DNA of 64,000 nt, taken from NCBI GenBank assembly GCA_016793925.1, contig JAEULH010000100.1, positions 1-64,000 on the forward strand, given 5' to 3'. The first letter of the stretch is position 1, and the number at the start of each line of letters is the position of its first letter. Of the stretch, positions 1-64,000 are shown one piece after another. The notes beneath the pieces were generated by a model that worked only from the letters and a program-made list of their open reading frames with translations, had not been told where the DNA came from and searched no databases. Both the position numbers and the translations under genes were made by a program. This DNA comes from Rhodospirillales bacterium. GTDB lineage: Bacteria; Pseudomonadota; Alphaproteobacteria; Rhodospirillales; Defluviicoccaceae.

Positions 1-229
1 CAGAGCAGACCGGTTGGTGACAGGCGACAACGACCTCCTCTGACCCGGTGAGCACCAACGGGTGCGGATCGTCACCCCGCGCCAGTTTCTTGACGAGCTT
101 GCATGAACGCCTGAACCAGGCGGAGCGTTTTCTGCGTAGAATGTGGGCGGTTACTGCTTTCACTCATGACGCGGCATTTTCGATGGTGGTAGCAGGTGAC
201 TGGAAAAGGTTCTTGTTGGTGAGGGGCGC
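1..229. other. Leading non-coding stretch, nothing recognised
   Basis: Short open frames exist on both strands here, but none has a convincing start, ribosome-binding site or recognisable protein sequence. No tRNA-like fold or clear terminator was seen. It presumably holds the upstream region of the lipoprotein gene that follows. Confidence 0.4.
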
Positions 230-280
230 GTGAGAAAACCCGCAGGCACACAGAGCGGTTGCCAGTCAAACCGGGACCGC

Positions 281-952
281 ATGGCGTTACGAGCCGCCTT
301 GCCGGCGGCGGGCGCGCTTCTCGTCTCGGCCTGTGCAACTCCCGTTGGTCGTTACTATCCGCTCGATGCCGGGCGCAGTTGGACCTACACGACGCTTATC
401 CAGTCCGCGAACGGGCAGGGTGCGACCGCCGACACGCGGGTCGCCAATCTGCCGGCGCGCACGCTGGCTGGACGGACGGTGACGCCGCAGGAGACGGACG
501 CCTTCGGTCAACGCAGGCTCCGCTTCATCAGCGCCGACGAGCTCGGGGTCGTCGAAATCGCCGACCAGGACAGCGCTGCCGCCGAACCCCAGATCAGGGA
601 CCCGGCCAACGCGATCCTGAAGACGCCGCTCGAACCGGGCGCGGCGTGGGAGACCACCTGGGAGACGAGCCAGTTCGGCGGGCGCACGCTCCTGCCCATG
701 ACGAAGACGGTCGAAAGTACCGACCGCCCGTGCACGGTCGCCGCCGGCACGTTCGACAACTGTCTGCACTTGAAGCTGAACGGCTCGGGCCCGGTGCGTG
801 CCGACAACGGATCGGCGATCGTCGACGTCGCCGGCGAGGAGTGGTTCGCGCCGGGCGTGGGCTACGTCCGGGGCCTCTTTACGGAGAGCGTTCGCGATCG
901 GCCGGAAAACGGCGTCCACGTGGAGGTGTCGCTAAACGCCCGGACGCCGTGA
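281..952 (+). CDS. Putative lipoprotein of unknown function
   Basis: The protein is 223 aa from the ATG at 281; an in-frame start at 230 would add 17 residues that do not look like a signal peptide. From 281 the N-terminus is a short lipoprotein signal with a VSAC lipobox at about residues 15-18, so the product is probably lipid-anchored in the envelope. The rest is a soluble beta-rich-looking domain with two later cysteines, rich in Thr, Gly and Asp. I do not recognise a named family. The gene stands alone, 239 bp upstream of pgk and in the same direction. Confidence 0.65.
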   Translation: MALRAALPAAGALLVSACATPVGRYYPLDAGRSWTYTTLIQSANGQGATADTRVANLPARTLAGRTVTPQETDAFGQRRLRFISADELGVVEIADQDSAAAEPQIRDPANAILKTPLEPGAAWETTWETSQFGGRTLLPMTKTVESTDRPCTVAAGTFDNCLHLKLNGSGPVRADNGSAIVDVAGEEWFAPGVGYVRGLFTESVRDRPENGVHVEVSLNARTP

Positions 953-1191
953 GCGAAAAGGCATGACAGCTTCATGGCGGCCCTCGGGTAGGACTTGCCT
1001 TTTCACCGACGACTTCGCATAAAGCGTGCGCCTGACGGCCTGCCGCCCGGCGCCGCCGCCGGGTCCGATTCGATGGCGACGGTGACGCGAGCAGGGTCGA
1101 GGGCGCAGAACCGCTTCGCGGGCGACCGCCGATGCAACCCCGTGGCGTCGTCCAGAGAGAAAGAAACATACCGGCAGAGGGAAGATCCGCC

Positions 1192-2385
<1,194 letters not shown>

Positions 2386-2400
2386 ACGCGCGGCGGTTGG

Positions 2401-2430
2401 AAGCGGGCGGCCGGGAGGCTTGCCCGCTTT
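2401..2430 (+). terminator. Probable terminator hairpin after pgk
   Basis: An 8-bp perfect inverted repeat (AAGCGGGC at 2401-2408 and GCCCGCTT at 2422-2429) with a 13-nt loop lies 16 bp after the pgk stop. It is followed by only a short T run, so it is a moderate candidate. Confidence 0.5.
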
Positions 2431-2454
2431 ACCGGCTCGCGTCACAGTATCACC

Positions 2455-2988
2455 GTGATGGCAAAGAAGCCGGCCGGACCGATCGTCGAAGCGATACCGC
2501 AGGGAGACAACCGCACGCGCCTGGTCTGTCCTGACTGCGGCTACATCGAATACACCAATCCCAAGATTGTCGTCGGCGCGGTGTGCACCTGGAAGGGCCG
2601 GATTCTGCTTTGCAAGCGCGGGATCGCGCCGGCGCTCGGCCGCTGGACGATCCCGGCCGGCTACATGGAGGTGGGCGAGTCGTCGGCGGAAGGCGCGGCG
2701 CGCGAAGTCTGGGAGGAGGCGGAAGCGCGGGTTACGGTCGAAAGCCTGATCGGGATCTACGAAATCCCGCAGATCTCCCAGATCAACGTTATCTACCGCG
2801 CGCCGATGCTCGGCCCCGAATGCGCCGCCGGCGAGGAAAGCCAGGCGGTCGCCTTGTTCTCCTGGAGCGATATACCCTGGGAAGAGCTTGCCTTCGACTC
2901 GGTCCGCTGGTCGCTGGAGCGCTTCGCCGCCGGCGGTGGTCCGGCCGTCGGCGTCGCCCCGCCGCGGGAGCGGACGAGCCAGAGCTGA
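2455..2988 (+). CDS. NUDIX hydrolase with zinc-ribbon-like N-terminus
   Basis: A 177-aa protein of the zinc-ribbon NUDIX type (phosphohydrolase of nucleoside diphosphate derivatives; substrate not predictable). The N-terminal CPDCG motif near residue 24 precedes the phrase YTNPKIVVGAV that opens the NUDIX fold in this subgroup. The NUDIX box starts at GYMEVGES near residue 69 and continues to REVWEEAEA; the usual final Gly of the box is Glu here. Start could be 2455 or the adjacent ATG at 2458. It lies in the same direction as pgk but is separated from it by a hairpin. Confidence 0.88.
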   Translation: MMAKKPAGPIVEAIPQGDNRTRLVCPDCGYIEYTNPKIVVGAVCTWKGRILLCKRGIAPALGRWTIPAGYMEVGESSAEGAAREVWEEAEARVTVESLIGIYEIPQISQINVIYRAPMLGPECAAGEESQAVALFSWSDIPWEELAFDSVRWSLERFAAGGGPAVGVAPPRERTSQS

Positions 2989-3152
2989 GGCCCGCGATCG
3001 GCCGAAGCCGCGGCGGATCGGCGCGGTGCGAGCGCGGTCCTTAGCCGCTTGCTAAGGCGACATGCCGGCCCTATTCTCCCGGCCCACACTGCCATACACA
3101 AAGCCCACACGCCGTCTACCGGTGTGATCCCGGATCAGGAGAGGAATTAGGC

Positions 3153-4328
3153 ATGAGTGAAATTGTCATTGCTGGTGGCGCGCGGACCCCGGTCGGCCGC
3201 TTCAACGGCGCCCTGAGCAGCCTGTCGCCAGTGGCGTTGGGCGAGATCGCAGTCAGAGAGGCCCTCCAACGCGCGAAGGCCGATCCGGACGAAATCGAAG
3301 AAGTGATCATGGGGATCGTTCTTCAGGGTGATACCGGCGCCGGCCCGGCTCGCCAGGTCTGCATCAATGCGGGCATCTCCAAGGACTCCACGGCCTACGC
3401 CATCAATCAGCTGTGCGCCTCCGGAATGCGCGCAATCGCCGAGGGTTACAAGTCGATCAAGCTCGGCGAGCACGATGTCGTCGTCGCCGGCGGCATGGAG
3501 AGCATGAGCTGGGCGCCGCACGAGGCCAACCTGCGCAACGGTACGAAGATGGGCGAACTCAAGCTCGCCGACAGCATGCTGCGCGACGGCCTGATCGACC
3601 CGTTCCACAACTACCACATGGGCAACACGGCCGAGAACGTCGCCAAGCAGTACCAGATCACCCGCCAGGAGCAGGACGAGTTCGCGCTGAAGTCGCAGAA
3701 CAAGGCGGAAGCCGCGATCAAGGGCGGCAAGTTCAAGGATGAGATCATCCCCGTGACGATCAAGGGCCGCAAGGGCGACAAGGTCGTCGATACGGACGAG
3801 CATCCGATCTACGGCAGCACGATGGAAGCGCTGAGCAAGCTTCGCCCGGCCTTCGCCAAGGACGGTACGGTCACGGCGGGCAATGCGTCGGGGATCAACG
3901 ACGGCGCCGCGGCGGCCGTGCTGATGACCGCCGATAATGCCGCCAAGCGCGGCATTAAGCCGCTCGGTCGCATCGTTTCGTGGGCGTGCGCGGGCGTCGA
4001 CCCCTCGATCATGGGCACGGGGCCGATCCCGGCGAGCCGCAAGGCTCTGGAAAAGGCCGGCTGGACGGTCAAGGATCTCGACCTGGTCGAGGCCAACGAG
4101 GCTTTCGCGGCCCAGGCCATCGCCGTCAACCGCGAGATGGGCTGGGACACCGACATCGTGAACGTCAACGGCGGCGCGATCGCCCTTGGCCACCCGATCG
4201 GCTGCTCCGGCGCCCGGATCATCCTCAGCCTGCTCCACGAGATGATCAAGCGCGACGCCAAGAAGGGCCTGGCGACGGCGTGCGTCGGCGGCGGCATGGG
4301 CATCGCCATGTGTGTAGCGCGCGACTAG
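3153..4328 (+). CDS. Acetyl-CoA C-acetyltransferase (thiolase)
   Basis: Biosynthetic-type thiolase that condenses two acetyl-CoA to acetoacetyl-CoA (or cleaves it). The 391-aa length matches PhaA/AtoB proteins. The acyl-accepting Cys88 sits in [10 protein letters not shown], His347 in GHPIGCSG, and the proton-shuttling Cys377 in CVGGGMG. The start has AGGAGAGGAA upstream. The next gene in the same direction is a 3-hydroxyacyl-CoA dehydrogenase, so the pair supplies or consumes acetoacetyl-CoA and 3-hydroxybutyryl-CoA. A strong terminator lies between them, so they are probably separate transcripts. Confidence 0.96.
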
Positions 4329-4371
4329 CGCCTATCGGAAATAAGCGCCCCCTTTCGGCGGGCGCGTGACG

Positions 4372-4404
4372 GTCGGGCCGCCTCGTGCGGCCCGACTTGT
4401 ATTT
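4372..4404 (+). terminator. Rho-independent terminator after thiolase gene
   Basis: A perfect 10-bp stem (GTCGGGCCGC at 4372-4381, GCGGCCCGAC at 4387-4396) with a CTCGT loop is followed by TTGTATTT. A second smaller GCGCCC/GGGCGC hairpin lies just upstream at 4345-4365. Confidence 0.85.
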
Positions 4405-4575
4405 GTGCAAGCGCGAAATCCAGCTTTAACTCCAAAACCAAAGGCGGTAAATCTCGTAGGCGAACGCCCGCGTTGCGTCTCGATTCGGTGCTGCGGGCGT
4501 AACAGGATAGCGACCAGGACCGGCCGCGAGCGGGGGGCGGCTCGCTCCAGGGGTATGAAACAAGGGGAAAGAAAA

Positions 4576-5472
4576 ATGGCCATCGCCAACGTCGGAATCA
4601 TCGGCTCGGGAGCCATGGGCCTCGGCATCACGCACGTCTGTGCCCAGGCCGGCTGCAACGTGGTTACGGTCAAGGCCACGCCCGGTTCGTGGGAGAAGGC
4701 CAAGGCCACCCTGGATCGCAACCTCGGCAAGCTGGTCGAGCGGGGCAAGATGGAGGCTGCGGACAAGGAGGCGATCCTCGGCCGGGTCACGTTCTCGACC
4801 GACGAACGGGCCGTCGCCGATTGCGATCTGGTCATCGAGTCGGTCATCGAGGACCTCGAAACCAAGAAGGACCTGTTCCGCCGGCTGGAGTCCATCTGTC
4901 GCCCGAATGCATTGCTGACGACCAACACCTCGACCCTTTCGGTCACGGCGATGATGGCGGTGTGCAAACAGCGCGACCGGGTCGCCGGGCTGCACTTCTT
5001 CAACCCTGCGCCGGTGATGAAGCTTGTCGAGATCATCCACGCGTTCGAGACCTCCGACGATACCATCCAAAGCCTCGACGCCTTCTGCCGGCACATCGGC
5101 AAGGATCCGGTGCTGGTCCAAGACACGACCGGGTTTATCGTCAACCGCCTGCTGACGCCGTACATGCTGAACGCGATCCGCATGCTCGAGCGCGGGACCG
5201 GTACGATCGAGAGCATCGACCAGGCCATGAAGCTGGGCGCGGCGCATCCGATGGGGCCGTTCCAGCTCGCCGACTACATCGGCCTCGATGTCGTCGAGGC
5301 CATGGCCCACAACATCTTCGCCGATGTCCGCCACGAGCATCATGCGCCGCCGCACACGCTGACGCGTCTGGTTCAGCTCGGCTACCTCGGGATGAAGACC
5401 GGCAAGGGCTTTTACGACTGGTCGCAGAAGCCGGCGGTGCAGAATCCGCAGCTGGTCCGCCCGGTCGTCTGA
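4576..5472 (+). CDS. hbd: 3-hydroxybutyryl-CoA dehydrogenase
   Basis: NAD(P)-dependent reduction of acetoacetyl-CoA to 3-hydroxybutyryl-CoA, or the reverse. The 298-aa length suits the single-function 3HCDH family. A Rossmann motif GIIGSGAMG lies near residue 7, the LHFFNPAPVMKLVEI catalytic-His region near residue 140, and the C-terminal 3HCDH domain ends in LGMKTGKGFYDW. I chose the ATG at 4576 because AAGGGGAAAG precedes it; another in-frame ATG lies at 4555. The adjacent thiolase supports a role in C4 acyl-CoA metabolism. Confidence 0.95.
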   Translation: MAIANVGIIGSGAMGLGITHVCAQAGCNVVTVKATPGSWEKAKATLDRNLGKLVERGKMEAADKEAILGRVTFSTDERAVADCDLVIESVIEDLETKKDLFRRLESICRPNALLTTNTSTLSVTAMMAVCKQRDRVAGLHFFNPAPVMKLVEIIHAFETSDDTIQSLDAFCRHIGKDPVLVQDTTGFIVNRLLTPYMLNAIRMLERGTGTIESIDQAMKLGAAHPMGPFQLADYIGLDVVEAMAHNIFADVRHEHHAPPHTLTRLVQLGYLGMKTGKGFYDWSQKPAVQNPQLVRPVV

Positions 5473-5489
5473 TCCGGCCGGGGGCGGCG

Positions 5490-6458
5490 GTGTCGCGCCC
5501 GCCGCCGCCGCCGTTGCAGGCAGAACCTCCGCCTCCGCCTGACCCATCCAGGGTGCGGCTGGCGACCGCGATCGGCGGCACGACCATCGTCATGTGGTCG
5601 ACGCTGGCGGTCCTGACCGCCCTCTCCGGGGCGGTCCCGCCGTTTCAGCTCGTCGCCATGGCGTTCTCCGTTGCCGCCTCGCTCGCCATTACCAAATGGC
5701 TCGTCCGCGGCGAGGGGATCCGGGGCCGCTTTCGGTGGCCTTTGGCGGCGTGGCTGGTCGGGGTCGGCGGCCTGTTCGGCTATCACGTGTTCTACTTCCT
5801 TGCCCTGCGTACCGCTCCGGCGGTCGAAGCAAACCTGCTGAACTATCTCTGGCCGCTGTTGATCGTCGTCTTTTCCGCGTTGCTGCCCGGGCATCGCCTG
5901 CGCTGGTGGCACGTCGCCGGGACGCTGGCCGGACTGGCCGGCACGGCCTTGCTGATCGGCGGCGGGAGCGGGGACGGCGGCTTCGGCTTCCGCGGCGAGT
6001 TCGCCCTCGGCTACGCGGCGGGCGTCGCCGCTGCCGTGACCTGGGCGGCGTATTCGCTCCTCAGCCGCCGCTTCGCCCACGTGCCGACAGACGCCGTCGG
6101 CGCCTTCTGCGCCGCCACCGCCGTGCTCGCGGCGCTCGCGCATCTTGCGTTCGAGACCACCGTCTGGCCACGCGGCGGGGAGTGGCTGGCCGTTCTTGCC
6201 ATGGGCATGGGGCCGGTCGGCGCCGCATTCTTCACCTGGGACTATGGGGTGAAGCACGGCGACATCCGCGTTTTGGGCGCTGCCGCGTACGCGACGCCGT
6301 TGCTTTCGACGCTGCTGCTGGTCGCGGTCGGCGAGGCGCGCCCCACCCTGACTTTGGCGATGGCGTGCGCGCTGATAACCGGAGGTGCGGCCCTGGCCGC
6401 GAGCGAGATGCTGTTTCCCGGGCGGCGCAGCGATCGGCACGGTGCGCCCGGCGCTTGA
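5490..6458 (+). CDS. EamA/DMT-family transporter
   Basis: Inner-membrane permease of the drug/metabolite transporter superfamily, 322 aa from the GTG at 5490. After a proline-rich cytoplasmic start there are about ten hydrophobic segments arranged as two EamA repeats. Typical phrases are LRTAPAVEANLLNYLWPLL in the first repeat and AAYATPLLSTLLLVAVGE in the second. No ATG lies close to the first membrane segment, so GTG is the likely start. The gene follows hbd by 17 bp and may be co-transcribed. The substrate cannot be told from sequence. Confidence 0.88.
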   Translation: MSRPPPPPLQAEPPPPPDPSRVRLATAIGGTTIVMWSTLAVLTALSGAVPPFQLVAMAFSVAASLAITKWLVRGEGIRGRFRWPLAAWLVGVGGLFGYHVFYFLALRTAPAVEANLLNYLWPLLIVVFSALLPGHRLRWWHVAGTLAGLAGTALLIGGGSGDGGFGFRGEFALGYAAGVAAAVTWAAYSLLSRRFAHVPTDAVGAFCAATAVLAALAHLAFETTVWPRGGEWLAVLAMGMGPVGAAFFTWDYGVKHGDIRVLGAAAYATPLLSTLLLVAVGEARPTLTLAMACALITGGAALAASEMLFPGRRSDRHGAPGA

Positions 6459-6530
6459 AGCAAATGTTAATGCCGCCGCTGCGTCATCATGATCAAATCA
6501 TTCTTCTCCAGCACAGGTACGGAGTGGGGG

Positions 6531-8498
6531 ATGGGACGATCGGCGCTCCGGGCGCTCGGCGTTGTGCTTGCCATCGTGGCCGCCGTGGTTGCCCTCGCGG
6601 TAACCGCCGTTGTGGTTGTCTCGGTGTTCGTCGGCTGGAACGCGCTGAAGGATCCGCTGGCGAGCGCGGTCAGCGGCGCGCTTGGCCGCAACTTCGCCAT
6701 CAACGGCGATCTCGACGTCGACCTTGGGCGCGTCACCCGGATCCGCATGAGCGGCGTCACTCTGGAAAACGCCGAGTGGGCGAAGGATCCGGCGAACATG
6801 GTCGAGATCGGCTCCCTTGACGTCGGTATCGATCTCCTTCGGCTGCTTTCTGGCGACATCGTCATCGACCCCCTGCGGATCGACAAGCCGAAGGTCTACC
6901 TTACGAAGGACAAGAACGGCGATGCCAACTGGCAGTTCGGCAAGCCGCAGCAGGACCAGCAGCCGACCAGTCGCAAGAACCTGCCCATCGTCCGCGAAAT
7001 CGCCATAAGCGACGGGGTGCTCGCCTACAAGGATGCGAAAAGCGGCAACGACATCGACCTGACGCTGGCGAGCCTGCAGGGCGGCAGCGACGATCAGGGT
7101 GTGCGCGTCACCGCCGACGGCACCTACCAGCGCCAGAAGCTGGCGGTCAAGGCGTCCGCCGGCGCGCTTGGCAAACTGCGCAACGAGGGCGAGCCGTATC
7201 CCGTCGACGTAGACGTTGCCGTCGGCGGCCTGAAGGCGACGGCGAAGGGGACGGTCGCCAAGCCGCAGACCTTCGAAGGGCTCGATATCGATCTCTCGGT
7301 AAAGGGTCAGAACCTCGCCAACATCTATGCGATTGCGGGCGTCCCGGCGCCGCCGTCGCCGCCCTACAGCCTCAAGGGTCACCTGAGCCACGACGGCACC
7401 CGCTGGCGTTTCGCCGACTTCGCCGGCGCCCTCGGCGGCAGCGATCTGCGCGGGACCGCCTCGGTCGACACCAGCGGTGGCCGGCTCAAGGCCGATGCCG
7501 ACCTCTCCTCCAAGCTGCTAGATTTCGACGACATCGGCGTACTGGTCGGCGGCAAGCGCGATGAGGAAAAGAAGGCGGACGAGCAGGCCAAGAAAGAAGA
7601 CCGGCCACGCGATGACGACGGCAAGGTCCTGCCCCGCAAGCCCATCGACCTGAGCAAATTGCGCGAGATGGACGCCAACGTGAAGTTCCGCGCCGGCCAG
7701 ATCCGGGCTCCTGGCTTGCCGGTCGACGATCTGAACGCCGATATCACCCTCGACAAGGGCGTTCTGCGGTTCAAGCCGGCGGCACTCAAGCTCGCCGACG
7801 GCAGCGTTCGCCTGTATCTGACCCTGGACGGCTCGGTCCAGCCGGCCGGCGTCGACATCGACGCGCGCGTCAGCCAGGTCGATCTCAAGAAGCTGATGCG
7901 CGGCACCGGCTTTGCGAAGGAATCGGCCGGCACGTTAGGCGGGCACGCCGAGCTGTCCGCCAAGGGCAACTCGGTCGCGGAAATTCTGGGTTCGGCCAAC
8001 GGTGGCATGTTCATGGTCATGGCCGGTGGCACCATCAGCCATCTGCTGGTCGAGTTGGCCGGCCTCGACATTGCGCAAAGTCTCGGTGTCGCGGTGAGCG
8101 GGGACGAGCCGATCCCGATCCGCTGCGTCGTTGCCGACCTGAAGGCCCAGGACGGCCTTTTCAAGGTGAACTCGATGGTCTTCGACACCTCCGACACCAA
8201 GATCGTCGGCGGAGGTACGATCAACATGAGCGATGAAAAACTCGATCTGCGACTGACGCCCTACCCGAAGGATTTCAGCCCCTTGAGCGTACGCACCGCG
8301 CTCACGGTGCAGGGCACCTTCAAGAACCCGCAAGCCTTCCCGGACCCTGCCGACCTCGGCGTCGAAGGCGTGGCGAAGAAGGTCGTCAACGCCATCCTGA
8401 CGCCGATCGCGGGGTTGTTGCCGCCGATCGACGAGGGCGTCGGCAAGGACAGCGACTGCGGCGCGCTGATCGCCCAGGCGAAGCAGGCGGCCCAGTAG
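6531..8498 (+). CDS. AsmA family protein
   Basis: Large envelope protein of the AsmA/YhdP group, known in other bacteria for a role in lipid traffic between inner and outer membranes. From the ATG at 6531 it is 655 aa, with one N-terminal membrane segment (about residues 9-35) followed by a periplasmic domain. The start of the AsmA fold is recognisable as GALGRNFAINGDLDVDLG. A charged Lys/Glu/Asp insert lies near residues 345-370, and the AsmA_2-type C-terminal region contains AELSAKGNSVAEILGSANG. The start is chosen for the GGAGTGGGGG just upstream; an ATG at 6489 is the alternative. It ends with a Cys-containing tail. Confidence 0.88.
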   Translation: MGRSALRALGVVLAIVAAVVALAVTAVVVVSVFVGWNALKDPLASAVSGALGRNFAINGDLDVDLGRVTRIRMSGVTLENAEWAKDPANMVEIGSLDVGIDLLRLLSGDIVIDPLRIDKPKVYLTKDKNGDANWQFGKPQQDQQPTSRKNLPIVREIAISDGVLAYKDAKSGNDIDLTLASLQGGSDDQGVRVTADGTYQRQKLAVKASAGALGKLRNEGEPYPVDVDVAVGGLKATAKGTVAKPQTFEGLDIDLSVKGQNLANIYAIAGVPAPPSPPYSLKGHLSHDGTRWRFADFAGALGGSDLRGTASVDTSGGRLKADADLSSKLLDFDDIGVLVGGKRDEEKKADEQAKKEDRPRDDDGKVLPRKPIDLSKLREMDANVKFRAGQIRAPGLPVDDLNADITLDKGVLRFKPAALKLADGSVRLYLTLDGSVQPAGVDIDARVSQVDLKKLMRGTGFAKESAGTLGGHAELSAKGNSVAEILGSANGGMFMVMAGGTISHLLVELAGLDIAQSLGVAVSGDEPIPIRCVVADLKAQDGLFKVNSMVFDTSDTKIVGGGTINMSDEKLDLRLTPYPKDFSPLSVRTALTVQGTFKNPQAFPDPADLGVEGVAKKVVNAILTPIAGLLPPIDEGVGKDSDCGALIAQAKQAAQ

Positions 8499-8725
8499 GC
8501 CCTGTCCGCGTTTCGGCTGAACGGCGCCCGAGGTCCACAGCCGAGGGCCACAGCGCCCTCGGCGTCTGGAGCCTGCATCCGCAGCAAGGCCAGACGTTCG
8601 CCGCCGAGCGATGTCCCGGCGACCGGGAGCACGCAGATGGGGGTCGGCAAAAGCGCCTCAACCATGTAAGTAACTACGAGCGGAGTGGTTCAACGACTGG
8701 GCGCCGAAGGTTTGGCCTTGTCGTC

Positions 8726-9790
8726 ATGACGAGCAACGAAGAAGCGATCGCTCTTGAGCCGGACGTTGCGCCGCAAGGCGAAGCGGCCACAGACGCCACG
8801 GATGCGTCTTCTGCCGACGTCGGTGTGGTGGCGGCCGTCGCCGACGCCGCAGCGGCCATAGCAGCCCGCCTGCCATGGCCAATATCGCACTCGCCCTCGG
8901 CAACGCCCGGCGAGGATCGGGCGCCGGGCGCTGCCGGCGGGGGCGGGCCGGGCGATGGCGGGGCGCCTGTTCGGCCGACGCGCGCCAGCGACGTGGCGGC
9001 CGCGCTGGGCCGGTGGGTCGGTGTCGCGCGGCGCATGCCGGCCGAGGCGGCCGCTTCCGCGGGCATTGCGATCGCCGCCCTGACGCTCGCGATGTTGGCG
9101 GGCGATGGCAACGGCGAGTTTCCCGGTGCGGCGTTCGAGCGCGCGCTCCAGTCGCACGCGCCGCCGGCCATGGCCTCGGAGCGGCCGATCACGGACAGCG
9201 TCGTGCCCGATGCGGTGCTCGTCCACAGGCTTGTCGAAAATCCCGCATTCGAACCGGTACCGGCCGGAGAGCAGGGTCGCCAACCGCCGCCGCCGCTGTC
9301 GGCGCCCGCCGCCTCCGTGGAGGGCGCGGACGGTTCGCTCGCGAAAGGCGGGGCTCGCCGGGCGCAGGAGGTTCTTGCCGCTGCAACGCCGCCGAGCGGG
9401 CGCGCCGCTCCCGGCGGCGTCGATCCGAGGTCACGCCAAACAGCGGCGGCGCACGAGACGGGGGCCCACCCGGCCGCCCATGAGCCGCCTCGGCAGCAGC
9501 CGCTGGCATCTCGGGCGCTCGACGCCGCGCCCGCGGCCGGCGGCATCGAGATCCAACTGATCGCCGTTTGGCGACGCGATCAGGCGGTCGACGCCTGGCG
9601 TCGACTTTACAGCGAAAACCCCGACCTCCTTTCCGGGCTGAGCCCGGTCATCGTCGAACCCGACGGCCGCACGACAACGCTGTATCGGCTGCGCGTCGGC
9701 CCCCTCGCCTCAACGGAGCAGGCGCAGGCCCGCTGCGCTGCGCTTGGTGAGCGTCGGATCGACTGCATGGTCGTCCGCGAAGGCGGCTGA
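8726..9790 (+). CDS. SPOR domain-containing protein
   Basis: A 354-aa protein with a low-complexity Ala/Pro/Gly-rich N-terminal two thirds and one weak hydrophobic stretch near residues 111-130 (AAASAGIAIAALTLAMLAG). The C-terminal SPOR domain of about 75 residues begins at GGIEIQLIAVW and ends YRLRVGPLASTEQAQARCAAL. SPOR domains bind denuded peptidoglycan, often at the division septum. Predicted topology is a single-pass membrane protein with a periplasmic SPOR domain. No strong ribosome-binding site precedes the start. Confidence 0.82.
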   Translation: MTSNEEAIALEPDVAPQGEAATDATDASSADVGVVAAVADAAAAIAARLPWPISHSPSATPGEDRAPGAAGGGGPGDGGAPVRPTRASDVAAALGRWVGVARRMPAEAAASAGIAIAALTLAMLAGDGNGEFPGAAFERALQSHAPPAMASERPITDSVVPDAVLVHRLVENPAFEPVPAGEQGRQPPPPLSAPAASVEGADGSLAKGGARRAQEVLAAATPPSGRAAPGGVDPRSRQTAAAHETGAHPAAHEPPRQQPLASRALDAAPAAGGIEIQLIAVWRRDQAVDAWRRLYSENPDLLSGLSPVIVEPDGRTTTLYRLRVGPLASTEQAQARCAALGERRIDCMVVREGG

Positions 9791-10008
9791 ACCGCCCGTT
9801 CGGGCTTCCCCGTTCAGACTAAATTTACCGGCTGCGCGCACCCTGGCTGTATCGCCCGGGACGCGGGCGTTCACCCCTGGCGGGCTGCGACGAAGGCAAA
9901 AGGCAGGTCGCCGCGCGGTTCGGCAGAGCGCATTGCGTCCTGGCGGCATGAGACCTGCTCACAGGCGTCACGCGCCGCTGCGTGACCGCCAGCCGCTGGA
10001 GGCCGAAC
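9791..10008. other. Intergenic region with weak hairpin
   Basis: A short GCCCG-TT-CGGGC hairpin lies just after the SPOR gene stop and could act as a terminator, though it lacks a T run. An AT-leaning patch near 9820-9830 is the only other visible element. Confidence 0.3.
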
Positions 10009-10176
10009 GTGTTGAACTTGCGCCAGATCCACCGCGTCGTCCATTGCCACGATTGGGTGGACCTCGATGAATGGGTCGCCGGGATCGAGGGCCTTGCGGA
10101 CCTCAGCGACGATGAGCTCGAAGAGGTGGAGCGGATGAGCCGCGTCCTTCCGGCCGACGCGGCCAGACAGTGCTGA
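10009..10176 (+). CDS. Small hypothetical protein (55 aa)
   Basis: A GTG at 10009 is preceded by GGAGG with six bases of spacing. The 55-aa product is acidic in its second half (LDEWVAGIEGLADLSDDELEEVERM), which looks like a soluble helical mini-protein rather than noise. An in-frame GTG at 9982 would extend it. I know no family for it. It is followed by another small ORF in the same direction. Confidence 0.45.
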   Translation: MLNLRQIHRVVHCHDWVDLDEWVAGIEGLADLSDDELEEVERMSRVLPADAARQC

Positions 10177-10241
10177 GGCTCTCACATGCAGACTTCGCCG
10201 GGCCTGAGGCCGGCGACGACGGCAGAGCGCCGGAGGCTCCG

Positions 10242-10466
10242 ATGACGCCGCCGGTCGAAGGCATCGCCGCCGAGCACGAGCTTTATGAAGCCGCCGCGGA
10301 TCTTATCGCCGAGTACGGTCCGATGGCCTGCTCCTATGTCGCCATGGAAGCGGACGAACGCCTGGAAGATGGCGATGTCAGCGGCCACGACTGGTGGAAG
10401 CGGGTGATGTTCGCCATTGGCGAGATGCTGGCGACCCGATGTCCAGAGGGTGAAACCATCCACTGA
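10242..10466 (+). CDS. Small hypothetical protein (74 aa)
   Basis: The ATG at 10242 has GGAGG five bases upstream. The product is acidic and mostly helical in appearance (HELYEAAADLIAEYGPMACSYVAMEADERLE, then DWWKRVMFAIGEM). Spacing to the preceding small ORF is 65 bp, so the two may be expressed together. No named family recognised. Confidence 0.55.
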   Translation: MTPPVEGIAAEHELYEAAADLIAEYGPMACSYVAMEADERLEDGDVSGHDWWKRVMFAIGEMLATRCPEGETIH

Positions 10467-10697
10467 GCCCCATGCGCCCATCGCGGCGTCGCCCGGCACG
10501 CGAGCATCGCCGGCCGCGGCGCCGACGCACGCGACTGGCGCATGCGGAGGTTGCCGACCCCGACCCCCGCCGCCTACCCGAAGTCCTTGACTTGCTCTGC
10601 CGATTGGGGAACCTCTCGCGCTGCCACAGCGTGGCGAGACTGACGATCGACTCGCCGTTGGCCGCGGCGGCACACACAGGCATCAGGGAGGACCGGC

Positions 10698-11657
10698 ATG
10701 GCTGCCGTTGACGATCTCGACCTCGAGCGTGAAGGGCGTGGCGGGATGCGCCGATGGCTGCCGCGCCTGATGATCGCGGTCGTCGTTCTTCTTCTGGTCT
10801 ATTATCTCGGCGGCGCCTGGTGGGTCCACAAGATCGACGACGATCCGACCTTCACGCCGCCCCAGACGACCGCCGGCGGCAGCTATTCGGTCGACATGGC
10901 CGCAGCACTGATCGACCGGGAGGTCAACGTCAACGGTTGGCCGGCGAACGATCCGTTTTTCATGCCGGGAGCGATCCTCGACAACATGCCGAATTACCAG
11001 ACCGGCATGATCTACGCCTTGAGCCGCTTCGCCATCGAGCTTTCGGATCAGCTCGGCCGCTCGCGCGGCTCGTCCTCGATCGATCCGGATCTGGACCGCG
11101 CCGCCGGCCTGCTCAAATATCCGGGCAATATCTGGATTTTCGACCTGAGCCGCTCATGGGCGCCGACGGCATCCTCGGAATCGCAGTATCGCGAGGCGCG
11201 CCGGGCTCTGTTGGAGTTCAACAAACGGCTCGCGGCGCAGCAGGCGACCTTCGACATCCGCGCCGACAACCTGATCGCGACGCTGGATCGGTTCAATTCC
11301 GACCTGGGGGCGATGTCGGGCACCATCGACGACCATCTCAACAACAACTCCGGGGGGCTGATCAACTTTCAGGTCGACGATATTTTCTACCAGACCAAGG
11401 GCCGGCTCTACGGCTACTACATGATCATCAAGGCCCTGGGCGTCGACTTCCAGTCCGTGATCAAGGAGCGCAACCTCGAGAGCGTGTGGAACCAGATGCT
11501 GAGCGGTGCCGAGCAGGCGGCGACCCAGCAGCCGTGGGTCGTGCTCAACGGCGGCCCGAGCAGTCAGTTCATCCCCAGCCATCTCGCGACGCAGGGTTTC
11601 CTGCTGCTGCGCCTGCGCACCCAGCTTCGCGAGATCAGCAACGTGCTGCAGAAGTAG
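10698..11657 (+). CDS. DUF2333 family protein
   Basis: A 319-aa protein matching the DUF2333 family by its overall sequence. One N-terminal membrane segment (about residues 24-45, LMIAVVVLLLVYYLGGAWW) is followed by a periplasmic domain. Characteristic stretches are AALIDREVNVNGWPANDPFF and QVDDIFYQTKGRLYGYYMI. The ATG has GGGAGG six bases upstream. The function of the family is not established. It converges with the glycosyltransferase gene on the other strand with an 8-bp gap. Confidence 0.85.
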   Translation: MAAVDDLDLEREGRGGMRRWLPRLMIAVVVLLLVYYLGGAWWVHKIDDDPTFTPPQTTAGGSYSVDMAAALIDREVNVNGWPANDPFFMPGAILDNMPNYQTGMIYALSRFAIELSDQLGRSRGSSSIDPDLDRAAGLLKYPGNIWIFDLSRSWAPTASSESQYREARRALLEFNKRLAAQQATFDIRADNLIATLDRFNSDLGAMSGTIDDHLNNNSGGLINFQVDDIFYQTKGRLYGYYMIIKALGVDFQSVIKERNLESVWNQMLSGAEQAATQQPWVVLNGGPSSQFIPSHLATQGFLLLRLRTQLREISNVLQK

Positions 11658-11665
11658 GGCCGGCT

Positions 11666-12688
11666 TCAGCCCAGCATCGCCAGGTTTGTGGTGAACTGGC
11701 GGACGCTGCTGTCCCACGAGAAGGTCTCGGCGTGCGCCCGGCATGCCGCGGCCGGGATCTGAAGCGCCCGCCTTGTAGCCGCTCCCAGGTCGTCGTCGAG
11801 ACATCCGACGCTGTGCGTTCCGATGATGTCGAGCGGGCCGGGCACGGGGTAGGCCGCGACCGGGAGCCCGCAGGCCAGCGCCTCGAGGAGCACGAGGCCG
11901 AAGGTGTCGGTGCGGCTGGGGAAGACGAAGACGTCGGCGGCGGCGTAATGTCGGGCAAGCTCGACGCCAACCTTCGTCCCCAGAAAATGAGCCTCGGGAT
12001 AGGCCTGTTCCAGCGCCGGCCGCTGTGGGCCGTCGCCGATCAGCACCTTGCTGCCGGGGAGCTCCAGGCGGAGGAAGTCCTCGACGCTTTTCTCGACGGC
12101 GATCCTCCCGACGTAAAGACTGATCGGTCGGGGCAGGCCGTAGAGGTTCTTCGCGCTCGGATGGAACAGGGTCGTATCGACCCCGCGGGTCCAACGGACA
12201 ATGTTGGCGAAGCCCCGCCGGACGAGCTCATCTTCGATCGTCTGGGTTGCGACCATGATGCTCTGCGCCGGCCGGTGGAAGGCGCGAACGAAGCGGTAGC
12301 TCCAGTCGAGCGGAACCTGCCAGCGGGCCTTGATGTACTCGGGGAAGCGGGTGTGGAACGAGGTGGAAAACCGCAGCTTGCGGCGCACGCAGTAACGCCG
12401 CGTCGCCCAGCCGAGCGGCCCTTCGGTGGCGATATGAATAGCGCTCGGAGCGAAGTCGTCGATCGCCGCCGCCACGGTCCGCGGTCGGCAGAGCGACAGA
12501 CGGATTTCGGGATACGACGGGCAGGGAAGCGTCCGGAACAGCTTGGGCGTCAGCAGTTGGACGATGTGGCCTTGGGCGGTAAGGCGCTCTGCCAGGGTGC
12601 TTAGGGTTCGGACGACGCCGTTGACCTGAGGGTACCAGGCGTCGGTTGCGATGAGGAGGCGGAGTTTGTCTTCGCCATCGGGTCCCAT
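11666..12688 (-). CDS. GT4-family glycosyltransferase
   Basis: GT-B fold retaining glycosyltransferase of family 4, 340 aa. The N-terminal phrase ATDAWYPQVNGVVRTL is the acceptor-side signature of the alpha-mannosyl/glucosyl-transferase group. The C-terminal donor site reads FVFPSRTDTFGLVLLEALACGLPVAA, with the EX7E glutamates. Start at 12688 is chosen because an upstream ATG adds residues without homology; the chosen start overlaps the upstream phosphoesterase by 88 bp, which implies co-transcription. The pair is likely to act in glycolipid synthesis; donor and acceptor are not predictable. Confidence 0.87.
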   Translation of the reverse strand: MGPDGEDKLRLLIATDAWYPQVNGVVRTLSTLAERLTAQGHIVQLLTPKLFRTLPCPSYPEIRLSLCRPRTVAAAIDDFAPSAIHIATEGPLGWATRRYCVRRKLRFSTSFHTRFPEYIKARWQVPLDWSYRFVRAFHRPAQSIMVATQTIEDELVRRGFANIVRWTRGVDTTLFHPSAKNLYGLPRPISLYVGRIAVEKSVEDFLRLELPGSKVLIGDGPQRPALEQAYPEAHFLGTKVGVELARHYAAADVFVFPSRTDTFGLVLLEALACGLPVAAYPVPGPLDIIGTHSVGCLDDDLGAATRRALQIPAAACRAHAETFSWDSSVRQFTTNLAMLG

Positions 12689-13458
12689 ATGGTCTTGTCC
12701 ATGCTCTGTCCCCAGCGCACGATCGAGAGCTGGCCGTCGTGTTGTTCGACAAGCGCAGTGCAGCTTTCGACCCAATCGCCGTCGTTGCAGTAAACAATGC
12801 CGTCGTAGTCGCGGATGTCAGCCGAATGAATGTGACCGCAGATGACGCCGTCCGCGCCTCTTAGTCTGGCCTCGGCGACGACGGCCTTCTCATAATTACT
12901 GATATATTCGACTGCATTCTTGACCTTGTGCTTCAGAAACTGGGACAAAGACCAGTATGGAAAGCCGAGTTTTCGGCGCACGACGTTGAACCATAGGTTC
13001 AGCTTCAAAGCGAGGCTGTAGGCGTTGTCGCCGACCAGGGCGAGCCATTTGGCATACTTGACGATCGCGTCGAACTGATCGCCGTGGATGACAAGGAAGC
13101 GGCGGCCGTCCGCGGTTTTGTGAATGGCGTCGCGCAGCACGGCGACCCGACCGAACCGGTGCCCGGCGAAATCGCGAAGGCTTTCATCGTGGTTGCCCGG
13201 TATCAGGATGACGCGCGTTCCTTTGCGCGCCTTGCGCAGGATTTTCTGGACCACATCGTTGTGCTGCTGGTGCCAGTACCAGGTCTTGCGCATCCGCCAG
13301 ATGTCGAAGATGTCGCCGACCAGGTAGAGGTAGTCCGACTCGGTGCAGCGAAGGAAATCGAGCAGCAGGTCGGACTTGCACCCGCGCGTACCAAGGTGAA
13401 TGTCAGAAATCCAGATCGACCGATAGCGTCTCGCTGGATATGGGATGTTGTCCATCAC
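12601..13458 (-). CDS. LpxH-like UDP-2,3-diacylglucosamine diphosphatase family metallophosphoesterase
   Basis: Calcineurin-like phosphoesterase, 285 aa, of the group annotated as UDP-2,3-diacylglucosamine diphosphatase. The metal-binding blocks are ISDIHLGTRG (residue 17 on), VGDIFDIW, PGNHDE, VIHGDQFD and CGHIHSADIRDY. The Ser/Thr-rich tail is not part of the fold. Members that sit next to a GT4 glycosyltransferase, as here, are common in alphaproteobacteria and need not be the lipid A enzyme. It heads the two-gene operon; a cluster of GTTACA-like repeats lies upstream at about 13523-13580. Confidence 0.85.
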   Translation of the reverse strand: MMDNIPYPARRYRSIWISDIHLGTRGCKSDLLLDFLRCTESDYLYLVGDIFDIWRMRKTWYWHQQHNDVVQKILRKARKGTRVILIPGNHDESLRDFAGHRFGRVAVLRDAIHKTADGRRFLVIHGDQFDAIVKYAKWLALVGDNAYSLALKLNLWFNVVRRKLGFPYWSLSQFLKHKVKNAVEYISNYEKAVVAEARLRGADGVICGHIHSADIRDYDGIVYCNDGDWVESCTALVEQHDGQLSIVRWGQSMDKTIWDPMAKTNSASSSQPTPGTLRSTASSEP

Positions 13459-13799
13459 GAGGCCGCCGGCCTCCCCAAGATTCCACTGTCCTCATCCCTT
13501 CATATAATATGCCGTATCCGGCTGTAACCGGATTAGACGCTGTAACGAAATCTTCGAGTTACCGACGCAATTCTGTAACGTTCTGCATCCGGGCTTGGCC
13601 GATGCTGGGCGGCCCTGTCCGCCGCTCCAGGGCGAACGGCCGTTCCGACCGGACGCCGGGTTGCGCCATGGTTGGGCCAACCCGACGTCCGGTTCGGCGA
13701 CCGATTCTTTCGTCAGCCGCAGATCCTGGAAGAAAGCATGGGCGATGCAAGGAACCCTCAGGGCCCTTGCCGCGGACGCGCCGCCCCGTCGCGCGCGGG
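13459..13799. other. Intergenic region with repeated GTTACA-type motifs
   Basis: Between the phosphoesterase and a small ORF there is no convincing gene. Read on the - strand, GTTACA occurs three times between about 13523 and 13580, with an inverted GTAAC among them. These are in the right place to be regulatory sites of the phosphoesterase-glycosyltransferase operon. Confidence 0.35.
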
Positions 13800-13970
13800 T
13801 CAGCGAGCGCCTTCTCGCTCGCTCCCCTTCATGGAGGGGCCCGTTCCGGTCGCCCGCTCCACCGCCTGGGTCAGGGCGTGAAACAGCGCAACCTGGGCCG
13901 GCGACGCCGGATCGTTGTAGAGCCCCTGGTTGATTTCAAGGAAGTCGCGCAGATCGATTTTGCTCAGCAT
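13800..13970 (-). CDS. Small hypothetical protein (56 aa)
   Basis: The ATG at 13970 has GGGAGA five bases upstream, a good ribosome-binding site. The product starts MLSKIDLRDFLEINQ and continues with a helical region ending in a charged tail. No known family is recognised. The coding-like composition and the site upstream argue for a real gene. Confidence 0.5.
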   Translation of the reverse strand: MLSKIDLRDFLEINQGLYNDPASPAQVALFHALTQAVERATGTGPSMKGSEREGAR

Positions 13971-14516
13971 GGTGTCTCCCATAGGTCGTTCCCACTATTC
14001 GCGGCTGGTCGTGCGACCGGGCCGCGAAGATGTCCTGCCCCTGCTTAAACAGGCCTGCATAACAGACCTGTCATTTTTTAATTATTTACGCTTGGCCTTC
14101 GATTTTCGGAGGGTACAAGCCTCTTTCGTCCCGTGATAGTACGCGGATCACAGCCAGGCACATTTTTTGGCTTGCCGGGCTTTTATGCCACGGACCCTCG
14201 TCGAGCCGGCCTCCGAGCCCCGGACCTCGATTTGATAACGCGGTCGGCTGGAGGATCGGTTAATTCACAATTATTAACTTTACATGGCGGCGCGAGCGGC
14301 AAGACTCAGCGACGGCTCTCCACCCGGCTGGGTCCGGTTTTGGAAGGGGCGCGGTCGCGCGTCTGAACCATGACCCGTTCGACGTACTGATCCAAGCCGC
14401 CGGTATTGCCGGGCGAAGACAGCGCGATCTGCAGGGGTATCGCACGCACGCGGTTCCCGCATCCGGTGGCGCGTGTGGCCATCGCGGCGCGGCAACCCTA
14501 CAACAGGGTCTATGTC
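13971..14516. other. Long intergenic region with AT-rich islands
   Basis: No credible protein gene was found in this 546-bp stretch. Two AT-rich islands (about 14070-14090 and 14258-14282) stand out against the GC-rich background and could hold promoters for the methyltransferase-like gene downstream. Low GC and lack of codon bias may also mark decayed or acquired DNA. Confidence 0.4.
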
Positions 14517-15179
14517 ATGCTGAACGCCATCAAGCAGTTTCTCGGCGATATGTATTTTCTGTCCCAGGCGCGTGCCATCCACGAGCTTACCCGGCTCGAC
14601 CCGGACGCCAAGCGCGGCCTGCTTGCAACCTACGCGGCGACCTACGACACGTTTGTCGAAACGGGAACGTACCTCGGCCTGACCGCGGCGTTCCTCGCCG
14701 TCGCGTACAAGATCGTTCACACGATCGAACTCGACCCCGTTCTCTACGAGAACGCCCAGCGGCGTCTGCGCTCCTTTCCGAACGTGCATTGCTACCACGG
14801 GGACAGCGCCACCGTGCTCCAGCAGATTCTGCCCAGCATCAACGGCCCGGCGGTGTTCTGGCTTGACGCGCACTACACCGGCGGGATCACCACCCGCGCC
14901 GCCGCGAACACGCCGGTGATGGGCGAGTTGATGGCCATCCTGGCCCATCCCATAAAGACGCACCTGATCCTTATCGACGACGCCCGCTGGTTCGTCGGGC
15001 GCAACGGCTATCCCGGGCTTCGCTGGCTGCACACGTACGTGCGCGATCATTCGCCGTACGACATGGTCATCCACGACGACATTATCCGGATCTTCCGCGA
15101 TGACGAGTGGACCAGGCCGCAGAGCTTCCTGACGAACGACCCTGAACCGGTGACCCGGATTCCCGCGTCGGCCGCCTGA
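14517..15179 (+). CDS. Class I SAM-dependent methyltransferase-like protein
   Basis: A 220-aa protein with a Rossmann-type motif FVETGTYLGLTAAFLA near residue 46, an acidic strand end HTIELDPVLYENAQ, and a later FWLDAHYTGG strand. This order (ETGT-YxGxT, then E-L-D) is seen in class I methyltransferases and their inactive relatives acting on surface sugars. The ATG at 14517 is chosen because upstream codons do not continue the family-like sequence. The gene is isolated and converges with metC. The substrate is unknown. Confidence 0.68.
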   Translation: MLNAIKQFLGDMYFLSQARAIHELTRLDPDAKRGLLATYAATYDTFVETGTYLGLTAAFLAVAYKIVHTIELDPVLYENAQRRLRSFPNVHCYHGDSATVLQQILPSINGPAVFWLDAHYTGGITTRAAANTPVMGELMAILAHPIKTHLILIDDARWFVGRNGYPGLRWLHTYVRDHSPYDMVIHDDIIRIFRDDEWTRPQSFLTNDPEPVTRIPASAA

Positions 15180-15192
15180 AGCTGCCGGGCGG

Positions 15193-16356
15193 TCAGGAGG
15201 CGGCGGCGAGGCGGGAGAAACCGGCCTCGAGGTCGGCGATCAAATCGTCGGCGTTCTCGAGGCCGCAGTGCAGGCGCAGGCAGGTACCTGGGCCCGTCCA
15301 CGCTGTCGCGGTCCGCGCCTTGCGCGGATCGAAGGGGACGACGAGGCTTTCATAGCCGCCCCAGCTATAACCCATGGCGAACAGCTTCAGCCCGTCCAGC
15401 ATGGCGGCGAGCGCCCGCTTCGGCACGTCGTCCAGCACGATCGAGAGCAGACCGTTGCCGCCGGTGAAATCGCGCTTCCAAACGGCGTGACCCGGACAGT
15501 CCGGCAGGGCCGGGTGCAGCACCCGGACGACCTCGCGCCGTTCCGCCAGCCAGCCCGCCAGTTTCAGAGACGTCTCCTCGTGCCGCCGCAAGCGAACGCC
15601 GAGCGTGCGCAGGCCGCGCAGGGCGAGGTAGCAGTCGTCCGGGCCGGCGCACAGCCCCAGCAGCGATGTCGCCCGCCTGACCGGGAGGAAGGCGGCTTCG
15701 GTCGTGGTGATGGTCCCCAGCATGACGTCGGAATGGCCGACGATGTACTTGGTCGCGGCCTGGATCGAGACATCGACGCCATGGTCAAAGGGCGCGAAGT
15801 GGAGGCCGGCGCTCCAGGTGTTGTCCATGACGGTGACGGCGCCGGCGGCCCTCGCGGCGGCGGCTGTGCGCGGAATGTCCTGGACCTCGAAGGTCAGCGA
15901 GCCGGGGCTTTCGGCGAACACGACGCGGGTGTTCGGCCGCAGCAGGGGCGCGATGTCGGCCATCGGGTCGTAGTAGGTGGTCTCGACGCCCAGCCCGGCC
16001 ATAACGGTGTCGCAGAACCGCCGGGTCGGCGCGTAGACGCTGTCGACCATGAGCAGGTGATCGCCGGCCTTGAGGAAAGCGAGCAGGCTCGCGGTGATCG
16101 CAGCAAGGCCGGACGGCACGGCGATGCTGCGCCAGCCGCCTTCCAGCGCCGCCACCGCGCCTTCCAGCGCGAACGTGGTCGGCGTCCCCCGCCGGCCATA
16201 GCGGGTGCCGTCGTAGGGCGTCAGGTCGGCGGCCTCGAGGGCGGCCAGCGTCGGGAAGACGATCGTCGAGGCATGGTAGACGGGCGGGTTGACGATCCCG
16301 TGGTTGGCCGCCGGGTCGCGGCCGACCTCCGTCAGGCGCGTGTCCTTGGCGGTCAT
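15193..16356 (-). CDS. metC: Cystathionine beta-lyase
   Basis: PLP enzyme of the Cys/Met metabolism family, 387 aa, converting cystathionine to homocysteine, pyruvate and ammonia. Hallmarks are YGRRGTPTTFALE near the N-terminus, VMDNTWSAG, and the PLP lysine in IQAATKYIVGHSDVMLG. The ATG overlaps the sseA stop as ATGA, indicating translational coupling. The YSWGGYESL segment is typical of the lyase rather than the gamma-synthase branch. Confidence 0.93.
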   Translation of the reverse strand: MTAKDTRLTEVGRDPAANHGIVNPPVYHASTIVFPTLAALEAADLTPYDGTRYGRRGTPTTFALEGAVAALEGGWRSIAVPSGLAAITASLLAFLKAGDHLLMVDSVYAPTRRFCDTVMAGLGVETTYYDPMADIAPLLRPNTRVVFAESPGSLTFEVQDIPRTAAAARAAGAVTVMDNTWSAGLHFAPFDHGVDVSIQAATKYIVGHSDVMLGTITTTEAAFLPVRRATSLLGLCAGPDDCYLALRGLRTLGVRLRRHEETSLKLAGWLAERREVVRVLHPALPDCPGHAVWKRDFTGGNGLLSIVLDDVPKRALAAMLDGLKLFAMGYSWGGYESLVVPFDPRKARTATAWTGPGTCLRLHCGLENADDLIADLEAGFSRLAAAS

Positions 16357-17225
16357 GGGCTGCCCCCTTCGACCGGCGTATCGTCGCGGTTGCCCCACTC
16401 CGCCCACGAGCCGTCATAGACGGCGACACCGTCGCAGCCGAGCAGCGCCGCGGCGAAGGCGACGGCGCAGGCGGTCACGCCCGAGCCGCAGCTAGCAACA
16501 ACCGGCGCACCGAGGTCGACGCCGGCGGAGGCGAAAGCCTGCGCGAGCTCGTCGGCGGTTCGCCAGGCGCCGGCGCGCGCAGGGTCGACCAGGCTGGTTG
16601 CCGGCATGTTGACGCTGCCCGGGATGTGGCCGAGCTTGCGCGCCGGTCGCGGCTCCGCCTCGACGCCGGCGTAGCGCCCGGGACTGCGCGCGTCGACGAC
16701 GGTCCCGCCGCCACCACCTTTGGCAAGATCTGCCAGGATATCGTCTGCCGAGCACACCAGGTCCGGCCGGAACCGGGCGGTAAAGCGCGCCGTCGCCCGC
16801 GGCGTTGCCGGCCCCGTCGCGGTCGCTCGACCGCGGTCCAACCACGCCGACAAGCCGCCGTCGAGCACGGCGACTGCATCGTGGCCGAAGGCGCGAAACA
16901 TCCACCATGCGCGCGGCGCGGCCAGCGATCCCGGTGCATCGTAGACCACGACGAACGTGTCGTTGCCGATCCCGAGCGCGCCGACGCGTGCGGCGAAAAC
17001 CTCCTCCGGCGGCAGCATGTGCGGCAGCGGGTTGCCCTCGTCGCGAATGGCGTCGACGTCGAAGAAGGCCGCGTTCGGGATGTGGCGAGCGAGAAACTCT
17101 CCGGATGCGTCGCGGCCGCTGCCCGGCACGTAAAAACTCGCATCGAGGATCCGCACGTTCGGATCGTCCAGACGATCGGCAAGCCAGTCGCCGTCGACCA
17201 GAGGCTGTGCGACGGGCGGGCTCAC
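16353..17225 (-). CDS. sseA: 3-mercaptopyruvate sulfurtransferase
   Basis: Two-domain rhodanese-family enzyme, 290 aa, transferring sulfur from 3-mercaptopyruvate. The inactive N-terminal rhodanese domain includes RILDASFYVPG. The active C-terminal domain carries the catalytic cysteine in SCGSGVTACAVA; the CGSGVT loop is the mercaptopyruvate rather than thiosulfate type. The GTG start at 17225 overlaps the cysK stop as GTGA, so I prefer it to the ATG at 17243. Middle gene of the cysK-sseA-metC operon. Confidence 0.93.
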   Translation of the reverse strand: MSPPVAQPLVDGDWLADRLDDPNVRILDASFYVPGSGRDASGEFLARHIPNAAFFDVDAIRDEGNPLPHMLPPEEVFAARVGALGIGNDTFVVVYDAPGSLAAPRAWWMFRAFGHDAVAVLDGGLSAWLDRGRATATGPATPRATARFTARFRPDLVCSADDILADLAKGGGGGTVVDARSPGRYAGVEAEPRPARKLGHIPGSVNMPATSLVDPARAGAWRTADELAQAFASAGVDLGAPVVASCGSGVTACAVAFAAALLGCDGVAVYDGSWAEWGNRDDTPVEGGSP

Positions 17226-18232
17226 GCGCCGCCCTCCAGCCACGCAGGCGCCGGCAGGCCTCGGCTGCGCAGGAACGCCGGGTTGTACAGCTTCGACTGG
17301 TAGCGGGTGCCGTAGTCGCAGAGGACGGTGACGATGGTGTGGCCGGGCCCGAGTTCGCGGGCGAGCCGGATCGCGCCGGCGACGTTGATCCCGCTCGAGC
17401 CGCCGAGGACCAGCCCCTCGTGCTTAAGCAGATGGAAGATCACCTCCAGCGCCTCGGCGTCGCCGATCTGGAAGGCGTGATCGACCGGCGCGCCCTCCAT
17501 GTTGGCGGTGATCCGGCCCTGACCGATACCCTCGGTGATCGACTCGCCTTCGGCCTTGAGACTGCCGAAGCGATAGTAGTGATAGAGCGCCGCGCCCATG
17601 GGGTCTGCCAGCCCGATGGCGACGGCCGGGTTCCGCTCCTTGAGGAAGGTGCCGACGCCGGCCAAGGTTCCGCCAGTGCCGACCGCGCAGATGAAACCGT
17701 CGATGCGACCGTCGGTCTGCTCCCAGATCTCCGGGCCGGTGGTCCGGTAGTGGCCGCCGCGGTTGGCGACGTTATCGAACTGGTTGGCCCAGATGGCGCC
17801 GTGCGGTTCGCTTTTCGCCAGCTCGCCGGCGAGACGGCCGGACAGTTTTACGTAGTTGTCGGGGTTGGCGTAGGGAACGGCGGCCACCTCGCGGACCTCC
17901 GCGCCGCAGAGCCGCAGCATGTCCTTCTTCTCCTGGCTCTGGGTTTCCGGGATGACGATCAGCGTCCGGTAGCCGCGGGCATTGCCGACCAGCGCCAGGC
18001 CGATGCCGGTGTTGCCGGCGGTGCCCTCGACGATGAGCCCGCCCGGCTCGAGGAGCCCGCGCTCCTCGGCGTCGAGCACGATCGCCAGCGCTGCGCGATC
18101 CTTGACCGAACTGCCCGGGTTGAGGAACTCGGCCTTGCCGAGGATCTCGCAGCCGGTCACCTCGGATGCGCGCTGCAGCCGGATCAGCGGCGTCTTGCCG
18201 ATGGCGTCAATGAAGCCGCTGCGTACATCCAT
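17222..18232 (-). CDS. cysK: Cysteine synthase A-type PLP enzyme
   Basis: O-acetylserine (thiol)-lyase family enzyme, 336 aa, joining sulfide to O-acetylserine. The PLP lysine lies in NPGSSVKDRAA near residue 42, the substrate loop in EGTAGNTGIGLA, and the phosphate-binding glycines in GTGGTLAG. Start at 18232 (MDVRSGFIDAIGKTPLI) fits the family; an in-frame ATG at 18277 adds a non-homologous leader. It is the first gene of an overlapping three-gene sulfur amino-acid operon. The TAGNTG variant and C-terminal extension leave room for a cystathionine-beta-synthase-like function. Confidence 0.93.
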   Translation of the reverse strand: MDVRSGFIDAIGKTPLIRLQRASEVTGCEILGKAEFLNPGSSVKDRAALAIVLDAEERGLLEPGGLIVEGTAGNTGIGLALVGNARGYRTLIVIPETQSQEKKDMLRLCGAEVREVAAVPYANPDNYVKLSGRLAGELAKSEPHGAIWANQFDNVANRGGHYRTTGPEIWEQTDGRIDGFICAVGTGGTLAGVGTFLKERNPAVAIGLADPMGAALYHYYRFGSLKAEGESITEGIGQGRITANMEGAPVDHAFQIGDAEALEVIFHLLKHEGLVLGGSSGINVAGAIRLARELGPGHTIVTVLCDYGTRYQSKLYNPAFLRSRGLPAPAWLEGGA

Positions 18233-18301
18233 GGGGGCTACCGCAAGTTGGCGAGGGGTCGGGACCGCGAAGCCCACAGATATTCGCCCGCCGCCTGGGG
18301 A

Positions 18302-18910
18302 TCAAGGATCCCGCGGGACCGTCGCGGCCATCGAGGCGCGGGTGGAAAACGCGTCGAACCAGCGCGCGAGCTCGAGTCGGCCCCAACGCCAGTCGAAATG
18401 CGGCAGGCGGAAGCCGACATAGCCGAGGGCGCAGCCGATCGCGATGTGGCCGATGGTGCAGGTGCCGGAAAGCGTTGCGGCTTCGTCTTCGAGCGCGTCG
18501 AGGCCGCGGCCGATCTTCTCCTGTTGGTGCGCGATCCACGACGGCGACTGCTCGTTGTCCGGCCTCATTGTCTCCATCCGAATGAGGGCGGCGGCATCCA
18601 TGATCCCGTCGGCCAGCGCCTGACGACGAAGCGCGGTCCAGCGCGGCCCGCCCGCCGGCGGGAACAGCTTCAGCCCATCGTGGAGGGAGTCCAGGTATTC
18701 GCAGATGACAGGCGAGTCGTAGAGCGACTCGCCGCCCTCGGTGACCAGCGCCGGCACCTTGCCCAGCGGGTTGTCCCGGTAGAATGCGCCGTTCGACGCG
18801 CGGACATTGGTCGGCACACGCTCGATCCGCGCCTCAAGTCCGGTCTCTATTGCGACCACGCTGACCTTGCGGACGTACGGCGAGGCCGGGGAATAGCGCA
18901 GCTTCATCAT
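18302..18910 (-). CDS. Glutathione S-transferase family protein
   Basis: Cytosolic GST-like protein, 202 aa. The thioredoxin-fold N-terminal half reads RYSPASPYVRKVSVVAIE, with the NPLGKVPAL strand and a YDSPVICEYLD glutathione-binding stretch. The helical C-terminal half ends RWFDAFSTRASMAATVP. The start overlaps the gloB stop as TGATG, so the two are translationally coupled, which fits a shared role in glutathione-linked detoxification. Confidence 0.93.
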   Translation of the reverse strand: MMKLRYSPASPYVRKVSVVAIETGLEARIERVPTNVRASNGAFYRDNPLGKVPALVTEGGESLYDSPVICEYLDSLHDGLKLFPPAGGPRWTALRRQALADGIMDAAALIRMETMRPDNEQSPSWIAHQQEKIGRGLDALEDEAATLSGTCTIGHIAIGCALGYVGFRLPHFDWRWGRLELARWFDAFSTRASMAATVPRDP

Positions 18911-19680
18911 CAGAAGTAGTCCTTCCGTTTGCGGATGTCGGCGAAAACGCTGACCGGATCCCTTCCGGCAAGACCCGCCGCTTTCGCCAGCGCCGCGTCG
19001 TCGGCGCGCAGGAACGGGTTGGTCCGCCGCTCCTCGTCCAGGGTTGACGGCACTGTCGGCTCGCCCCGTCGCCGCCGTGCCCGGACGGTCGCGGCGCGCT
19101 CGGCGAGAATCCGGTTCGCCGGGTCGATGCTGAGCGCGAACGCCGCGTTGGCTTCGGTATACTCGTGGGCGCAGTAGACCCGGGTCTCTCCCGGCAGCGC
19201 CCGCAGTCGACTGAGGCTCTGCCACATCTGCGCCGGCGTCCCTTCGAACAACCGGCCGCAGCCGAGCGCGAACAGCGTATCGCCGCAAAACAGCGCCGCG
19301 TCGTCGGCGAACCAGTAGGCGATGTGGCCGATCGTGTGACCGCTGACCGCGATGACCTTGGCGACGCGGGTTCCAAGGGCGAAGGCGTCGCCGTCGGCAA
19401 CGCGCACGTCGATGCCGGGGATGCGCGCGGCGTCCGCAGCGTTGCCGACGATGGTGCAGCCGGTGGCGCGCTTGAGCTCGAGGTTGCCGCCGACGTGATC
19501 GTGATGGTGATGCGTGTTGAGGATATGGGTGAGCTGCCAGCCGAGTTCGGCCAGCGTGTCCAGCACCGGTTCGGCAACGGCCGGATCGATCGCGGCGCAA
19601 GCACCGGTCGCATCGTCTCGGGCGAGATAGATGTAGTTGTCCCGGAGGACGGGGATCTGCCGCACCTCGAGCTTGCTCAT
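18910..19680 (-). CDS. gloB: Hydroxyacylglutathione hydrolase (glyoxalase II)
   Basis: Metallo-beta-lactamase-fold hydrolase, 256 aa, cleaving S-lactoylglutathione in methylglyoxal detoxification. The metal site motif NTHHHHDHVGG lies near residue 55, VSGHTIGHIAY carries the next His, and GDTLFALGCGRLFEG and YCAHEYTEANA are family signatures. It is divergent from a methyltransferase gene across 114 bp and is followed by an overlapping GST gene. Confidence 0.96.
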   Translation of the reverse strand: MSKLEVRQIPVLRDNYIYLARDDATGACAAIDPAVAEPVLDTLAELGWQLTHILNTHHHHDHVGGNLELKRATGCTIVGNAADAARIPGIDVRVADGDAFALGTRVAKVIAVSGHTIGHIAYWFADDAALFCGDTLFALGCGRLFEGTPAQMWQSLSRLRALPGETRVYCAHEYTEANAAFALSIDPANRILAERAATVRARRRRGEPTVPSTLDEERRTNPFLRADDAALAKAAGLAGRDPVSVFADIRKRKDYF

Positions 19681-19794
19681 CTGCCGCCAGCGCCTCCCGT
19701 TTCCGATCGCGCAGCGAGGGCATCCCTGCGTCCGACGCCGATCGCGCCGCCGAGACTACCACCGGCGGGGATGTCTGAGCTAGAGTGACGCCCG

Positions 19795-20511
19795 ATGTGG
19801 ACCGACGTCATCGACCTGCGCGATTTCTACGCGACCATCCTCGGCCGGGTCGCCCGGCGGATGATCGCACGGCGAATCCGTCTGTTGTGGCCGGATTTGC
19901 ACGGTCTCAACGTCCTCGGGCTTGGCTATGCCAACCCCTACCTGGGCATTTTCCGCAGCGAGGCGCAGCGGGTGATGGCGATGATGCCGGCCGCCCAGGG
20001 GGTCATGCACTGGCCGGCGGACGAGCCGGGCCTGACGGCGCTGTGCGATCACACCGATCTGCCGCTGCCGGATAATTGTGTCGACAGGGCGTTGATCGTC
20101 CACGCTCTGGAATGCGCCGAACGCACCCGGCCGATGATGCGCGAGGTCTGGCGGGTGCTTGCCGACGGCGGCCGCCTGCTCGTGGTCGCACCCAATCGGC
20201 GTGGCCTGTGGGCGCGCTTCGAACGTTCGCCGTTCGGCCACGGCCGGCCGTACTCGGCGGGCCAGCTCTCGCGCACCCTGCGTGACGCGATGTTTACGCC
20301 CTACCAGTCGAGCGCGGCGCTGTACGTCCCGCCCGTGGCCTCGCGCATGGTTCTGTCGTCGGCCGGCGCCTGGGAGCAGATCGGTCAGCGCTGGTTCACG
20401 ACGTTCGCAGGCGTCGTCATGGTCGAGGCGACGAAACAGATCTACGCCGCGCCGTCAACCGCGGCCGCGAGCAGCCGCAATCGGGCCTACATCGGCATTG
20501 GCGCGCATTGA
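19795..20511 (+). CDS. Class I SAM-dependent methyltransferase
   Basis: A 238-aa methyltransferase of the type often found divergent from gloB in alphaproteobacteria. Motif I is degenerate (LNVLGLGYANPYL near residue 40). The post-motif block LPLPDNCVDRALIVHALE and the motif around EVWRVLADGGRLLVVAPNRRGLWAR are clear methyltransferase_11-type features. The substrate is unknown. Confidence 0.87.
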   Translation: MWTDVIDLRDFYATILGRVARRMIARRIRLLWPDLHGLNVLGLGYANPYLGIFRSEAQRVMAMMPAAQGVMHWPADEPGLTALCDHTDLPLPDNCVDRALIVHALECAERTRPMMREVWRVLADGGRLLVVAPNRRGLWARFERSPFGHGRPYSAGQLSRTLRDAMFTPYQSSAALYVPPVASRMVLSSAGAWEQIGQRWFTTFAGVVMVEATKQIYAAPSTAAASSRNRAYIGIGAH

Positions 20512-20527
20512 GGGGCGGCGGGCCCGA

Positions 20528-20995
20528 CTATCCCGAGGCGCGCGTGAAAATCCCAATCAGGTCGATGCCTGCGTACGACAAAACCAACGCAACGCCGATC
20601 AGGAGCAGCGTGTAGATAAAGGCCGCCATAATCGATGATGAGACGCTACGCCAGAAGGTTCCGGCGATCGCCTCTCTCATGATGTTGGGTCGTTCGGCGG
20701 CGATGACGTAGTCGCCGAAGGCGGCGAGGGCGCTTGCCGCTTCATCGCGGAGACCTCGCAGCCGATCCTGCGTCCAGTAATCTATGTACTGATCCAGTTC
20801 GTCGTCAGAGGGATTCCGCTTCTTGTTTACTCGATGCGCCTCAACCCATTGCCGCTTGGAGCGCTTGTACAGCGCATACGCGACAAGTCCGACGAGTTCG
20901 TGCTCGTCGTTAGCGGCATTGTCGACGAGATACTCGTACATCGGGTTGTAGGATCGAGCAGGTTCAACCGGATCTCCCGGCGAACGGTCGCTCAT
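20528..20995 (-). CDS. Hypothetical single-pass membrane protein
   Basis: A 155-aa protein with a soluble N-terminal domain (YEYLVDNAANDEHELVGLVAYALYKRSKRQW) and one C-terminal membrane segment at about residues 124-147. A tail-anchored or C-terminally anchored topology is predicted. I do not recognise a named family. Its ATG overlaps the stop of a 69-aa gene upstream, so the two form a small operon. Confidence 0.65.
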   Translation of the reverse strand: MSDRSPGDPVEPARSYNPMYEYLVDNAANDEHELVGLVAYALYKRSKRQWVEAHRVNKKRNPSDDELDQYIDYWTQDRLRGLRDEAASALAAFGDYVIAAERPNIMREAIAGTFWRSVSSSIMAAFIYTLLLIGVALVLSYAGIDLIGIFTRASG

Positions 20996-21201
20996 TTGAA
21001 GATTTCTGCGCCCTTGCGGGTCCGATGAACTCGTCGAAGCGATCTGCCCGCGCTGGCGGTGGCACCATCGAACACGCGTTTGTTCATAACGCGAGCGGTC
21101 TCCCCACTCGGCAGCTTGACATCCCTGTAGACGTCGGCACCCCAGCCTTCTTCATGACTGGCAATCGAAAAGTACGTGTCTTTTGCTCGCTTGGCGCTCA
21201 T
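20992..21201 (-). CDS. Small hypothetical protein (69 aa)
   Basis: A basic 69-aa protein (MSAKRAKDTYFSIASHEEGWGADVYRD in its first third) whose last four bases overlap the next start as ATGA. This coupling is the main evidence that it is real. No family is recognised. The central VKLPSGETARVMNKRVFDG segment looks like a beta-hairpin. Confidence 0.55.
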   Translation of the reverse strand: MSAKRAKDTYFSIASHEEGWGADVYRDVKLPSGETARVMNKRVFDGATASAGRSLRRVHRTRKGAEIFK

Positions 21202-21365
21202 GCCGCTTTACCTCGTCGGCCAGCCCCGAAACCGACCGTTAGATTACCCTCATCGAACTGATATGGGTATGCTTATCCCGAGGCGCGGAGGCCCGGCGAC
21301 GAAACGCGACGAAACGCAGCGTTGGCGTTCATGCGCGCCGCGCCGGCGTCGATCAGACGAGCCCG

Positions 21366-21758
21366 CTACTTCTTGAGGTGGTCGAGCGCAATGTTGACGT
21401 TGCGGCGGTTCGACTTGTAGGCGACGTCGAACAGGTCGCCGGCGAGCGGGACCGCACCGAGTACGGTATCGATGCCCAAGTTCGCCAGCATCCGCAGCAC
21501 AGCCCGCTTGGGCAGGCCGAGCCGCGCCGCCTCGGCGATGATATAGGCCGACATGATCGCCCCGGCGGCGTCGCCGACCCCCGGCACCAGTCCGATCAGG
21601 CTGTCGAGGCCGAAGCGCCAGCGCGTGCCCGGAATGCGGAAGCGGTCGTCGAGCAGCTCGGCCAGCCGCTCCAGACGGCGGATCCGCGCATGGTGCCGGT
21701 TGCTCGTATGGATCGCGTCCACGCCGGGTTCCCTCGCTGCCGCAAGTCGATCAAGCAA
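21366..21758 (-). CDS. DUF4112 domain-containing protein
   Basis: A 130-aa protein matching DUF4112. The conserved core is RLERLAELLDDRFRIPGTRWRFGLDSLIGLVPGVGD, followed by hydrophobic helices and GAVPLAGDLFDVAYKSN. Two membrane-associated segments are likely. The function of the family is unknown. The first 18 residues are less typical and the true start may be slightly downstream. Confidence 0.85.
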   Translation of the reverse strand: MLDRLAAAREPGVDAIHTSNRHHARIRRLERLAELLDDRFRIPGTRWRFGLDSLIGLVPGVGDAAGAIMSAYIIAEAARLGLPKRAVLRMLANLGIDTVLGAVPLAGDLFDVAYKSNRRNVNIALDHLKK

Positions 21759-21835
21759 CGTGGGCGGCGAACCGTGGTTCCCGTCAGACGTTCGGCGGTG
21801 TGCCGGTTCGTTCGGCCGGCGGCGGTCGGGCCGCG

Positions 21836-22240
21836 CTAGACGACGGTGAAGCGGGCCCTGGCGGCGCGCTCGATGGCGACCGCGATCAGCCGGTCGATGC
21901 CCAGGCGATCGCGCAGCAGTGCGAGCATGCGGATTTCTTCCCGGTGCACGCGACCGTCCGCGGCGGCAACGTCGCAGGCCAGCGCGTAGGCCGTCTCGCG
22001 CAGCTTGGCCGGGAGCGCCGCCTCGATCTGGGCGAGTGCGGCCTCCATGCCGTCATCGGCGTCGAGGATCTCGGCGCAGGCTGCCGCCGTCTTCGGCAGC
22101 AGATCGCGGTTGTAGTCCTTGAACACCGGCAGGCCGCTGGTGATTTCGCCGATCACGCGGAGTTCGGCGTCGGTCATGTCCCGATCCGAGGCCGAGATCA
22201 TGACCATCGTGTAGATCAGCGCGGCGTGGTGGCTAATCAT
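21836..22240 (-). CDS. TerB-like protein
   Basis: A 134-aa helical protein resembling TerB/DjlA-type domains: MISHHAALIYTMVMISASDRDMTDAEL, then an AAADGRVHREEIRML repeat with the D-G-x-x-x-x-E pattern of the family. These domains bind metal or act as scaffolds; no specific role is assigned here. Start at 22240 is chosen over 22288 because the added residues are not family-like. It lies just upstream of the DUF4112 gene in the same direction. Confidence 0.8.
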   Translation of the reverse strand: MISHHAALIYTMVMISASDRDMTDAELRVIGEITSGLPVFKDYNRDLLPKTAAACAEILDADDGMEAALAQIEAALPAKLRETAYALACDVAAADGRVHREEIRMLALLRDRLGIDRLIAVAIERAARARFTVV

Positions 22241-22444
22241 CTCCCGTCCTTCCGCAACATCCGCACGATCCCGCCCGGCGTCCGGCAAGGTCGCATTTTT
22301 GGGGACTGACGCCTCGCCCGGCGCGGGCTTTGCCAGCGCGCACCGCGAAGACCGTCGCGCGAATGGAAATTTTACCGACGCGCCAATCTGACGACAGCGT
22401 TGGCGGATGGCAACTGGTTCTTGCGCGGCCGAGGGCGGGATCCC

Positions 22445-23008
22445 CTACGGGTAGATCGTCTCGAGCGAGCCATAGCGGGGGCGGAAGGCGGCGTAGCGGC
22501 GGATCGTACTCTCTTCGATAATCCCTTGATAGATCATCGGCTCGTAGCGGAAGAAGGCCTCGCACAGGATGACGTTGTCGCCGTCGCGCACCACGAGCCC
22601 CGCCGGCAGGCGGGCGACGGCGCCCTGAACGCCGAACTCGCTGCTGTTCGCCGTGGTGCCGTAGGCGCGCTGCCATTTGATCCGCGCGGGGCCGCCCGAG
22701 GCGGCGACCGATGTCACGATCAGCCGGCCCTGCCCGGCAACGTCGAATGGTTCCATCGTGTACTTCGCCGCCTCGAACAGGTTGTCCATCCCGTCCTCGG
22801 TCATGACCGTCGATTGGGCGACGAGATCAGCGAGGCTCGCCGAGGTCCTCTCCACCTTCTGGTTGACCAGGACGTAGCGGGTGAACTCGATGCCCGTCAG
22901 CAACAGGACCAGCAACAGCGGCAAGGCAAGCGCGAACTCGATCGTGAGATTGCCGCGCCGGTCGTGGGCGATTTGGCGAGCCAGGCTGGGCACGGTCATG
23001 AAGGTCAA
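22445..23008 (-). CDS. TadE/TadG-like pilus assembly protein
   Basis: A 187-aa protein with a pseudopilin-like N-terminus: RRGNLTIEFALALPLLLVLLLTGIEF around residues 17-42, with the TadE glutamate after the glycine. The rest is a periplasmic domain typical of TadE/TadG-like proteins. It lies behind a second TadE-like gene with a 49-bp gap, suggesting an operon. The rest of the Tad secretion machinery is not nearby, although a prepilin peptidase gene lies at 51.3-52.2 kb. Confidence 0.85.
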   Translation of the reverse strand: MTFMTVPSLARQIAHDRRGNLTIEFALALPLLLVLLLTGIEFTRYVLVNQKVERTSASLADLVAQSTVMTEDGMDNLFEAAKYTMEPFDVAGQGRLIVTSVAASGGPARIKWQRAYGTTANSSEFGVQGAVARLPAGLVVRDGDNVILCEAFFRYEPMIYQGIIEESTIRRYAAFRPRYGSLETIYP

Positions 23009-23057
23009 ACCCCGGTTACGTCTTGCAGGTCACGGATTGAAGCTTACGGATTGCAGG

Positions 23058-23735
23058 TCACGTGTTGCAGTCTTTCGGCCCGGAACCGTCGAGGCTCGGG
23101 TTCCACGGCTCGTTGCGCACGGCGATGCTTGCGCGAAGCGGGAACTTGCCGTCGGTGCCGATGATCGGTCCGGCGAGGGGGGTCAGCAGAGGCCAGTCGT
23201 ACGTCATCCTGTAAAGGACGACCGCGCCCGATTCGCCCGGACCCGCCGCACCGCGATCGTCGTCGCGGATGCCGTTGCCGTTGCAGTCATTGAATGTCTC
23301 GCCCGGGTCGTACTTGCCGTTGCCGTTGCCGTCGACGAACTTCTCGCCCTGGCCGACATCGCCGAAGGTCGGGTAGCTGAGGATGTCGACGGTGGCGTCG
23401 GAAAAATCGATGAGGCCCAGCGTGCGGTCGGCGATCAGTTGACGAATATGCGCCTCGCGCTCGGCCATGGTCGAGGCGCCATCTGGAAGCTGCCCGGTGA
23501 CGCCATAGCGCGAGGCATCGCGCAGACTGCTTTCCATCAACACCGTGACGAACATGACCAGAGCGAACTCGATCGTCGCGAAGACCATCAAGAAGAAGAT
23601 CGGCGCGATGAAGGCGAACTCCATGGTCGGAGATCCGCCCTGATCATGACTGAGACGCAGAAACTGTCGAAGCAACCTTGGACACCCTTGACCGTGCTTC
23701 GCCAATGCCGGGTCGGCCACAGAGCGAAATGACAA
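23058..23735 (-). CDS. TadE-like protein with calcium-binding loop
   Basis: A pseudopilin-like protein of up to 225 aa. Its TadE segment is GGSPTMEFAFIAPIFFLMVF at about residues 33-52. An EF-hand-like 12-residue loop DGNGNGKYDPGE lies at 135-146, with a second DCNGNG loop at 150-155. Such loops usually bind calcium. The start is uncertain: TTG at 23735, GTG at 23720, or a later start; a promoter at 23746-23773 leaves little leader for the longest form. Confidence 0.75.
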   Translation of the reverse strand: MSFRSVADPALAKHGQGCPRLLRQFLRLSHDQGGSPTMEFAFIAPIFFLMVFATIEFALVMFVTVLMESSLRDASRYGVTGQLPDGASTMAEREAHIRQLIADRTLGLIDFSDATVDILSYPTFGDVGQGEKFVDGNGNGKYDPGETFNDCNGNGIRDDDRGAAGPGESGAVVLYRMTYDWPLLTPLAGPIIGTDGKFPLRASIAVRNEPWNPSLDGSGPKDCNT

Positions 23736-23745
23736 AGCGTACCAT

Positions 23746-23773
23746 AGTATAGGAGAAATACCTATTTTCTCAA
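23746..23773 (-). promoter_or_regulatory. Sigma-70-like promoter of the TadE-like operon
   Basis: On the - strand, TTGAGA (23773-23768) and TATACT (23751-23746) are separated by 16 bp, in an AT-rich patch directly upstream of the TadE-like gene. The match to both hexamers is good for a GC-rich genome. Confidence 0.5.
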
Positions 23774-23957
23774 ATTGAGTATTTAGTTATCGAATTGCCG
23801 GCAATCATTCCGTTTTTTGTGGACACTTTGGCGTGTCGAACTGCACCTTCCTCCGCGGGACGCATCGCGCGATGAAACGGCTTCACGAACCAGCCGGGGC
23901 CGCGTACGGTGCAATGGCCGCTGGACAGGAACGTCTCTGGGCTTCGGAGGAGATCTG

Positions 23958-24809
23958 ATGCGGGCAGATGTGTGGAGCCGATTCGCGATCCGGCACGACC
24001 AGCGACGCCGGGCGAAAAAGCTCTTGCGACGGGTGCGATTGGCCGACGCCGCAGTCGTTTCGGTGGGCAAGAGCGGGCGCACCTGGTTGCGCGCGATGCT
24101 CTCGCACATCTACCACCAGCGCCACGGGCTGCCGGCGCAAGAGTTGATCGACTTCGACAACTTTCACGCGCGCCACGCTGCGGTTCCGCGGATCCTGTTT
24201 ACCGGCGTCGAGGCTGGTGGCCGGGCGCCCTCCGGCCGAACCTGGGCGCAAGAGGTCGCGACGGTGAAGCGCATCGTCCTGCTGAGCCGAGATCCTCGCG
24301 ACGTTGCGGTCTCTTTCTACTTCCAGATGACCGAGCGGGCGACCGAGCGGGAGCTTCAGCGCAAAGGAGTGTATTCGCGCGCCGCCTTGCAGGAGATGAA
24401 GATGATCGACTTCCTTCTCGATCCTCGCTTGGGCGTGCCGCGGGTCAACCGCATGCTGGGCGGCTGGCGGGACGCCGTCGCCGATCATCCCGGCGTCCTG
24501 AGCGTGAGCTACGAGGAGTTGCGCGCCGATACAGAAGCCGCGTTCGGACGCGTCGCCCGGTTCATCGACCCTGCAACGTCGGCGAGCGAGATAGCCGCCG
24601 CCGTGGCCTTCGGCAGTTTCGACATGATGCAGGCGCGCGAGCGCGACGGCTTCTTCAACAGCGAGCGGCTACGGGCGAGCGGCGAGACGCCGGACGGGCG
24701 GAAGGTTCGTCGCGGCAAAATCGGCGGCTATCGCGATTATCTCTCGGGCGAGGATCTTCTCAGGCTCGATCGGCTGGTCGAGCCGGCGCAGGACGGCGCC
24801 CGAACATGA
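23958..24809 (+). CDS. PAPS-dependent sulfotransferase family protein
   Basis: A 283-aa sulfotransferase-domain protein. The 5'-phosphosulfate-binding loop is SVGKSGRTWLRAML (GKSGRTW at residues 37-43), and the 3'-phosphate-binding stretch is LSRDPRDVAVSFYFQM. It should transfer sulfate from PAPS to a sugar or lipid hydroxyl in the cytoplasm. The ATG at 23958 is chosen for the GGAGGAGAT immediately upstream. It is a paralogue of the sulfotransferase at 36060. It opens the surface-glycan region and converges with a pair of oxygenase genes. Confidence 0.9.
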   Translation: MRADVWSRFAIRHDQRRRAKKLLRRVRLADAAVVSVGKSGRTWLRAMLSHIYHQRHGLPAQELIDFDNFHARHAAVPRILFTGVEAGGRAPSGRTWAQEVATVKRIVLLSRDPRDVAVSFYFQMTERATERELQRKGVYSRAALQEMKMIDFLLDPRLGVPRVNRMLGGWRDAVADHPGVLSVSYEELRADTEAAFGRVARFIDPATSASEIAAAVAFGSFDMMQARERDGFFNSERLRASGETPDGRKVRRGKIGGYRDYLSGEDLLRLDRLVEPAQDGART

Positions 24810-24861
24810 CCTCGTCGCCCGCGCGAAGCATCGTCCGGCCGACGCCGCCCGGCCGCTCCCT

Positions 24862-25626
24862 TCACATGAAACGCTCGATGTTGATCGTCAGCGTCTTGCG
24901 CAACGCGGTCGAACCGTGCCCCCGCATCGGCGGAACCGAATGCCAGGAGTTGAAGGTCTTGACGAACACCACGGCCTGGTTCGGCGCATAGTCGAAGGTG
25001 TCGAGGACGTCCATGTCTTCGAAACGCGCCAACCGGTTCATCTGATTGAAGGCGAAGCGGTCGTCCTTGGGCACGTTGACGTCGGTGCCGCCCCCGTGCG
25101 CCGCGTCCCACTCCCCCGGCCGCATCATTGAGACGATCAAGGTCACGATTTTGGTCGGCGCGTCGGTGTGCGGGCTAAGGTGGCCGCCATCCGCCGGCAA
25201 CGCCGAGAACTCGAACCGTGCCTTGAGCCGGGCCGCGTCCGGACTGAGGCGGCCTTTGCTCAGGTCCTTGACCCTCTTCAGCGCCCGGCGAGCGGGCGGC
25301 AGGTAGTGCGGGCCGAGGTCGATGTCGTGGTCGCGCAGCGCATCGAGCACCGAGTAGACGAAGCGGTCGCTCTTGACGTCGTCGTAGACGGCGCGCCACT
25401 CCGGGCTTTGCCGGATAAAGCCGTGAAACGCCTTCGGATTCTCCTTCTCCGAGAGCGTGTACTTTTTTCTCCCCGGGCGTAGCACAGTGTCATAGCCGTC
25501 GAACAACTCCGGCGGCGGGAAGGTCTCGATCAGACGCTCGTACGTATCCTCGGCGAGGGCCGGCTGTGCGATCCCGATGGGGTAGGGGCGGTAGCGGACC
25601 TTCAGGTTCTCGAGTGACAGGAACAT
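24862..25626 (-). CDS. 2-oxoglutarate/Fe(II)-dependent oxygenase-like protein
   Basis: A 254-aa double-stranded beta-helix oxygenase candidate. The iron triad reads as His153 and Asp155 in SPHTDAPTK plus His229 in FNSWHSVPPM, with Arg243 in ALRKTLTINIE as the 2-oxoglutarate-binding residue. The phrase PADGGHLSPHTD resembles oxygenases that act on sugars or amino-acid residues. Its neighbour at 25638 is a full-length paralogue. The start at 25626 is chosen because it aligns with the paralogue. The substrate is unknown, but the glycan context suggests a hydroxylated or oxidised sugar. Confidence 0.78.
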   Translation of the reverse strand: MFLSLENLKVRYRPYPIGIAQPALAEDTYERLIETFPPPELFDGYDTVLRPGRKKYTLSEKENPKAFHGFIRQSPEWRAVYDDVKSDRFVYSVLDALRDHDIDLGPHYLPPARRALKRVKDLSKGRLSPDAARLKARFEFSALPADGGHLSPHTDAPTKIVTLIVSMMRPGEWDAAHGGGTDVNVPKDDRFAFNQMNRLARFEDMDVLDTFDYAPNQAVVFVKTFNSWHSVPPMRGHGSTALRKTLTINIERFM

Positions 25627-25637
25627 ATCGGGACCGA

Positions 25638-26462
25638 CTAGCGAGCTTCGATGTTGATGGTCAATGTTTTGCGCATTGCCTGGGATCCGACGCCGGTCAT
25701 CGGCCGGACCGAGTGCCAGGAGTTGAAGGTCTTGACGAACATGACCGCCTGGTTGGGCAGGAACTCGAACGTGTCGAGGACGTCCATGTCCTCGAAGCGG
25801 CCGCGCGCGTTCAGCCTGTTGAAGCTGCTGTGCGGGTTCTTGTTCCGATTGACGTCGGTCCCGCCGCCAATCGCCGGATCCCATTCGCCCTCGCCGACCA
25901 TCGAGACGATGATGGTGACGACCTTCGAGGGCAAATCGGTGTGCGGTATCACGCTGCCGCCGTCGGCGGGCAGCATCGAGAACTCGAAACGCGCGCTCAG
26001 CCGGGGCGTCCTCGACTTCTGGCTGGGCCGCAGCAGGTGCTTCATCGTCTTCAGCAACCTCTGCGTGGCCGGGGGCCTCGCGCCGAAGCCGAGGTCGATG
26101 CCGTGGAGCCGCAAGGCGTCCATGACCTCGAGAATGAAAGCCTCGCTCTTGACCCAGCCGTGGAACGCGCGCCAGACGGGCTCGCGGCGGAGGAATTGCT
26201 GGTAGGCCTTGCCGTTGAACTTCTCCGACAAGGAGTACTTGTGACCGAACTTCGGCATGTAGACGAACAGATCCCGCGGCGGGTACCGCTCGACCAGGTC
26301 GCGGTACAAATCTTCCGGGAGCACTGGCTTGGCGACCCCGATCGGGTAGGGCTCGTAGCGGAAGGCAAGATTGGCAAAAGTAAGTCGCGGCAGCCCGTGG
26401 TCATCGGGGACAACTCGTGGCTGCAAACGCTGCTCTCCGAGATCTGTCCTCTGTATCAACAT
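25638..26462 (-). CDS. 2-oxoglutarate/Fe(II)-dependent oxygenase-like protein, tandem paralogue
   Basis: A 274-aa paralogue of the next gene downstream. The shared blocks include RYEPYPIGVAKPVLPEDLY, VIPHTDLPSK with the H-x-D pair, and FNSWHSVRPMTG with the distal His, followed by MRKTLTINIE. The gap between the two genes is 11 bp, so they are one transcript. The ATG at 26462 adds about 25 residues not found in the paralogue, so the true start may lie further in. Retention of all metal ligands in both copies argues that both are active. Confidence 0.75.
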   Translation of the reverse strand: MLIQRTDLGEQRLQPRVVPDDHGLPRLTFANLAFRYEPYPIGVAKPVLPEDLYRDLVERYPPRDLFVYMPKFGHKYSLSEKFNGKAYQQFLRREPVWRAFHGWVKSEAFILEVMDALRLHGIDLGFGARPPATQRLLKTMKHLLRPSQKSRTPRLSARFEFSMLPADGGSVIPHTDLPSKVVTIIVSMVGEGEWDPAIGGGTDVNRNKNPHSSFNRLNARGRFEDMDVLDTFEFLPNQAVMFVKTFNSWHSVRPMTGVGSQAMRKTLTINIEAR

Positions 26463-26606
26463 TCAGCAATACCCACTAACAATTCAGCGCTCTCCCGGTC
26501 TCGCGACAAAATCGCCACCGGTCATCACAGCCGGGACCGCCTGATCTGCTACTACCCCCGCTATATATACCGCGGTCGGGCGAGGCAACATCCGGCGGAA
26601 CACAAT

Positions 26607-26627
26607 ATTATCATGATTATCATGATT
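26607..26627. repeat. Tandem 9-bp repeat with ATCATGAT palindromes
   Basis: ATTATCATG is repeated directly at 26607-26615 and 26616-26624, followed by ATT. It creates two ATCATGAT palindromes nine bases apart in the 203-bp gap upstream of the oxygenase pair. It may be an operator for the two oxygenase genes. Confidence 0.5.
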
Positions 26628-26665
26628 GCGCCCATCGGGTGAAACGGCCTCCCGACGAAACGTGC

Positions 26666-27367
26666 TCAGGCTGCGATCAACGGAATCCCGGTTCGTTCGG
26701 CAACGATCCTTTCGGTGGTGAGCAACCGACCGTGCCGCGCCGAGATGCTGCGGATCACAGCGACGTCGGTGTCGGTGTGTTTGCTCGCCAACGTCCCGCG
26801 TGACTGGATCAGGGGATTGTTCGCATAGGCGTGGCTGATTTCGAAGCTGAACCCGCTGAGGATGACCTTGCTGTATCCGCATTCCGCGAGGCCCACGACC
26901 GCGGCCACGATGCCGGTCGATGGATGCTTTTTTGCCAGCGTCGCTTCCACCTCTGCGTCCCCGCCGCACAGAGTTCTGACCAGATCGATGTAATAGGCCA
27001 ACGGCTTGGCGATGAACGCGTCGAACCGGTAGCCGGTCGCGCGCAGCGCGCGTTCGAACGGGCGCGGCCTGCAGGCTATGACTTCGCCAAAATTCAGGAG
27101 CCGCTTCACCGGCGCGTTGCGATACATCGGCCGCGGAACGTAGTACAGCGTCCGCGTGGACAGGCCGGCCAGGGCTTCGAGCGCAAGCCGGTTGGACGCG
27201 TTCTTGCCGGACGTGAGGACGCTCGACATCACCGTGAACGCGGGCCTGGGCAGGCCGAGATGATGGGCGGAGCGCCCGGAAGCGTTGGCGCAGGCCAGAT
27301 CGGCGTAGGCGCCGCGCGGCGGCACGATCGGGTCCGGCTTGGAACCGAGGACGAGAAGGACCGCCAT
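26666..27367 (-). CDS. Sialyltransferase-like (GT29-like) protein
   Basis: A 233-aa protein with features of the sialyltransferase/GT29-like fold. Near the N-terminus MAVLLVLGSKPDP resembles the nucleotide-binding start of this fold. The stretch HPSTGIVAAVVGLAECGYSKVILSGFSFE resembles sialyl motif S (P-S-T-G ... V-x-x-x-G-F). The C-terminus carries SKHTDTDVAVIRSI. The assignment is by motif only and the donor sugar is unknown. Start at 27367 is preferred to the ATG at 27439. It is divergent from the GT2 gene at 27579. Confidence 0.55.
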   Translation of the reverse strand: MAVLLVLGSKPDPIVPPRGAYADLACANASGRSAHHLGLPRPAFTVMSSVLTSGKNASNRLALEALAGLSTRTLYYVPRPMYRNAPVKRLLNFGEVIACRPRPFERALRATGYRFDAFIAKPLAYYIDLVRTLCGGDAEVEATLAKKHPSTGIVAAVVGLAECGYSKVILSGFSFEISHAYANNPLIQSRGTLASKHTDTDVAVIRSISARHGRLLTTERIVAERTGIPLIAA

Positions 27368-27578
27368 CACGATAATCCCGCCATACTCCGGGCCTATCCT
27401 CGGAGTGTGTCGCCGAACCGTTCGGTTCGAGCGCTGCACCCTTGTTGATCAGAAAAAAGTGGCGACATATAACCAGAGGGTACGCATCGAGCAAGGAATC
27501 CAAACCTCCGGTGTGGTTATGGCAGTGCATTTGGGTTCGTTGCTGGTTTCGAACCGCTGCGGCTTTTGAAGATTGAAT

Positions 27579-28514
27579 ATGATGCTGATTGCGATCTGCA
27601 TTTGCACCTTTCGCCGACCGGAGGGCCTCAAGGCGACCCTCCGCGGCATCGCGCGGCTCAGGTTCGGCGCGATCCCGCAGCCGAAGTTGCACGTGGTCGT
27701 CGTCGATAACGAAGGCTGCCATGCCACCCGCGGCGTGGTTGAGGCGTTCGAGGCGACCGGCATTTCGATCAGCTATACGGTCGAGCATCGGCGCGGGATC
27801 TCGGCTGCGCGCAATGCCTGCCTCGATCTCGCGCCTGCTGAAGCGGACCTGATCGCTTTTCTGGACGATGATGTTGTGCCGCGTCGCGACTGGCTCGAGA
27901 AGTTGCTGGTCGCGTTGGAGCGAACCGGCGCGGAAGCGGCGACCGGTCCCTACGACGCGGTCTACAAGAGGAACACCCCGGAGTGGATCCGGGCCGGCCG
28001 ATTCTTCTCCAGTCCGCGGGCAAAGGCGCCCGGGAACCACGACCGCATCGATTTCGGCGTAATGGGCAATATCCTCCTCAGCGCGGCCTTCCTGCGCAAA
28101 AGCGGCCTGCGCTTCGACGACCGGTTCGGCCTCATCGGCGGCGAAGATCGCAAGTTCTATACGGACATGTTCGAGGCCGGTGCCCGGTTCGCCTGGGCCC
28201 GCGATGCGGTCGTCGATCATCATGTCTCGCCCGACCGGCTCAGGTTCGCCTACATCATCCGCCGGGAGTTCTGCATCGGCTGCACCGCGGCCATCCTGAA
28301 GCGGAGCGAGCCGTCGAGCGGCAGACGGCTGATGGAGTACGGCGCGCAAACGATCGGCAAGCTTGTGCTCAAGATCGTGGTTCTTGCCCCGGCCGCGCTG
28401 CTGGCGGCGATCCGGCGGAACGCCTTTCGCAAGGTCAAACCCGTGCTGGATATCGCCAACCTGAGCGGTCGTCTCTACGGCCTGTTCGGGCAGAAGTACG
28501 AGCTTTACGGGTAG
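27579..28514 (+). CDS. GT2-family glycosyltransferase
   Basis: GT-A fold inverting glycosyltransferase, 311 aa. It has AICICTFRRPEGLKATL at the N-terminus, VVVVDNEGC near 42, the metal-binding FLDDDVVPRRDWL near 100, and GGEDRKFYTDM as the acceptor-side acidic motif. A C-terminal extension of about 90 residues, with a hydrophobic helix, ends FGQKYELYG. It is a paralogue of the gene that follows and of three more near 55-57 kb. A TTG six bases upstream is an alternative start. Confidence 0.9.
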   Translation: MMLIAICICTFRRPEGLKATLRGIARLRFGAIPQPKLHVVVVDNEGCHATRGVVEAFEATGISISYTVEHRRGISAARNACLDLAPAEADLIAFLDDDVVPRRDWLEKLLVALERTGAEAATGPYDAVYKRNTPEWIRAGRFFSSPRAKAPGNHDRIDFGVMGNILLSAAFLRKSGLRFDDRFGLIGGEDRKFYTDMFEAGARFAWARDAVVDHHVSPDRLRFAYIIRREFCIGCTAAILKRSEPSSGRRLMEYGAQTIGKLVLKIVVLAPAALLAAIRRNAFRKVKPVLDIANLSGRLYGLFGQKYELYG

Positions 28515-28546
28515 TGCGATCGCGCCGATGTTGAAACGGGACGAGG

Positions 28547-29563
28547 ATGGAACCGGACGCGCTCGATCTCGATGACGGCGCGGCGGCCTCGCGGGCGATA
28601 CGGGTGACGGTTGCGATCTGCACCTACCGGCGCGCCGAACCGCTCGCCCGCGCCCTTGACGGCATCTCCCGGCTGACCTTCGCCGGCCGGCGCGCCCCGA
28701 TCATCCACGTCATTGTCGTCGACAACGAAGGCTGCGCCCGCGTCCGGGCCGTGGTCGACGCCTTCGCCAGCCTCTCCGGTGCCGCCGTCTCCTACGCGGT
28801 CGAGCCGCGGCGCGGCATTTCCCAGGCGCGAAATGCGGCGCTGGCCCTCGTTCCGGCGGACGCCGACTTTGTCGCCTTCATCGACGACGACGAAAGACCG
28901 GCGCCGGGTTGGCTGGATGCTCTTCTGACGACCCAGGCGCGGACCGGCGCCGTCGTCGTCTGCGGCCCCATCTCGCCGGAGTTCTCCACTTCGCCGCCGT
29001 CGTGGATTGTCGAAGGCGGGTTCTTTGTCCATCCGCGGATCCTCGATCGGCAGGGTCCGGAGCCGGTCGACGGAGCTCCGATCGCGGACGCCAGGACGGG
29101 GAACGTTCTGATCCGCGCGAACGAGCTCCGTCGGTCCGGCGCCCATTTCGACGAGGCGTTCGGCCTGTCCGGCGGCGAGGACGCGCTGTTCTTTCGCCGG
29201 CTCTCCGCCGCCGGCGCGGTCATGGTCTGGTCACCCGCGGCCGAGGTCAGCGAGGTCGTGCCGGCGGCTCGCGCCCGGTTCGGCTACCTCGTGCGCGAGT
29301 ACTTCCGCTGCGGCAATGTTCGCGCCGCCATCGATGCGCTCGACGGCGGCGACGCGTCTGCCAACCGCGCATCTTCGCCTCGCCACGTCGCCCTGACGCT
29401 GAAGAAGGGCCTCAAGAAGGCGCTGGTCCACGGCGGCTTGCTGGTCGCGACCGTCATCGCCCTGCGCGGGCGGGCGAGGGCCTATGGCCACCTTTTCGAG
29501 ATGGCGAATGCCGCGGGACGACTGTGTTACCTTTGCGGGATCCGCTACCAGCATTACCGCTGA
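28547..29563 (+). CDS. GT2-family glycosyltransferase
   Basis: A 338-aa paralogue of the preceding gene with a longer N-terminus. Motifs are VAICTYRRAEPLARAL, VIVVDNEGC, FIDDDERPAPGWLDAL (metal-binding DDD) and GLSGGEDALFFRRL. The C-terminal helical tail ends in RYQHYR, the same closing motif as the copies at 54.7-57.7 kb. The gap to the previous gene is 32 bp. Likely cytoplasmic and membrane-associated, adding a sugar in surface glycan synthesis. Confidence 0.9.
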   Translation: MEPDALDLDDGAAASRAIRVTVAICTYRRAEPLARALDGISRLTFAGRRAPIIHVIVVDNEGCARVRAVVDAFASLSGAAVSYAVEPRRGISQARNAALALVPADADFVAFIDDDERPAPGWLDALLTTQARTGAVVVCGPISPEFSTSPPSWIVEGGFFVHPRILDRQGPEPVDGAPIADARTGNVLIRANELRRSGAHFDEAFGLSGGEDALFFRRLSAAGAVMVWSPAAEVSEVVPAARARFGYLVREYFRCGNVRAAIDALDGGDASANRASSPRHVALTLKKGLKKALVHGGLLVATVIALRGRARAYGHLFEMANAAGRLCYLCGIRYQHYR

Positions 29564-29721
29564 AGCAAGCACGGCGTAGCGCACCGCCGTTGTCTGTCGC
29601 TGCGATGTGCTATACTGGAACGGCCCGGTGGCGGACGGGACCGGCTTAGGCGCCCGTCGACGGGCTGCGGCGCCCGGAGCGTGCGACGCCGCTTTGCGAC
29701 ACGAAAGGGACGGAGTTCAAA

Positions 29722-30624
29722 GTGAAGGCGACGGTCTTTATCCACACCAATCCGAAACAGATCGTCGGCGCGATCGTCTCGGAATACTCGATGCGTCGCA
29801 ACTCGAAGCGCCCGGACGATTTCGAGATCCGCATCATCAACACGGAGGACCACGACTTCCTCCGCCGGCGCGAAGGACAGCCCTACCTCAGAGACGGCGT
29901 TACCCGCGTCTGGCGCAACAGCGACCTGCAGTCGTTCACGCCGCTGCGCTTCATGCCGCCCGAGCTGATGGGTTACGAGGGTCGCGCCGTGATCGTCGAT
30001 CCGGACGTGTTCGCCGCAGGCGACGTCTTCGAATTGCTCAGCCGCGACATGGGCGGAGCGGCGATCATGTGCCGCCCGCGCTCCGGATCGAAGGAGAAGC
30101 GCGGCATGATGGCGACCAGCGTCATGCTGCTCGACTGCGCCAAACTGACTCATTGGCGCTGCGCCGAGCAGTTCGACGAGATGTTCGCCTTCAAGCGCGA
30201 CTACATGAAGTGGATCGGGCTGCTCTACGAAGATCCCGCGAGCATGGGTCTGCTCGAGAACGAGTGGAACGACTTCGACCGGCTGACGGCGGCCACCAAG
30301 ATGCTGCACAACACCAAGCGCAAGACCCAGCCGTGGAAGACCGGGCTGCCGGTAGACTTCCTGCCGCCGGAAAAGCCGTCGGGGTGGATCCTGCTCGGCA
30401 CGCTCAACCGGATGCGACGGCGGCTGTTCGGCGATTACGCTTTCCTCGGTCACTACAAGAGCCATCCGGACCCGAATCAGGAGCGGTTCTTCTTCGGCCT
30501 GCTGCGAGAGTGCATGGACAAGGGGCTGGTTACGGAAGAGATGATCCGCTCGGAGATGCGGGAGAACCACGTCCGTCACGACGCGCTCGAGGTCATCGAG
30601 CGGACGCCGCCGCTCGCCGCCTAG
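29722..30624 (+). CDS. Glycosyltransferase-like protein with DPD motif
   Basis: A 300-aa protein from the GTG at 29722, with GGAG seven bases upstream. The fold looks GT-A/GT8-like: VFIHTNPKQIVGAIVSEYSM, LQSFTPLRFMPPELM, then GRAVIVDPDVFA with Asp93-Pro94-Asp95 in the position of the DxD metal motif. Further conserved blocks are NEWNDFDRLTAATKMLHNT and LGHYKSHPDPNQERFFFGLLREC. A close paralogue lies at 37094-38095. Donor and acceptor are unknown. Confidence 0.75.
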   Translation: MKATVFIHTNPKQIVGAIVSEYSMRRNSKRPDDFEIRIINTEDHDFLRRREGQPYLRDGVTRVWRNSDLQSFTPLRFMPPELMGYEGRAVIVDPDVFAAGDVFELLSRDMGGAAIMCRPRSGSKEKRGMMATSVMLLDCAKLTHWRCAEQFDEMFAFKRDYMKWIGLLYEDPASMGLLENEWNDFDRLTAATKMLHNTKRKTQPWKTGLPVDFLPPEKPSGWILLGTLNRMRRRLFGDYAFLGHYKSHPDPNQERFFFGLLRECMDKGLVTEEMIRSEMRENHVRHDALEVIERTPPLAA

Positions 30625-30632
30625 CGCGCCCC

Positions 30633-30664
30633 GCTCCCGGATCGACTTATCCGAAGCCGGGAGC
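30633..30664 (+). terminator. Candidate terminator hairpin
   Basis: GCTCCCGG (30633-30640) and CCGGGAGC (30657-30664) form an 8-bp stem after the DPD-motif gene, with a 16-nt loop. No T run follows. Confidence 0.4.
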
Positions 30665-30905
30665 TCGGCCGCTTGCGAGAACATCGAGCACGTTGGCCGC
30701 TCCCCTCGGCTGGCAGCAGCGCATCGCGTTGAAAGAATGCGCTCTGCCGCTTTATCATTGAAGTAATAGTGGTTTCGGCGGTTAGTCTCTGCTGGGAGAC
30801 GGGTCTGGGCCTTCGCCGACAAAAGCTTCTGAGGTCACATGCCGTTGCGGCCGTCCCGCGGCCGCACTGACGGCCCGTCGGACGCAGCGAAGACCGAGAG
30901 GAGAC

Positions 30906-33900
30906 ATGGCGGACCATTCCATCGTCGGCATCGGCTCGTCCGCTGGCGGCCTTGAGGCCATGCAAAAGCTGTTCACCGCAATGCCGGATGATAGCGGCCT
31001 CGCCTTCATCGTCGCCGCCCACCTGGAGCCGACCCAGGAAAGCCATCTCACAGACTTGATCGGCCGGTGCACCAGGATGGCGGTGGTGCGGATCGCGGCA
31101 GAGATCAAGGTCCAGCCCAACCATGTCTATGTCATCGCGCCCGACCAGGAACTGGCGATCCAGGACGGTGTCATCAGGCCGACGAAGCCGACCGTGCCGC
31201 GCGGCCAGCGGCATCCCGTCGACTTCTTCTTCCGCTCGCTTGCCGAGGACCAGGGTGAGCGAGCGATCGCGATCGTACTTTCCGGCGCCGGCAGCAACGG
31301 CTCCCTTGGCGTGCGGTTCATCAAGGCCGAGGGCGGGGTCGTGCTCGCGCAGAAGCCCGAGACCGCCGTTTTCCAGGGCATGCCGCGCAGCGCCATCAGC
31401 ACCGGCGTCGTCGATCTGGTTCTGCCGCCGGAGAAGATGCCGGACGCCCTGGTTCGCCTCGCGTGCCGCACCTGCTCCCGCCAACCCGCGCAGGCCGCCG
31501 AAGAAGCGGCGGTCGACAAGCAGCTCAAGACGCTGCTGGCGCTGGTCCGCATCCAGACCAAGCGGGACTTCGCCTGCTACAAGACATCGACCCTGCTGCG
31601 TCGCGTTTATCGCCGCATGGGCCTGTACCGGACCGGCAGCCTGGAGAGTTATATCGACCTGCTGCGTAACGATCCGGACGAGATCGAAGCGCTGGCCGCG
31701 GACCTCACCATCAACGTCACCGGCTTTTTCCGCGACCCCGAGGCGTGGAATACACTGGCGGAGCGGGTCATCGCACCCCTGGTGCGGGAGCGTCCGTCCG
31801 GCCGGGCGATCCGGGTGTGGGTGCCCGGCTGCTCGACCGGCGAAGAGGCTTACTCGATCGCCATGCTGCTCATCGAGCAGGCCGAGGCAGCCGGCAAGAG
31901 CTTCGACGTCAAGCTGTTCGCCACCGATGTGTCGGAGGGTGTTCTGCCGCTGGCGCGCGCCGGCCAGTACCCATCGAGCATCGCCCTCGATGTCGGCGAA
32001 ACGCGGCTGAAGCGCTTTTTCGCGCTGCAAGACGACACCTACAAAGTCAGGAAGGTGCTGCGCGAGCTGATCACGTTCGCGCCGCAGAGCGTCTTGCAGG
32101 ACCCGCCGTTCTCGCACTTGGACCTGATCAGCTGCCGCAACTTTCTGATCTATATAGAGCCCCAGGCGCAAAAGCAGGTGCTGGCCGTGTTCCACTTCGC
32201 GCTGACGCCGGAGGGGCACCTGTTTCTGGGCCCGGCGGAGAACGTCACCGGCCTGGAAGACCTGTTCCAGCCGATTTCCAAGGAATGGCGCATCTTCCGC
32301 CGGATCGGCCAGTCCCGCCACGATCTGGTAAGCATCCCAGCCTCCAGGGAGACGACGCTTGAGCGGGTGCAGAACCGGGACATGCCCGTGTCCTCCCGCG
32401 AGCTCTTGGACCAGGCGCTTGCCGAGCGCTACGCACTGGCGAGCGTGCTCATCGATTCACACCACGGCGTGCACTACTTCCGTGGCCCGACCGAGAACTA
32501 TCTTGAACCGCCGAGAGGTGAGCCCACGCACAACATCCTGGCCATCGCGCGGCCAGGTCTGGAGGAACCGCTGCGACGGGCGGTCGCCAAAGCGTTGGCG
32601 GAGGACCGGGAAGTCATCAGCCACGCTCGGGTTCAGCGCAACGGCAAGGCTCAACACGTACAGGTGGTGGTGACGCCGGTGAGCGCCGGACGCGATGCGG
32701 CCCGGTTGATGGTCAGCTTCTTCGAGCGTGCGAACGCCGGCGATGGCGAGACGCCTGTCCTGCCCGAAACGGCGCACAAATCCGAGCTGCAGGCGGAGCT
32801 GGACACGGCCCGGGAGGATCTTCGGCTGACCGTCGAGCAACTCGAGGCCTCGAACGAGGAAATGAAGGCGTCGAACGAGGAGATTCGCTCGATCAATGAG
32901 GAGTTGCAGGCCTCGAACGAGGAGCTGGAGACCTCGAAGGAGGAGATGCAGTCGCTCAACGAGGAGCTGAACACGGTGAACAACCAGCTTCAGGCCAAAG
33001 TGAGCGAGTTGGAATTGCATACCAACGACCTTAACAACCTGCTCAACGGCACCGATATCGCTACGCTGTTTCTCGATCGTCAGGCCTGCATCCGCTGGTT
33101 TACTCCGACGATGAAGACGCTCCTGGAGCTCCTGCCGACCGACATCGGCCGGCCGATATCGCATCTCGCCTCGAAATTCACGGACGGCGACCTGGCCGAC
33201 GACGCGCGCATCGTCCTCGCCAAGCTTTCGCCCATGGAAAGCGAGGCGACCAGCAATCAGGGCCGCCGATACCTGCGGCGCATGGTTCCCTACAGGACGG
33301 AAGACGACCGGATTGACGGCGTCGTCGTGACCTTCACCGAAGTCACGGCGCTCAAGCAGGCGGAAATGGCGGCGCGGGCGAGCGAGCAGCGGTTGCGCAA
33401 GGTGTTGGACGCGGACGCGGTCGGCGTGCTGTTCCTGGACAAAGGCGGCACGGTCATCGATGCCAACGAGGCGTTCTTGAGCCTGACGGGCTACACAAGG
33501 CCGGATATCGACGCCCGGGCACTGACCTGGCGCGCGCTGACGCCGCCGGAGTGGGCGGAGGCCAGCGAGGAACAGATGCGAAAGCTGGCGAAGACGGGCC
33601 GCCTTGGGCCCTACGAGAAGGAGTACCTGCGGAAGGACGGATCCCGTCGCTGGTTGATGTTCACCGGCGCCAGCCTCGACGACGACACCATCGTCAAGTA
33701 CTGCATCGATATCAGCGACCGCAAGCGAATCGAGGCGGAGCGCGAACTGCTGACACGCGAATTGAGCCACCGGGTCAAGAACGTGTTCGCGGTGATCCAG
33801 GCGCTCGCCACCCAGACCGATGGGCGACATCAGTCTGTCGATGCGTTCCGGGAAGCATTTCTCGGGCGCTTGCATGCACTGGCCAAGGCCCACAGTCTGC

Positions 33901-34313
33901 TGATCGACACCCAGTGGCAGGGCGCGGACCTCCATGCCCTGGTCGACCAGGTGCTCGATGCCTATCGGATGGACCGTCCCGAAGTCATTGCCATGGAAGG
34001 CGACCCCGTCATCCTCCAGGCCCAGCAGGGTCTGGGGCTGGGGATGGTGATCCATGAGCTGGGCACCAATGCGGCAAAGTACGGAGCGCTGGCAGACCAC
34101 AACGGCCGCCTGCGCATCTCCTGGGTGGCGGAAGACGCTCAATTGCATCTGCGCTGGGAGGAGCGCCAAGGGCCGTCGGTCTCGCCACCCTCGGAGGTCG
34201 GCTTCGGATCGAAGCTGATCGAGAACATCTGCGCCCATCAGCTGCGCGGCACCGTGGAGCGGGACTACGCGGCAGACGGACTGACCTGTACGATCAGGTT
34301 TCCGCTGACATGA
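30906..34313 (+). CDS. CheB-CheR-PAS-HWE hybrid sensor histidine kinase
   Basis: A 1135-aa multidomain signalling protein. Order: CheB methylesterase-like domain (about 1-185; Ser12 in GSSAGG, His39), CheR methyltransferase (about 195-460; SAM motif GCSTGEEAYS), a long coiled coil with repeated SNEE units (about 620-710), two PAS domains, then an HWE-family kinase. The phosphoacceptor is His955 in RELSHRVKNV, with HELGTNAAKYGAL as N-box and the W-x-E element as RWEER. The usual CheB catalytic Asp is Asn131. No response regulator is encoded beside it. A terminator-like hairpin follows. Confidence 0.93.
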   Translation: MADHSIVGIGSSAGGLEAMQKLFTAMPDDSGLAFIVAAHLEPTQESHLTDLIGRCTRMAVVRIAAEIKVQPNHVYVIAPDQELAIQDGVIRPTKPTVPRGQRHPVDFFFRSLAEDQGERAIAIVLSGAGSNGSLGVRFIKAEGGVVLAQKPETAVFQGMPRSAISTGVVDLVLPPEKMPDALVRLACRTCSRQPAQAAEEAAVDKQLKTLLALVRIQTKRDFACYKTSTLLRRVYRRMGLYRTGSLESYIDLLRNDPDEIEALAADLTINVTGFFRDPEAWNTLAERVIAPLVRERPSGRAIRVWVPGCSTGEEAYSIAMLLIEQAEAAGKSFDVKLFATDVSEGVLPLARAGQYPSSIALDVGETRLKRFFALQDDTYKVRKVLRELITFAPQSVLQDPPFSHLDLISCRNFLIYIEPQAQKQVLAVFHFALTPEGHLFLGPAENVTGLEDLFQPISKEWRIFRRIGQSRHDLVSIPASRETTLERVQNRDMPVSSRELLDQALAERYALASVLIDSHHGVHYFRGPTENYLEPPRGEPTHNILAIARPGLEEPLRRAVAKALAEDREVISHARVQRNGKAQHVQVVVTPVSAGRDAARLMVSFFERANAGDGETPVLPETAHKSELQAELDTAREDLRLTVEQLEASNEEMKASNEEIRSINEELQASNEELETSKEEMQSLNEELNTVNNQLQAKVSELELHTNDLNNLLNGTDIATLFLDRQACIRWFTPTMKTLLELLPTDIGRPISHLASKFTDGDLADDARIVLAKLSPMESEATSNQGRRYLRRMVPYRTEDDRIDGVVVTFTEVTALKQAEMAARASEQRLRKVLDADAVGVLFLDKGGTVIDANEAFLSLTGYTRPDIDARALTWRALTPPEWAEASEEQMRKLAKTGRLGPYEKEYLRKDGSRRWLMFTGASLDDDTIVKYCIDISDRKRIEAERELLTRELSHRVKNVFAVIQALATQTDGRHQSVDAFREAFLGRLHALAKAHSLLIDTQWQGADLHALVDQVLDAYRMDRPEVIAMEGDPVILQAQQGLGLGMVIHELGTNAAKYGALADHNGRLRISWVAEDAQLHLRWEERQGPSVSPPSEVGFGSKLIENICAHQLRGTVERDYAADGLTCTIRFPLT

Positions 34314-34324
34314 CCTTCCGGCGC

Positions 34325-34354
34325 CGCTTTGGCCGCGAACAGCGGCCTAAAGCG
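34325..34354 (+). terminator. Inverted repeat after the hybrid kinase gene
   Basis: CGCTTTGGCCGC (34325-34336), a GAACA loop, and GCGGCC-TAAAGCG (34342-34354) make a 12-bp stem interrupted by one unpaired A. It lies 12 bp after the stop and probably terminates transcription, although no T tract follows. Confidence 0.6.
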
Positions 34355-34479
34355 GGCAGGGGCATCGGGCAGGGCATCGGCAAGACACTAAGAAGGTTGC
34401 CCAGGAGGCATCCTTCAGGGTTGGCGCCGTGACTTCGATTCGGGATGGCGCTTGTCGGAAATGACCGACACCACCTCGC

Positions 34480-35694
34480 CTACGCCGATTGCCGCCAGAG
34501 CAACCGTCCGCCGTCGGCTTCGATGTCGTCGCCATTGTCGGCCGCAGACGGAGAAGCGGTTCGCAACTCCTCGGCGAACAGGGCGCGCACCCGCGCCGCC
34601 GCGCGCGCCACGCACTGCAGGGTCGGCAGCGGCTGACCCTGGGGGAACGCGTCGCCGAGCCAGACCGCCAGCCCCGAGTCGACCAGGTGACGGTGGACGA
34701 TGCGAATGTCGCGCGACAGCCGCTGCGGGCCGAAGCGCATCATCTGGCGATACCAGAAGGCGTCCCAGCGCGCCTTCTCCCAGCCCTCCCACCAGCGGCG
34801 GTCGCGAGGCTCGCGGCGCGCCGCGGCGGCGACCGACTCGCGCATGGCGTAGCGGCCCTCGCCGAGATCGAAGATATGGACGCGCTTGTGGGTGGCGCAG
34901 GCCTCGGCAAGCATCGACATGCTGTCGCCGGTGACGATGATCTCATCGGCCAGACCGAGGAAGGCGAAGTAGGGGTTGTCCGTCGCGCCGGGCGCCCAGC
35001 GGTAGACATGGGCCGGGCACGAGACGGCGCCGAGGAAGGCCTCGATCGCCGGCTTGGACGTTCGCGCACTTGTCGAGACCAGGAGCGAGCCGCCGCAGGC
35101 GCAGGCCAAGGCGCTTGCCTGACGCGCAAGCCGTTCGGCGGCGGCGCGGTCGAAGCTGAACGGACCGCTGTTGCCGCCGATCATCACAGCGATGAACGGC
35201 CTGGGCAGATCGGCAAGCCGCGGCTCCCAGATCTCGGCGTCCCGGCGCAACCGCTCCGCGGTGATCCGGTGCAGCGGCGTCTTGTTGTGCAGAACGTTCG
35301 GGCGGATCGGCAGCCGATACTGCGGCGTCGTAACGATGAGGTCGAAGCGCTCGATCTTCGCCCACGGCCGGCCGACATGCACGATGCGCACCCGCTGAGG
35401 CGCCGCCTGCCGCTGGATCCACCGGCAGATCGGTTCGTTGCGACGGCCCGCGGACAGGATGAGGTCGGGCCAAGGCGGACCCAGCACGCTCGACTTTTCC
35501 TTCACGACGCCGGCGAGGGTCGGGCCGAGCAGCAGGTTGGTAATCAACTCGTACGGCTTGTAGACGAACCGCTTTTCCTCGAACGGCCAGCCCAGCGCCT
35601 CGGCCAGGGCGAGCACCTGCGAGTTGTCGCCCGCCTTGTGTCCGAGCATCGCCCATACCCGCGGCATGCGAACCGCCGTTGCCGGTAAACTCAT
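34480..35694 (-). CDS. ELM1-family (DUF1022) protein
   Basis: A 404-aa member of the mitochondrial-fission-ELM1-like family, which has a GT-B-like fold. Signatures are VWAMLGHKAGDNSQVLALAEALGWP, LILSAGRRNEPI, GRPWAKIERFDLIVTTPQYRLP and IIVTGDSMSMLAEACATHKRV. The bacterial role is not established; a glycosyltransferase-like role is plausible from the fold and context. Start at 35694 (MSLPAT) is preferred to upstream ATGs. A second member is at 60820-61950, and in both places a sulfotransferase gene is adjacent. Confidence 0.87.
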   Translation of the reverse strand: MSLPATAVRMPRVWAMLGHKAGDNSQVLALAEALGWPFEEKRFVYKPYELITNLLLGPTLAGVVKEKSSVLGPPWPDLILSAGRRNEPICRWIQRQAAPQRVRIVHVGRPWAKIERFDLIVTTPQYRLPIRPNVLHNKTPLHRITAERLRRDAEIWEPRLADLPRPFIAVMIGGNSGPFSFDRAAAERLARQASALACACGGSLLVSTSARTSKPAIEAFLGAVSCPAHVYRWAPGATDNPYFAFLGLADEIIVTGDSMSMLAEACATHKRVHIFDLGEGRYAMRESVAAAARREPRDRRWWEGWEKARWDAFWYRQMMRFGPQRLSRDIRIVHRHLVDSGLAVWLGDAFPQGQPLPTLQCVARAAARVRALFAEELRTASPSAADNGDDIEADGGRLLWRQSA

Positions 35695-36059
35695 TCCGTG
35701 GGGCAAGGCCCAATCCTCCGGATCCGAACGAAGCGCCTCGGCGCGCACGCGCACAAGACGCCTCGTCTGCGTCAAACTTGCACCTTATGTTTGGCAGTAT
35801 CCCGGGTGGTTCTCGAATCAATCTTTGTTACGGTTTGTTACTCGCATTCTCAAACTGAAGAGCTGCAAAGCTCGCGAATGCCTTACTGTCATAGAGCAGG
35901 CACCGAGCTTCAAGCATCAGGACGCTGCCCGAAGGACGAGGCCAGCAATGGACGTCGGCGCCAGCGGACGCCGCGGCGGCTTGACTTCGGCAGTGTCCGG
36001 CGCGCATCTATGAACAACCGGCCGGCGTTCCAACGCCGCGTTTTTAGTGAGACCAGATC
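35695..36059. other. Divergent intergenic region with TGTTAC direct repeats
   Basis: This 365-bp gap separates the ELM1-family gene from the sulfotransferase at 36060. It contains a less GC-rich patch at about 35800-35870 with the direct repeats described separately, and a GAGCT-GCAA-AGCTC hairpin near 35860. No protein gene is convincing. Confidence 0.45.
35823..35841. promoter_or_regulatory. TGTTAC direct-repeat motif (copy 1)
   Basis: CTTTGTTACGGTTTGTTAC contains TGTTAC twice, ten bases apart (35826-35831 and 35836-35841). The same 19-mer with two differences occurs at 50221-50239, also in a long gap upstream of a glycan gene. It looks like a direct-repeat binding site. Confidence 0.4.
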
Positions 36060-37049
36060 ATGCCCATCGCCTACCGCAGCGCCCTGCGCCATGCGTTCAT
36101 GTCGACGTTGTTCTTTCTCCCGCCCGAGCGGAAGGTGCCGCTTGAGCGGCGGCTGCGCGGGCGCGAGGAAGGCCGCAAGCTCGGCCTCGCCGACGTGGTC
36201 ATCGTCTCGTTCGGCAAGAGCGGGCGCACGTGGCTCCGGGTCATGCTGTCGCGCGTCTACCAGGTCAAGCACGGTCTGGCGCAGCGCCACCTCATCGGTT
36301 TCGACAACCTGCACGCCAGGAATCGGCAGATCCCGCGCGTCTTCTTTACCCACGACAACTATCTCAAGGATTTCACCGGTCACGCAGACACCAAGGAGGA
36401 CTACTACGACAAGAAAGTTGTTCTCCTCGTCCGCAGCCCCGCCGACGTCGCCGTTTCGCAATATTTCCAGTGGAAGTACCGGATGCGGCCGACCAAGAAG
36501 GTGATCAACAACTATCCCGACGCGGACGTTTCTTTGTACGATTTTGTCATGCGGCCCAACGCCGGCCTGCCCAAGGTCATCGAGTTCATGAACGGCTGGG
36601 CCCGCGAACTGCCGCGCCTGAAACATCTGCTTGTCGTCCGCTACGAGGACATGCGCGCGGACCCGGGCGAAGTCCTGGGCCGCATCGTTGACTTCATCGG
36701 CACCCCGGCGACGCCGGCCGAGATCGAGGAGGCGGTGCGCTTTGCGTCCGTCGAGAACATGCGCGCGCTTGAACAGAAGCGGGTGTTCTGGCTCAGCGGC
36801 GGTCGGATGGTGGCGAAGGATCGAAAGAACCCGAACACCTTCAAGGTGCGGCGAGCCAAGGTCGGCGGCTATCGCGAGGACTTCAGCGAGGAGCAGACGC
36901 GGAGGATCGACGAGATGATCGCGACCAGCCTCGACCCGGTTTTCGGCTGCGGGCCGGCGGCAGCGTCAGCGGCGGAGCCGGCGCCGGGAGCGTCGCAGGA
37001 ACCGGCGGCGCAGGCGGACGAGGAGGCGTCGACGGCAGCGTCGGCCTGA
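36060..37049 (+). CDS. PAPS-dependent sulfotransferase family protein
   Basis: A 329-aa sulfotransferase. The PAPS loop is VSFGKSGRTWLRVML (GKSGRTW near residues 52-58), the 3'-phosphate-binding region is LLVRSPADVAVSQYFQW, and the C-terminal KVGGYREDFSEEQ is conserved in the family. The last 35 residues are a low-complexity Ala/Glu/Pro tail outside the fold. It is a paralogue of the gene at 23958. The following DPD-motif gene starts 44 bp downstream, probably on the same transcript. Confidence 0.9.
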   Translation: MPIAYRSALRHAFMSTLFFLPPERKVPLERRLRGREEGRKLGLADVVIVSFGKSGRTWLRVMLSRVYQVKHGLAQRHLIGFDNLHARNRQIPRVFFTHDNYLKDFTGHADTKEDYYDKKVVLLVRSPADVAVSQYFQWKYRMRPTKKVINNYPDADVSLYDFVMRPNAGLPKVIEFMNGWARELPRLKHLLVVRYEDMRADPGEVLGRIVDFIGTPATPAEIEEAVRFASVENMRALEQKRVFWLSGGRMVAKDRKNPNTFKVRRAKVGGYREDFSEEQTRRIDEMIATSLDPVFGCGPAAASAAEPAPGASQEPAAQADEEASTAASA

Positions 37050-37093
37050 GGCCCGCGCCGTTACGCGATCGACACGGAGGATGCAGTAGACCG

Positions 37094-38095
37094 ATGGACA
37101 GTTTCGAGCAGCGAGCAGCGGATATTGGAGCGCACGCGACGGCGGCGGCCGAGCCGGCGGAGGCGGGCGCCGCACCGTCGGCCGTGAAGCCGTGCGTGTT
37201 CATTCATACCAACGCGCTGCAGATGCTGGGCGCGAAAGTCGCGGCGCACGCTCTGGCGCGCAATTCGGCGCACAGCGACGCCTTCGACATCCGCATCATC
37301 CACACCGACGACTATCCGTTCCTGCACGCCCGCGACGGCCAGCAGTTTCTCCGCGACGGGGTCAAGCGGCACTGGCGGATGGACGACCTGCAGTCGTTTA
37401 CGCCGCTGCGTTTCCTGCCGCCGGAGTTGATGGGTTACCAGGGCCGCGCCGTGGTCATCGATCCGGACATCTTCGCCATCGCCGACATCTGGGATCTTCT
37501 CAGCCGCGACATGCAGGGCGCTTCGATCATGTGCCGGATGCGATCCGGGGTGAAGCGGCTGCGCGGCTGTTACGCCAGCAGCGTGATGTTGCTCGATTGC
37601 GCCAAGCTGAAGCACTGGCGTTGCGAGGAACAGTTCAACGAACTGTTCGCCTTCAAGCGCGACTACATGGCCTGGATTTCACTCAAGCTCGAGCCGCAGG
37701 GCAGCATCGCGTTGTTCGAAAACGAGTGGAACGACTTCGACCGGCTGAGCCCGCAGACGAAAATGCTGCACAACACCGGGCGTCTCACCCAGCCCTGGAA
37801 GACCGGTCTGCCGATCGACTTTACGCCGGCCGACACGTTCCCGCTGTTCCCGCCGATCGGCTGGGCGATGCGGTTGCGGCGACGGGCGTTCGGCGATCAC
37901 GCGCTGCTCGGTCGCTACCGCCGTCACCCCGATGGCAATCAGGAGCGGTTGTTCTTCGGCCTGCTCCGCGAGTGCGTCGAGGCGGGGTCGGTCAGCGAGG
38001 ACGAAGTGCGCGAGGAGATGCGCCTCAACCACGTTCGCCGCGACGCCTTCGAGGTTCTCGAACGAAGCTCGCTTCCCCAGCGGTCGGCGGCGTGA
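37094..38095 (+). CDS. Glycosyltransferase-like protein with DPD motif, paralogue
   Basis: A 333-aa paralogue of the gene at 29722. After a 30-residue Ala-rich leader it shares VFIHTNALQMLGAKVAAHAL, LQSFTPLRFLPPELMGY, VVIDPDIFAIADIWDLLSRD, NEWNDFDRLSPQTKMLHNT and DGNQERLFFGLLREC. The DPD motif suggests a metal-dependent GT-A enzyme. It lies between a sulfotransferase and the ceramide synthase candidate, linking the glycan region to the sphingolipid locus. Confidence 0.75.
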   Translation: MDSFEQRAADIGAHATAAAEPAEAGAAPSAVKPCVFIHTNALQMLGAKVAAHALARNSAHSDAFDIRIIHTDDYPFLHARDGQQFLRDGVKRHWRMDDLQSFTPLRFLPPELMGYQGRAVVIDPDIFAIADIWDLLSRDMQGASIMCRMRSGVKRLRGCYASSVMLLDCAKLKHWRCEEQFNELFAFKRDYMAWISLKLEPQGSIALFENEWNDFDRLSPQTKMLHNTGRLTQPWKTGLPIDFTPADTFPLFPPIGWAMRLRRRAFGDHALLGRYRRHPDGNQERLFFGLLRECVEAGSVSEDEVREEMRLNHVRRDAFEVLERSSLPQRSAA

Positions 38096-38140
38096 TCGGC
38101 CGGCACGGCGCCGCGCGGCGGCGGGAGGCCTCGAACGGCG

Positions 38141-39379
38141 ATGGCCGGTAATGGCGCCCCGGCGAACGAGCCGGCGGCAAGCGTTGCATCCGTGCCCGCG
38201 TCCGCGGCCGGCGAACGCGGCCCGCGCGAGGAGGGGCCGGGAACGAGTGGCCTGAGCGTCGAACCCGTCGTCGGGCGGCGTCAACTGGTCGAGTTTCTCA
38301 CGATGCCGCGGCGCATCTATGCCGGCGATCCGCACTGGGTCGAGCCGCTGCTGTTCGAACGGCTCCAGCACCTCGATCCGCGCAAAAACCCGTTCTTCGC
38401 GCACGCCGAAGTCGCCTACTGGATCGCCCGCCGCGACGGCCGGCCGGTGGGGCGGATCAGCGCCCAGGTCAATCGGGCGCATCTGCGCCGGCACGACGAC
38501 GCGACCGGGCACTTCGGCTTCCTTGAAGCCGAGGACGGCGCCGACATCTTCGCCGCCCTGCTGCGGACGGCGGAAGACTGGCTGCGCGCACGCGGCATGC
38601 GCCGCATCCTCGGCCCCTTCACGCTGTCGATAAACGAGGAAAGCGGACTGCTCGTCGACGGGTTCGACGGGCCTCCGTTCCTCATGATGGGGCACGCCAG
38701 GCCCTACTACGCCGGTCACCTCGAAGCCGCCGGCTATGCCAAGGCGAAGGACCTGATCGCCTACGCCTACGACACGGCGGTGGACCCGGACCCGAAGCTG
38801 ACCGCGCTGGTCGAACGGACCGCGAAAAAGCACGGCATCCGCTTTCGCAATGTCGACATGAAGCGATTCGACGCCGAGGTGCGGACGATCTTCGAGATTT
38901 TCAACGACGCCTGGTCGGACAACTGGGGCTTCGTCCCGTTTTCGGAAGCGGAACTCGAACATGTCGCCGCCTCGCTGAAACCGCTCCTGCGCGTGGACGA
39001 CGTCGCCATCGCCGACATCGACGGCGAGGCCGTTGCCATGGCGGTCAGCATGAGCAATGTCAACGAGGCCATCGCCGATTTCGGCGGCCGGCTGCTGCCG
39101 TTCAATTGGGCGAGGCTGCTCTGGCGGATCAAGGTGCAGGGGACGAAGACGGCGCGCTTGGCGCTGATGGGCGTCCGCCGCCGCTACCACGGCGGTGCGC
39201 TCAGCGCGGCGTTGGCCGCCGGCGTGATCGATCAGATCCGCCTGGCGCATCGACGACGCGGGACGCTGCAGGGCGAGTTGTCGTGGGTCCTGGAAGACAA
39301 CAAACCGACGCGACGAATCATCGAAATGTATGGTGCGAGACCCTATAAAACATACAGGCTCTATGTTAGGGACCTGTAA
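38141..39379 (+). CDS. bcerS: GNAT-type acyltransferase, candidate bacterial ceramide synthase
   Basis: A 412-aa protein with an about 40-residue disordered leader and two acyltransferase-like halves. PVGRISAQVNRAHLRRHDD lies in the first half. The second half has a GNAT-like region with VAIADIDGEAVAMAVSMSN and LSWVLEDNKPTRRIIEMYGARPYKTYRLY. The bacterial ceramide synthase of Caulobacter is a GNAT-superfamily protein encoded beside serine palmitoyltransferase; position and fold make this the counterpart, N-acylating the sphingoid base. The stop overlaps the next start as TAATG. The identification relies on context more than on a motif. Confidence 0.68.
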   Translation: MAGNGAPANEPAASVASVPASAAGERGPREEGPGTSGLSVEPVVGRRQLVEFLTMPRRIYAGDPHWVEPLLFERLQHLDPRKNPFFAHAEVAYWIARRDGRPVGRISAQVNRAHLRRHDDATGHFGFLEAEDGADIFAALLRTAEDWLRARGMRRILGPFTLSINEESGLLVDGFDGPPFLMMGHARPYYAGHLEAAGYAKAKDLIAYAYDTAVDPDPKLTALVERTAKKHGIRFRNVDMKRFDAEVRTIFEIFNDAWSDNWGFVPFSEAELEHVAASLKPLLRVDDVAIADIDGEAVAMAVSMSNVNEAIADFGGRLLPFNWARLLWRIKVQGTKTARLALMGVRRRYHGGALSAALAAGVIDQIRLAHRRRGTLQGELSWVLEDNKPTRRIIEMYGARPYKTYRLYVRDL

Positions 39380-40212
39380 TGAACGCGCCATTGTCGCTCG
39401 ATACGCCGGGGAAGTTCACCGCCCTCGTCCTCGCGGGTCGACGCGGCGGGGAAGACCCGTTGGCCAGCGCCGCCGGCGTCAGTCACAAGTGCCTGATCCC
39501 GATCATGGGCGTGCCGATGCTGACGCGCGTGCTCCGCGCCCTGGCCAACACCAGACAGATCGGTCTTATCGGCGTTTCCATCGACGATCCCGCCGCCGCC
39601 GCCCCGGCGCTTGCGCAACTGAGCGAGGAAGAGGCGGCGCGGATCCGGGTCATCGCCAGCGCGGAGACGCCCAGCCTCAGCGTTGCCGCGGCGATCGACG
39701 ATCTGGATCAGCCGCCGCCGCTGCTGGTAACGACGGCCGATCATCCCCTGCTGACGCCGGACCTCATCGACCTCTTCACCGCCGAGGCGGCGCTGTCCGG
39801 CGCCGATCTGGGCGTTGGGATGGCGCCTGCGGCCGACATGCTTGCGGCCTACCCGGACGCGAGGCGAACCTGGCTGCGGTTTCGCGATGATCGCTACACC
39901 GGCTGCAACCTCTTTGCCTTGCTCACGTTCGAGAGCCGGCGGGTCCTCGAATTCTGGCGGCGGGTGGAGAACGACCGCAAGCGGCCGCTGCGGGTCATCC
40001 GCGCCTTCGGCCTGTTTTCCCTGCTCGCCTACGTGAGCGGCCGCCTCACGCTGGCCCAAGCCATGGAGCGGGCCTCAATCCGGCTCGGAGCCGAGGTTCG
40101 CGCGATCGTGTTGCGCTGGCCGGATGCTGCGGTGGACGTGGATAAGCCGGAAGATCTGGCCCTCGTCGAGCAGATCCTGACGGACAGGCGGATGAAGTCC
40201 GAGCGCACCTGA
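39379..40212 (+). CDS. MobA-like nucleotidyltransferase family protein
   Basis: A 277-aa NTP-transferase-domain protein. FTALVLAGRRGGEDPLA is the nucleotide-binding loop, HKCLIPIMGVPMLTRVL carries the conserved lysine, and LLVTTADHPLLT holds the metal-binding Asp. VDVDKPEDLALVEQIL is a typical C-terminal closure. It should activate a small alcohol or sugar phosphate with NTP; in this locus it may prepare the sphingolipid head group. It overlaps both neighbours (TAATG and TGATG), so it is translationally coupled to the ceramide synthase and phosphoesterase genes. Confidence 0.82.
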   Translation: MNAPLSLDTPGKFTALVLAGRRGGEDPLASAAGVSHKCLIPIMGVPMLTRVLRALANTRQIGLIGVSIDDPAAAAPALAQLSEEEAARIRVIASAETPSLSVAAAIDDLDQPPPLLVTTADHPLLTPDLIDLFTAEAALSGADLGVGMAPAADMLAAYPDARRTWLRFRDDRYTGCNLFALLTFESRRVLEFWRRVENDRKRPLRVIRAFGLFSLLAYVSGRLTLAQAMERASIRLGAEVRAIVLRWPDAAVDVDKPEDLALVEQILTDRRMKSERT

Positions 40213-41180
40213 TGTTCACGCTGGCGCATCTGTCCGATCCGCACGTCCCCTCGCCGCTGCGTGTCGGCGTCTCCGCGCTCGCGACCAAACGGGCCCTCGG
40301 CTACTGGTCGTGGCGCCGCCGCCGCGTCTACATTCACAGCATCGACGTGCTCGAGGCGCTGACGCGGGATCTTGCCGAGACCGTACCGGACCACGTCGCG
40401 GTGACCGGCGACCTCGTCAACATATCGTTGCCGAGCGAATTTGCCGCCGCTGCGCGCTGGCTGGAAACGCTCGGCGGCGGCGAACGGGTTAGCATCGTGC
40501 CCGGCAACCACGACGCCTATGTCGCCGTGCCGCTGGAACAGTCATGGGATTTGTGGCGCGCCTACATGGCGAGCGATGGTCCGGGCGACCCGGCGACGGC
40601 GCCGGCAGCTTCGGGTCCGATCCCGTTCCCCTACGTGCGCCGCCGCGGGCGCATCGCCATCGTCGGCCTGTGCACAGCCGTGCCGACGCCGCCGGGATGG
40701 GCATCAGGTCGGCTCGGACGCGACCAGCTCGAGCGTCTCGGCGGGGTGCTCGCCGCGTTCGGCGACGCCGGGATGTTTCGCGTGGTCCTGCTTCACCATC
40801 CGCCGATCGAGGGCGACAACCCGCTCCGCAAGCGGCTGACGGACGCGGCGGATTTGCAGCGGGTGATCGCCAGGCATGGCGCCGAACTCCTCCTCCATGG
40901 TCACGACCACCGCTGCAGCATTCGCGCCATGGCGGGGCCGGCGGGCGGGGTGCCGGCCGTCGGCGTGCCGTCGGCTTCGGCGTCGGTCGCGAAAACAAAG
41001 CCGATCGGCCAGTACAATCTATACGACATTTCGCCTTCGCCGCGTGGCTGGAGCATCGACCTCAGGGTGCGCCGGTACGATGCGACGCTGGGGCGTTTCC
41101 AGGAGGCCGGCGGCCAGCGGGTGGCGCCGCAACCGGCGGACGGGGCGACGATGGACGCGCGCGTCACGGCGGACGCCTAG
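40212..41180 (+). CDS. Calcineurin-like metallophosphoesterase
   Basis: A 322-aa phosphoesterase with a complete metal centre: HLSDPHV (Asp9, His11), TGDLVN, PGNHDAY, LLHHPPIEG and LLHGHDHR. It probably removes a phosphate from a lipid or head-group intermediate; the substrate is inferred only from the locus. Start overlaps the upstream stop (TGATG). A 128-bp gap separates it from the LptF-like gene. Confidence 0.88.
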   Translation: MFTLAHLSDPHVPSPLRVGVSALATKRALGYWSWRRRRVYIHSIDVLEALTRDLAETVPDHVAVTGDLVNISLPSEFAAAARWLETLGGGERVSIVPGNHDAYVAVPLEQSWDLWRAYMASDGPGDPATAPAASGPIPFPYVRRRGRIAIVGLCTAVPTPPGWASGRLGRDQLERLGGVLAAFGDAGMFRVVLLHHPPIEGDNPLRKRLTDAADLQRVIARHGAELLLHGHDHRCSIRAMAGPAGGVPAVGVPSASASVAKTKPIGQYNLYDISPSPRGWSIDLRVRRYDATLGRFQEAGGQRVAPQPADGATMDARVTADA

Positions 41181-41308
41181 AACCACCTGCGTTCGGACAG
41201 TCATCCGAATGCGAGAAGTCGGTCGGTTACAGGACCGTCGGCCATCGTGACGGTTGCCCCTGCGGGCTGACGCGGGGATGATGGCGGCCAGCAGGTCGAA
41301 CCGGATTC

Positions 41309-42541
41309 ATGACAACCATCGACACCTACATCCTGCGCGCAGTCCTGAGGCCGTTGGCGACGGCGCTGGTTGTCGCCCTCATGGTCTTCATGATCGAGCG
41401 CCTGTTGCACCTGATCGACCTGATTCTCGGCGCCAGCGGCCCGCTGAAGGTCGTGCTCGAGATCATGGCCTACCTCGTGCCCCATTACATGAGTGTCGCC
41501 CTGCCGCTCAGCTTCCTCATCGGCCTTCTGATCGGGTTCAACCATCTCAGCCGCGACGGCGAGCTGGACGCGCTGCAGGCCGCCGGGATCAGCCGGTTCC
41601 GCCAGCTCAGGGCGGCCTTGTTGGCGGCCGGCGTGATGATCGCCATCGCTGCGGTGATTTTCGGCTACCTGAAGCCTTACGGCCGCTACGCGTTCCAGGC
41701 CATCATCTACACCATTACCAATGCCTCGCTTCAGTCGCTGGTGCGCGCCGGAGTGTTCGCGGAACTGGGCGATACGACGCTGCTGGTCCAGGACATCCGC
41801 CCCGACGAGGCCGGCTTCAGCCAGGTTTTCATTGTCCAGGGCGGCGACGAGACCGGTGCCGCGGAGCAGAGTGGGGAGCGAACCGTGATCACCGCGAGTC
41901 GCGGTCGCCTGGCGCAGGGGCCGATCGATCAACCGCCGATTCTCCGGCTGTTTGACGGGATCCGAATGACCCTTCCTGCCCGCAACGCCGTTTCGACCGC
42001 GGGCTCCGACAGCGGTGCCTTCGGCATCGTCCGCTTCGAGGAGCTGCGCACCGGCATCGGCGGCGGCGAGCTGAGCGTGTTTCGTCCGCGCGGCAAGGAC
42101 GAGCGGGAGATGACCATCACCGAACTGTGGCAGCGGCGCGATCATCCGCCGGTCGGGATCCGCGCCTCCGATGTCGTGGCGGAACTGCACGTCCGTATCG
42201 TGCGGACGGTGTCGATCCTGTTTCTGCCGCTGCTTGCCTTCCCCTTGGCCCTGGGGCGGCGGCGCTCGGATCGATCCACCGGGATCGTCGGGGCGCTCCT
42301 CGTGCTGATCGCCTACGACCGCATTCTCGATTTCGGCAAGAACCTCGTCGAAAGCGCGGTCGTCGGTCCGGGCCTCGGGCTGTGGGTGCCGTTCGCCGTC
42401 TTCGCCGGGCTGAGCATGATCCTGTTCTGGCACGTCGCCGCCAGGGTTCCCGCCAGCGGCCGGTTCGTCTTTGCCGGCCTGTTCGCCCGTGCCCTGGCGC
42501 CGGTGCTTCCCTCGGCGGCGCGGCGGCGGCGTCCGTCATGA
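41309..42541 (+). CDS. LptF-like YjgP/YjgQ permease
   Basis: A 410-aa inner-membrane protein of the LptF/LptG family. It has about three N-terminal membrane helices (residues 9-120), a periplasmic beta-jellyroll-like domain (about 130-270) and three C-terminal helices. Family-typical stretches are VALPLSFLIGLLIGFNHLSRDGELDALQAAGIS and RIVRTVSILFLPLLAFPLALG. LptF and LptG normally form the membrane channel of the LPS exporter. Located inside sphingolipid genes, this copy probably moves sphingolipid. Its stop overlaps the LptG-like start as ATGA. Confidence 0.9.
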   Translation: MTTIDTYILRAVLRPLATALVVALMVFMIERLLHLIDLILGASGPLKVVLEIMAYLVPHYMSVALPLSFLIGLLIGFNHLSRDGELDALQAAGISRFRQLRAALLAAGVMIAIAAVIFGYLKPYGRYAFQAIIYTITNASLQSLVRAGVFAELGDTTLLVQDIRPDEAGFSQVFIVQGGDETGAAEQSGERTVITASRGRLAQGPIDQPPILRLFDGIRMTLPARNAVSTAGSDSGAFGIVRFEELRTGIGGGELSVFRPRGKDEREMTITELWQRRDHPPVGIRASDVVAELHVRIVRTVSILFLPLLAFPLALGRRRSDRSTGIVGALLVLIAYDRILDFGKNLVESAVVGPGLGLWVPFAVFAGLSMILFWHVAARVPASGRFVFAGLFARALAPVLPSAARRRRPS

Positions 42542-43608
42542 TCCTGACGCGCTACATCGGCCGCAGGCTGGCGGCGAACGTCGCCATCGTCCTGGTGATC
42601 ATCACGACGCTGTCGCTGACGTTCGAGGTGATGGAAGAAGGCGACAACATTGCGGCACGGAGCAGCAATGCGGTGCCGGCCATCACCCGCTACGTCCTCC
42701 TCAGGCTGCCGGAAGTCGCCTCGGAGCTCCTGCCGTTTGCCGCCCTCATCGGAGCGGTGGTCGCCATCGGTCTCCTCCTGCGCCACAGCGAAATCGTCGC
42801 AATCTGGAACAGTGGGGTTTCCGCTCTCGGCATCATGCGCGCGGTCCTGCCCATCGGCCTCCTCCTGGTCGCGCTCCAGGTCGTGCTGGACGATCAGCTC
42901 GTGCCCTGGACGCGAGCGTCCCTTGAGGAGTGGGGCGTGGGCCGGGCCGCGGAGCGCGAGGGGATGCTCAAGAGCAGTTCGGCGTCCGTCTGGCTGTTGA
43001 CCGATGGCGAGGTTGTTCACATCCCGGCAGCCGCAGCCACCGATGCGCATTTTCAGAACCTCGAAATCTTCAGCCGCGACGACGCAGGCCTGCTGACCGA
43101 CTATATCCACGCCGCCGATGCCCGGAGGGACGGGTCGAAGTGGCTGCTCAGCAATGTCATCCACCGGACGGTCACGCCGCCGTCGATCGAAACGGTCCCC
43201 TACATGGACTGGCAACCGCCCATGGCAGTCGAGCAGATCCCCCTCATCTCCAAGCTGCTGAAGGACCTTCGCCTCGACCAGCTCTGGCAACTCTTCGTCC
43301 ATTCGGGCTACGGCCAGCGCTCGCCGGAGCTGTACCGGACCTGGTTCCATTATCGCATTTCCTCGGCCCTGTCCCCGCTGCTCCTCATCCTGCTGGTGGT
43401 CTCGCTGGCGCAGCGCTTCAAGCGGACGGGCACCTTTCTCCGGCTGATGATCTCCAGCATCGCCATCGGCTTCGCCTTCATGGTCTTCGAGGGCTCAAGT
43501 CTGTCCATCGGCGAAGCGGGGTTGCTGCAACCCCTCATCGCGGCCTGGGGACCGAGCGTCCTGCTCGCCAGCGTCATCGGCGTGCTCGTCTTCGGTCGCA
43601 GCGGCTAG
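42538..43608 (+). CDS. LptG-like YjgP/YjgQ permease
   Basis: A 356-aa partner of the preceding gene. The start at 42538 is fixed by the ATGA overlap; upstream in-frame codons do not resemble the family. Motifs are MILTRYIGRRLAANVAIVLVIITTLSLTFEV, VASELLPFAALIGAVVAIGLLLRHSEIVAI, and a C-terminal membrane triplet ending VIGVLVFGRSG. It has six predicted helices with a central periplasmic domain. Together the two would form a heterodimeric lipid extractor needing an LptB-type ATPase encoded elsewhere. Confidence 0.9.
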   Translation: MILTRYIGRRLAANVAIVLVIITTLSLTFEVMEEGDNIAARSSNAVPAITRYVLLRLPEVASELLPFAALIGAVVAIGLLLRHSEIVAIWNSGVSALGIMRAVLPIGLLLVALQVVLDDQLVPWTRASLEEWGVGRAAEREGMLKSSSASVWLLTDGEVVHIPAAAATDAHFQNLEIFSRDDAGLLTDYIHAADARRDGSKWLLSNVIHRTVTPPSIETVPYMDWQPPMAVEQIPLISKLLKDLRLDQLWQLFVHSGYGQRSPELYRTWFHYRISSALSPLLLILLVVSLAQRFKRTGTFLRLMISSIAIGFAFMVFEGSSLSIGEAGLLQPLIAAWGPSVLLASVIGVLVFGRSG

Positions 43609-43643
43609 GCCATGGCCGCCATCGCCTCCTGCCCGGCCGTCCG

Positions 43644-44612
43644 ATGACGCAACCGCGCATCGGGCTGATCAGCAACGTCTGCAGCGAACGCAACAAGCGC
43701 GGCATGGCCGACCTTGACCGCGCCGTGTCCGCACTTCCCGGGATCCGCCACGAGCGGATCTGTGCCGTCGACGGGCTGGCCGACATCCTCGCCTCCTTCG
43801 CTGCCGACGGCGTCGAGGCGATTGCCGTCAACAGCGGCGACGGCACGATCCAGGCGCTCCTGAGCGTTCTGCTGGAGCAGCGACCGTTCGCCGAGGCGCC
43901 GCCGGTGTGCATTCTCGCCGGCGGCATGACCAACATGACCGGCGCCGACGTCGCCCCCCGCGGCTCGCGCGCCACCGTCCTCCGTCGCCTCGTCGAACTG
44001 GTCGCGGCGGGCGCCGTCAGGGATCAGCTTGTCCACCGCCACATCCTGCGCCTCGACAACATTGCGGGCTGGTCGCCGCAGCGGGCGATGTTCTTCGGCG
44101 CCGCGGGGATCGTCGAGGCGATCCGGTTGTGCAAGGCCGAAGTACATTCGCGCGGGCTGTCGTCGGAGTGGGCGAACGGCGCGACCCTGGCGCGGATGCT
44201 CGGCGGCTGGCTGGTCGCGGGCGAACGCAGTCGGCGGGATCTCGGCCTTGACATGGCAATCGCGCTCGACAACGAAGCGCCCGTCGAAGGTCGCCGCCTG
44301 CTCGTCCTGGCGACGACGCTTGACCGGCTGGTGCTCGGCTCGCGCCCGTTCTGGAACGCGCAAACCGGCCCTCTGCGCTACACCGCCATCGCCTACCCGC
44401 CGCGCCGGCTGCTGCTCAACGCGCCCCGGGTGCTGTTCGGGCGGTCCCGCCGGCGGTTCGCCGACCCCAGTTACGCCAGCCGGGGGGTGAGCCGGTTGAC
44501 GCTGGCGATGGACGGGCAGTTCACCCTCGACGGCCAGTTCTTCACCGCCGAGCGCCACAAACCGCTGATCATGACCGCCGACGAGCGGGTGAGCTTCGTC
44601 AAGTTCCGCTGA
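43644..44612 (+). CDS. DAGK/YegS-type lipid kinase, candidate ceramide kinase
   Basis: A 322-aa protein with a diacylglycerol kinase catalytic-type domain. The nucleotide-binding signature is NSGDGTIQALLS (SGDGT at 64-68, replacing the more usual GGDGT), followed by ILAGGMTNMTGADVA, which matches the second glycine motif of the family. A C-terminal beta-domain ends in MTADERVSFVKFR. In the Caulobacter sphingolipid pathway a kinase of this type phosphorylates ceramide; the same role is inferred here. Its stop overlaps the next start (TGATG). Confidence 0.82.
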   Translation: MTQPRIGLISNVCSERNKRGMADLDRAVSALPGIRHERICAVDGLADILASFAADGVEAIAVNSGDGTIQALLSVLLEQRPFAEAPPVCILAGGMTNMTGADVAPRGSRATVLRRLVELVAAGAVRDQLVHRHILRLDNIAGWSPQRAMFFGAAGIVEAIRLCKAEVHSRGLSSEWANGATLARMLGGWLVAGERSRRDLGLDMAIALDNEAPVEGRRLLVLATTLDRLVLGSRPFWNAQTGPLRYTAIAYPPRRLLLNAPRVLFGRSRRRFADPSYASRGVSRLTLAMDGQFTLDGQFFTAERHKPLIMTADERVSFVKFR

Positions 44613-45562
44613 TGACAGGACGCACCGGCAGCACGAACCAGGCCGTCCTCGAGGTGGTGGCCGCCGACGCCGCCGCCCCCGTGCCGGCGCGGGTCGCGGC
44701 CATCGCCGACGCCGCTCGCGCGCGCCATGGGACGAGCGTTTGCGCCGTGCTCGCCTACGGAAGCGCGCTGCGCGAGCGCGACGACCCGAGCCGGATGGTC
44801 GACCTCTATCTGCTCGTCGACAGCTACCGGGTGGCGCAGGACAAACGGTGGCTGCGCGTCGCCAACAGGATCCTGCCGCCGAACGTCTACTATATCGAGA
44901 TCCCATGGGGCGGGGCAGGGCCCGACGGGAGCGGCGAGGGCGGCGCAAGCAGCAAGGTCCGCAGCAAATACGCCATGGTCAGCCTCGCCCACCTCGAGCG
45001 GCTGGTCGGCCCGGGCACACTGCATCCGTACTTCTGGGCCCGGTTCGCCCAGCCCACCGCGCTCGTCTGGGTTCGCGACGAGGCCACGGCCGAGAGGGTG
45101 CGGCGGGTGCTGGCGCGGGCGGTGCTGACGCTGATCGAGGCGGCGTGGCCGCTGACGACGGCGTCCGACGGCGCCGAAACGCGCTGGGTGCGCGCCTTCG
45201 TCGAGACCTATCGCACGGAGCTTCGCTCAGAGGGTCCCGAGCGCGCCCGCGCGTTGTACCGCGCCCATGCCGGCCGCTACGCGGCGATCGCCGCGGCCGC
45301 CCACGAGCCGGAGGCAGGCAGCCAACACCGGTCAGCGGTCCAAAGGCGCTGGTTCGTTCGCCGCGTCGTCGGCAAGGCTCTGTCTGTGCTGCGCCTGCTG
45401 AAGGCGGCGTTCACCTTCGAGGACGGCGCGACCTACCTCGCGTCGAAGATCGAGAGCCATTCGGGCGTTGCCGTCCGCCTGACCGACTGGCAGCGCCGCC
45501 ACCCGATCCTCGCCGCCCCCGGCCTCGCCTGGCGCCTCTACCGCCAGGGCGCGATCCGGTGA
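44612..45562 (+). CDS. Tam41-like nucleotidyltransferase
   Basis: A 316-aa protein with the pattern of Tam41-type CTP:phosphatidate cytidylyltransferases: AYGSALRERDD (the Y-G-S loop), MVDLYLLVDSYRVAQDKRW (aspartate block), then KYAMVSLAHLERLVG and HPYFWARFAQPTALVW. The C-terminal half is helical. By analogy it may convert a phosphorylated lipid to a CDP-activated one. Next to a ceramide-kinase-like gene, CDP-ceramide formation is the natural guess. It converges on the spt gene with a 27-bp gap. Confidence 0.68.
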   Translation: MTGRTGSTNQAVLEVVAADAAAPVPARVAAIADAARARHGTSVCAVLAYGSALRERDDPSRMVDLYLLVDSYRVAQDKRWLRVANRILPPNVYYIEIPWGGAGPDGSGEGGASSKVRSKYAMVSLAHLERLVGPGTLHPYFWARFAQPTALVWVRDEATAERVRRVLARAVLTLIEAAWPLTTASDGAETRWVRAFVETYRTELRSEGPERARALYRAHAGRYAAIAAAAHEPEAGSQHRSAVQRRWFVRRVVGKALSVLRLLKAAFTFEDGATYLASKIESHSGVAVRLTDWQRRHPILAAPGLAWRLYRQGAIR

Positions 45563-45589
45563 AATCAGTCGCGACGAGGTCGACCCGCC

Positions 45590-46816
45590 CTACAGCCTCG
45601 CCGGGATCCGTGCCCCTGCGGCTCGCTCCAGCGCGGCGAGGTCTTCGGCCAAGGCGCCGAAGCGGGCGATGACCTCGGCGATCTGCTCGGGCGTATGGGC
45701 CGCCGAGACGCTGGCGCGCAGCAGGCAGGCGCCGTTCGGCGTGCCGGGCGGCAGGGCGAGGTTGACGTAGACGCCGCGTTCGAGGAGGCGGTTCCAGGCG
45801 TAGATCGCCGTCTCCTCGTCCTTCATCCGGAGCGCGATCACCGGGCTCATCTCCGCGCACACTTCGAAGCCGGCGGCGACGACGCCGTCGAAGAGCGCCC
45901 GTGCATTCGCCCACAACCGCCGGCGCAGGTCCGGTCGCCGCTCGATCTCGCGCAGCGCGGCAAGAACGGAGGCGACGTTCGACGGCGAGGCCGAGGCGGT
46001 GAACATGTACGGGCGGCTGCAATAGCGCAGGACGTCGAACTTCGGGTGGCTGGAGGCGCCGAAGCCGCCGACGGCGCCGAGGCTCTTGCTGAAGGTGCCG
46101 ACGACGAAGTCGACCTCGTGCTCGATGCCCTGTTCCTCGGCGACGCCGCGGCCATGATCGCCGAGGACGCCGAGCGAATGCGCCTCGTCGACCAGGAGAT
46201 AGGCGCCGTGGCTGCGCTTGACCTCGGCGAACTCTCTGAGCGGCGCCCGGTCGCCGAGCATGCTGTAGATCCCTTCGACGACCACCAGCTTGCAGCGGTC
46301 GTCGCCGCCTAGCCGGGCGAGGCGCTTGTCGAGGTCGGCCGGGTCGTTGTGGCGGAAGCGGACCAGGGTCGCGCCGCTGAGCCGGCAGCCGTCGTAGATG
46401 CTGGCGTGCGAGTCGGCGTCGAGCAGGATGACGTCGTTGGCGCCGGCCAGTCCGGAGAGTATTCCGAGGTTGGCCTGGTAGCCGGTCGGGAAGACCATCG
46501 CCGAGCGCTTGTCCAGGAATGTCGCCAGCGCCCGCTCGAGGGCGACGTGCGTGGCGTAGGTGCCGTTGGCGATGCGCGACCCTGTCGTTCCGGTGCCGTG
46601 GACGCGGATGGCCTCGATTGCGGCCTCCATGCACAGCGGATCGTAGGTCAGGCCAAGGTAGTTGTTGGTTCCGACCAGGATGGTCCGCTTCCCGTCGACC
46701 CGTGCTTCCGTCGCCGAGTACAGCTCCTCCATGCGCACGCCGAAGGGATCCGTTCCGGCCTTCAGAACCTTCTCGTGACGGGCCGCCGGCAGGCTGTACT
46801 TGTCGAAGATGTCCAT
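45590..46816 (-). CDS. spt: Serine palmitoyltransferase
   Basis: PLP-dependent alpha-oxoamine synthase, 408 aa, condensing serine with a fatty acyl thioester to 3-ketosphinganine. VGTNNYLGLTYDP lies near the N-terminus, the substrate-side His138 in LDADSHASIYDG, Asp210 and His213 in LLVDEAHSLGVLG, and the PLP lysine Lys244 in VGTFSKSLGAVGG. Other family members (KbL, BioF, HemA) are similar, but the adjacent ACP, epimerase and acyl-AMP ligase point to the sphingolipid enzyme. It is last in the - strand operon, three bases after the ACP gene. Confidence 0.92.
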   Translation of the reverse strand: MDIFDKYSLPAARHEKVLKAGTDPFGVRMEELYSATEARVDGKRTILVGTNNYLGLTYDPLCMEAAIEAIRVHGTGTTGSRIANGTYATHVALERALATFLDKRSAMVFPTGYQANLGILSGLAGANDVILLDADSHASIYDGCRLSGATLVRFRHNDPADLDKRLARLGGDDRCKLVVVEGIYSMLGDRAPLREFAEVKRSHGAYLLVDEAHSLGVLGDHGRGVAEEQGIEHEVDFVVGTFSKSLGAVGGFGASSHPKFDVLRYCSRPYMFTASASPSNVASVLAALREIERRPDLRRRLWANARALFDGVVAAGFEVCAEMSPVIALRMKDEETAIYAWNRLLERGVYVNLALPPGTPNGACLLRASVSAAHTPEQIAEVIARFGALAEDLAALERAAGARIPARL

Positions 46817-46819
46817 AGC

Positions 46820-47086
46820 TCAGCCGCCTTTCATTCGTTCGTGCACGAGCCGGGCGAGATCCGCAACGGTTTCGACGTCCGATATCAGGTTGATGGGAAT
46901 GTCGATGTCGAACTTGTCTTCGATCTCCATGATCAGGTCCATGACCTCGACCGAGTCGATATTGAGCTCCGAGCTCAGGCTCGTCTCGGCGCCGAGTGCG
47001 ATCTGCTCCTTGTTATAACGCTGAAGCATGTCGCACAGATCGCTGACGATGCTGTCGATCTCCGGCGATTCGACCTCTGGTTCCAT
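46820..47086 (-). CDS. Dedicated acyl carrier protein
   Basis: An acidic 88-aa carrier protein. The phosphopantetheine attachment Ser45 lies in LNIDSVEVMDLIMEIED. The longer frame upstream lacks homology, so ATG at 47086 is the start. It sits three bases before spt and probably delivers the acyl chain, loaded by the acyl-AMP ligase upstream, to serine palmitoyltransferase. Confidence 0.93.
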   Translation of the reverse strand: MEPEVESPEIDSIVSDLCDMLQRYNKEQIALGAETSLSSELNIDSVEVMDLIMEIEDKFDIDIPINLISDVETVADLARLVHERMKGG

Positions 47087-47129
47087 GCTTGCCTCTACCG
47101 TTCTTTTTGGCGACATCCCGCCAGGCGCT

Positions 47130-48170
47130 TCAGAGCCAGCCGTGCCGGCGATACCAGTCGAGTGTGAGCGACGCGCCCTCGACGAAGCCGACGCGCGGCG
47201 TCCAGCCCGCCATCGCATCCACCGGCCGTTCGCGGCAGACCCAATCCGGATACCATAGCTCGCCAAGCTTGCCACGGGAAAGCATCGGCGCGCGACCGCG
47301 CACGGCGGCGATCGATTCCGCCGCCAGCGCGGCGCACCAGACCAGCGGCCGCGGGGCGCGCACGCAGCGGACGGGCCGGCCGACGAGGGGAGCGGCAAGC
47401 GCGGCCAGATCGGCCCAGCCATAGCCTCCCGGGCGAGCGTCGTCCGGCTCGATCACCTCGCCCCGCCAGACGGGCCGGGCGAGCACGCGGCAGAGCAAGC
47501 GGGCAAGATCGTCGACATAAAGCAGTGAGAACCGAGCCTCGGCGCCGCCGGGCGCGACGAGAAGACCGCGCGAGAGTTGTCGGAAAATGGGCAGGGCGCC
47601 CCGGTCGTGCGGGCCATAGACCGCCGGAGGGCGAACGACGCAGACCTCCAGTCCGCTGTCGGCGGCGGCGTCTTCTCCGGCCCGTTTGCTTGCAGCGTAG
47701 GGGGAGGCTGCGGGGGTGCGGGCGGCGAGAGAAGAGACGAGGAGCACCCGCGCCGGCCGCGCCGCTTTGCCGACCGCCGCCAGAAGGCGCTGGGTTCCGG
47801 CGCCGTTGACGCGGCGGTAGTCGTCGTCCCGGCGCGCGGAGACGAGGCCGGCGAGGTGAATGACCGTGCCCACGTCCTCGACCAGCGGTGCAAGGCTCGC
47901 CTCGTCGTCGAGGGATCCTTGAACCGCCTCGACCTCCGGCGGCAGGCGCGAACCGGCGTCGCGGTTCCGGACCAGCGCCCGCGTGCGATGATGCGCGACG
48001 AGCGCGTTGCAGAGCGCCTGGCCGACGAAGCCGGTCGCTCCCGTAACCGCAACGAGCCCTGAGGCCGCGGCTCCCGCGCCCGTCTCTTCGCGCCCCGCGG
48101 CGTCAGCCGGCGGCTGCAATCCGCTGTTCGGCGTCGAAGCCGTATGCGGGGGTCGCGTCGATGCCGACAT
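47130..48170 (-). CDS. cerR: NAD-dependent epimerase/dehydratase family protein, CerR-like
   Basis: Extended short-chain dehydrogenase fold, 346 aa from the ATG chosen. The dinucleotide motif is VAVTGATGFVGQAL, the active-site pair lies in SPYAASKRAGE (Tyr and Lys), and VIHLAGLV and VVRPPAVYGP are typical of the fold. In Caulobacter an epimerase-like protein between the ACP and acyl-ACP ligase genes acts as the ceramide reductase; by position this is its counterpart. The start is uncertain: 48170 overlaps the ligase by 68 bp, and TTG at 48119 would shorten that to 17 bp. Confidence 0.75.
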   Translation of the reverse strand: MSASTRPPHTASTPNSGLQPPADAAGREETGAGAAASGLVAVTGATGFVGQALCNALVAHHRTRALVRNRDAGSRLPPEVEAVQGSLDDEASLAPLVEDVGTVIHLAGLVSARRDDDYRRVNGAGTQRLLAAVGKAARPARVLLVSSLAARTPAASPYAASKRAGEDAAADSGLEVCVVRPPAVYGPHDRGALPIFRQLSRGLLVAPGGAEARFSLLYVDDLARLLCRVLARPVWRGEVIEPDDARPGGYGWADLAALAAPLVGRPVRCVRAPRPLVWCAALAAESIAAVRGRAPMLSRGKLGELWYPDWVCRERPVDAMAGWTPRVGFVEGASLTLDWYRRHGWL

Positions 48171-49893
48171 CGATGGCCCGCAGCCCGTCATTGAGGTAGC
48201 GCGCCTTTGCCGCGGCGCGGCTCAGCTTGCCCGAGGAGGTAAAGATCAGGGTGCGCGCCGGCACCAGCATGACCTCGCAATGCACCCCGGCGGTCCGGTG
48301 AATGATCGCCGAGATGTCCTGGACCAGCGCGCGCTGGCGCGCGGGCTCGGCGAAGTAGCACTCGACGACGATCACCACCCGCTCGTCGCCGTCGTCGTCA
48401 TCGACCGAAAAGGCCGCGACGGAGCCCGTACGCACGTCGGCGAGGCTCTCGACCGCCCATTCCAGATCCTGCGGCCAGATGTTCCGGCCGTTGCAGATGA
48501 TCATATCCTTGCGCCGACCCGTCACGAACAAGGTCCCGCCGACGGCATACCCCATGTCGCCGGTGTCCAGCCAACCGTCGGCCAGCTTCATCTGCCGCGT
48601 CGCCGCCGGGTTGCGGTAGTAGCCTTCCATCAGGCTCGGCCCCTGGATGCAGATGCGGCCGATCGTCCGATCCGGCAGCGTCCGACCGTTATCGTCGCGG
48701 ATTTCCACGGCGTATTCCGGCAGGACCGAGCCGCAGGCGACGAACGACCGGGTCCGCTGCGCCGCACCGTTCGACTTGACCGGTACCGCCCGGCGCGTGA
48801 ACTCGTACTTGTCGCGATCGACACTGTCGACAACCACGCCTTCGCCCAAAGGCGCGAAACTGACCGCGAGCGTCGCCTCGGCGAGGCCGTAGCTCGGCAG
48901 GAACGCCCGGCGATCGAAGCCGTGCGGGCCGAAGGCGGCCGCGAACTGTTCGAGCACGTCCGGGCGGATCATTTCGCCGCCGATGCCCGCAACCCGCCAC
49001 GACGACAGGTCGAGGTTCATTGCGTTGGCCTTGGCCGCGCGGCGCAGGCACAACTCGTAGCCGAAGGTCGGGCTGAACGCGATCGTGCAGCGGCGCTCGG
49101 AAATGAGCTGCAGCCAGGTCAGCGGCCGGACGGCGAAGGTCGAGGTCGCGAGATAGTCGATCGAGACCTGCGCCAGCATCGGTGTGATGCAGAAGCCGAC
49201 CAGCCCCATGTCGTGGTAAAGCGGCAGCCACGACGCCGCCCGATCGCCGGCCCTCAGCCGGAGGCCGTCGCGCCCGATCGCGCGGGCGTTGGTCGTGATC
49301 GCCCGCTGCGACACCATCACGCCCTTGGGGTCCATGGTGCTGCCCGAGGAGTACTGGATGTAGCACGGCTCGTCCTTGTTGAACGGAGCCAGCGCCCCAC
49401 CCGCGGCCGGAAGGGCATCGAAGTCCTCAGGCGTTCCGATCAGGCGGGCGCCGAGGCCGGCAGCCGCCTGCGCCAGCGTCGGCAGCAGTTCGCGCGAAGC
49501 GACCGCCGCCGCCGGCTGCGCCGCCGCCAACATGGCGCGCAAACGGGCGACGTGGGCGTCATGACCGCCGAGGTTGATGCTCAACGGCAGCGGCACCGGG
49601 ATGAGGCCGACGTACTGGCAAGCGTAGAAGAAGATCAGGAAATGCGGGCTCGTCTCGGCGACGATAGCGAACCGGCTGCCCCGCGGCAGGTCGAGCGTCG
49701 ACAGCCGGAGGGCCAAATCGAGGGCCCGCTCGCGGATCTCGCTGTACGGCAGCGACCGCGCCGGCGCGCCACGGCTCGAAAAGAAGTTGCAACCGGTCTC
49801 CCCGCGCGCCGCATAGTCGAGACCTTCCCATATGGTCTCGAACGTGCCGACGCGGAACGGAAGAACCGGGTTGCTCGTCGCCGTAAGCTCCAC
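48103..49893 (-). CDS. Fatty acyl-AMP ligase (acyl-ACP synthetase-like)
   Basis: A 596-aa adenylate-forming enzyme that should activate a fatty acid with ATP and load it on the downstream ACP. The adenylation core includes IQYSSGSTMDPKGVMVS (P-loop-like), WLPLYHDMGLVGFCI and LPSYGLAEATLAVSF. The C-terminal TGRRKDMIICNGRNIWPQDLEWAVE and the lysine of SSGKLSR complete it. The GTG start at 49893 is preferred because a perfect GGAGGT lies seven bases upstream; an ATG at 49950 is an alternative. It is the first gene of the spt operon. Confidence 0.88.
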   Translation of the reverse strand: MELTATSNPVLPFRVGTFETIWEGLDYAARGETGCNFFSSRGAPARSLPYSEIRERALDLALRLSTLDLPRGSRFAIVAETSPHFLIFFYACQYVGLIPVPLPLSINLGGHDAHVARLRAMLAAAQPAAAVASRELLPTLAQAAAGLGARLIGTPEDFDALPAAGGALAPFNKDEPCYIQYSSGSTMDPKGVMVSQRAITTNARAIGRDGLRLRAGDRAASWLPLYHDMGLVGFCITPMLAQVSIDYLATSTFAVRPLTWLQLISERRCTIAFSPTFGYELCLRRAAKANAMNLDLSSWRVAGIGGEMIRPDVLEQFAAAFGPHGFDRRAFLPSYGLAEATLAVSFAPLGEGVVVDSVDRDKYEFTRRAVPVKSNGAAQRTRSFVACGSVLPEYAVEIRDDNGRTLPDRTIGRICIQGPSLMEGYYRNPAATRQMKLADGWLDTGDMGYAVGGTLFVTGRRKDMIICNGRNIWPQDLEWAVESLADVRTGSVAAFSVDDDDGDERVVIVVECYFAEPARQRALVQDISAIIHRTAGVHCEVMLVPARTLIFTSSGKLSRAAAKARYLNDGLRAIDVGIDATPAYGFDAEQRIAAAG

Positions 49894-50519
49894 TGCCTCT
49901 ACCTCCGAGAGATGAATTCTTGATGCTCCGCGATCCCGCGAAGTGCGCACCCCTAATAAACAAAACTCCTAATGTTTTGCTCTGAGCTGCAAGACCTGGT
50001 CAAGCGCGACGTGCACATGCTAGCCATGCCTCGTCCGACCATCGATTCATGCCGGCGACGCCAAATTGATCCAGTTTTGTGCGTCGAATTCCCACCGCGA
50101 TGCTTGAACGGCGAGATCGAAACGTCATGTTCAGACTTGAGCATTGCAGATCTGTCAATCGACAATTAAAATGATTCTAAGTGTAGAATTAGCAGTGATA
50201 ACCGCACGTCACAAGTCACTCTTTGTTACGATCTGTTACGACCGCTCGATGTGCTTTTTTGCGTTTGTGTGGGACCGCCGGAAGTCGGCTTGCGCCGCTG
50301 GTTCTGCGGGGGGAGCGGGGCGACGCGGCGACGGCCGCGTCCAAGCCATCGTGCGCAGGCCTCGTGGCCGGCCTTCACAAAAGCTTGAGGCGGCGCATGG
50401 CGCGCCACTTGCTTATAGTAACGTGCGAATCACGGCGCCGCCCAGACACTGGACCGGGTCGCCCGTATGAGGCCTGTTTGGGAGGCGCGTGGCGACTGCA
50501 GCGACGATAAGGAGGGCTG
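49894..50519. other. Long divergent intergenic region
   Basis: This 626-bp region separates the sphingolipid operon (- strand) from a glycosyltransferase-like gene (+ strand). It is less GC-rich than the flanks, with AT-rich patches at about 49960-49980 and 50150-50200. Copy 2 of the TGTTAC direct-repeat motif lies at 50221-50239. No credible protein gene was found. It probably holds promoters in both directions. Confidence 0.5.
50221..50239. promoter_or_regulatory. TGTTAC direct-repeat motif (copy 2)
   Basis: CTTTGTTACGATCTGTTAC carries TGTTAC at 50224-50229 and 50234-50239, ten bases apart. It matches the copy at 35823-35841 in 17 of 19 positions. The spacing of one helical turn suggests a protein dimer binding on one face. 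Confidence 0.4.
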
Positions 50520-51308
50520 ATGCATTTCACGAACCGAGAGGGGCTAGGCGAATGGAACATCCCGGAGGATCATCTGCAGCGGCGGAAACTGGGGCTTTCC
50601 GCAATGGTCCGGCTGAAGGATGAGGAAACCTGGATCGGCCCGTGCCTCGAGTCGATCCTCCCCTGGTTCGACGAAGTCGTATGCGTTCTCCAACCCTGCT
50701 CCGATAGAACCGAGCAGGTGATCCGATCCTTCAACAGTCACAAGATCGTCATTCACCACTATCCGTTCGACAGCTTTCCGATGGGTCCAGGGCACGACAG
50801 TTGCCCTTCGGACTCCGTGTACTCGAGCGCCTATTACTACAACTGGTCGCTGGCCCAGACGACGCGCGCGACCGTGTGCAAGTGGGACGGCGACATGGTC
50901 GCCATGGACTGGCTCGGCGCGCGGATCCGCGGCCTGATGGCTGCCGGCGTGCATCGGATCACCTTTCACGGCACGGACATCGTCGGCGACGAGTTGCGCT
51001 GGGTCAGTCGAACGCCGAAGTGCCCGACGGACGGGGTCTATCCGGTTACGCCGGAAACCTACTACGAGCAGGGGCCCCTAAGTCAGGAAATCCGCGGGAT
51101 CGGCACGGGGCATACGATCGCCCGCTCGGCCTTTCTCCACTTCAAGTGGGCGCGCAAGCCGATGGCGAGTGCGATCAAGCAATGGCCGGAAGGATGGGAG
51201 GCGATCCCGCACTTTCGCAAGATGCTGAAGAAACGCGATGCCGCTCGGCTCTACAGCGGCGAATACCCGTCCGCCGTGTTGCCCCTGGTCACGCTTGTGC
51301 CGGCCTAG
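50520..51308 (+). CDS. GT2-like glycosyltransferase family protein
   Basis: A 262-aa protein with the start of a GT-A fold: KLGLSAMVRLKDEETWIGPCLESILPWFDEVVCVLQ, and an Asp pair in CKWDGDMVAMDWLG that could be the metal-binding DxD-type motif. The perfect AAGGAGG upstream supports the ATG at 50520. It is single and faces away from the sphingolipid operon. The acceptor is unknown; it may be a member of a surface-glycan cluster rather than of the lipid pathway. Confidence 0.7.
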   Translation: MHFTNREGLGEWNIPEDHLQRRKLGLSAMVRLKDEETWIGPCLESILPWFDEVVCVLQPCSDRTEQVIRSFNSHKIVIHHYPFDSFPMGPGHDSCPSDSVYSSAYYYNWSLAQTTRATVCKWDGDMVAMDWLGARIRGLMAAGVHRITFHGTDIVGDELRWVSRTPKCPTDGVYPVTPETYYEQGPLSQEIRGIGTGHTIARSAFLHFKWARKPMASAIKQWPEGWEAIPHFRKMLKKRDAARLYSGEYPSAVLPLVTLVPA

Positions 51309-51315
51309 CCCTCAG

Positions 51316-52164
51316 CTACCACGACAGCGCGGAGGGACCCGGTAGCAGGGGTCCGTACAGCCAGGTCAGCCACAGGCCGAGCGCGAGGAACGGGCCGAAG
51401 GGGATGCGCGTCGTCGCGTCGATGCGCCGGCCGACCCCGGCACTGAGCGCGACCGCTGCGAGGGCCGCGAGGGCGGCGAACAGGACGACCGTGGGCAGCG
51501 CCTGCCACCCGACCCACGCGCCCGCCGCGGCCATCAGCTTGGCGTCGCCGTGCCCCAGTCCCGCGCGGCCGCGAACCCGGGCGTAGAGGGCGGCAAGCAG
51601 CCGGAAGCTCATCCAGCCGAGGCCGGCGCCGACGACATGGCTCGGCAAGGCCTCCGGCGTCATCTGCCAAACCATGAACAAACCGATGGCCGCGAGCGGC
51701 AGGGTCAGGGCGTCGGGAAGGATCAGGACGCGCAGGTCGATCGCGGCCAGCGCCACCAGCGTCCAGCCGAGGATGGCGGACGCCCAGAGGGCATCGCCGG
51801 GCACGACCGGCGCCGCCCAGACGACGACGAGGATCGCGGCAATCTCGATGGCGGGATAGAGCAGGCTGATCCGCGCGCCGCAGTACCGGCAGCGCCCGCG
51901 GCGGAGCAGCCAGCCGAACAGCGGGACAAGGTCGACGGGACCGAGGGGGTTGTTGCACGAGCGGCATCGCGAGCGGCCGAGGACGACGCCTTCGCCTTCG
52001 GGCAGGCGTACAACCAGAACGCCGAGGAAGCTGCCGACGATCGGCGCTGCGATCAGAGCGAGCCAGACCGGGTTCACGCCGGAGCCCGTCCCGGTCGGCG
52101 CAATCTCGCGCCGCAACGTCCATCTTGCCGCTGCCTCGGCCGAGGGCCACATCTTGTCGGCCAT
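51316..52164 (-). CDS. Prepilin peptidase (A24 family)
   Basis: A 282-aa integral membrane aspartyl protease that cleaves and methylates type IV prepilin-like leaders. The N-terminal CRSCNNPLGPVDLVPLFGW and CRYCGARIS zinc motifs, AIDLRVLILPDALT with the first catalytic Asp, and GLGHGDAKLMAA with the second are all present. About seven membrane helices are seen. The partner TadE/TadG-like genes lie 29 kb away; no pilin gene is adjacent. Confidence 0.92.
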   Translation of the reverse strand: MADKMWPSAEAAARWTLRREIAPTGTGSGVNPVWLALIAAPIVGSFLGVLVVRLPEGEGVVLGRSRCRSCNNPLGPVDLVPLFGWLLRRGRCRYCGARISLLYPAIEIAAILVVVWAAPVVPGDALWASAILGWTLVALAAIDLRVLILPDALTLPLAAIGLFMVWQMTPEALPSHVVGAGLGWMSFRLLAALYARVRGRAGLGHGDAKLMAAAGAWVGWQALPTVVLFAALAALAAVALSAGVGRRIDATTRIPFGPFLALGLWLTWLYGPLLPGPSALSW

Positions 52165-52184
52165 CGCGGTCTTCGGAACCGGAC

Positions 52185-52658
52185 ATGCGCCTGCACGTCG
52201 TCCTTGTCGCCGCCCTCGTTGCGGTCATATCGCCGAGCGCGCTTTTTGCCGGCGAGATCCGAAGCTACGCACAGGTTCAGGACGACGGCTCCCTCGTCGT
52301 TCGCAACCAGCTCATCCACCTCTACGGCGTCATCGTCCCCGGCTCCGGCTGGTTCTGCCAGCCGCAGATCAGCCCGACCCGCTGCCGGTCCTCGACCGCC
52401 GCCCTGGCACTCGACGCCAAAATCCAGGGTTTCGTCCGCTGCGATCCCGTTGCGCAGTACGCCGACGGCAGCCTCGGTGCGTTCTGCAGCGTCGGAAGCG
52501 TCCGTCTGGGTGACAGCGAGGATCTTGGCGCCTATCTTATCGCTCGTGGCCATGCGTTTGCGGCGCCCGGCGCGCCGTACGAGTATGTCATCCTCCAGGA
52601 GCTGGCCAAGGTCAACCGACGCGGCCTCTGGGGCTTCGGCTTCGGCGGCTGGTACTAG
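52185..52658 (+). CDS. Secreted thermonuclease-like protein
   Basis: A 157-aa protein with a Sec signal peptide (MRLHVVLVAALVAVISPSALFAG) and a SNase-like fold hinted by VVRNQLIHLYGVIVPGSGWFC, ARGHAFA and the C-terminal KVNRRGLWGFGFGGWY. Three or more cysteines (C-x-x-x region near residue 60, CDPVAQ, CSVGSV) suggest periplasmic disulfides. Catalytic Arg/Glu residues of nucleases are not obvious, so it may be non-enzymatic. It is divergent from the prepilin peptidase with only 20 bp between starts. Confidence 0.7.
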   Translation: MRLHVVLVAALVAVISPSALFAGEIRSYAQVQDDGSLVVRNQLIHLYGVIVPGSGWFCQPQISPTRCRSSTAALALDAKIQGFVRCDPVAQYADGSLGAFCSVGSVRLGDSEDLGAYLIARGHAFAAPGAPYEYVILQELAKVNRRGLWGFGFGGWY

Positions 52659-52831
52659 GTCCTGGGCGTCCGGGCTTCCGCCTTGTTCGTACAGGGCCGA
52701 CGGCGTAAAAGCGGCAGGATCGGTGGACCGGAGGGCCGGGTTCGCAGGCAACATCGATTTGCGCCGGGCGTCTTCTCGAGCCGATCGGCCGCTCATGACC
52801 GCAGGATCACGTCGGCTAGCGTGAGGATCTG

Positions 52832-54565
52832 ATGCGCGCAATCATGCACATGTTTTTCCGCGCGGAGGGCGCCAGGCCGTGGAGCGTGCTGATCTGCCTG
52901 CTGCTCGCCGGCATCGCCGACGGCACGAGCTTCGCCAGCATGCTGCCCCTCATCGCGGTCGCCATCGGCAACGGCGGCGAAAATCAGTCGCCGCTGTACC
53001 ACGCGGTGATCAACGCGTTCAACGCCGTCGGCCTGAAGCCCGAGCTGGTGCCGCTGCTGATGGTGGTGATCGCCGGGACGACGCTGAAAAGCCTGCTGAT
53101 CCTGCTCGCCATGCGCCATGTCGGCTTCGCCCAGGCGAACGTGATCACCAAGCTGAGAGCGCGGCTGGTCAAGGAAGTGCTGCAGGTCCGCTGGAGCTTC
53201 TTCACCTCCCACCCGGTCGGACGGCTGGTCAACTCGGTCAGCAGCGACGCCGGCCGCGCCGCCGGCGGCTACAGCCTTGCCGCGCAGCTCTTCTCCAATG
53301 TCATCCTGTCGGTGGTCTACATCGGCGCGGCCTTTGCCGTCTCCTGGAAGCTGGCCCTGGTCGCGCTCTTCATCGGCGGCGGCGTCGCCGCCAGCCTGAA
53401 CTTCTTCATCACTCGCTCGCGCCGGGCGGGGCGCAAGCAGACCGTGCAGATGCGCGAGCTGATGATCTTTCTCACCGACGCCCTGAACAGCATCAAGCCG
53501 CTCAAGGCGATGGCCAAGGAATCGCACTTCATCAACCTGTGCGACACCCGCATCCGCTCCCTGCGCCGGACGGCGCGCAAGGAGCTGATGAACCAGGAGA
53601 CCCGGCGGGCGCTCGAGGAGATCATGGTCGCGATCTGCCTCGGCATTACGCTGTACATCCTTTTCGCCGTGCTGAAATTCCAGTTCGCCGAGGTCCTGGT
53701 GATGTCGCTGCTGCTCTCGAAGACCGTCAGCAACGTCGGCCGGATCCAGAGCTTTCTCCAGCGCGCCATCGCCGTCGAGGCGCCGTACTTGGCCATCCGC
53801 GAGCTGCTCGCCGAGGCCAAGGCCAATGCCGAGCGGCTCGGCGGCGGCGCGCCGCCGCGGCTTGAGGAGGGCGTCGTTCTCGACAAGGTGGTCTTCTCGT
53901 TCGGCAGGAAGCGCGTACTCAAGGGCGTCGACATCGAGGTTCCGGCGAATTCCATCACCGTCATGACCGGGCCGTCCGGCGGCGGCAAGACCACGACCCT
54001 CGATCTGATCCTCGGTCTTTACCAGCCGAACCGCGGCCGGGTCCTGGTCGACGGCGTGCCGCTGGATCAGCTCGACCTGAAGCGCTGGCGCGAGATGATC
54101 GGCTACGTGCCGCAGGAGTTCGTTCTTTTCCACGACACCGTCTTCGCCAACATCGCCGTCGGCGACGACGAACTCGGCGAGGCCGAGGTCGAGGCCGCGC
54201 TCGTTGCCGCCGGCGCCTGGGATTTCGTCTCGGCCCTGGCGAAAGGCATGCACACCACCGTCGGCGAGAAGGGGAGCAAGCTTTCCGGCGGCCAGCGCCA
54301 GCGCATCGCGCTCGCCCGGGCGCTCGCCCGCAAGCCCAAGCTGCTCATCCTCGACGAGGTCTCCAGTGCGCTCGATCCGGCGACCGAGACCGACATTTGC
54401 CTGCGCCTGCGCGCCATGGCGGGGTCGATCACCGTGCTCGCCATCACCCACCGCCCGGCGTTTCTCCACATCGCCGACCGGATCTACAAGCTCGAAGACG
54501 GCCTCGTCGCCGACGTCGAGGCGCCGGCCCAGCTCCCGCCGTCGCTCGCCGCGACGCAGGGGTAG
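52832..54565 (+). CDS. ABC transporter, fused permease and ATPase
   Basis: A 577-aa half-transporter of the exporter type. Six membrane segments lie in residues about 15-310. The ATPase follows, with Walker A GPSGGGKTT near 381, the signature LSGGQRQRIALARALA near 490 and Walker B KLLILDEVSS near 512, then an H-loop THRPAF. It probably works as a homodimer. The context of glycan and sphingolipid genes suggests a lipid-linked or glycan substrate. It lies 173 bp after the SNase-like gene. Confidence 0.92.
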   Translation: MRAIMHMFFRAEGARPWSVLICLLLAGIADGTSFASMLPLIAVAIGNGGENQSPLYHAVINAFNAVGLKPELVPLLMVVIAGTTLKSLLILLAMRHVGFAQANVITKLRARLVKEVLQVRWSFFTSHPVGRLVNSVSSDAGRAAGGYSLAAQLFSNVILSVVYIGAAFAVSWKLALVALFIGGGVAASLNFFITRSRRAGRKQTVQMRELMIFLTDALNSIKPLKAMAKESHFINLCDTRIRSLRRTARKELMNQETRRALEEIMVAICLGITLYILFAVLKFQFAEVLVMSLLLSKTVSNVGRIQSFLQRAIAVEAPYLAIRELLAEAKANAERLGGGAPPRLEEGVVLDKVVFSFGRKRVLKGVDIEVPANSITVMTGPSGGGKTTTLDLILGLYQPNRGRVLVDGVPLDQLDLKRWREMIGYVPQEFVLFHDTVFANIAVGDDELGEAEVEAALVAAGAWDFVSALAKGMHTTVGEKGSKLSGGQRQRIALARALARKPKLLILDEVSSALDPATETDICLRLRAMAGSITVLAITHRPAFLHIADRIYKLEDGLVADVEAPAQLPPSLAATQG

Positions 54566-54713
54566 GGGCTCCCCCCGCCATTTGCGAAGAGAGGGCGGCG
54601 GCGGCGCGGACGAGGGGCCGGCGGCTCCGAAACGTCATTGCGAGGAGGGCGCAGCCTGACGTGACGAAACAATCCGCCACCTTTATCGACATATCGACAT
54701 GCCCGCGATGCGG

Positions 54714-55673
54714 CTACCGGTAGTGCTGGTAGCGATGGCCGAGCGCGGCGGCGATCATGCCGAGGCCGTGCGCGGCCTGGAACAGGCCGACGGCGAAACG
54801 GTCCCTCGACCGCTTCTTCGAGATTGCCGTTTTGCAGATGCGCCGGGCCGCAAGGCCGAGGTGCCTGGCCCCGTGCAAGGCGCTCGCTGGCGCCGGCCGC
54901 GGGCGGCCGTCGATAATGGCGTCGATCACGGTGTTGATGTTGGCGATGCGGAAGCGCTCGCGGAACATGTAGCGCAACGTCGCCCGCGAGGCGGGGATGT
55001 GGTCATGGACGACCGCGCCTTCGGCATAGACGATCCGGCTCCCGTGCTCCCTGAGCGTGCGAAAGAACAGGGTGTCGCTGCCGCCGCTCAGTGCGAAGTC
55101 CGCAGTGTCGAACCGGAGGCCGAGCCGCCGCACCGGCTCTGCCGAGGCCAGCACATTGTTGGTCGCAGCCCGGTCCAGTTCCTGAAGATCGCGAAGCTTC
55201 GGCATGTCGAGATCGTAGGATCGCCGGGGCGCGCCGAAGAAGCCGCCCTCGGCAATCCAGGCCGGTGTGCCTTCGGCGAAAACCGGAACGACGCGACCGG
55301 CGATCACATCGGCACCCGAGCGTCGTTGCGCCTCGAGGAGCTGGTCGAGCCAATCGGGCGCGGGAACCTCGTCGTCGTCGACGAAGGCGAAGAACGCGCA
55401 GTCGGTCGGCATGTTGTCCAGGCAGGCGTTGCGGGCGAAGGGGATGCCGCGCCTCGGCTCGTGAACGTATGTCAACGGCAGGCCGGTGCGCTCCCGGAAT
55501 GCGGCGCAGATCGCGCGAACCTCGTCGCTGCCCTCGTTGTCGGCGATGACAACGCGCAGCACGGGCGGCGGTTCGGCAGCGAATGTCTGTCGTTCCAGCC
55601 CTTCCAGCAGCGCGTGCAGTCCCGCCGGCCGCCGGTAGGTGCAGGCGCAGACGGCGAGGGACAAGCCGGCCAT
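54714..55673 (-). CDS. GT2-family glycosyltransferase
   Basis: A 319-aa GT-A enzyme. Motifs are LAVCACTYRRPAGLHALL, VIADNEGSDEVRAICAAF, FVDDDEVPAPDWLDQLL and ALSGGSDTLFFRTL. The C-terminal tail ends HRYQHYR. It is the last of three tandem paralogues read in the same direction, spaced about 11 bp apart, so they form one operon. Confidence 0.9.
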   Translation of the reverse strand: MAGLSLAVCACTYRRPAGLHALLEGLERQTFAAEPPPVLRVVIADNEGSDEVRAICAAFRERTGLPLTYVHEPRRGIPFARNACLDNMPTDCAFFAFVDDDEVPAPDWLDQLLEAQRRSGADVIAGRVVPVFAEGTPAWIAEGGFFGAPRRSYDLDMPKLRDLQELDRAATNNVLASAEPVRRLGLRFDTADFALSGGSDTLFFRTLREHGSRIVYAEGAVVHDHIPASRATLRYMFRERFRIANINTVIDAIIDGRPRPAPASALHGARHLGLAARRICKTAISKKRSRDRFAVGLFQAAHGLGMIAAALGHRYQHYR

Positions 55674-55683
55674 CCGCCCGGGG

Positions 55684-56694
55684 CTAGCGGTAAATGTGGT
55701 ATTTCATGCGGAGGGTGCGGGCCAACTGGCCGGCGCCGTAGGCCATTCGGATGCAGGCGACGGCGGTCCGGTCCATGTTCAGCTTGCCGCGCAGCAGACC
55801 GCCCAGGAAGAGCCCGGCGCCGGATGTGATCTTGGCCGGTCCGCTGTCGCGCCAGGCGTATTTCAGTCGCCGATGGATTTTCCGGGTTCCCTTTTTCTTG
55901 ACCTTGGCGGCAAGGGGGCTGAGCGCAATGCGGTACTCCAGGCGCAGCCTGTACCAGAGGTTCGCCCGCTCCGGCGGCACCGTCTCGGTCACGACCGCCC
56001 GCGGCCCATAGACGATGCGCGCTCCGCCGGCATGCAAAGCGCGAAAGAAGGCCGAGTCGCCGCCGCCCGTCAGGGCATATGCGGGATCGAAGCGCAGGCC
56101 GATCGCGGCCACGCGGGCCCGGCGCACCAGGACGTTGTTGGTGTAGGCCTCGGGAAGCTCGTCGAATTCGGCGAGGTTCAGGCGGGTCCCGCGCCAGTTC
56201 CGCCGCGGCCAGCCGAGAAAGTCGCCGTCCCTGAGCCATTCCGGCGCGGTCTTGTCGAAGACCGGGATGACCGGCCCCTGCACCACATCGGCGCCGGTTG
56301 CGGCTTGCGCCGCGATCAGCTTTTCGAGCCAGTCGTCTTCGGGGATCTCGTCGTCGTCGATGAAGGCGAAGAAGTCGAAGCCGTCCGGGATGTGATCGAG
56401 GCAGGCGTTGCGGGCGAACGAAATGCCGCGCTCCCGCTCGTGGACATAGGTCAGCGGGATGCCGGAGCGGCTCTGGAACTCTTCGCAGATTGCACGGGCG
56501 CGCTCGCTGCCCTCGTTGTCGGCGATGACCACATGCAGCGCCGGGCGGTGCACGCTCTCGAAGGTCTGGCGCTCAAGACCGCCGAGAAGCACGCGCAGCC
56601 CCTCCGGCCGCTTGTAGGTGCAGGCGCAGACGGCGAGCGTTGTGGCCGCCGAATGAGATGGCGCGGCGCGCTCTCCGATCTCCAATGTGTCCAT
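55684..56694 (-). CDS. GT2-family glycosyltransferase
   Basis: A 336-aa paralogue of its neighbours. Motifs are LAVCACTYKRPEGLRVLL, VVIADNEGSERARAICEE, FIDDDEIPEDDWLEKLI and ALTGGGDSAFFRAL. A longer N-terminal leader precedes the fold. Ends KYHIYR. The small differences from its neighbours fit successive transfers to the same growing chain. Confidence 0.9.
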   Translation of the reverse strand: MDTLEIGERAAPSHSAATTLAVCACTYKRPEGLRVLLGGLERQTFESVHRPALHVVIADNEGSERARAICEEFQSRSGIPLTYVHERERGISFARNACLDHIPDGFDFFAFIDDDEIPEDDWLEKLIAAQAATGADVVQGPVIPVFDKTAPEWLRDGDFLGWPRRNWRGTRLNLAEFDELPEAYTNNVLVRRARVAAIGLRFDPAYALTGGGDSAFFRALHAGGARIVYGPRAVVTETVPPERANLWYRLRLEYRIALSPLAAKVKKKGTRKIHRRLKYAWRDSGPAKITSGAGLFLGGLLRGKLNMDRTAVACIRMAYGAGQLARTLRMKYHIYR

Positions 56695-56706
56695 CGCGAA
56701 TGCCTC

Positions 56707-57672
56707 TTAGCGGTACGGCAGGTACTTGAAGCCCAGCGCCCGCGACGTTTGGCCAAGGCCGAAAGCGATGCGCAGGCTCGCAACCATTACCCTGTCCATG
56801 TTGAGATCGCCCGTCAATCCGCCGCGCAACAGATACCCGATGCCCGAAATGACCTTGGCGGGGCCGCTGTCGTTCCAGCGCTTGCGAAGCCGTTTCAGAG
56901 GCTTGCGCTGCTTGGGATCGATCGGGGGCGGCAGGGGGTTGTTGCCGATACGGTACTCGACCTGCAGGCGATACCAGAACGTTGCGCGCTCGCGCGGGAT
57001 GGCCTCGCCGACGCGCGCGCGCGGCGCCCAGACGATCCGATAGCCGGCGGCCTGCAGCGATCTGAAGAACATCGTGTCTTCGCCGCCGGTCAAGGCCAAT
57101 TGCGGATCGAAACGGAGCCCGCTCTCGGCGATGGCCGCAGTCCGGACGAGCACGTTGCCCGTTCCTGCCATTCGCAGCTCCTGATACTCCGCGAGATGCG
57201 GCATCGTCCCAAGCCACGCTCGCCTCGGCCGGCCGATGAACTCACCCTTGACCAGCCATTCCGGCGCGCCGTCCTCGAAGACGGGATAGACCGCGCCTTG
57301 CACCGCGTCGGCGCCGGTCGCAACCTGGGCCTCGATCAGGCGCTCCAGCCAGTCGGGTTCGGGAACCTCGTCGTCATCGATGGACGCCAGGAAACCGAAG
57401 CCTTCGGGTATGTTGTCGAGACAGGCGTTGCGGGCGAACGAGATCCCGCGTCGCGGTTCCGGAACGTAGGAGACCGCAATCCCGGAGGCGTTCTGAAAGG
57501 TGGCGCAGATCTCGCGCGTGGTTTCGCTGCACTCGTTGTCGGCGATGACGATGTGCAGCTGCGGCCGCGGCATGGTCGAGAACGTCTGCCGGGCGATACC
57601 GTCCAGCATCGCCCGCAAGCCGTCCGGACGCTTGTAGGTGCAGGCGCAAACGCACACTGCGCTGCTTTTCAT
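56707..57672 (-). CDS. GT2-family glycosyltransferase
   Basis: A 321-aa paralogue, first of the three-gene run. Motifs are VCVCACTYKRPDGLRAML, IADNECSETTREICATF, SIDDDEVPEPDWLERL and ALTGGEDTMFFRSL. The sequence ends FKYLPYR. The acceptor-side Gly-Gly-Glu-Asp motif is intact. Confidence 0.9.
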   Translation of the reverse strand: MKSSAVCVCACTYKRPDGLRAMLDGIARQTFSTMPRPQLHIVIADNECSETTREICATFQNASGIAVSYVPEPRRGISFARNACLDNIPEGFGFLASIDDDEVPEPDWLERLIEAQVATGADAVQGAVYPVFEDGAPEWLVKGEFIGRPRRAWLGTMPHLAEYQELRMAGTGNVLVRTAAIAESGLRFDPQLALTGGEDTMFFRSLQAAGYRIVWAPRARVGEAIPRERATFWYRLQVEYRIGNNPLPPPIDPKQRKPLKRLRKRWNDSGPAKVISGIGYLLRGGLTGDLNMDRVMVASLRIAFGLGQTSRALGFKYLPYR

Positions 57673-57734
57673 CGCCCGCCGCTCATCATGGCTTTGTCAT
57701 GCGCTGCGTTCAAAAGACGTCTCTGCTCAGTGAC

Positions 57735-58598
57735 TTACTGGAACTTGCCGCGCAGCTTCCGGAGCGCCGTCTCTGCCCGGGTCCTGTGCCGAGCGGGTGG
57801 CGTGCGCTTGCCGCTTTCCCCGCGCTCGAAGATGCGGGAGATCTCTTCGGGAGTCTCGGCGAGAAAGCGTTCAGCCCACGCGCGAGAGACGGAGTCCGAC
57901 TGCGGTATCGGCAAGAAGCCGTGCCCTGCGATTTCACTCCGCCAATCGAGCGAGAGGCCAAGGAAGGCCCTGCACCGACGTACTGTGCCTTCGGGATCAC
58001 TTGCCACTTCCTCGTAATGCAGAGCCAAAGGCTGTAGATTCCGGGCAATGAAGAAGGCGGTCCAACGCGCCTCATCGGTCAGCACAGCCTGAAGCCGTTT
58101 AAATATCAGGTGCCAATCATACGCCGCCTCCTTCACCGAAGGCATTTCTGAAATCCATGACTTCGTTTGTGACGCGCGAGCATAGGAAATCGCCTGTTTT
58201 TTGTCGTTCCTGGACAGGTATATGAATCTGTATTCGCTTACCCGGGCCTCCAGCCGATACAGACTGGCGAGATGCGCATGGTGCAGTTTGATACCGAACA
58301 CGCCGTTTCTGTCGGTTCTCAGGCTTTTGATGCGCTGAAAGCCGGAGACATCGTCGGTCTCTCCCAGCCGCGCCTTCCACTGGCGAAAGTTGGCCGGGTT
58401 CAGGTACTCCAAAGGATAACCAAATTCTAACGCGTCATGAAGCGTGTGACAGAGGAAGTGCCCGCCTGATCGCGGCGTGCTGCAAATCGCGTAATGGAGC
58501 GTCGGCGAGTTGTGCGGATAGTCTGAAGCGGGGTCGAACTGTCGCGCCCACAGATGGTCTCGGCTGGCAGAGCGGTCGTTCGTACTCATATCTGTCAC
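57735..58598 (-). CDS. Stf0-family sulfotransferase
   Basis: A 287-aa protein of the Stf0 sulfotransferase family, which includes the mycobacterial trehalose sulfotransferase. The PAPS loop is YAICSTPRSGGHFLCHTL, followed by the EYLNPANFRQW block and the FIYLSRNDKKQAISYARA stretch that is typical of Stf0. Its start overlaps the pyruvyltransferase stop as ATGA, so the two genes are coupled. It is a different sulfotransferase subfamily from those at 23958, 36060 and 59885. Confidence 0.9.
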   Translation of the reverse strand: MTDMSTNDRSASRDHLWARQFDPASDYPHNSPTLHYAICSTPRSGGHFLCHTLHDALEFGYPLEYLNPANFRQWKARLGETDDVSGFQRIKSLRTDRNGVFGIKLHHAHLASLYRLEARVSEYRFIYLSRNDKKQAISYARASQTKSWISEMPSVKEAAYDWHLIFKRLQAVLTDEARWTAFFIARNLQPLALHYEEVASDPEGTVRRCRAFLGLSLDWRSEIAGHGFLPIPQSDSVSRAWAERFLAETPEEISRIFERGESGKRTPPARHRTRAETALRKLRGKFQ

Positions 58599-59557
58599 AA
58601 ACCGCCGTACTCGCGCCTTAACGCACCAAAGGCATCAACAAGTTGACCTTGAACGCGATCCAGAAGGCTCTCCTTGCTCAAATAAAAAGCCCCGCGTGCC
58701 GCATACCGTATCGAGTCGATTAGCTGTTGTTCTGTTTTATCCAGATCGAAGGCTGGAATGCTGTCAATTTCTATATTTACCGTGCCAAGTATTTTGCGCA
58801 GTGCAAGGATCGCTCGGCCTGCAGGCGTGGGACTCTTCGCGGGTCTCCCCTGCTTCGGTGCCGGTTTGGGCAGTGGCACAATCTCGAACTGCAGATCAAG
58901 CGTAGATGCCCAATCCTCCCACTTGAATTTGTTGAAGTTGTCTACAAGAGACACGGGCTTCCATGGTACACGGAAGGCGTCGGCGATGATGGCGGCGTGC
59001 ATAGACTCGGTCATCACGGCATCGCAGCAACTGATAGCCTTTATGATCTCGTGAGACGGTCCGCGAGGAGAAATATAAGACAAGCCTGCGCCGTCGCATA
59101 TCCTCTCCCAGTCGTAGATTCGCTCGGCGTCGCTGTGGCAGTGCGGAACGAAGGCGGTGCCACTCTTGCCACGCGTACGGCTCGGGTGGCTGAAGCGCGT
59201 CAGGTGCGGAATGATCGTTGCGGGATCGCCAATCGCCGCGTCTTTCGGCAGGCCCAACAGGTCCGCGGTCTTTTGACCGCGCACAAACGAGACCTTCCAT
59301 CTGTCGCCGCCGTCCAACGTGGGCGGCTGACCAAAGCCAGCGCCGCTACCGCATACAAGATACTTCTCGTGGTCGCTCAAAAGGCGCGTGTTCAGGATCG
59401 TTCCCACGCCGAGCAAGGTGCGGGCCGGATCCCATGTGCGCCAACCAGGAAGCAGGTCGTCCCACAGCCACTGATTGAGATCGTCGCCGAAATTTCCGGA
59501 AGGAGATCGCCAGTAGTAAAGCTTCACGGTGCCGATCCCGTCGTGTCGAGCCACCAC
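58595..59557 (-). CDS. Polysaccharide pyruvyl transferase family protein
   Basis: A 320-aa protein of the CsaB/ExoV-type pyruvyltransferase fold: LYYWRSPSGNFGDDLNQWLWDDLL at the N-terminus, VCGSGAGFGQPP near 70, then FVPHCHSD and the acceptor-side MTESMHAAIIADAFRVPW. The family transfers pyruvate from phosphoenolpyruvate to a sugar hydroxyl pair to make an acidic ketal. It is transcribed just ahead of the Stf0 gene. A ketal-bearing and sulfated glycan is the natural reading. Confidence 0.85.
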   Translation of the reverse strand: MVARHDGIGTVKLYYWRSPSGNFGDDLNQWLWDDLLPGWRTWDPARTLLGVGTILNTRLLSDHEKYLVCGSGAGFGQPPTLDGGDRWKVSFVRGQKTADLLGLPKDAAIGDPATIIPHLTRFSHPSRTRGKSGTAFVPHCHSDAERIYDWERICDGAGLSYISPRGPSHEIIKAISCCDAVMTESMHAAIIADAFRVPWKPVSLVDNFNKFKWEDWASTLDLQFEIVPLPKPAPKQGRPAKSPTPAGRAILALRKILGTVNIEIDSIPAFDLDKTEQQLIDSIRYAARGAFYLSKESLLDRVQGQLVDAFGALRREYGGL

Positions 59558-59689
59558 GGCAACCTGTCTGCGTAGTTCGGTCTTCGCGTTTGCCCAAGAC
59601 GCTAAATTTGCGCTCCGGCAGTGCGACCAGACGTGCTATCACCTGTCGCCGTTGATGACGCTACGGATGCTTACCCGCTCATATGCAGT

Positions 59690-59884
59690 ATTGGCAAGGC
59701 GCTCGGTGCGAAGCCGTAAAGTCGCAGGTTCGTGGTCGCGTTGAGGGCGACAAGGTGAATGAAATGGCCCGGCGAGGTCGGCTCGTCGCGGCGGCAACGG
59801 TCGGCGACGGAGATTGCTGTCGTCGAGCGGCCGACGAAAAGGCGGATGGCGCGGTTCCGCTCCGAGGTGGTTGCAATCCTGAAT
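59690..59884 (+). pseudogene. Degraded 3' end of a sulfotransferase gene
   Basis: DNA at about 59774-59874 is roughly four fifths identical by eye to the 3' part of the following sulfotransferase gene (about 60617-60717). Translated, GEVGSSRRQRSATEIAVVER matches GEVDSWRRELSATEIAIVER. Just upstream a frameshifted stretch reading RGRVEGDKVNEMARRG resembles the residues before that block. A stop codon and the lack of any N-terminal domain show that it is only a remnant of a former tandem copy. Confidence 0.6.
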
Positions 59885-60823
59885 ATGCCTGATGCACCCG
59901 AAACAGCGCTCGACGACAAGAAGCTCGTCTTCATCGTCGGGTCGCCGCGCGGAGGGACGACCTGGCTGCAAGGGCTCCTGAGTCAAGCGCCGTTTGTCTC
60001 GACTACGACCGAGACCCACATATTCAGCGGTTATCTCAGATCCGCATCTGAAAACTGGAGCAGATTGAAAGAAAGACCAATCGGGTTGTCTTCTGTATTT
60101 TCGGATGACGAGTTTTTTGCATGGTACGGCGATTTGCCGAGATTTTGGTTAAGGAAACTGGGGGAGCAGACACCGGACGCGCGGGTCTTCCTCGAAAAAA
60201 CGCCAAGACACAGCGCCTTCGGGGCTCAAATCCTGCGCGTTTTTCCGAAGAGCTATTTTATCCACATCATTCGGGATCCGCGTTCCGTCGCCGCGTCGCT
60301 TCGCGCGGCCTCGCAATCATGGGCAAAAGCCTGGGCGCCCGGAGCGATGATCGACGCCAGTATGATGTGGGAAAATCATGTCGTTCAGGCTCGGAGCATA
60401 GCCTCGCTCACGGACCGCTACAGCGAGATCAACTACGAACGCCTGCATGCGGACGGGGCGACCGAGACAATGGGCCTGTTTGAATGGCTGGGCGAGCCGA
60501 TCGGACGCGCCGAGGCCGAGACGTACGTGGCCGCCGCGGCGTTCGACAAGATGCGCCCGAAGGCGACAGCGCTGCGAAAGAGGAGAAGGGTCGACAAGCA
60601 GTTCTACCGCCGCGGCGAGGTGGATTCGTGGCGGCGGGAGCTGTCGGCGACGGAGATCGCCATCGTCGAGCGGCTGACGAGGAAGCAGATGGCGCAGCTC
60701 GGCTACGAGCCGATTGCGGCGCGCCCGGCCCGGATCGCGGCCGCGGCCCGCCTCGGCGCCTACGGCGCCGCCGACAAGCTGGCCAAGGCCGTGCGCGCCG
60801 GCGCCGACTGGATCAAGCCGTGA
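59885..60823 (+). CDS. PAPS-dependent sulfotransferase family protein
   Basis: A 312-aa protein of the Sulfotransfer_3-like group. The PAPS loop is FIVGSPRGGTTWLQGLL (residues about 14-30), the 3'-phosphate motif is IHIIRDPRSVAASLRAA, and the C-terminal helix RGEVDSWRRELSATEIAIVE closes the domain. The upstream ATG at 59759 would include a pseudogene remnant, so 59885 is chosen. The stop overlaps the ELM1-family start as GTGA, so the two are co-translated. Confidence 0.82.
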   Translation: MPDAPETALDDKKLVFIVGSPRGGTTWLQGLLSQAPFVSTTTETHIFSGYLRSASENWSRLKERPIGLSSVFSDDEFFAWYGDLPRFWLRKLGEQTPDARVFLEKTPRHSAFGAQILRVFPKSYFIHIIRDPRSVAASLRAASQSWAKAWAPGAMIDASMMWENHVVQARSIASLTDRYSEINYERLHADGATETMGLFEWLGEPIGRAEAETYVAAAAFDKMRPKATALRKRRRVDKQFYRRGEVDSWRRELSATEIAIVERLTRKQMAQLGYEPIAARPARIAAAARLGAYGAADKLAKAVRAGADWIKP

Positions 60824-61950
60824 GCGGCGAGCCCGGCCCGGTCGCGCCGCGGGTCTGGCTGGTCCTCGGCGACAAGCTCGGCGATAACGCGCAGGTCGAA
60901 ATCATCGCCGCGGCACTGGGCTGGCCGTGCGAGCGGCGTGCCTTGCGCTTCCGGCCCGAGTACGTCCTCGGCAAGCCGCGCTTCGCCCCCTCGCTCTATC
61001 ACCTCGACGCGGCCGCTTCGGACCCGCTGGAGCCGCCCTGGCCGGACCTGATCCTCACCATCGGTCGCCGACCGGCGATGGCGGCCGCCTGGATCCGCGC
61101 CCAGTCGGGCGGGCGGACGAAAATCGCGCTGATCGGCCGGCCCAAGCGCGACATCGACGATATCGCGCTGGTCATCGCGACGCCGCAGTACCGGCTGCCG
61201 GCGCGCGCCAACGTCGTACACCTGGACCTGCCGCTGATGCGCGCCGACGAAGGCCGCATCGCAGCCGAGGTCGAGGCCTGGCGCGGCCGCCTCGCCGATC
61301 TGCCGCGGCCGCTGACCGCGGTGCTCGTCGGCGGCCCGACCAAACCCTACGTATTCGATGCGACGGTCGCCCAAAGCCTGCTCGATCTCGCCGCGCGCTC
61401 GGCCGGGGCGGGCGAAGCGAGCGGTGGCGGGAGCGGGGACGGCGGCGGCACGCTGTACCTCACCACCAGCCGCCGGACGCCGGCGGACGTGGTCGCGGCG
61501 CTGAAGGCGCATCTGCCGGCGTCGGCGCGGATGTTCGCCTGGAGTGCGGGGGCGAGCGACAACCCCTACCTGGCGCTGCTCGGCCTCGCCGACCGCTTCG
61601 TCGTCACCGGCGACAGCATCTCGATGATGGTCGAGGTCGCGCGGCTCGGCCGGCCGCTGGCGATCTTCCCCTTGCCGGTGCGCAAGGATCCGGGGACTCT
61701 GCTCCGCCAGGCCGTGGCCCGGCGGCTGCATCCGGAAAGCGGTGCGGACGCCGGCGTCGGCGCCCGGGTGGGGCAGTGGCTCTACGACCGCGGGCTGGTC
61801 GGCTTCTCGCGCGACCTGACCGCGCTGCACGATCGGCTGATCGAGCGCGGGCTGGCTGTCCGGCTCGGCGAGCCGTTTCCGGCGACGGCGACGAAGCCGC
61901 CCGACGACCTGCCGCGGGTCGTGGCGCGGATCCGCGGCCTTTTTCCGTAA
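60820..61950 (+). CDS. ELM1-family (DUF1022) protein, second copy
   Basis: A 376-aa paralogue of the gene at 34480. Shared blocks are VWLVLGDKLGDNAQVEIIAAALGWP, LILTIGRRPAMAAAWI, IGRPKRDIDDIALVIATPQYRLP and FVVTGDSISMMVEVARLGRPL. A Gly/Ser-rich insertion near residue 195 is absent from the other copy. Start is the GTG at 60820 that overlaps the sulfotransferase stop by four bases. It is followed by a tRNA on the other strand. Confidence 0.87.
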   Translation: MSGEPGPVAPRVWLVLGDKLGDNAQVEIIAAALGWPCERRALRFRPEYVLGKPRFAPSLYHLDAAASDPLEPPWPDLILTIGRRPAMAAAWIRAQSGGRTKIALIGRPKRDIDDIALVIATPQYRLPARANVVHLDLPLMRADEGRIAAEVEAWRGRLADLPRPLTAVLVGGPTKPYVFDATVAQSLLDLAARSAGAGEASGGGSGDGGGTLYLTTSRRTPADVVAALKAHLPASARMFAWSAGASDNPYLALLGLADRFVVTGDSISMMVEVARLGRPLAIFPLPVRKDPGTLLRQAVARRLHPESGADAGVGARVGQWLYDRGLVGFSRDLTALHDRLIERGLAVRLGEPFPATATKPPDDLPRVVARIRGLFP

Positions 61951-61962
61951 GCGAACGCGGGG

Positions 61963-62039
61963 TGGTGGGCCCGGCAGGACTCGAACCTGCAACCAGACCG
62001 TTATGAGCGGCCGGCTCTAACCAGTTGAGCTACGGGCCC
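61963..62039 (-). tRNA. tRNA with CAU anticodon, probably tRNA-Ile2
   Basis: The 77-nt sequence with encoded CCA folds as a cloverleaf: acceptor GGGCCCG/CGGGCCC with A as discriminator, a GCUC D-stem, anticodon stem GGCCG/CGGUC around loop CUCAUAA, and a CAGG-type T arm with UUCGAGU. The anticodon CAU could be elongator Met or Ile2 (lysidine-modified). The GGGCCCG acceptor and the loop favour Ile2. It lies between the ELM1-family gene and rpoD. Confidence 0.9.
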
Positions 62040-62176
62040 GGCGCAGGCGGGCGTGTGTTTCATCGTCGCGAGCCCTGCAAGGGCGCGGCGATCCGGATCC
62101 GGCAAGAGATCCTGGCTTGCTTCGTCGGCTCCGCCTCCTTGCAACGACGCTTGGCGATAGTCTGAAGGAGGATGGC

Positions 62177-64000
<1,824 letters not shown>

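Follow-up and report, generated by a model that had tools for sequence, protein, structure and literature searches.

The locus described here raises the question of what an LptF/LptG pair carries when it is encoded among bacterial sphingolipid genes. The DNA comes from a Rhodospirillales bacterium (Defluviicoccaceae) related to Defluviicoccus, which is known from wastewater; the window, i.e., the whole stretch of 64,000 nucleotides that was analyzed, spans positions 1-64,000 of contig JAEULH010000100.1 in assembly GCA_016793925.1, which is not closed (123 contigs, completeness 95.8%). The initial annotation had described a complete-looking sphingolipid locus with a dedicated export pair at 38141..49893, and the gene set observed there is real and mostly as described: at the level of gene families, a cluster for sphingolipid synthesis resembling that of Caulobacter was borne out together with a kinase, a Tam41-fold enzyme and an LptF/LptG pair. 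The synthesis cluster and the prediction of a phosphorylated, exported sphingolipid are the parts of that reading that stand, whereas an additional export pair, completeness for CPG2 and the limits of the locus do not. Importantly, the genome's sole detected LptF/LptG pair lies within the sphingolipid locus while LPS genes are undetected, and this is the main point, which the initial annotation missed. The genes concerned are as follows.

36060..37049, + strand, sulfotransferase (PF00685, 96 bits; 44 nt to the next gene)
37094..38095, + strand, GT8-like glycosyltransferase with a putative link to the lipid (a 71% relative in Oceanibacterium hippocampi is named 'Glycosyl transferase family 8')
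38141..39379, + strand, GNAT ceramide synthase candidate, likely of the bCerS/CC_1154 type (PF00583, 29.3 bits)
39379..40212, + strand, MobA/CofC-like nucleotidyltransferase, likely of the CC_1153 type rather than CpgD (PF12804, 47 bits)
40212..41180, + strand, calcineurin-like phosphoesterase (PF00149, 42 bits)
41309..42541, + strand, LptF of the sphingolipid-locus type (PF03739, 221.9 bits, cut-off 27.9)
42538..43608, + strand, LptG of the sphingolipid-locus type (PF03739, 184.8 bits, cut-off 27.9; Asp at the E. coli K40 position)
43644..44612, + strand, lipid (ceramide) kinase candidate, CpgB type (PF00781, 27.8 bits; SGDGT motif)
44612..45562, + strand, Tam41-fold nucleotidyltransferase, predicted CDP-ceramide synthase, CpgC type
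45590..46816, - strand, serine palmitoyltransferase, spt (NF047599, 639.8 bits, cut-off 500; TFSKSLG motif)
46820..47086, - strand, acyl carrier protein (ACP), AcpR type (PF00550, 40.3 bits; IDSVEV site)
47130..48191, - strand, CerR-like reductase, true start uncertain (PF01370, 92.1 bits; 38% to Pseudomonas and Sphingomonas genes in the CerR position)
48103..49950, - strand, fatty acyl-AMP ligase (FAAL), AasR type (NF006624, 761.5 bits, cut-off 600)
52832..54565, + strand, ABC exporter, candidate sphingolipid flippase (PF00664 and PF00005)

The initial annotation had left the spt product to be checked against the BioF, Kbl and HemA branches. The SPT model NF047599 scored highest and above its cut-off (639.8, vs 328.7 for BioF, 308.6 for Kbl and 223.3 for HemA), ruling out these three identities; a second SPT model, NF047603, gave 482.6, below its cut-off of 670. 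The protein scores as a proteobacterial-type serine palmitoyltransferase, for which formation of 3-ketosphinganine is predicted. The ceramide synthase candidate is 52, 48 and 40% identical to its counterparts in the SPT loci of Diaphorobacter, Roseomonas and Sphingomonas, respectively, and all five members of the Caulobacter-type set (aasR, cerR, acpR, spt and cerS) are present by family and by relatives in plasmid SPT loci. The earlier match to the Caulobacter ceramide set thus holds by family, the proteins compared being those of the plasmid SPT loci.

Downstream steps are represented by a kinase candidate that is 29-34% identical to the kinases of three plasmid loci, and by an enzyme in which the Tam41 fold anticipated earlier was found and for which CTP-dependent CDP-lipid synthesis is predicted. 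The nucleotidyltransferase is 40-49% identical to the non-PCyT nucleotidyltransferase of the three plasmid loci, did not match the PCyT that two of these loci encode, and has TTHA0179 (2dpw) as its sole PDB match. Because the PCyT proteins were unmatched and CpgD is described as IMPCT-like in the available text of PMC12275187, a CpgD identity is less likely from this comparison with the plasmid loci. The phosphoesterase is 45-46% identical to those near LptF in Roseomonas and Diaphorobacter, and only 59 residues aligned with the one in the Pseudomonas plasmid locus. An LpxH-like phosphoesterase in the window scored far below the LpxH cut-offs. When CDP-alcohol and PCyT proteins from loci L075-L077 served as queries (E 1e-3), neither a CpgA-type CDP-alcohol phosphotransferase nor a CpgD-type cytidylyltransferase was matched in the window or two further stretches of the genome (L059 and L102); the locus is therefore not a complete CPG2 locus, and 'complete-looking' does not apply to that known product.

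The earlier limits also stop short of the ABC exporter, whose relatives adjoin SPT or kinase genes elsewhere: it is 38% identical over 562 aligned positions to a kinase-adjacent ABC gene in Diaphorobacter and 38% over 422 aligned positions to an SPT-adjacent one in Pseudomonas, and it scored 242 bits against the MsbA model TIGR02203, below the cut-off of 602. On the other flank, the sulfotransferase possibly belongs to the same transcription unit, with a putative role in the lipid; in three genomes of the genus that contains named Defluviicoccus (genus g2), a sulfotransferase 66-72% identical keeps its place ahead of phosphoesterase, LptF and LptG, and the phosphoesterase preceding LptF there is a 51% relative. 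A Pfam search with the GT8-like glycosyltransferase gave no match. Its relatives numbered 5723 among 7997 candidates scored, and because the gene is so widespread, the reading of the glycosyltransferase and sulfotransferase as markers of a special sulfoglycolipid was dropped.

In the genome itself (95.8% complete), LpxC, LpxB and KdtA were not detected, while the E. coli and Caulobacter control genomes were positive each time. The remainder of the Lpt trans-envelope bridge is present: LptB was detected with 370.5 bits, LptC and LptA adjoin it, and a search of the same genome located LptD on another contig than LptF/LptG, amid other genes. Only two PF03739 genes were detected, the adjacent F-G pair of the locus, so the 'dedicated export pair' is no extra pair. 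Counting against a replacement of LPS as cargo, a KdsD-like gene is kept beside LptC.

Phylogenetic analyses placed the pair. Eight family members in which LPS genes were not detected form one LptF clade (support 100/100), which joins the LptF of four of five sphingolipid loci (100/98) apart from the order's 12 canonical LptF; the LptG tree agrees with this grouping (100/100 and 93/92), the branching order inside the clade differing between the two trees. However, the pair from the Pseudomonas sphingolipid locus falls together with that of E. coli, both trees showing long branches there. The genome's LptF/LptG belong to the sphingolipid-locus branch and not to the canonical branch. Both the non-detection of the three LPS genes and the position of the pair speak against LPS as the LptB2FG cargo. 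The NCBI LPS-exporter model TIGR04407 scored this LptF at 232.1, above its cut-off, and the canonical LptF of an LpxC-bearing sister (G086), where LptF-LptG directly precede LptD, at 225.3, just below; the curated model therefore does not separate the two kinds of LptF, whereas the tree does. A profile scan of genome contigs with the LptF alignment returned seven Defluviicoccus-family loci and one distant Alistipes match, with Caulobacter unmatched.

LPS-contact positions named in the available text of PMC6744409 were also compared. At the LptG K40 position, K/R occurs in 10/10 canonical rows, 0/8 rows lacking LPS genes and 0/5 sphingolipid-locus rows; the corresponding counts are 10/10, 2/8 and 0/5 at LptG K41, and 11/13, 0/8 and 0/5 at LptF K322. 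The 1'-phosphate contacts LptG K34, K62, R133 and R136 are basic in one of ten canonical rows, that of E. coli, and were set aside as discriminating contacts. Other positions run against the main reading: LptF R33 is basic in 11/13 canonical, 5/8 LPS-gene-less and 5/5 sphingolipid-locus rows, basic residues at LptF K317 are commoner in LPS-gene-less than in canonical rows (6/8 vs 2/13), and E. coli LptG K40E/K41E grew normally, both positions being termed not conserved in the text available from PMC5548808.

The pattern extends across the family. LpxC was undetected in 8 of 11 genomes and LpxB in the same eight, one of which is a single contig of 4.35 Mb. Each of the 11 holds exactly two PF03739 genes, and these are of the sphingolipid type only in all eight genomes lacking LpxC and LpxB and canonical only in the three bearing LpxC. 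A midpoint-rooted LptB tree of ten genomes (G129, whose LptB was not above cut-off, was left out) split seven LpxC-lacking from three LpxC-bearing rows with support 100/98; however, it has no outgroup and its root nests the LpxC-bearing rows within the LpxC-lacking group, and for these reasons it cannot order loss and gain. SPT was detected in three of the eight LPS-gene-less genomes, and none was detected in five genomes of genus g2. Twelve strong candidates there scored as HemA above cut-off (8) or best as BioF but below its cut-off (4), so that no SPT-like replacement was found among them; two further matches of about 20 bits were left unclassified. Since five of the eight genomes have no detected SPT, sphingolipid need not be the LptFG cargo in every member.

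The sole LptF/LptG pair in a sphingolipid locus, together with undetected LpxC, LpxB and KdtA, argues that the Lpt bridge in this bacterium probably delivers a phosphorylated sphingolipid, rather than LPS, to the outer membrane. Gene families, LPS-gene non-detection, the presence of LptB/C/A/D and the LptFG branch were computed, and homologues suggest the following route. FAAL would load a fatty acid onto ACP, SPT would condense it with serine, and the CerS candidate would attach another acyl chain; the product may then be flipped by the ABC exporter and reduced by CerR, the timing of flipping relative to headgroup assembly being a proposal. The kinase would then yield ceramide-1-phosphate, the Tam41-fold enzyme would use CTP to form CDP-ceramide for headgroup attachment, and the nucleotidyltransferase and phosphoesterase may finish the headgroup, such that the locus points to an exported, presumably anionic sphingolipid. 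Extraction and outward movement of this lipid would fall to LptB2FG together with LptC, LptA and LptD, which the genome has kept.

An unlikely alternative is that LptF/LptG carry a different, non-sphingolipid outer-leaflet lipid, possibly one with sugar or sulfate groups, that is common to the whole LPS-gene-less clade, and that the sphingolipid genes are neighbors gained or kept by some members. The gene order ELM1-sulfotransferase-GT-phosphoesterase-LptF-LptG in three of five genus-g2 genomes, lacking CerS, kinase, Tam41-like and SPT genes in the fetched 20 kb, is consistent with this, as is the non-detection of SPT throughout that genus. However, LptF groups with the LptF of SPT-carrying sphingolipid loci from four other bacteria, LptFG directly adjoin the kinase and Tam41-like gene in G000, G129 and G113, the widespread glycosyltransferase marks no special lipid, and G074 and G062 have no other window genes within 20 kb around LptFG.

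A cargo resembling lipid A, made without members of the LpxC, LpxB and KdtA families, is quite improbable: retention of LptD, LptB, LptC, LptA and the KdsD-like gene would fit it, as would the low-scoring LpxH-like phosphoesterase, but the pair belongs with the LptFG of sphingolipid loci and has no basic residue at some of the sites that touch LPS in a solved structure. We likewise consider it very improbable that assembly gaps hide the genes of an ordinary LPS machine, the pair of the locus then being an additional, dedicated one as in Caulobacter. The fragmented, incomplete assembly would allow it, G080 (with LpxC) has four PF03739 genes with one pair in a sphingolipid locus, and the available text of PMC11324152 presents the Caulobacter LptF2/G2 (CC_1156/CC_1155) as second versions; yet three separate LPS genes and the canonical pair all go undetected here, and eight genomes, including the single-contig one, lack LpxC together with LpxB and canonical LptFG.

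Export of sphingolipid through Lpt remains the preferred reading for this genome. For the clade as a whole, we see an even chance that LPS was lost outright, that sphingolipid-type LptF/LptG were swapped in, and that the whole bridge was given to another lipid: sphingolipid where SPT is present and a different outer-leaflet lipid in the named-Defluviicoccus genus. If so, the swap would show that the permease pair sets the Lpt cargo, and in this clade the choice of cargo (LptFG) would be separable from the bridge, whose other parts are kept in this genome. The genus without SPT or the tested LPS genes detected raises the question of its outer-leaflet composition. The route of bacterial sphingolipids to the outer membrane is stated as unknown in the available text of PMC11324152 and PMC11087976, and the former offers export by the second Caulobacter LptFG pair as a hypothesis only, in an organism that also has the LPS machine. 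A clade in which a sphingolipid-type pair is the sole pair detected and LPS genes are unfound makes that hypothesis directly testable. Among the open-licence PMC papers listed, none was found on Defluviicoccus without LPS, nor on Lpt sphingolipid export beyond that hypothesis.

Compared with the canonical LptB2FG exporter, the system shares the LptF/LptG family and has LptB, LptC, LptA and LptD, but its LptFG lie on another branch, apart from LptD, and the LPS-gene-less LptFG are non-basic at LptG K40, mostly at K41, and at LptF K322. The locus resembles the Caulobacter crescentus CC_1168-CC_1152 CPG/CPG2 cluster, as given in the available text of PMC11324152, by family in aasR, cerR, acpR, spt and cerS, the kinase, the CDP-DAG-synthase-like gene, the CofC-like nucleotidyltransferase, the phosphoesterase, the LptF/LptG homologues and the candidate flippase. 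It differs in the CpgA- and CpgD-type genes unmatched in the window and apparently in a second LptC, none having been recognised here; moreover, the pair described here is the only one detected, in a genome where LpxC, LpxB and KdtA were not found, whereas the Caulobacter pair is a second version in a bacterium with LPS. Sphingomonas, a sphingolipid maker that produces no lipid A according to the available text of PMC10964400, is similar in that LptF/LptG of S. parapaucimobilis lie ~2.4 kb from SPT, but the 21-kb stretch has no annotated kinase or Tam41-like gene. Nitrosomonas offers a further comparison: of the nine Kdo2-lipid A genes, N. europaea is reported to keep only lpxK (PMC3087551), and N. 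eutropha is reported to have good orthologs for at least 13 of the 17 genes in the Caulobacter cluster (PMC11324152). The loci of Roseomonas mucosa, Diaphorobacter JS3051 and Pseudomonas JS425 differ in lying on plasmids and in carrying a CDP-alcohol phosphotransferase (all three) and a PCyT (two); like the present locus, each encodes SPT, ACP, a kinase, a Tam41-like protein, a nucleotidyltransferase and LptF/LptG, with CerS in the Roseomonas and Diaphorobacter stretches and FAAL in those of Diaphorobacter and Pseudomonas.

LptF and LptG of the sphingolipid locus (window 41309..42541 and 42538..43608) are the only two PF03739 genes in their genome, and searches for LpxC, LpxB and KdtA that were positive in the controls E. 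coli and Caulobacter detected none of the three there. LptD was found on a separate contig that ends shortly after it, with genes for cytochrome b, PQQ dehydrogenase and UvrB close by, and LptB (370.5 bits; cut-off 240) is adjoined by LptC and LptA; in the LpxC-bearing genome G086, unlike this one, LptF and LptG lie directly 5' of LptD. A KdsD-like SIS-CBS gene stands by LptC/LptA/LptB (fetched stretches L102:9832-10821, this genome, C61, and L103:4286-5305) despite KdtA being undetected, and may serve another sugar-phosphate route. The initial annotation had described a dedicated export pair; its placement of LptF/LptG in the locus holds, but "dedicated" sits poorly with the sole pair detected in the genome, in a lineage where LPS genes were undetected.

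LpxC was present in 136 of 150 genomes drawn from the order, and the 14 LpxC-less genomes comprised 8 of Defluviicoccaceae and six others, five of them <90% complete and one at 90%. Within the family, LpxC was undetected in 8 of 11 genomes (the single-contig SSA4 genome among them), LpxB in the identical 8, and KdtA in this set plus G121 (79% complete). Each of the 11 carries exactly two PF03739 genes; LpxC absence was paired with sphingolipid-type LptF/LptG in 8/8 and LpxC presence with a canonical pair in 3/3, an association that may reflect a single event because the family genomes are related. A four-gene state was seen in G080, which has LpxC and four PF03739 genes, with one LptF/LptG pair inside a sphingolipid locus ordered FAAL-CerR-ACP-SPT-LptF-LptG-desaturase-CerS.

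In the LptF tree (26 rows), the 8 LPS-gene-less rows formed one clade (100/100) that joined LptF of four of the five sphingolipid loci (100/98), and the opposite clade (100/100) consisted of twelve canonical rows from the order, among them the three LpxC-bearing members of the family; LptF of Pseudomonas JS425 grouped with E. coli, two long branches being joined. The LptG tree (23 rows, omitting the canonical LptG of G080, G102 and G148, which the seed profile missed) was concordant, with 100/100 for the 8 rows and 93/92 for their join with the sphingolipid loci; the branching order inside the LPS-gene-less clade differed between the two trees. LptB (10 rows) split into LpxC-bearing and LpxC-lacking sets (100/98) in a tree without outgroup, whose midpoint root puts the former inside the latter.

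A cryo-EM study lists LptG K34, K62, R133 and R136 and LptF R33 as contacts of the 1'-phosphate of LPS, LptG K40 and LptF K317 of the 4'-phosphate, and LptF K322, R263 and Q248 and LptG K41 of the inner core (PMC6744409).

Rows with a basic residue at LPS-contact positions (canonical; LPS-gene-less; sphingolipid-locus)
LptG K40: 10/10; 0/8 (Asp in all 8); 0/5
LptG K41: 10/10; 2/8; 0/5
LptF K322: 11/13; 0/8; 0/5
LptF R263: 8/13; 0/8; 1/5
LptF R33: 11/13; 5/8; 5/5
LptF K317: 2/13; 6/8; 2/5

LptG K34, K62, R133 and R136 were each basic in 1/10 canonical rows, namely E. coli, and R133 was basic in 4/8 LPS-gene-less rows. K40E/K41E is reported to be tolerated by E. coli (PMC5548808). The residue pattern fits an altered cargo headgroup, short of proof.

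Most likely, the Lpt bridge carries sphingolipid in this lineage, where we infer transport, lipids and enzyme activities alike. An improbable alternative, though one worth retaining, is that LptF/LptG carry a non-sphingolipid outer-leaflet lipid common to the LPS-gene-less clade, and the strongest reason to retain it is genus g2 (five genomes, with named Defluviicoccus). SPT was found in G000 (639.5 bits) and G129 (624.2 bits), and in G113 at 454 bits over 272/394 positions, at a contig end and below the cut-off; top matches in the other eight family genomes reached at most 257 bits. Twelve strong g2 matches were classified singly (two of ~20 bits were left out): 8 were HemA above the cut-off and 4 best matched BioF but below it. 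The match of G121, the sole LpxC-bearing genome whose match was classified, was HemA. In three g2 genomes LptF-LptG has phosphoesterase, glycosyltransferase, sulfotransferase and ELM1 neighbours without any sphingolipid gene, and in the other two the pair gave the only matches to window genes within 20 kb. LpxC, LpxB, KdtA and SPT were all undetected in G031, G048, G062, G074 and G097 (e.g. stretches L051, L106 and L113), each of which has a sphingolipid-type LptF/LptG pair; the genus seems to lack the tested LPS genes and SPT, yet keeps this type of LptF/LptG. The Defluviicoccus SSA4 genome (G097) also encodes a BioB-BioF fusion protein (L113:431-2647).

That LptF/LptG instead carry a lipid A-like molecule made by unrecognised enzymes is very unlikely. 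The NCBI LptF model places LptF of this genome just above its cut-off and that of G086 just below, and so cannot distinguish the two kinds; for this reason the lipid A-like cargo was rated slightly higher, and sphingolipid transport slightly lower.

Further genes of the window lie outside the core of the locus:
12601-13458, minus strand, LpxH-like phosphoesterase (47.9 bits; cut-off 134, NF003743)
27573-29563, plus strand, and 54714-57672, minus strand, five family-2 glycosyltransferases flanking the locus on both sides
34480-35775, minus strand, and 60484-61950, plus strand, two ELM1/GtrOC1-type putative glycosyltransferases
The phosphoesterase has 49% identity to one ~5 kb from LptF/LptG on a Roseomonas mucosa plasmid, ELM1-type genes also lie close to the sphingolipid loci of Roseomonas and Pseudomonas, and the family-2 genes are possibly surface glycan genes.

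The proposed sphingolipid gene set proved real, and the locus and its enzymes are of a known kind. Plasmid searches returned annotated relatives in Roseomonas mucosa, Diaphorobacter JS3051, Pseudomonas JS425 and Sphingomonas parapaucimobilis, the last with LptF/LptG near SPT. Identity to these loci was 51-64% for SPT (Diaphorobacter, 60% over the 137 residues present) and 52, 48 and 40% for CerS in three of the four, the gene being absent from the Pseudomonas stretch; it was 35-40% for the Tam41-like protein and 29-34% for the kinase (three loci each), and 45-46% for the phosphoesterase (two loci). An ABC exporter at 52832-54565, beyond the range first annotated, has 38% identity to ABC genes adjoining the kinase (Diaphorobacter) or SPT (Pseudomonas), and is the likely flippase. 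In the window and two other stretches of the genome, plasmid queries for a CpgA-type CDP-alcohol phosphotransferase and a CpgD-type (PCyT, IMPCT-like) cytidylyltransferase found no match; the description "complete-looking" is therefore unwarranted for CPG2. The clusters on Diaphorobacter pDCB2 (L076) and Pseudomonas pPNP1 (L077) combine sphingolipid genes with LptF/LptG on IncP replicons, one typed conjugative, so the lipid system may move between bacteria.

Caulobacter CC_1168-CC_1152 is described as holding aasR, cerR, acpR, spt, cerS, ceramide kinase, a CDP-DAG-synthase-like gene, a CofC-like nucleotidyltransferase, a phosphoesterase and a possible flippase, together with second versions of LptC, LptF and LptG; the authors placed transport outside their study (PMC11324152). 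Sphingomonas is reported to be naturally devoid of lipid A (PMC10964400). Nitrosomonas europaea reportedly has only lpxK of the nine Kdo2-lipid A genes (PMC3087551), and N. eutropha is reported to have good orthologs for 13 or more of the 17 Caulobacter cluster genes (PMC11324152).
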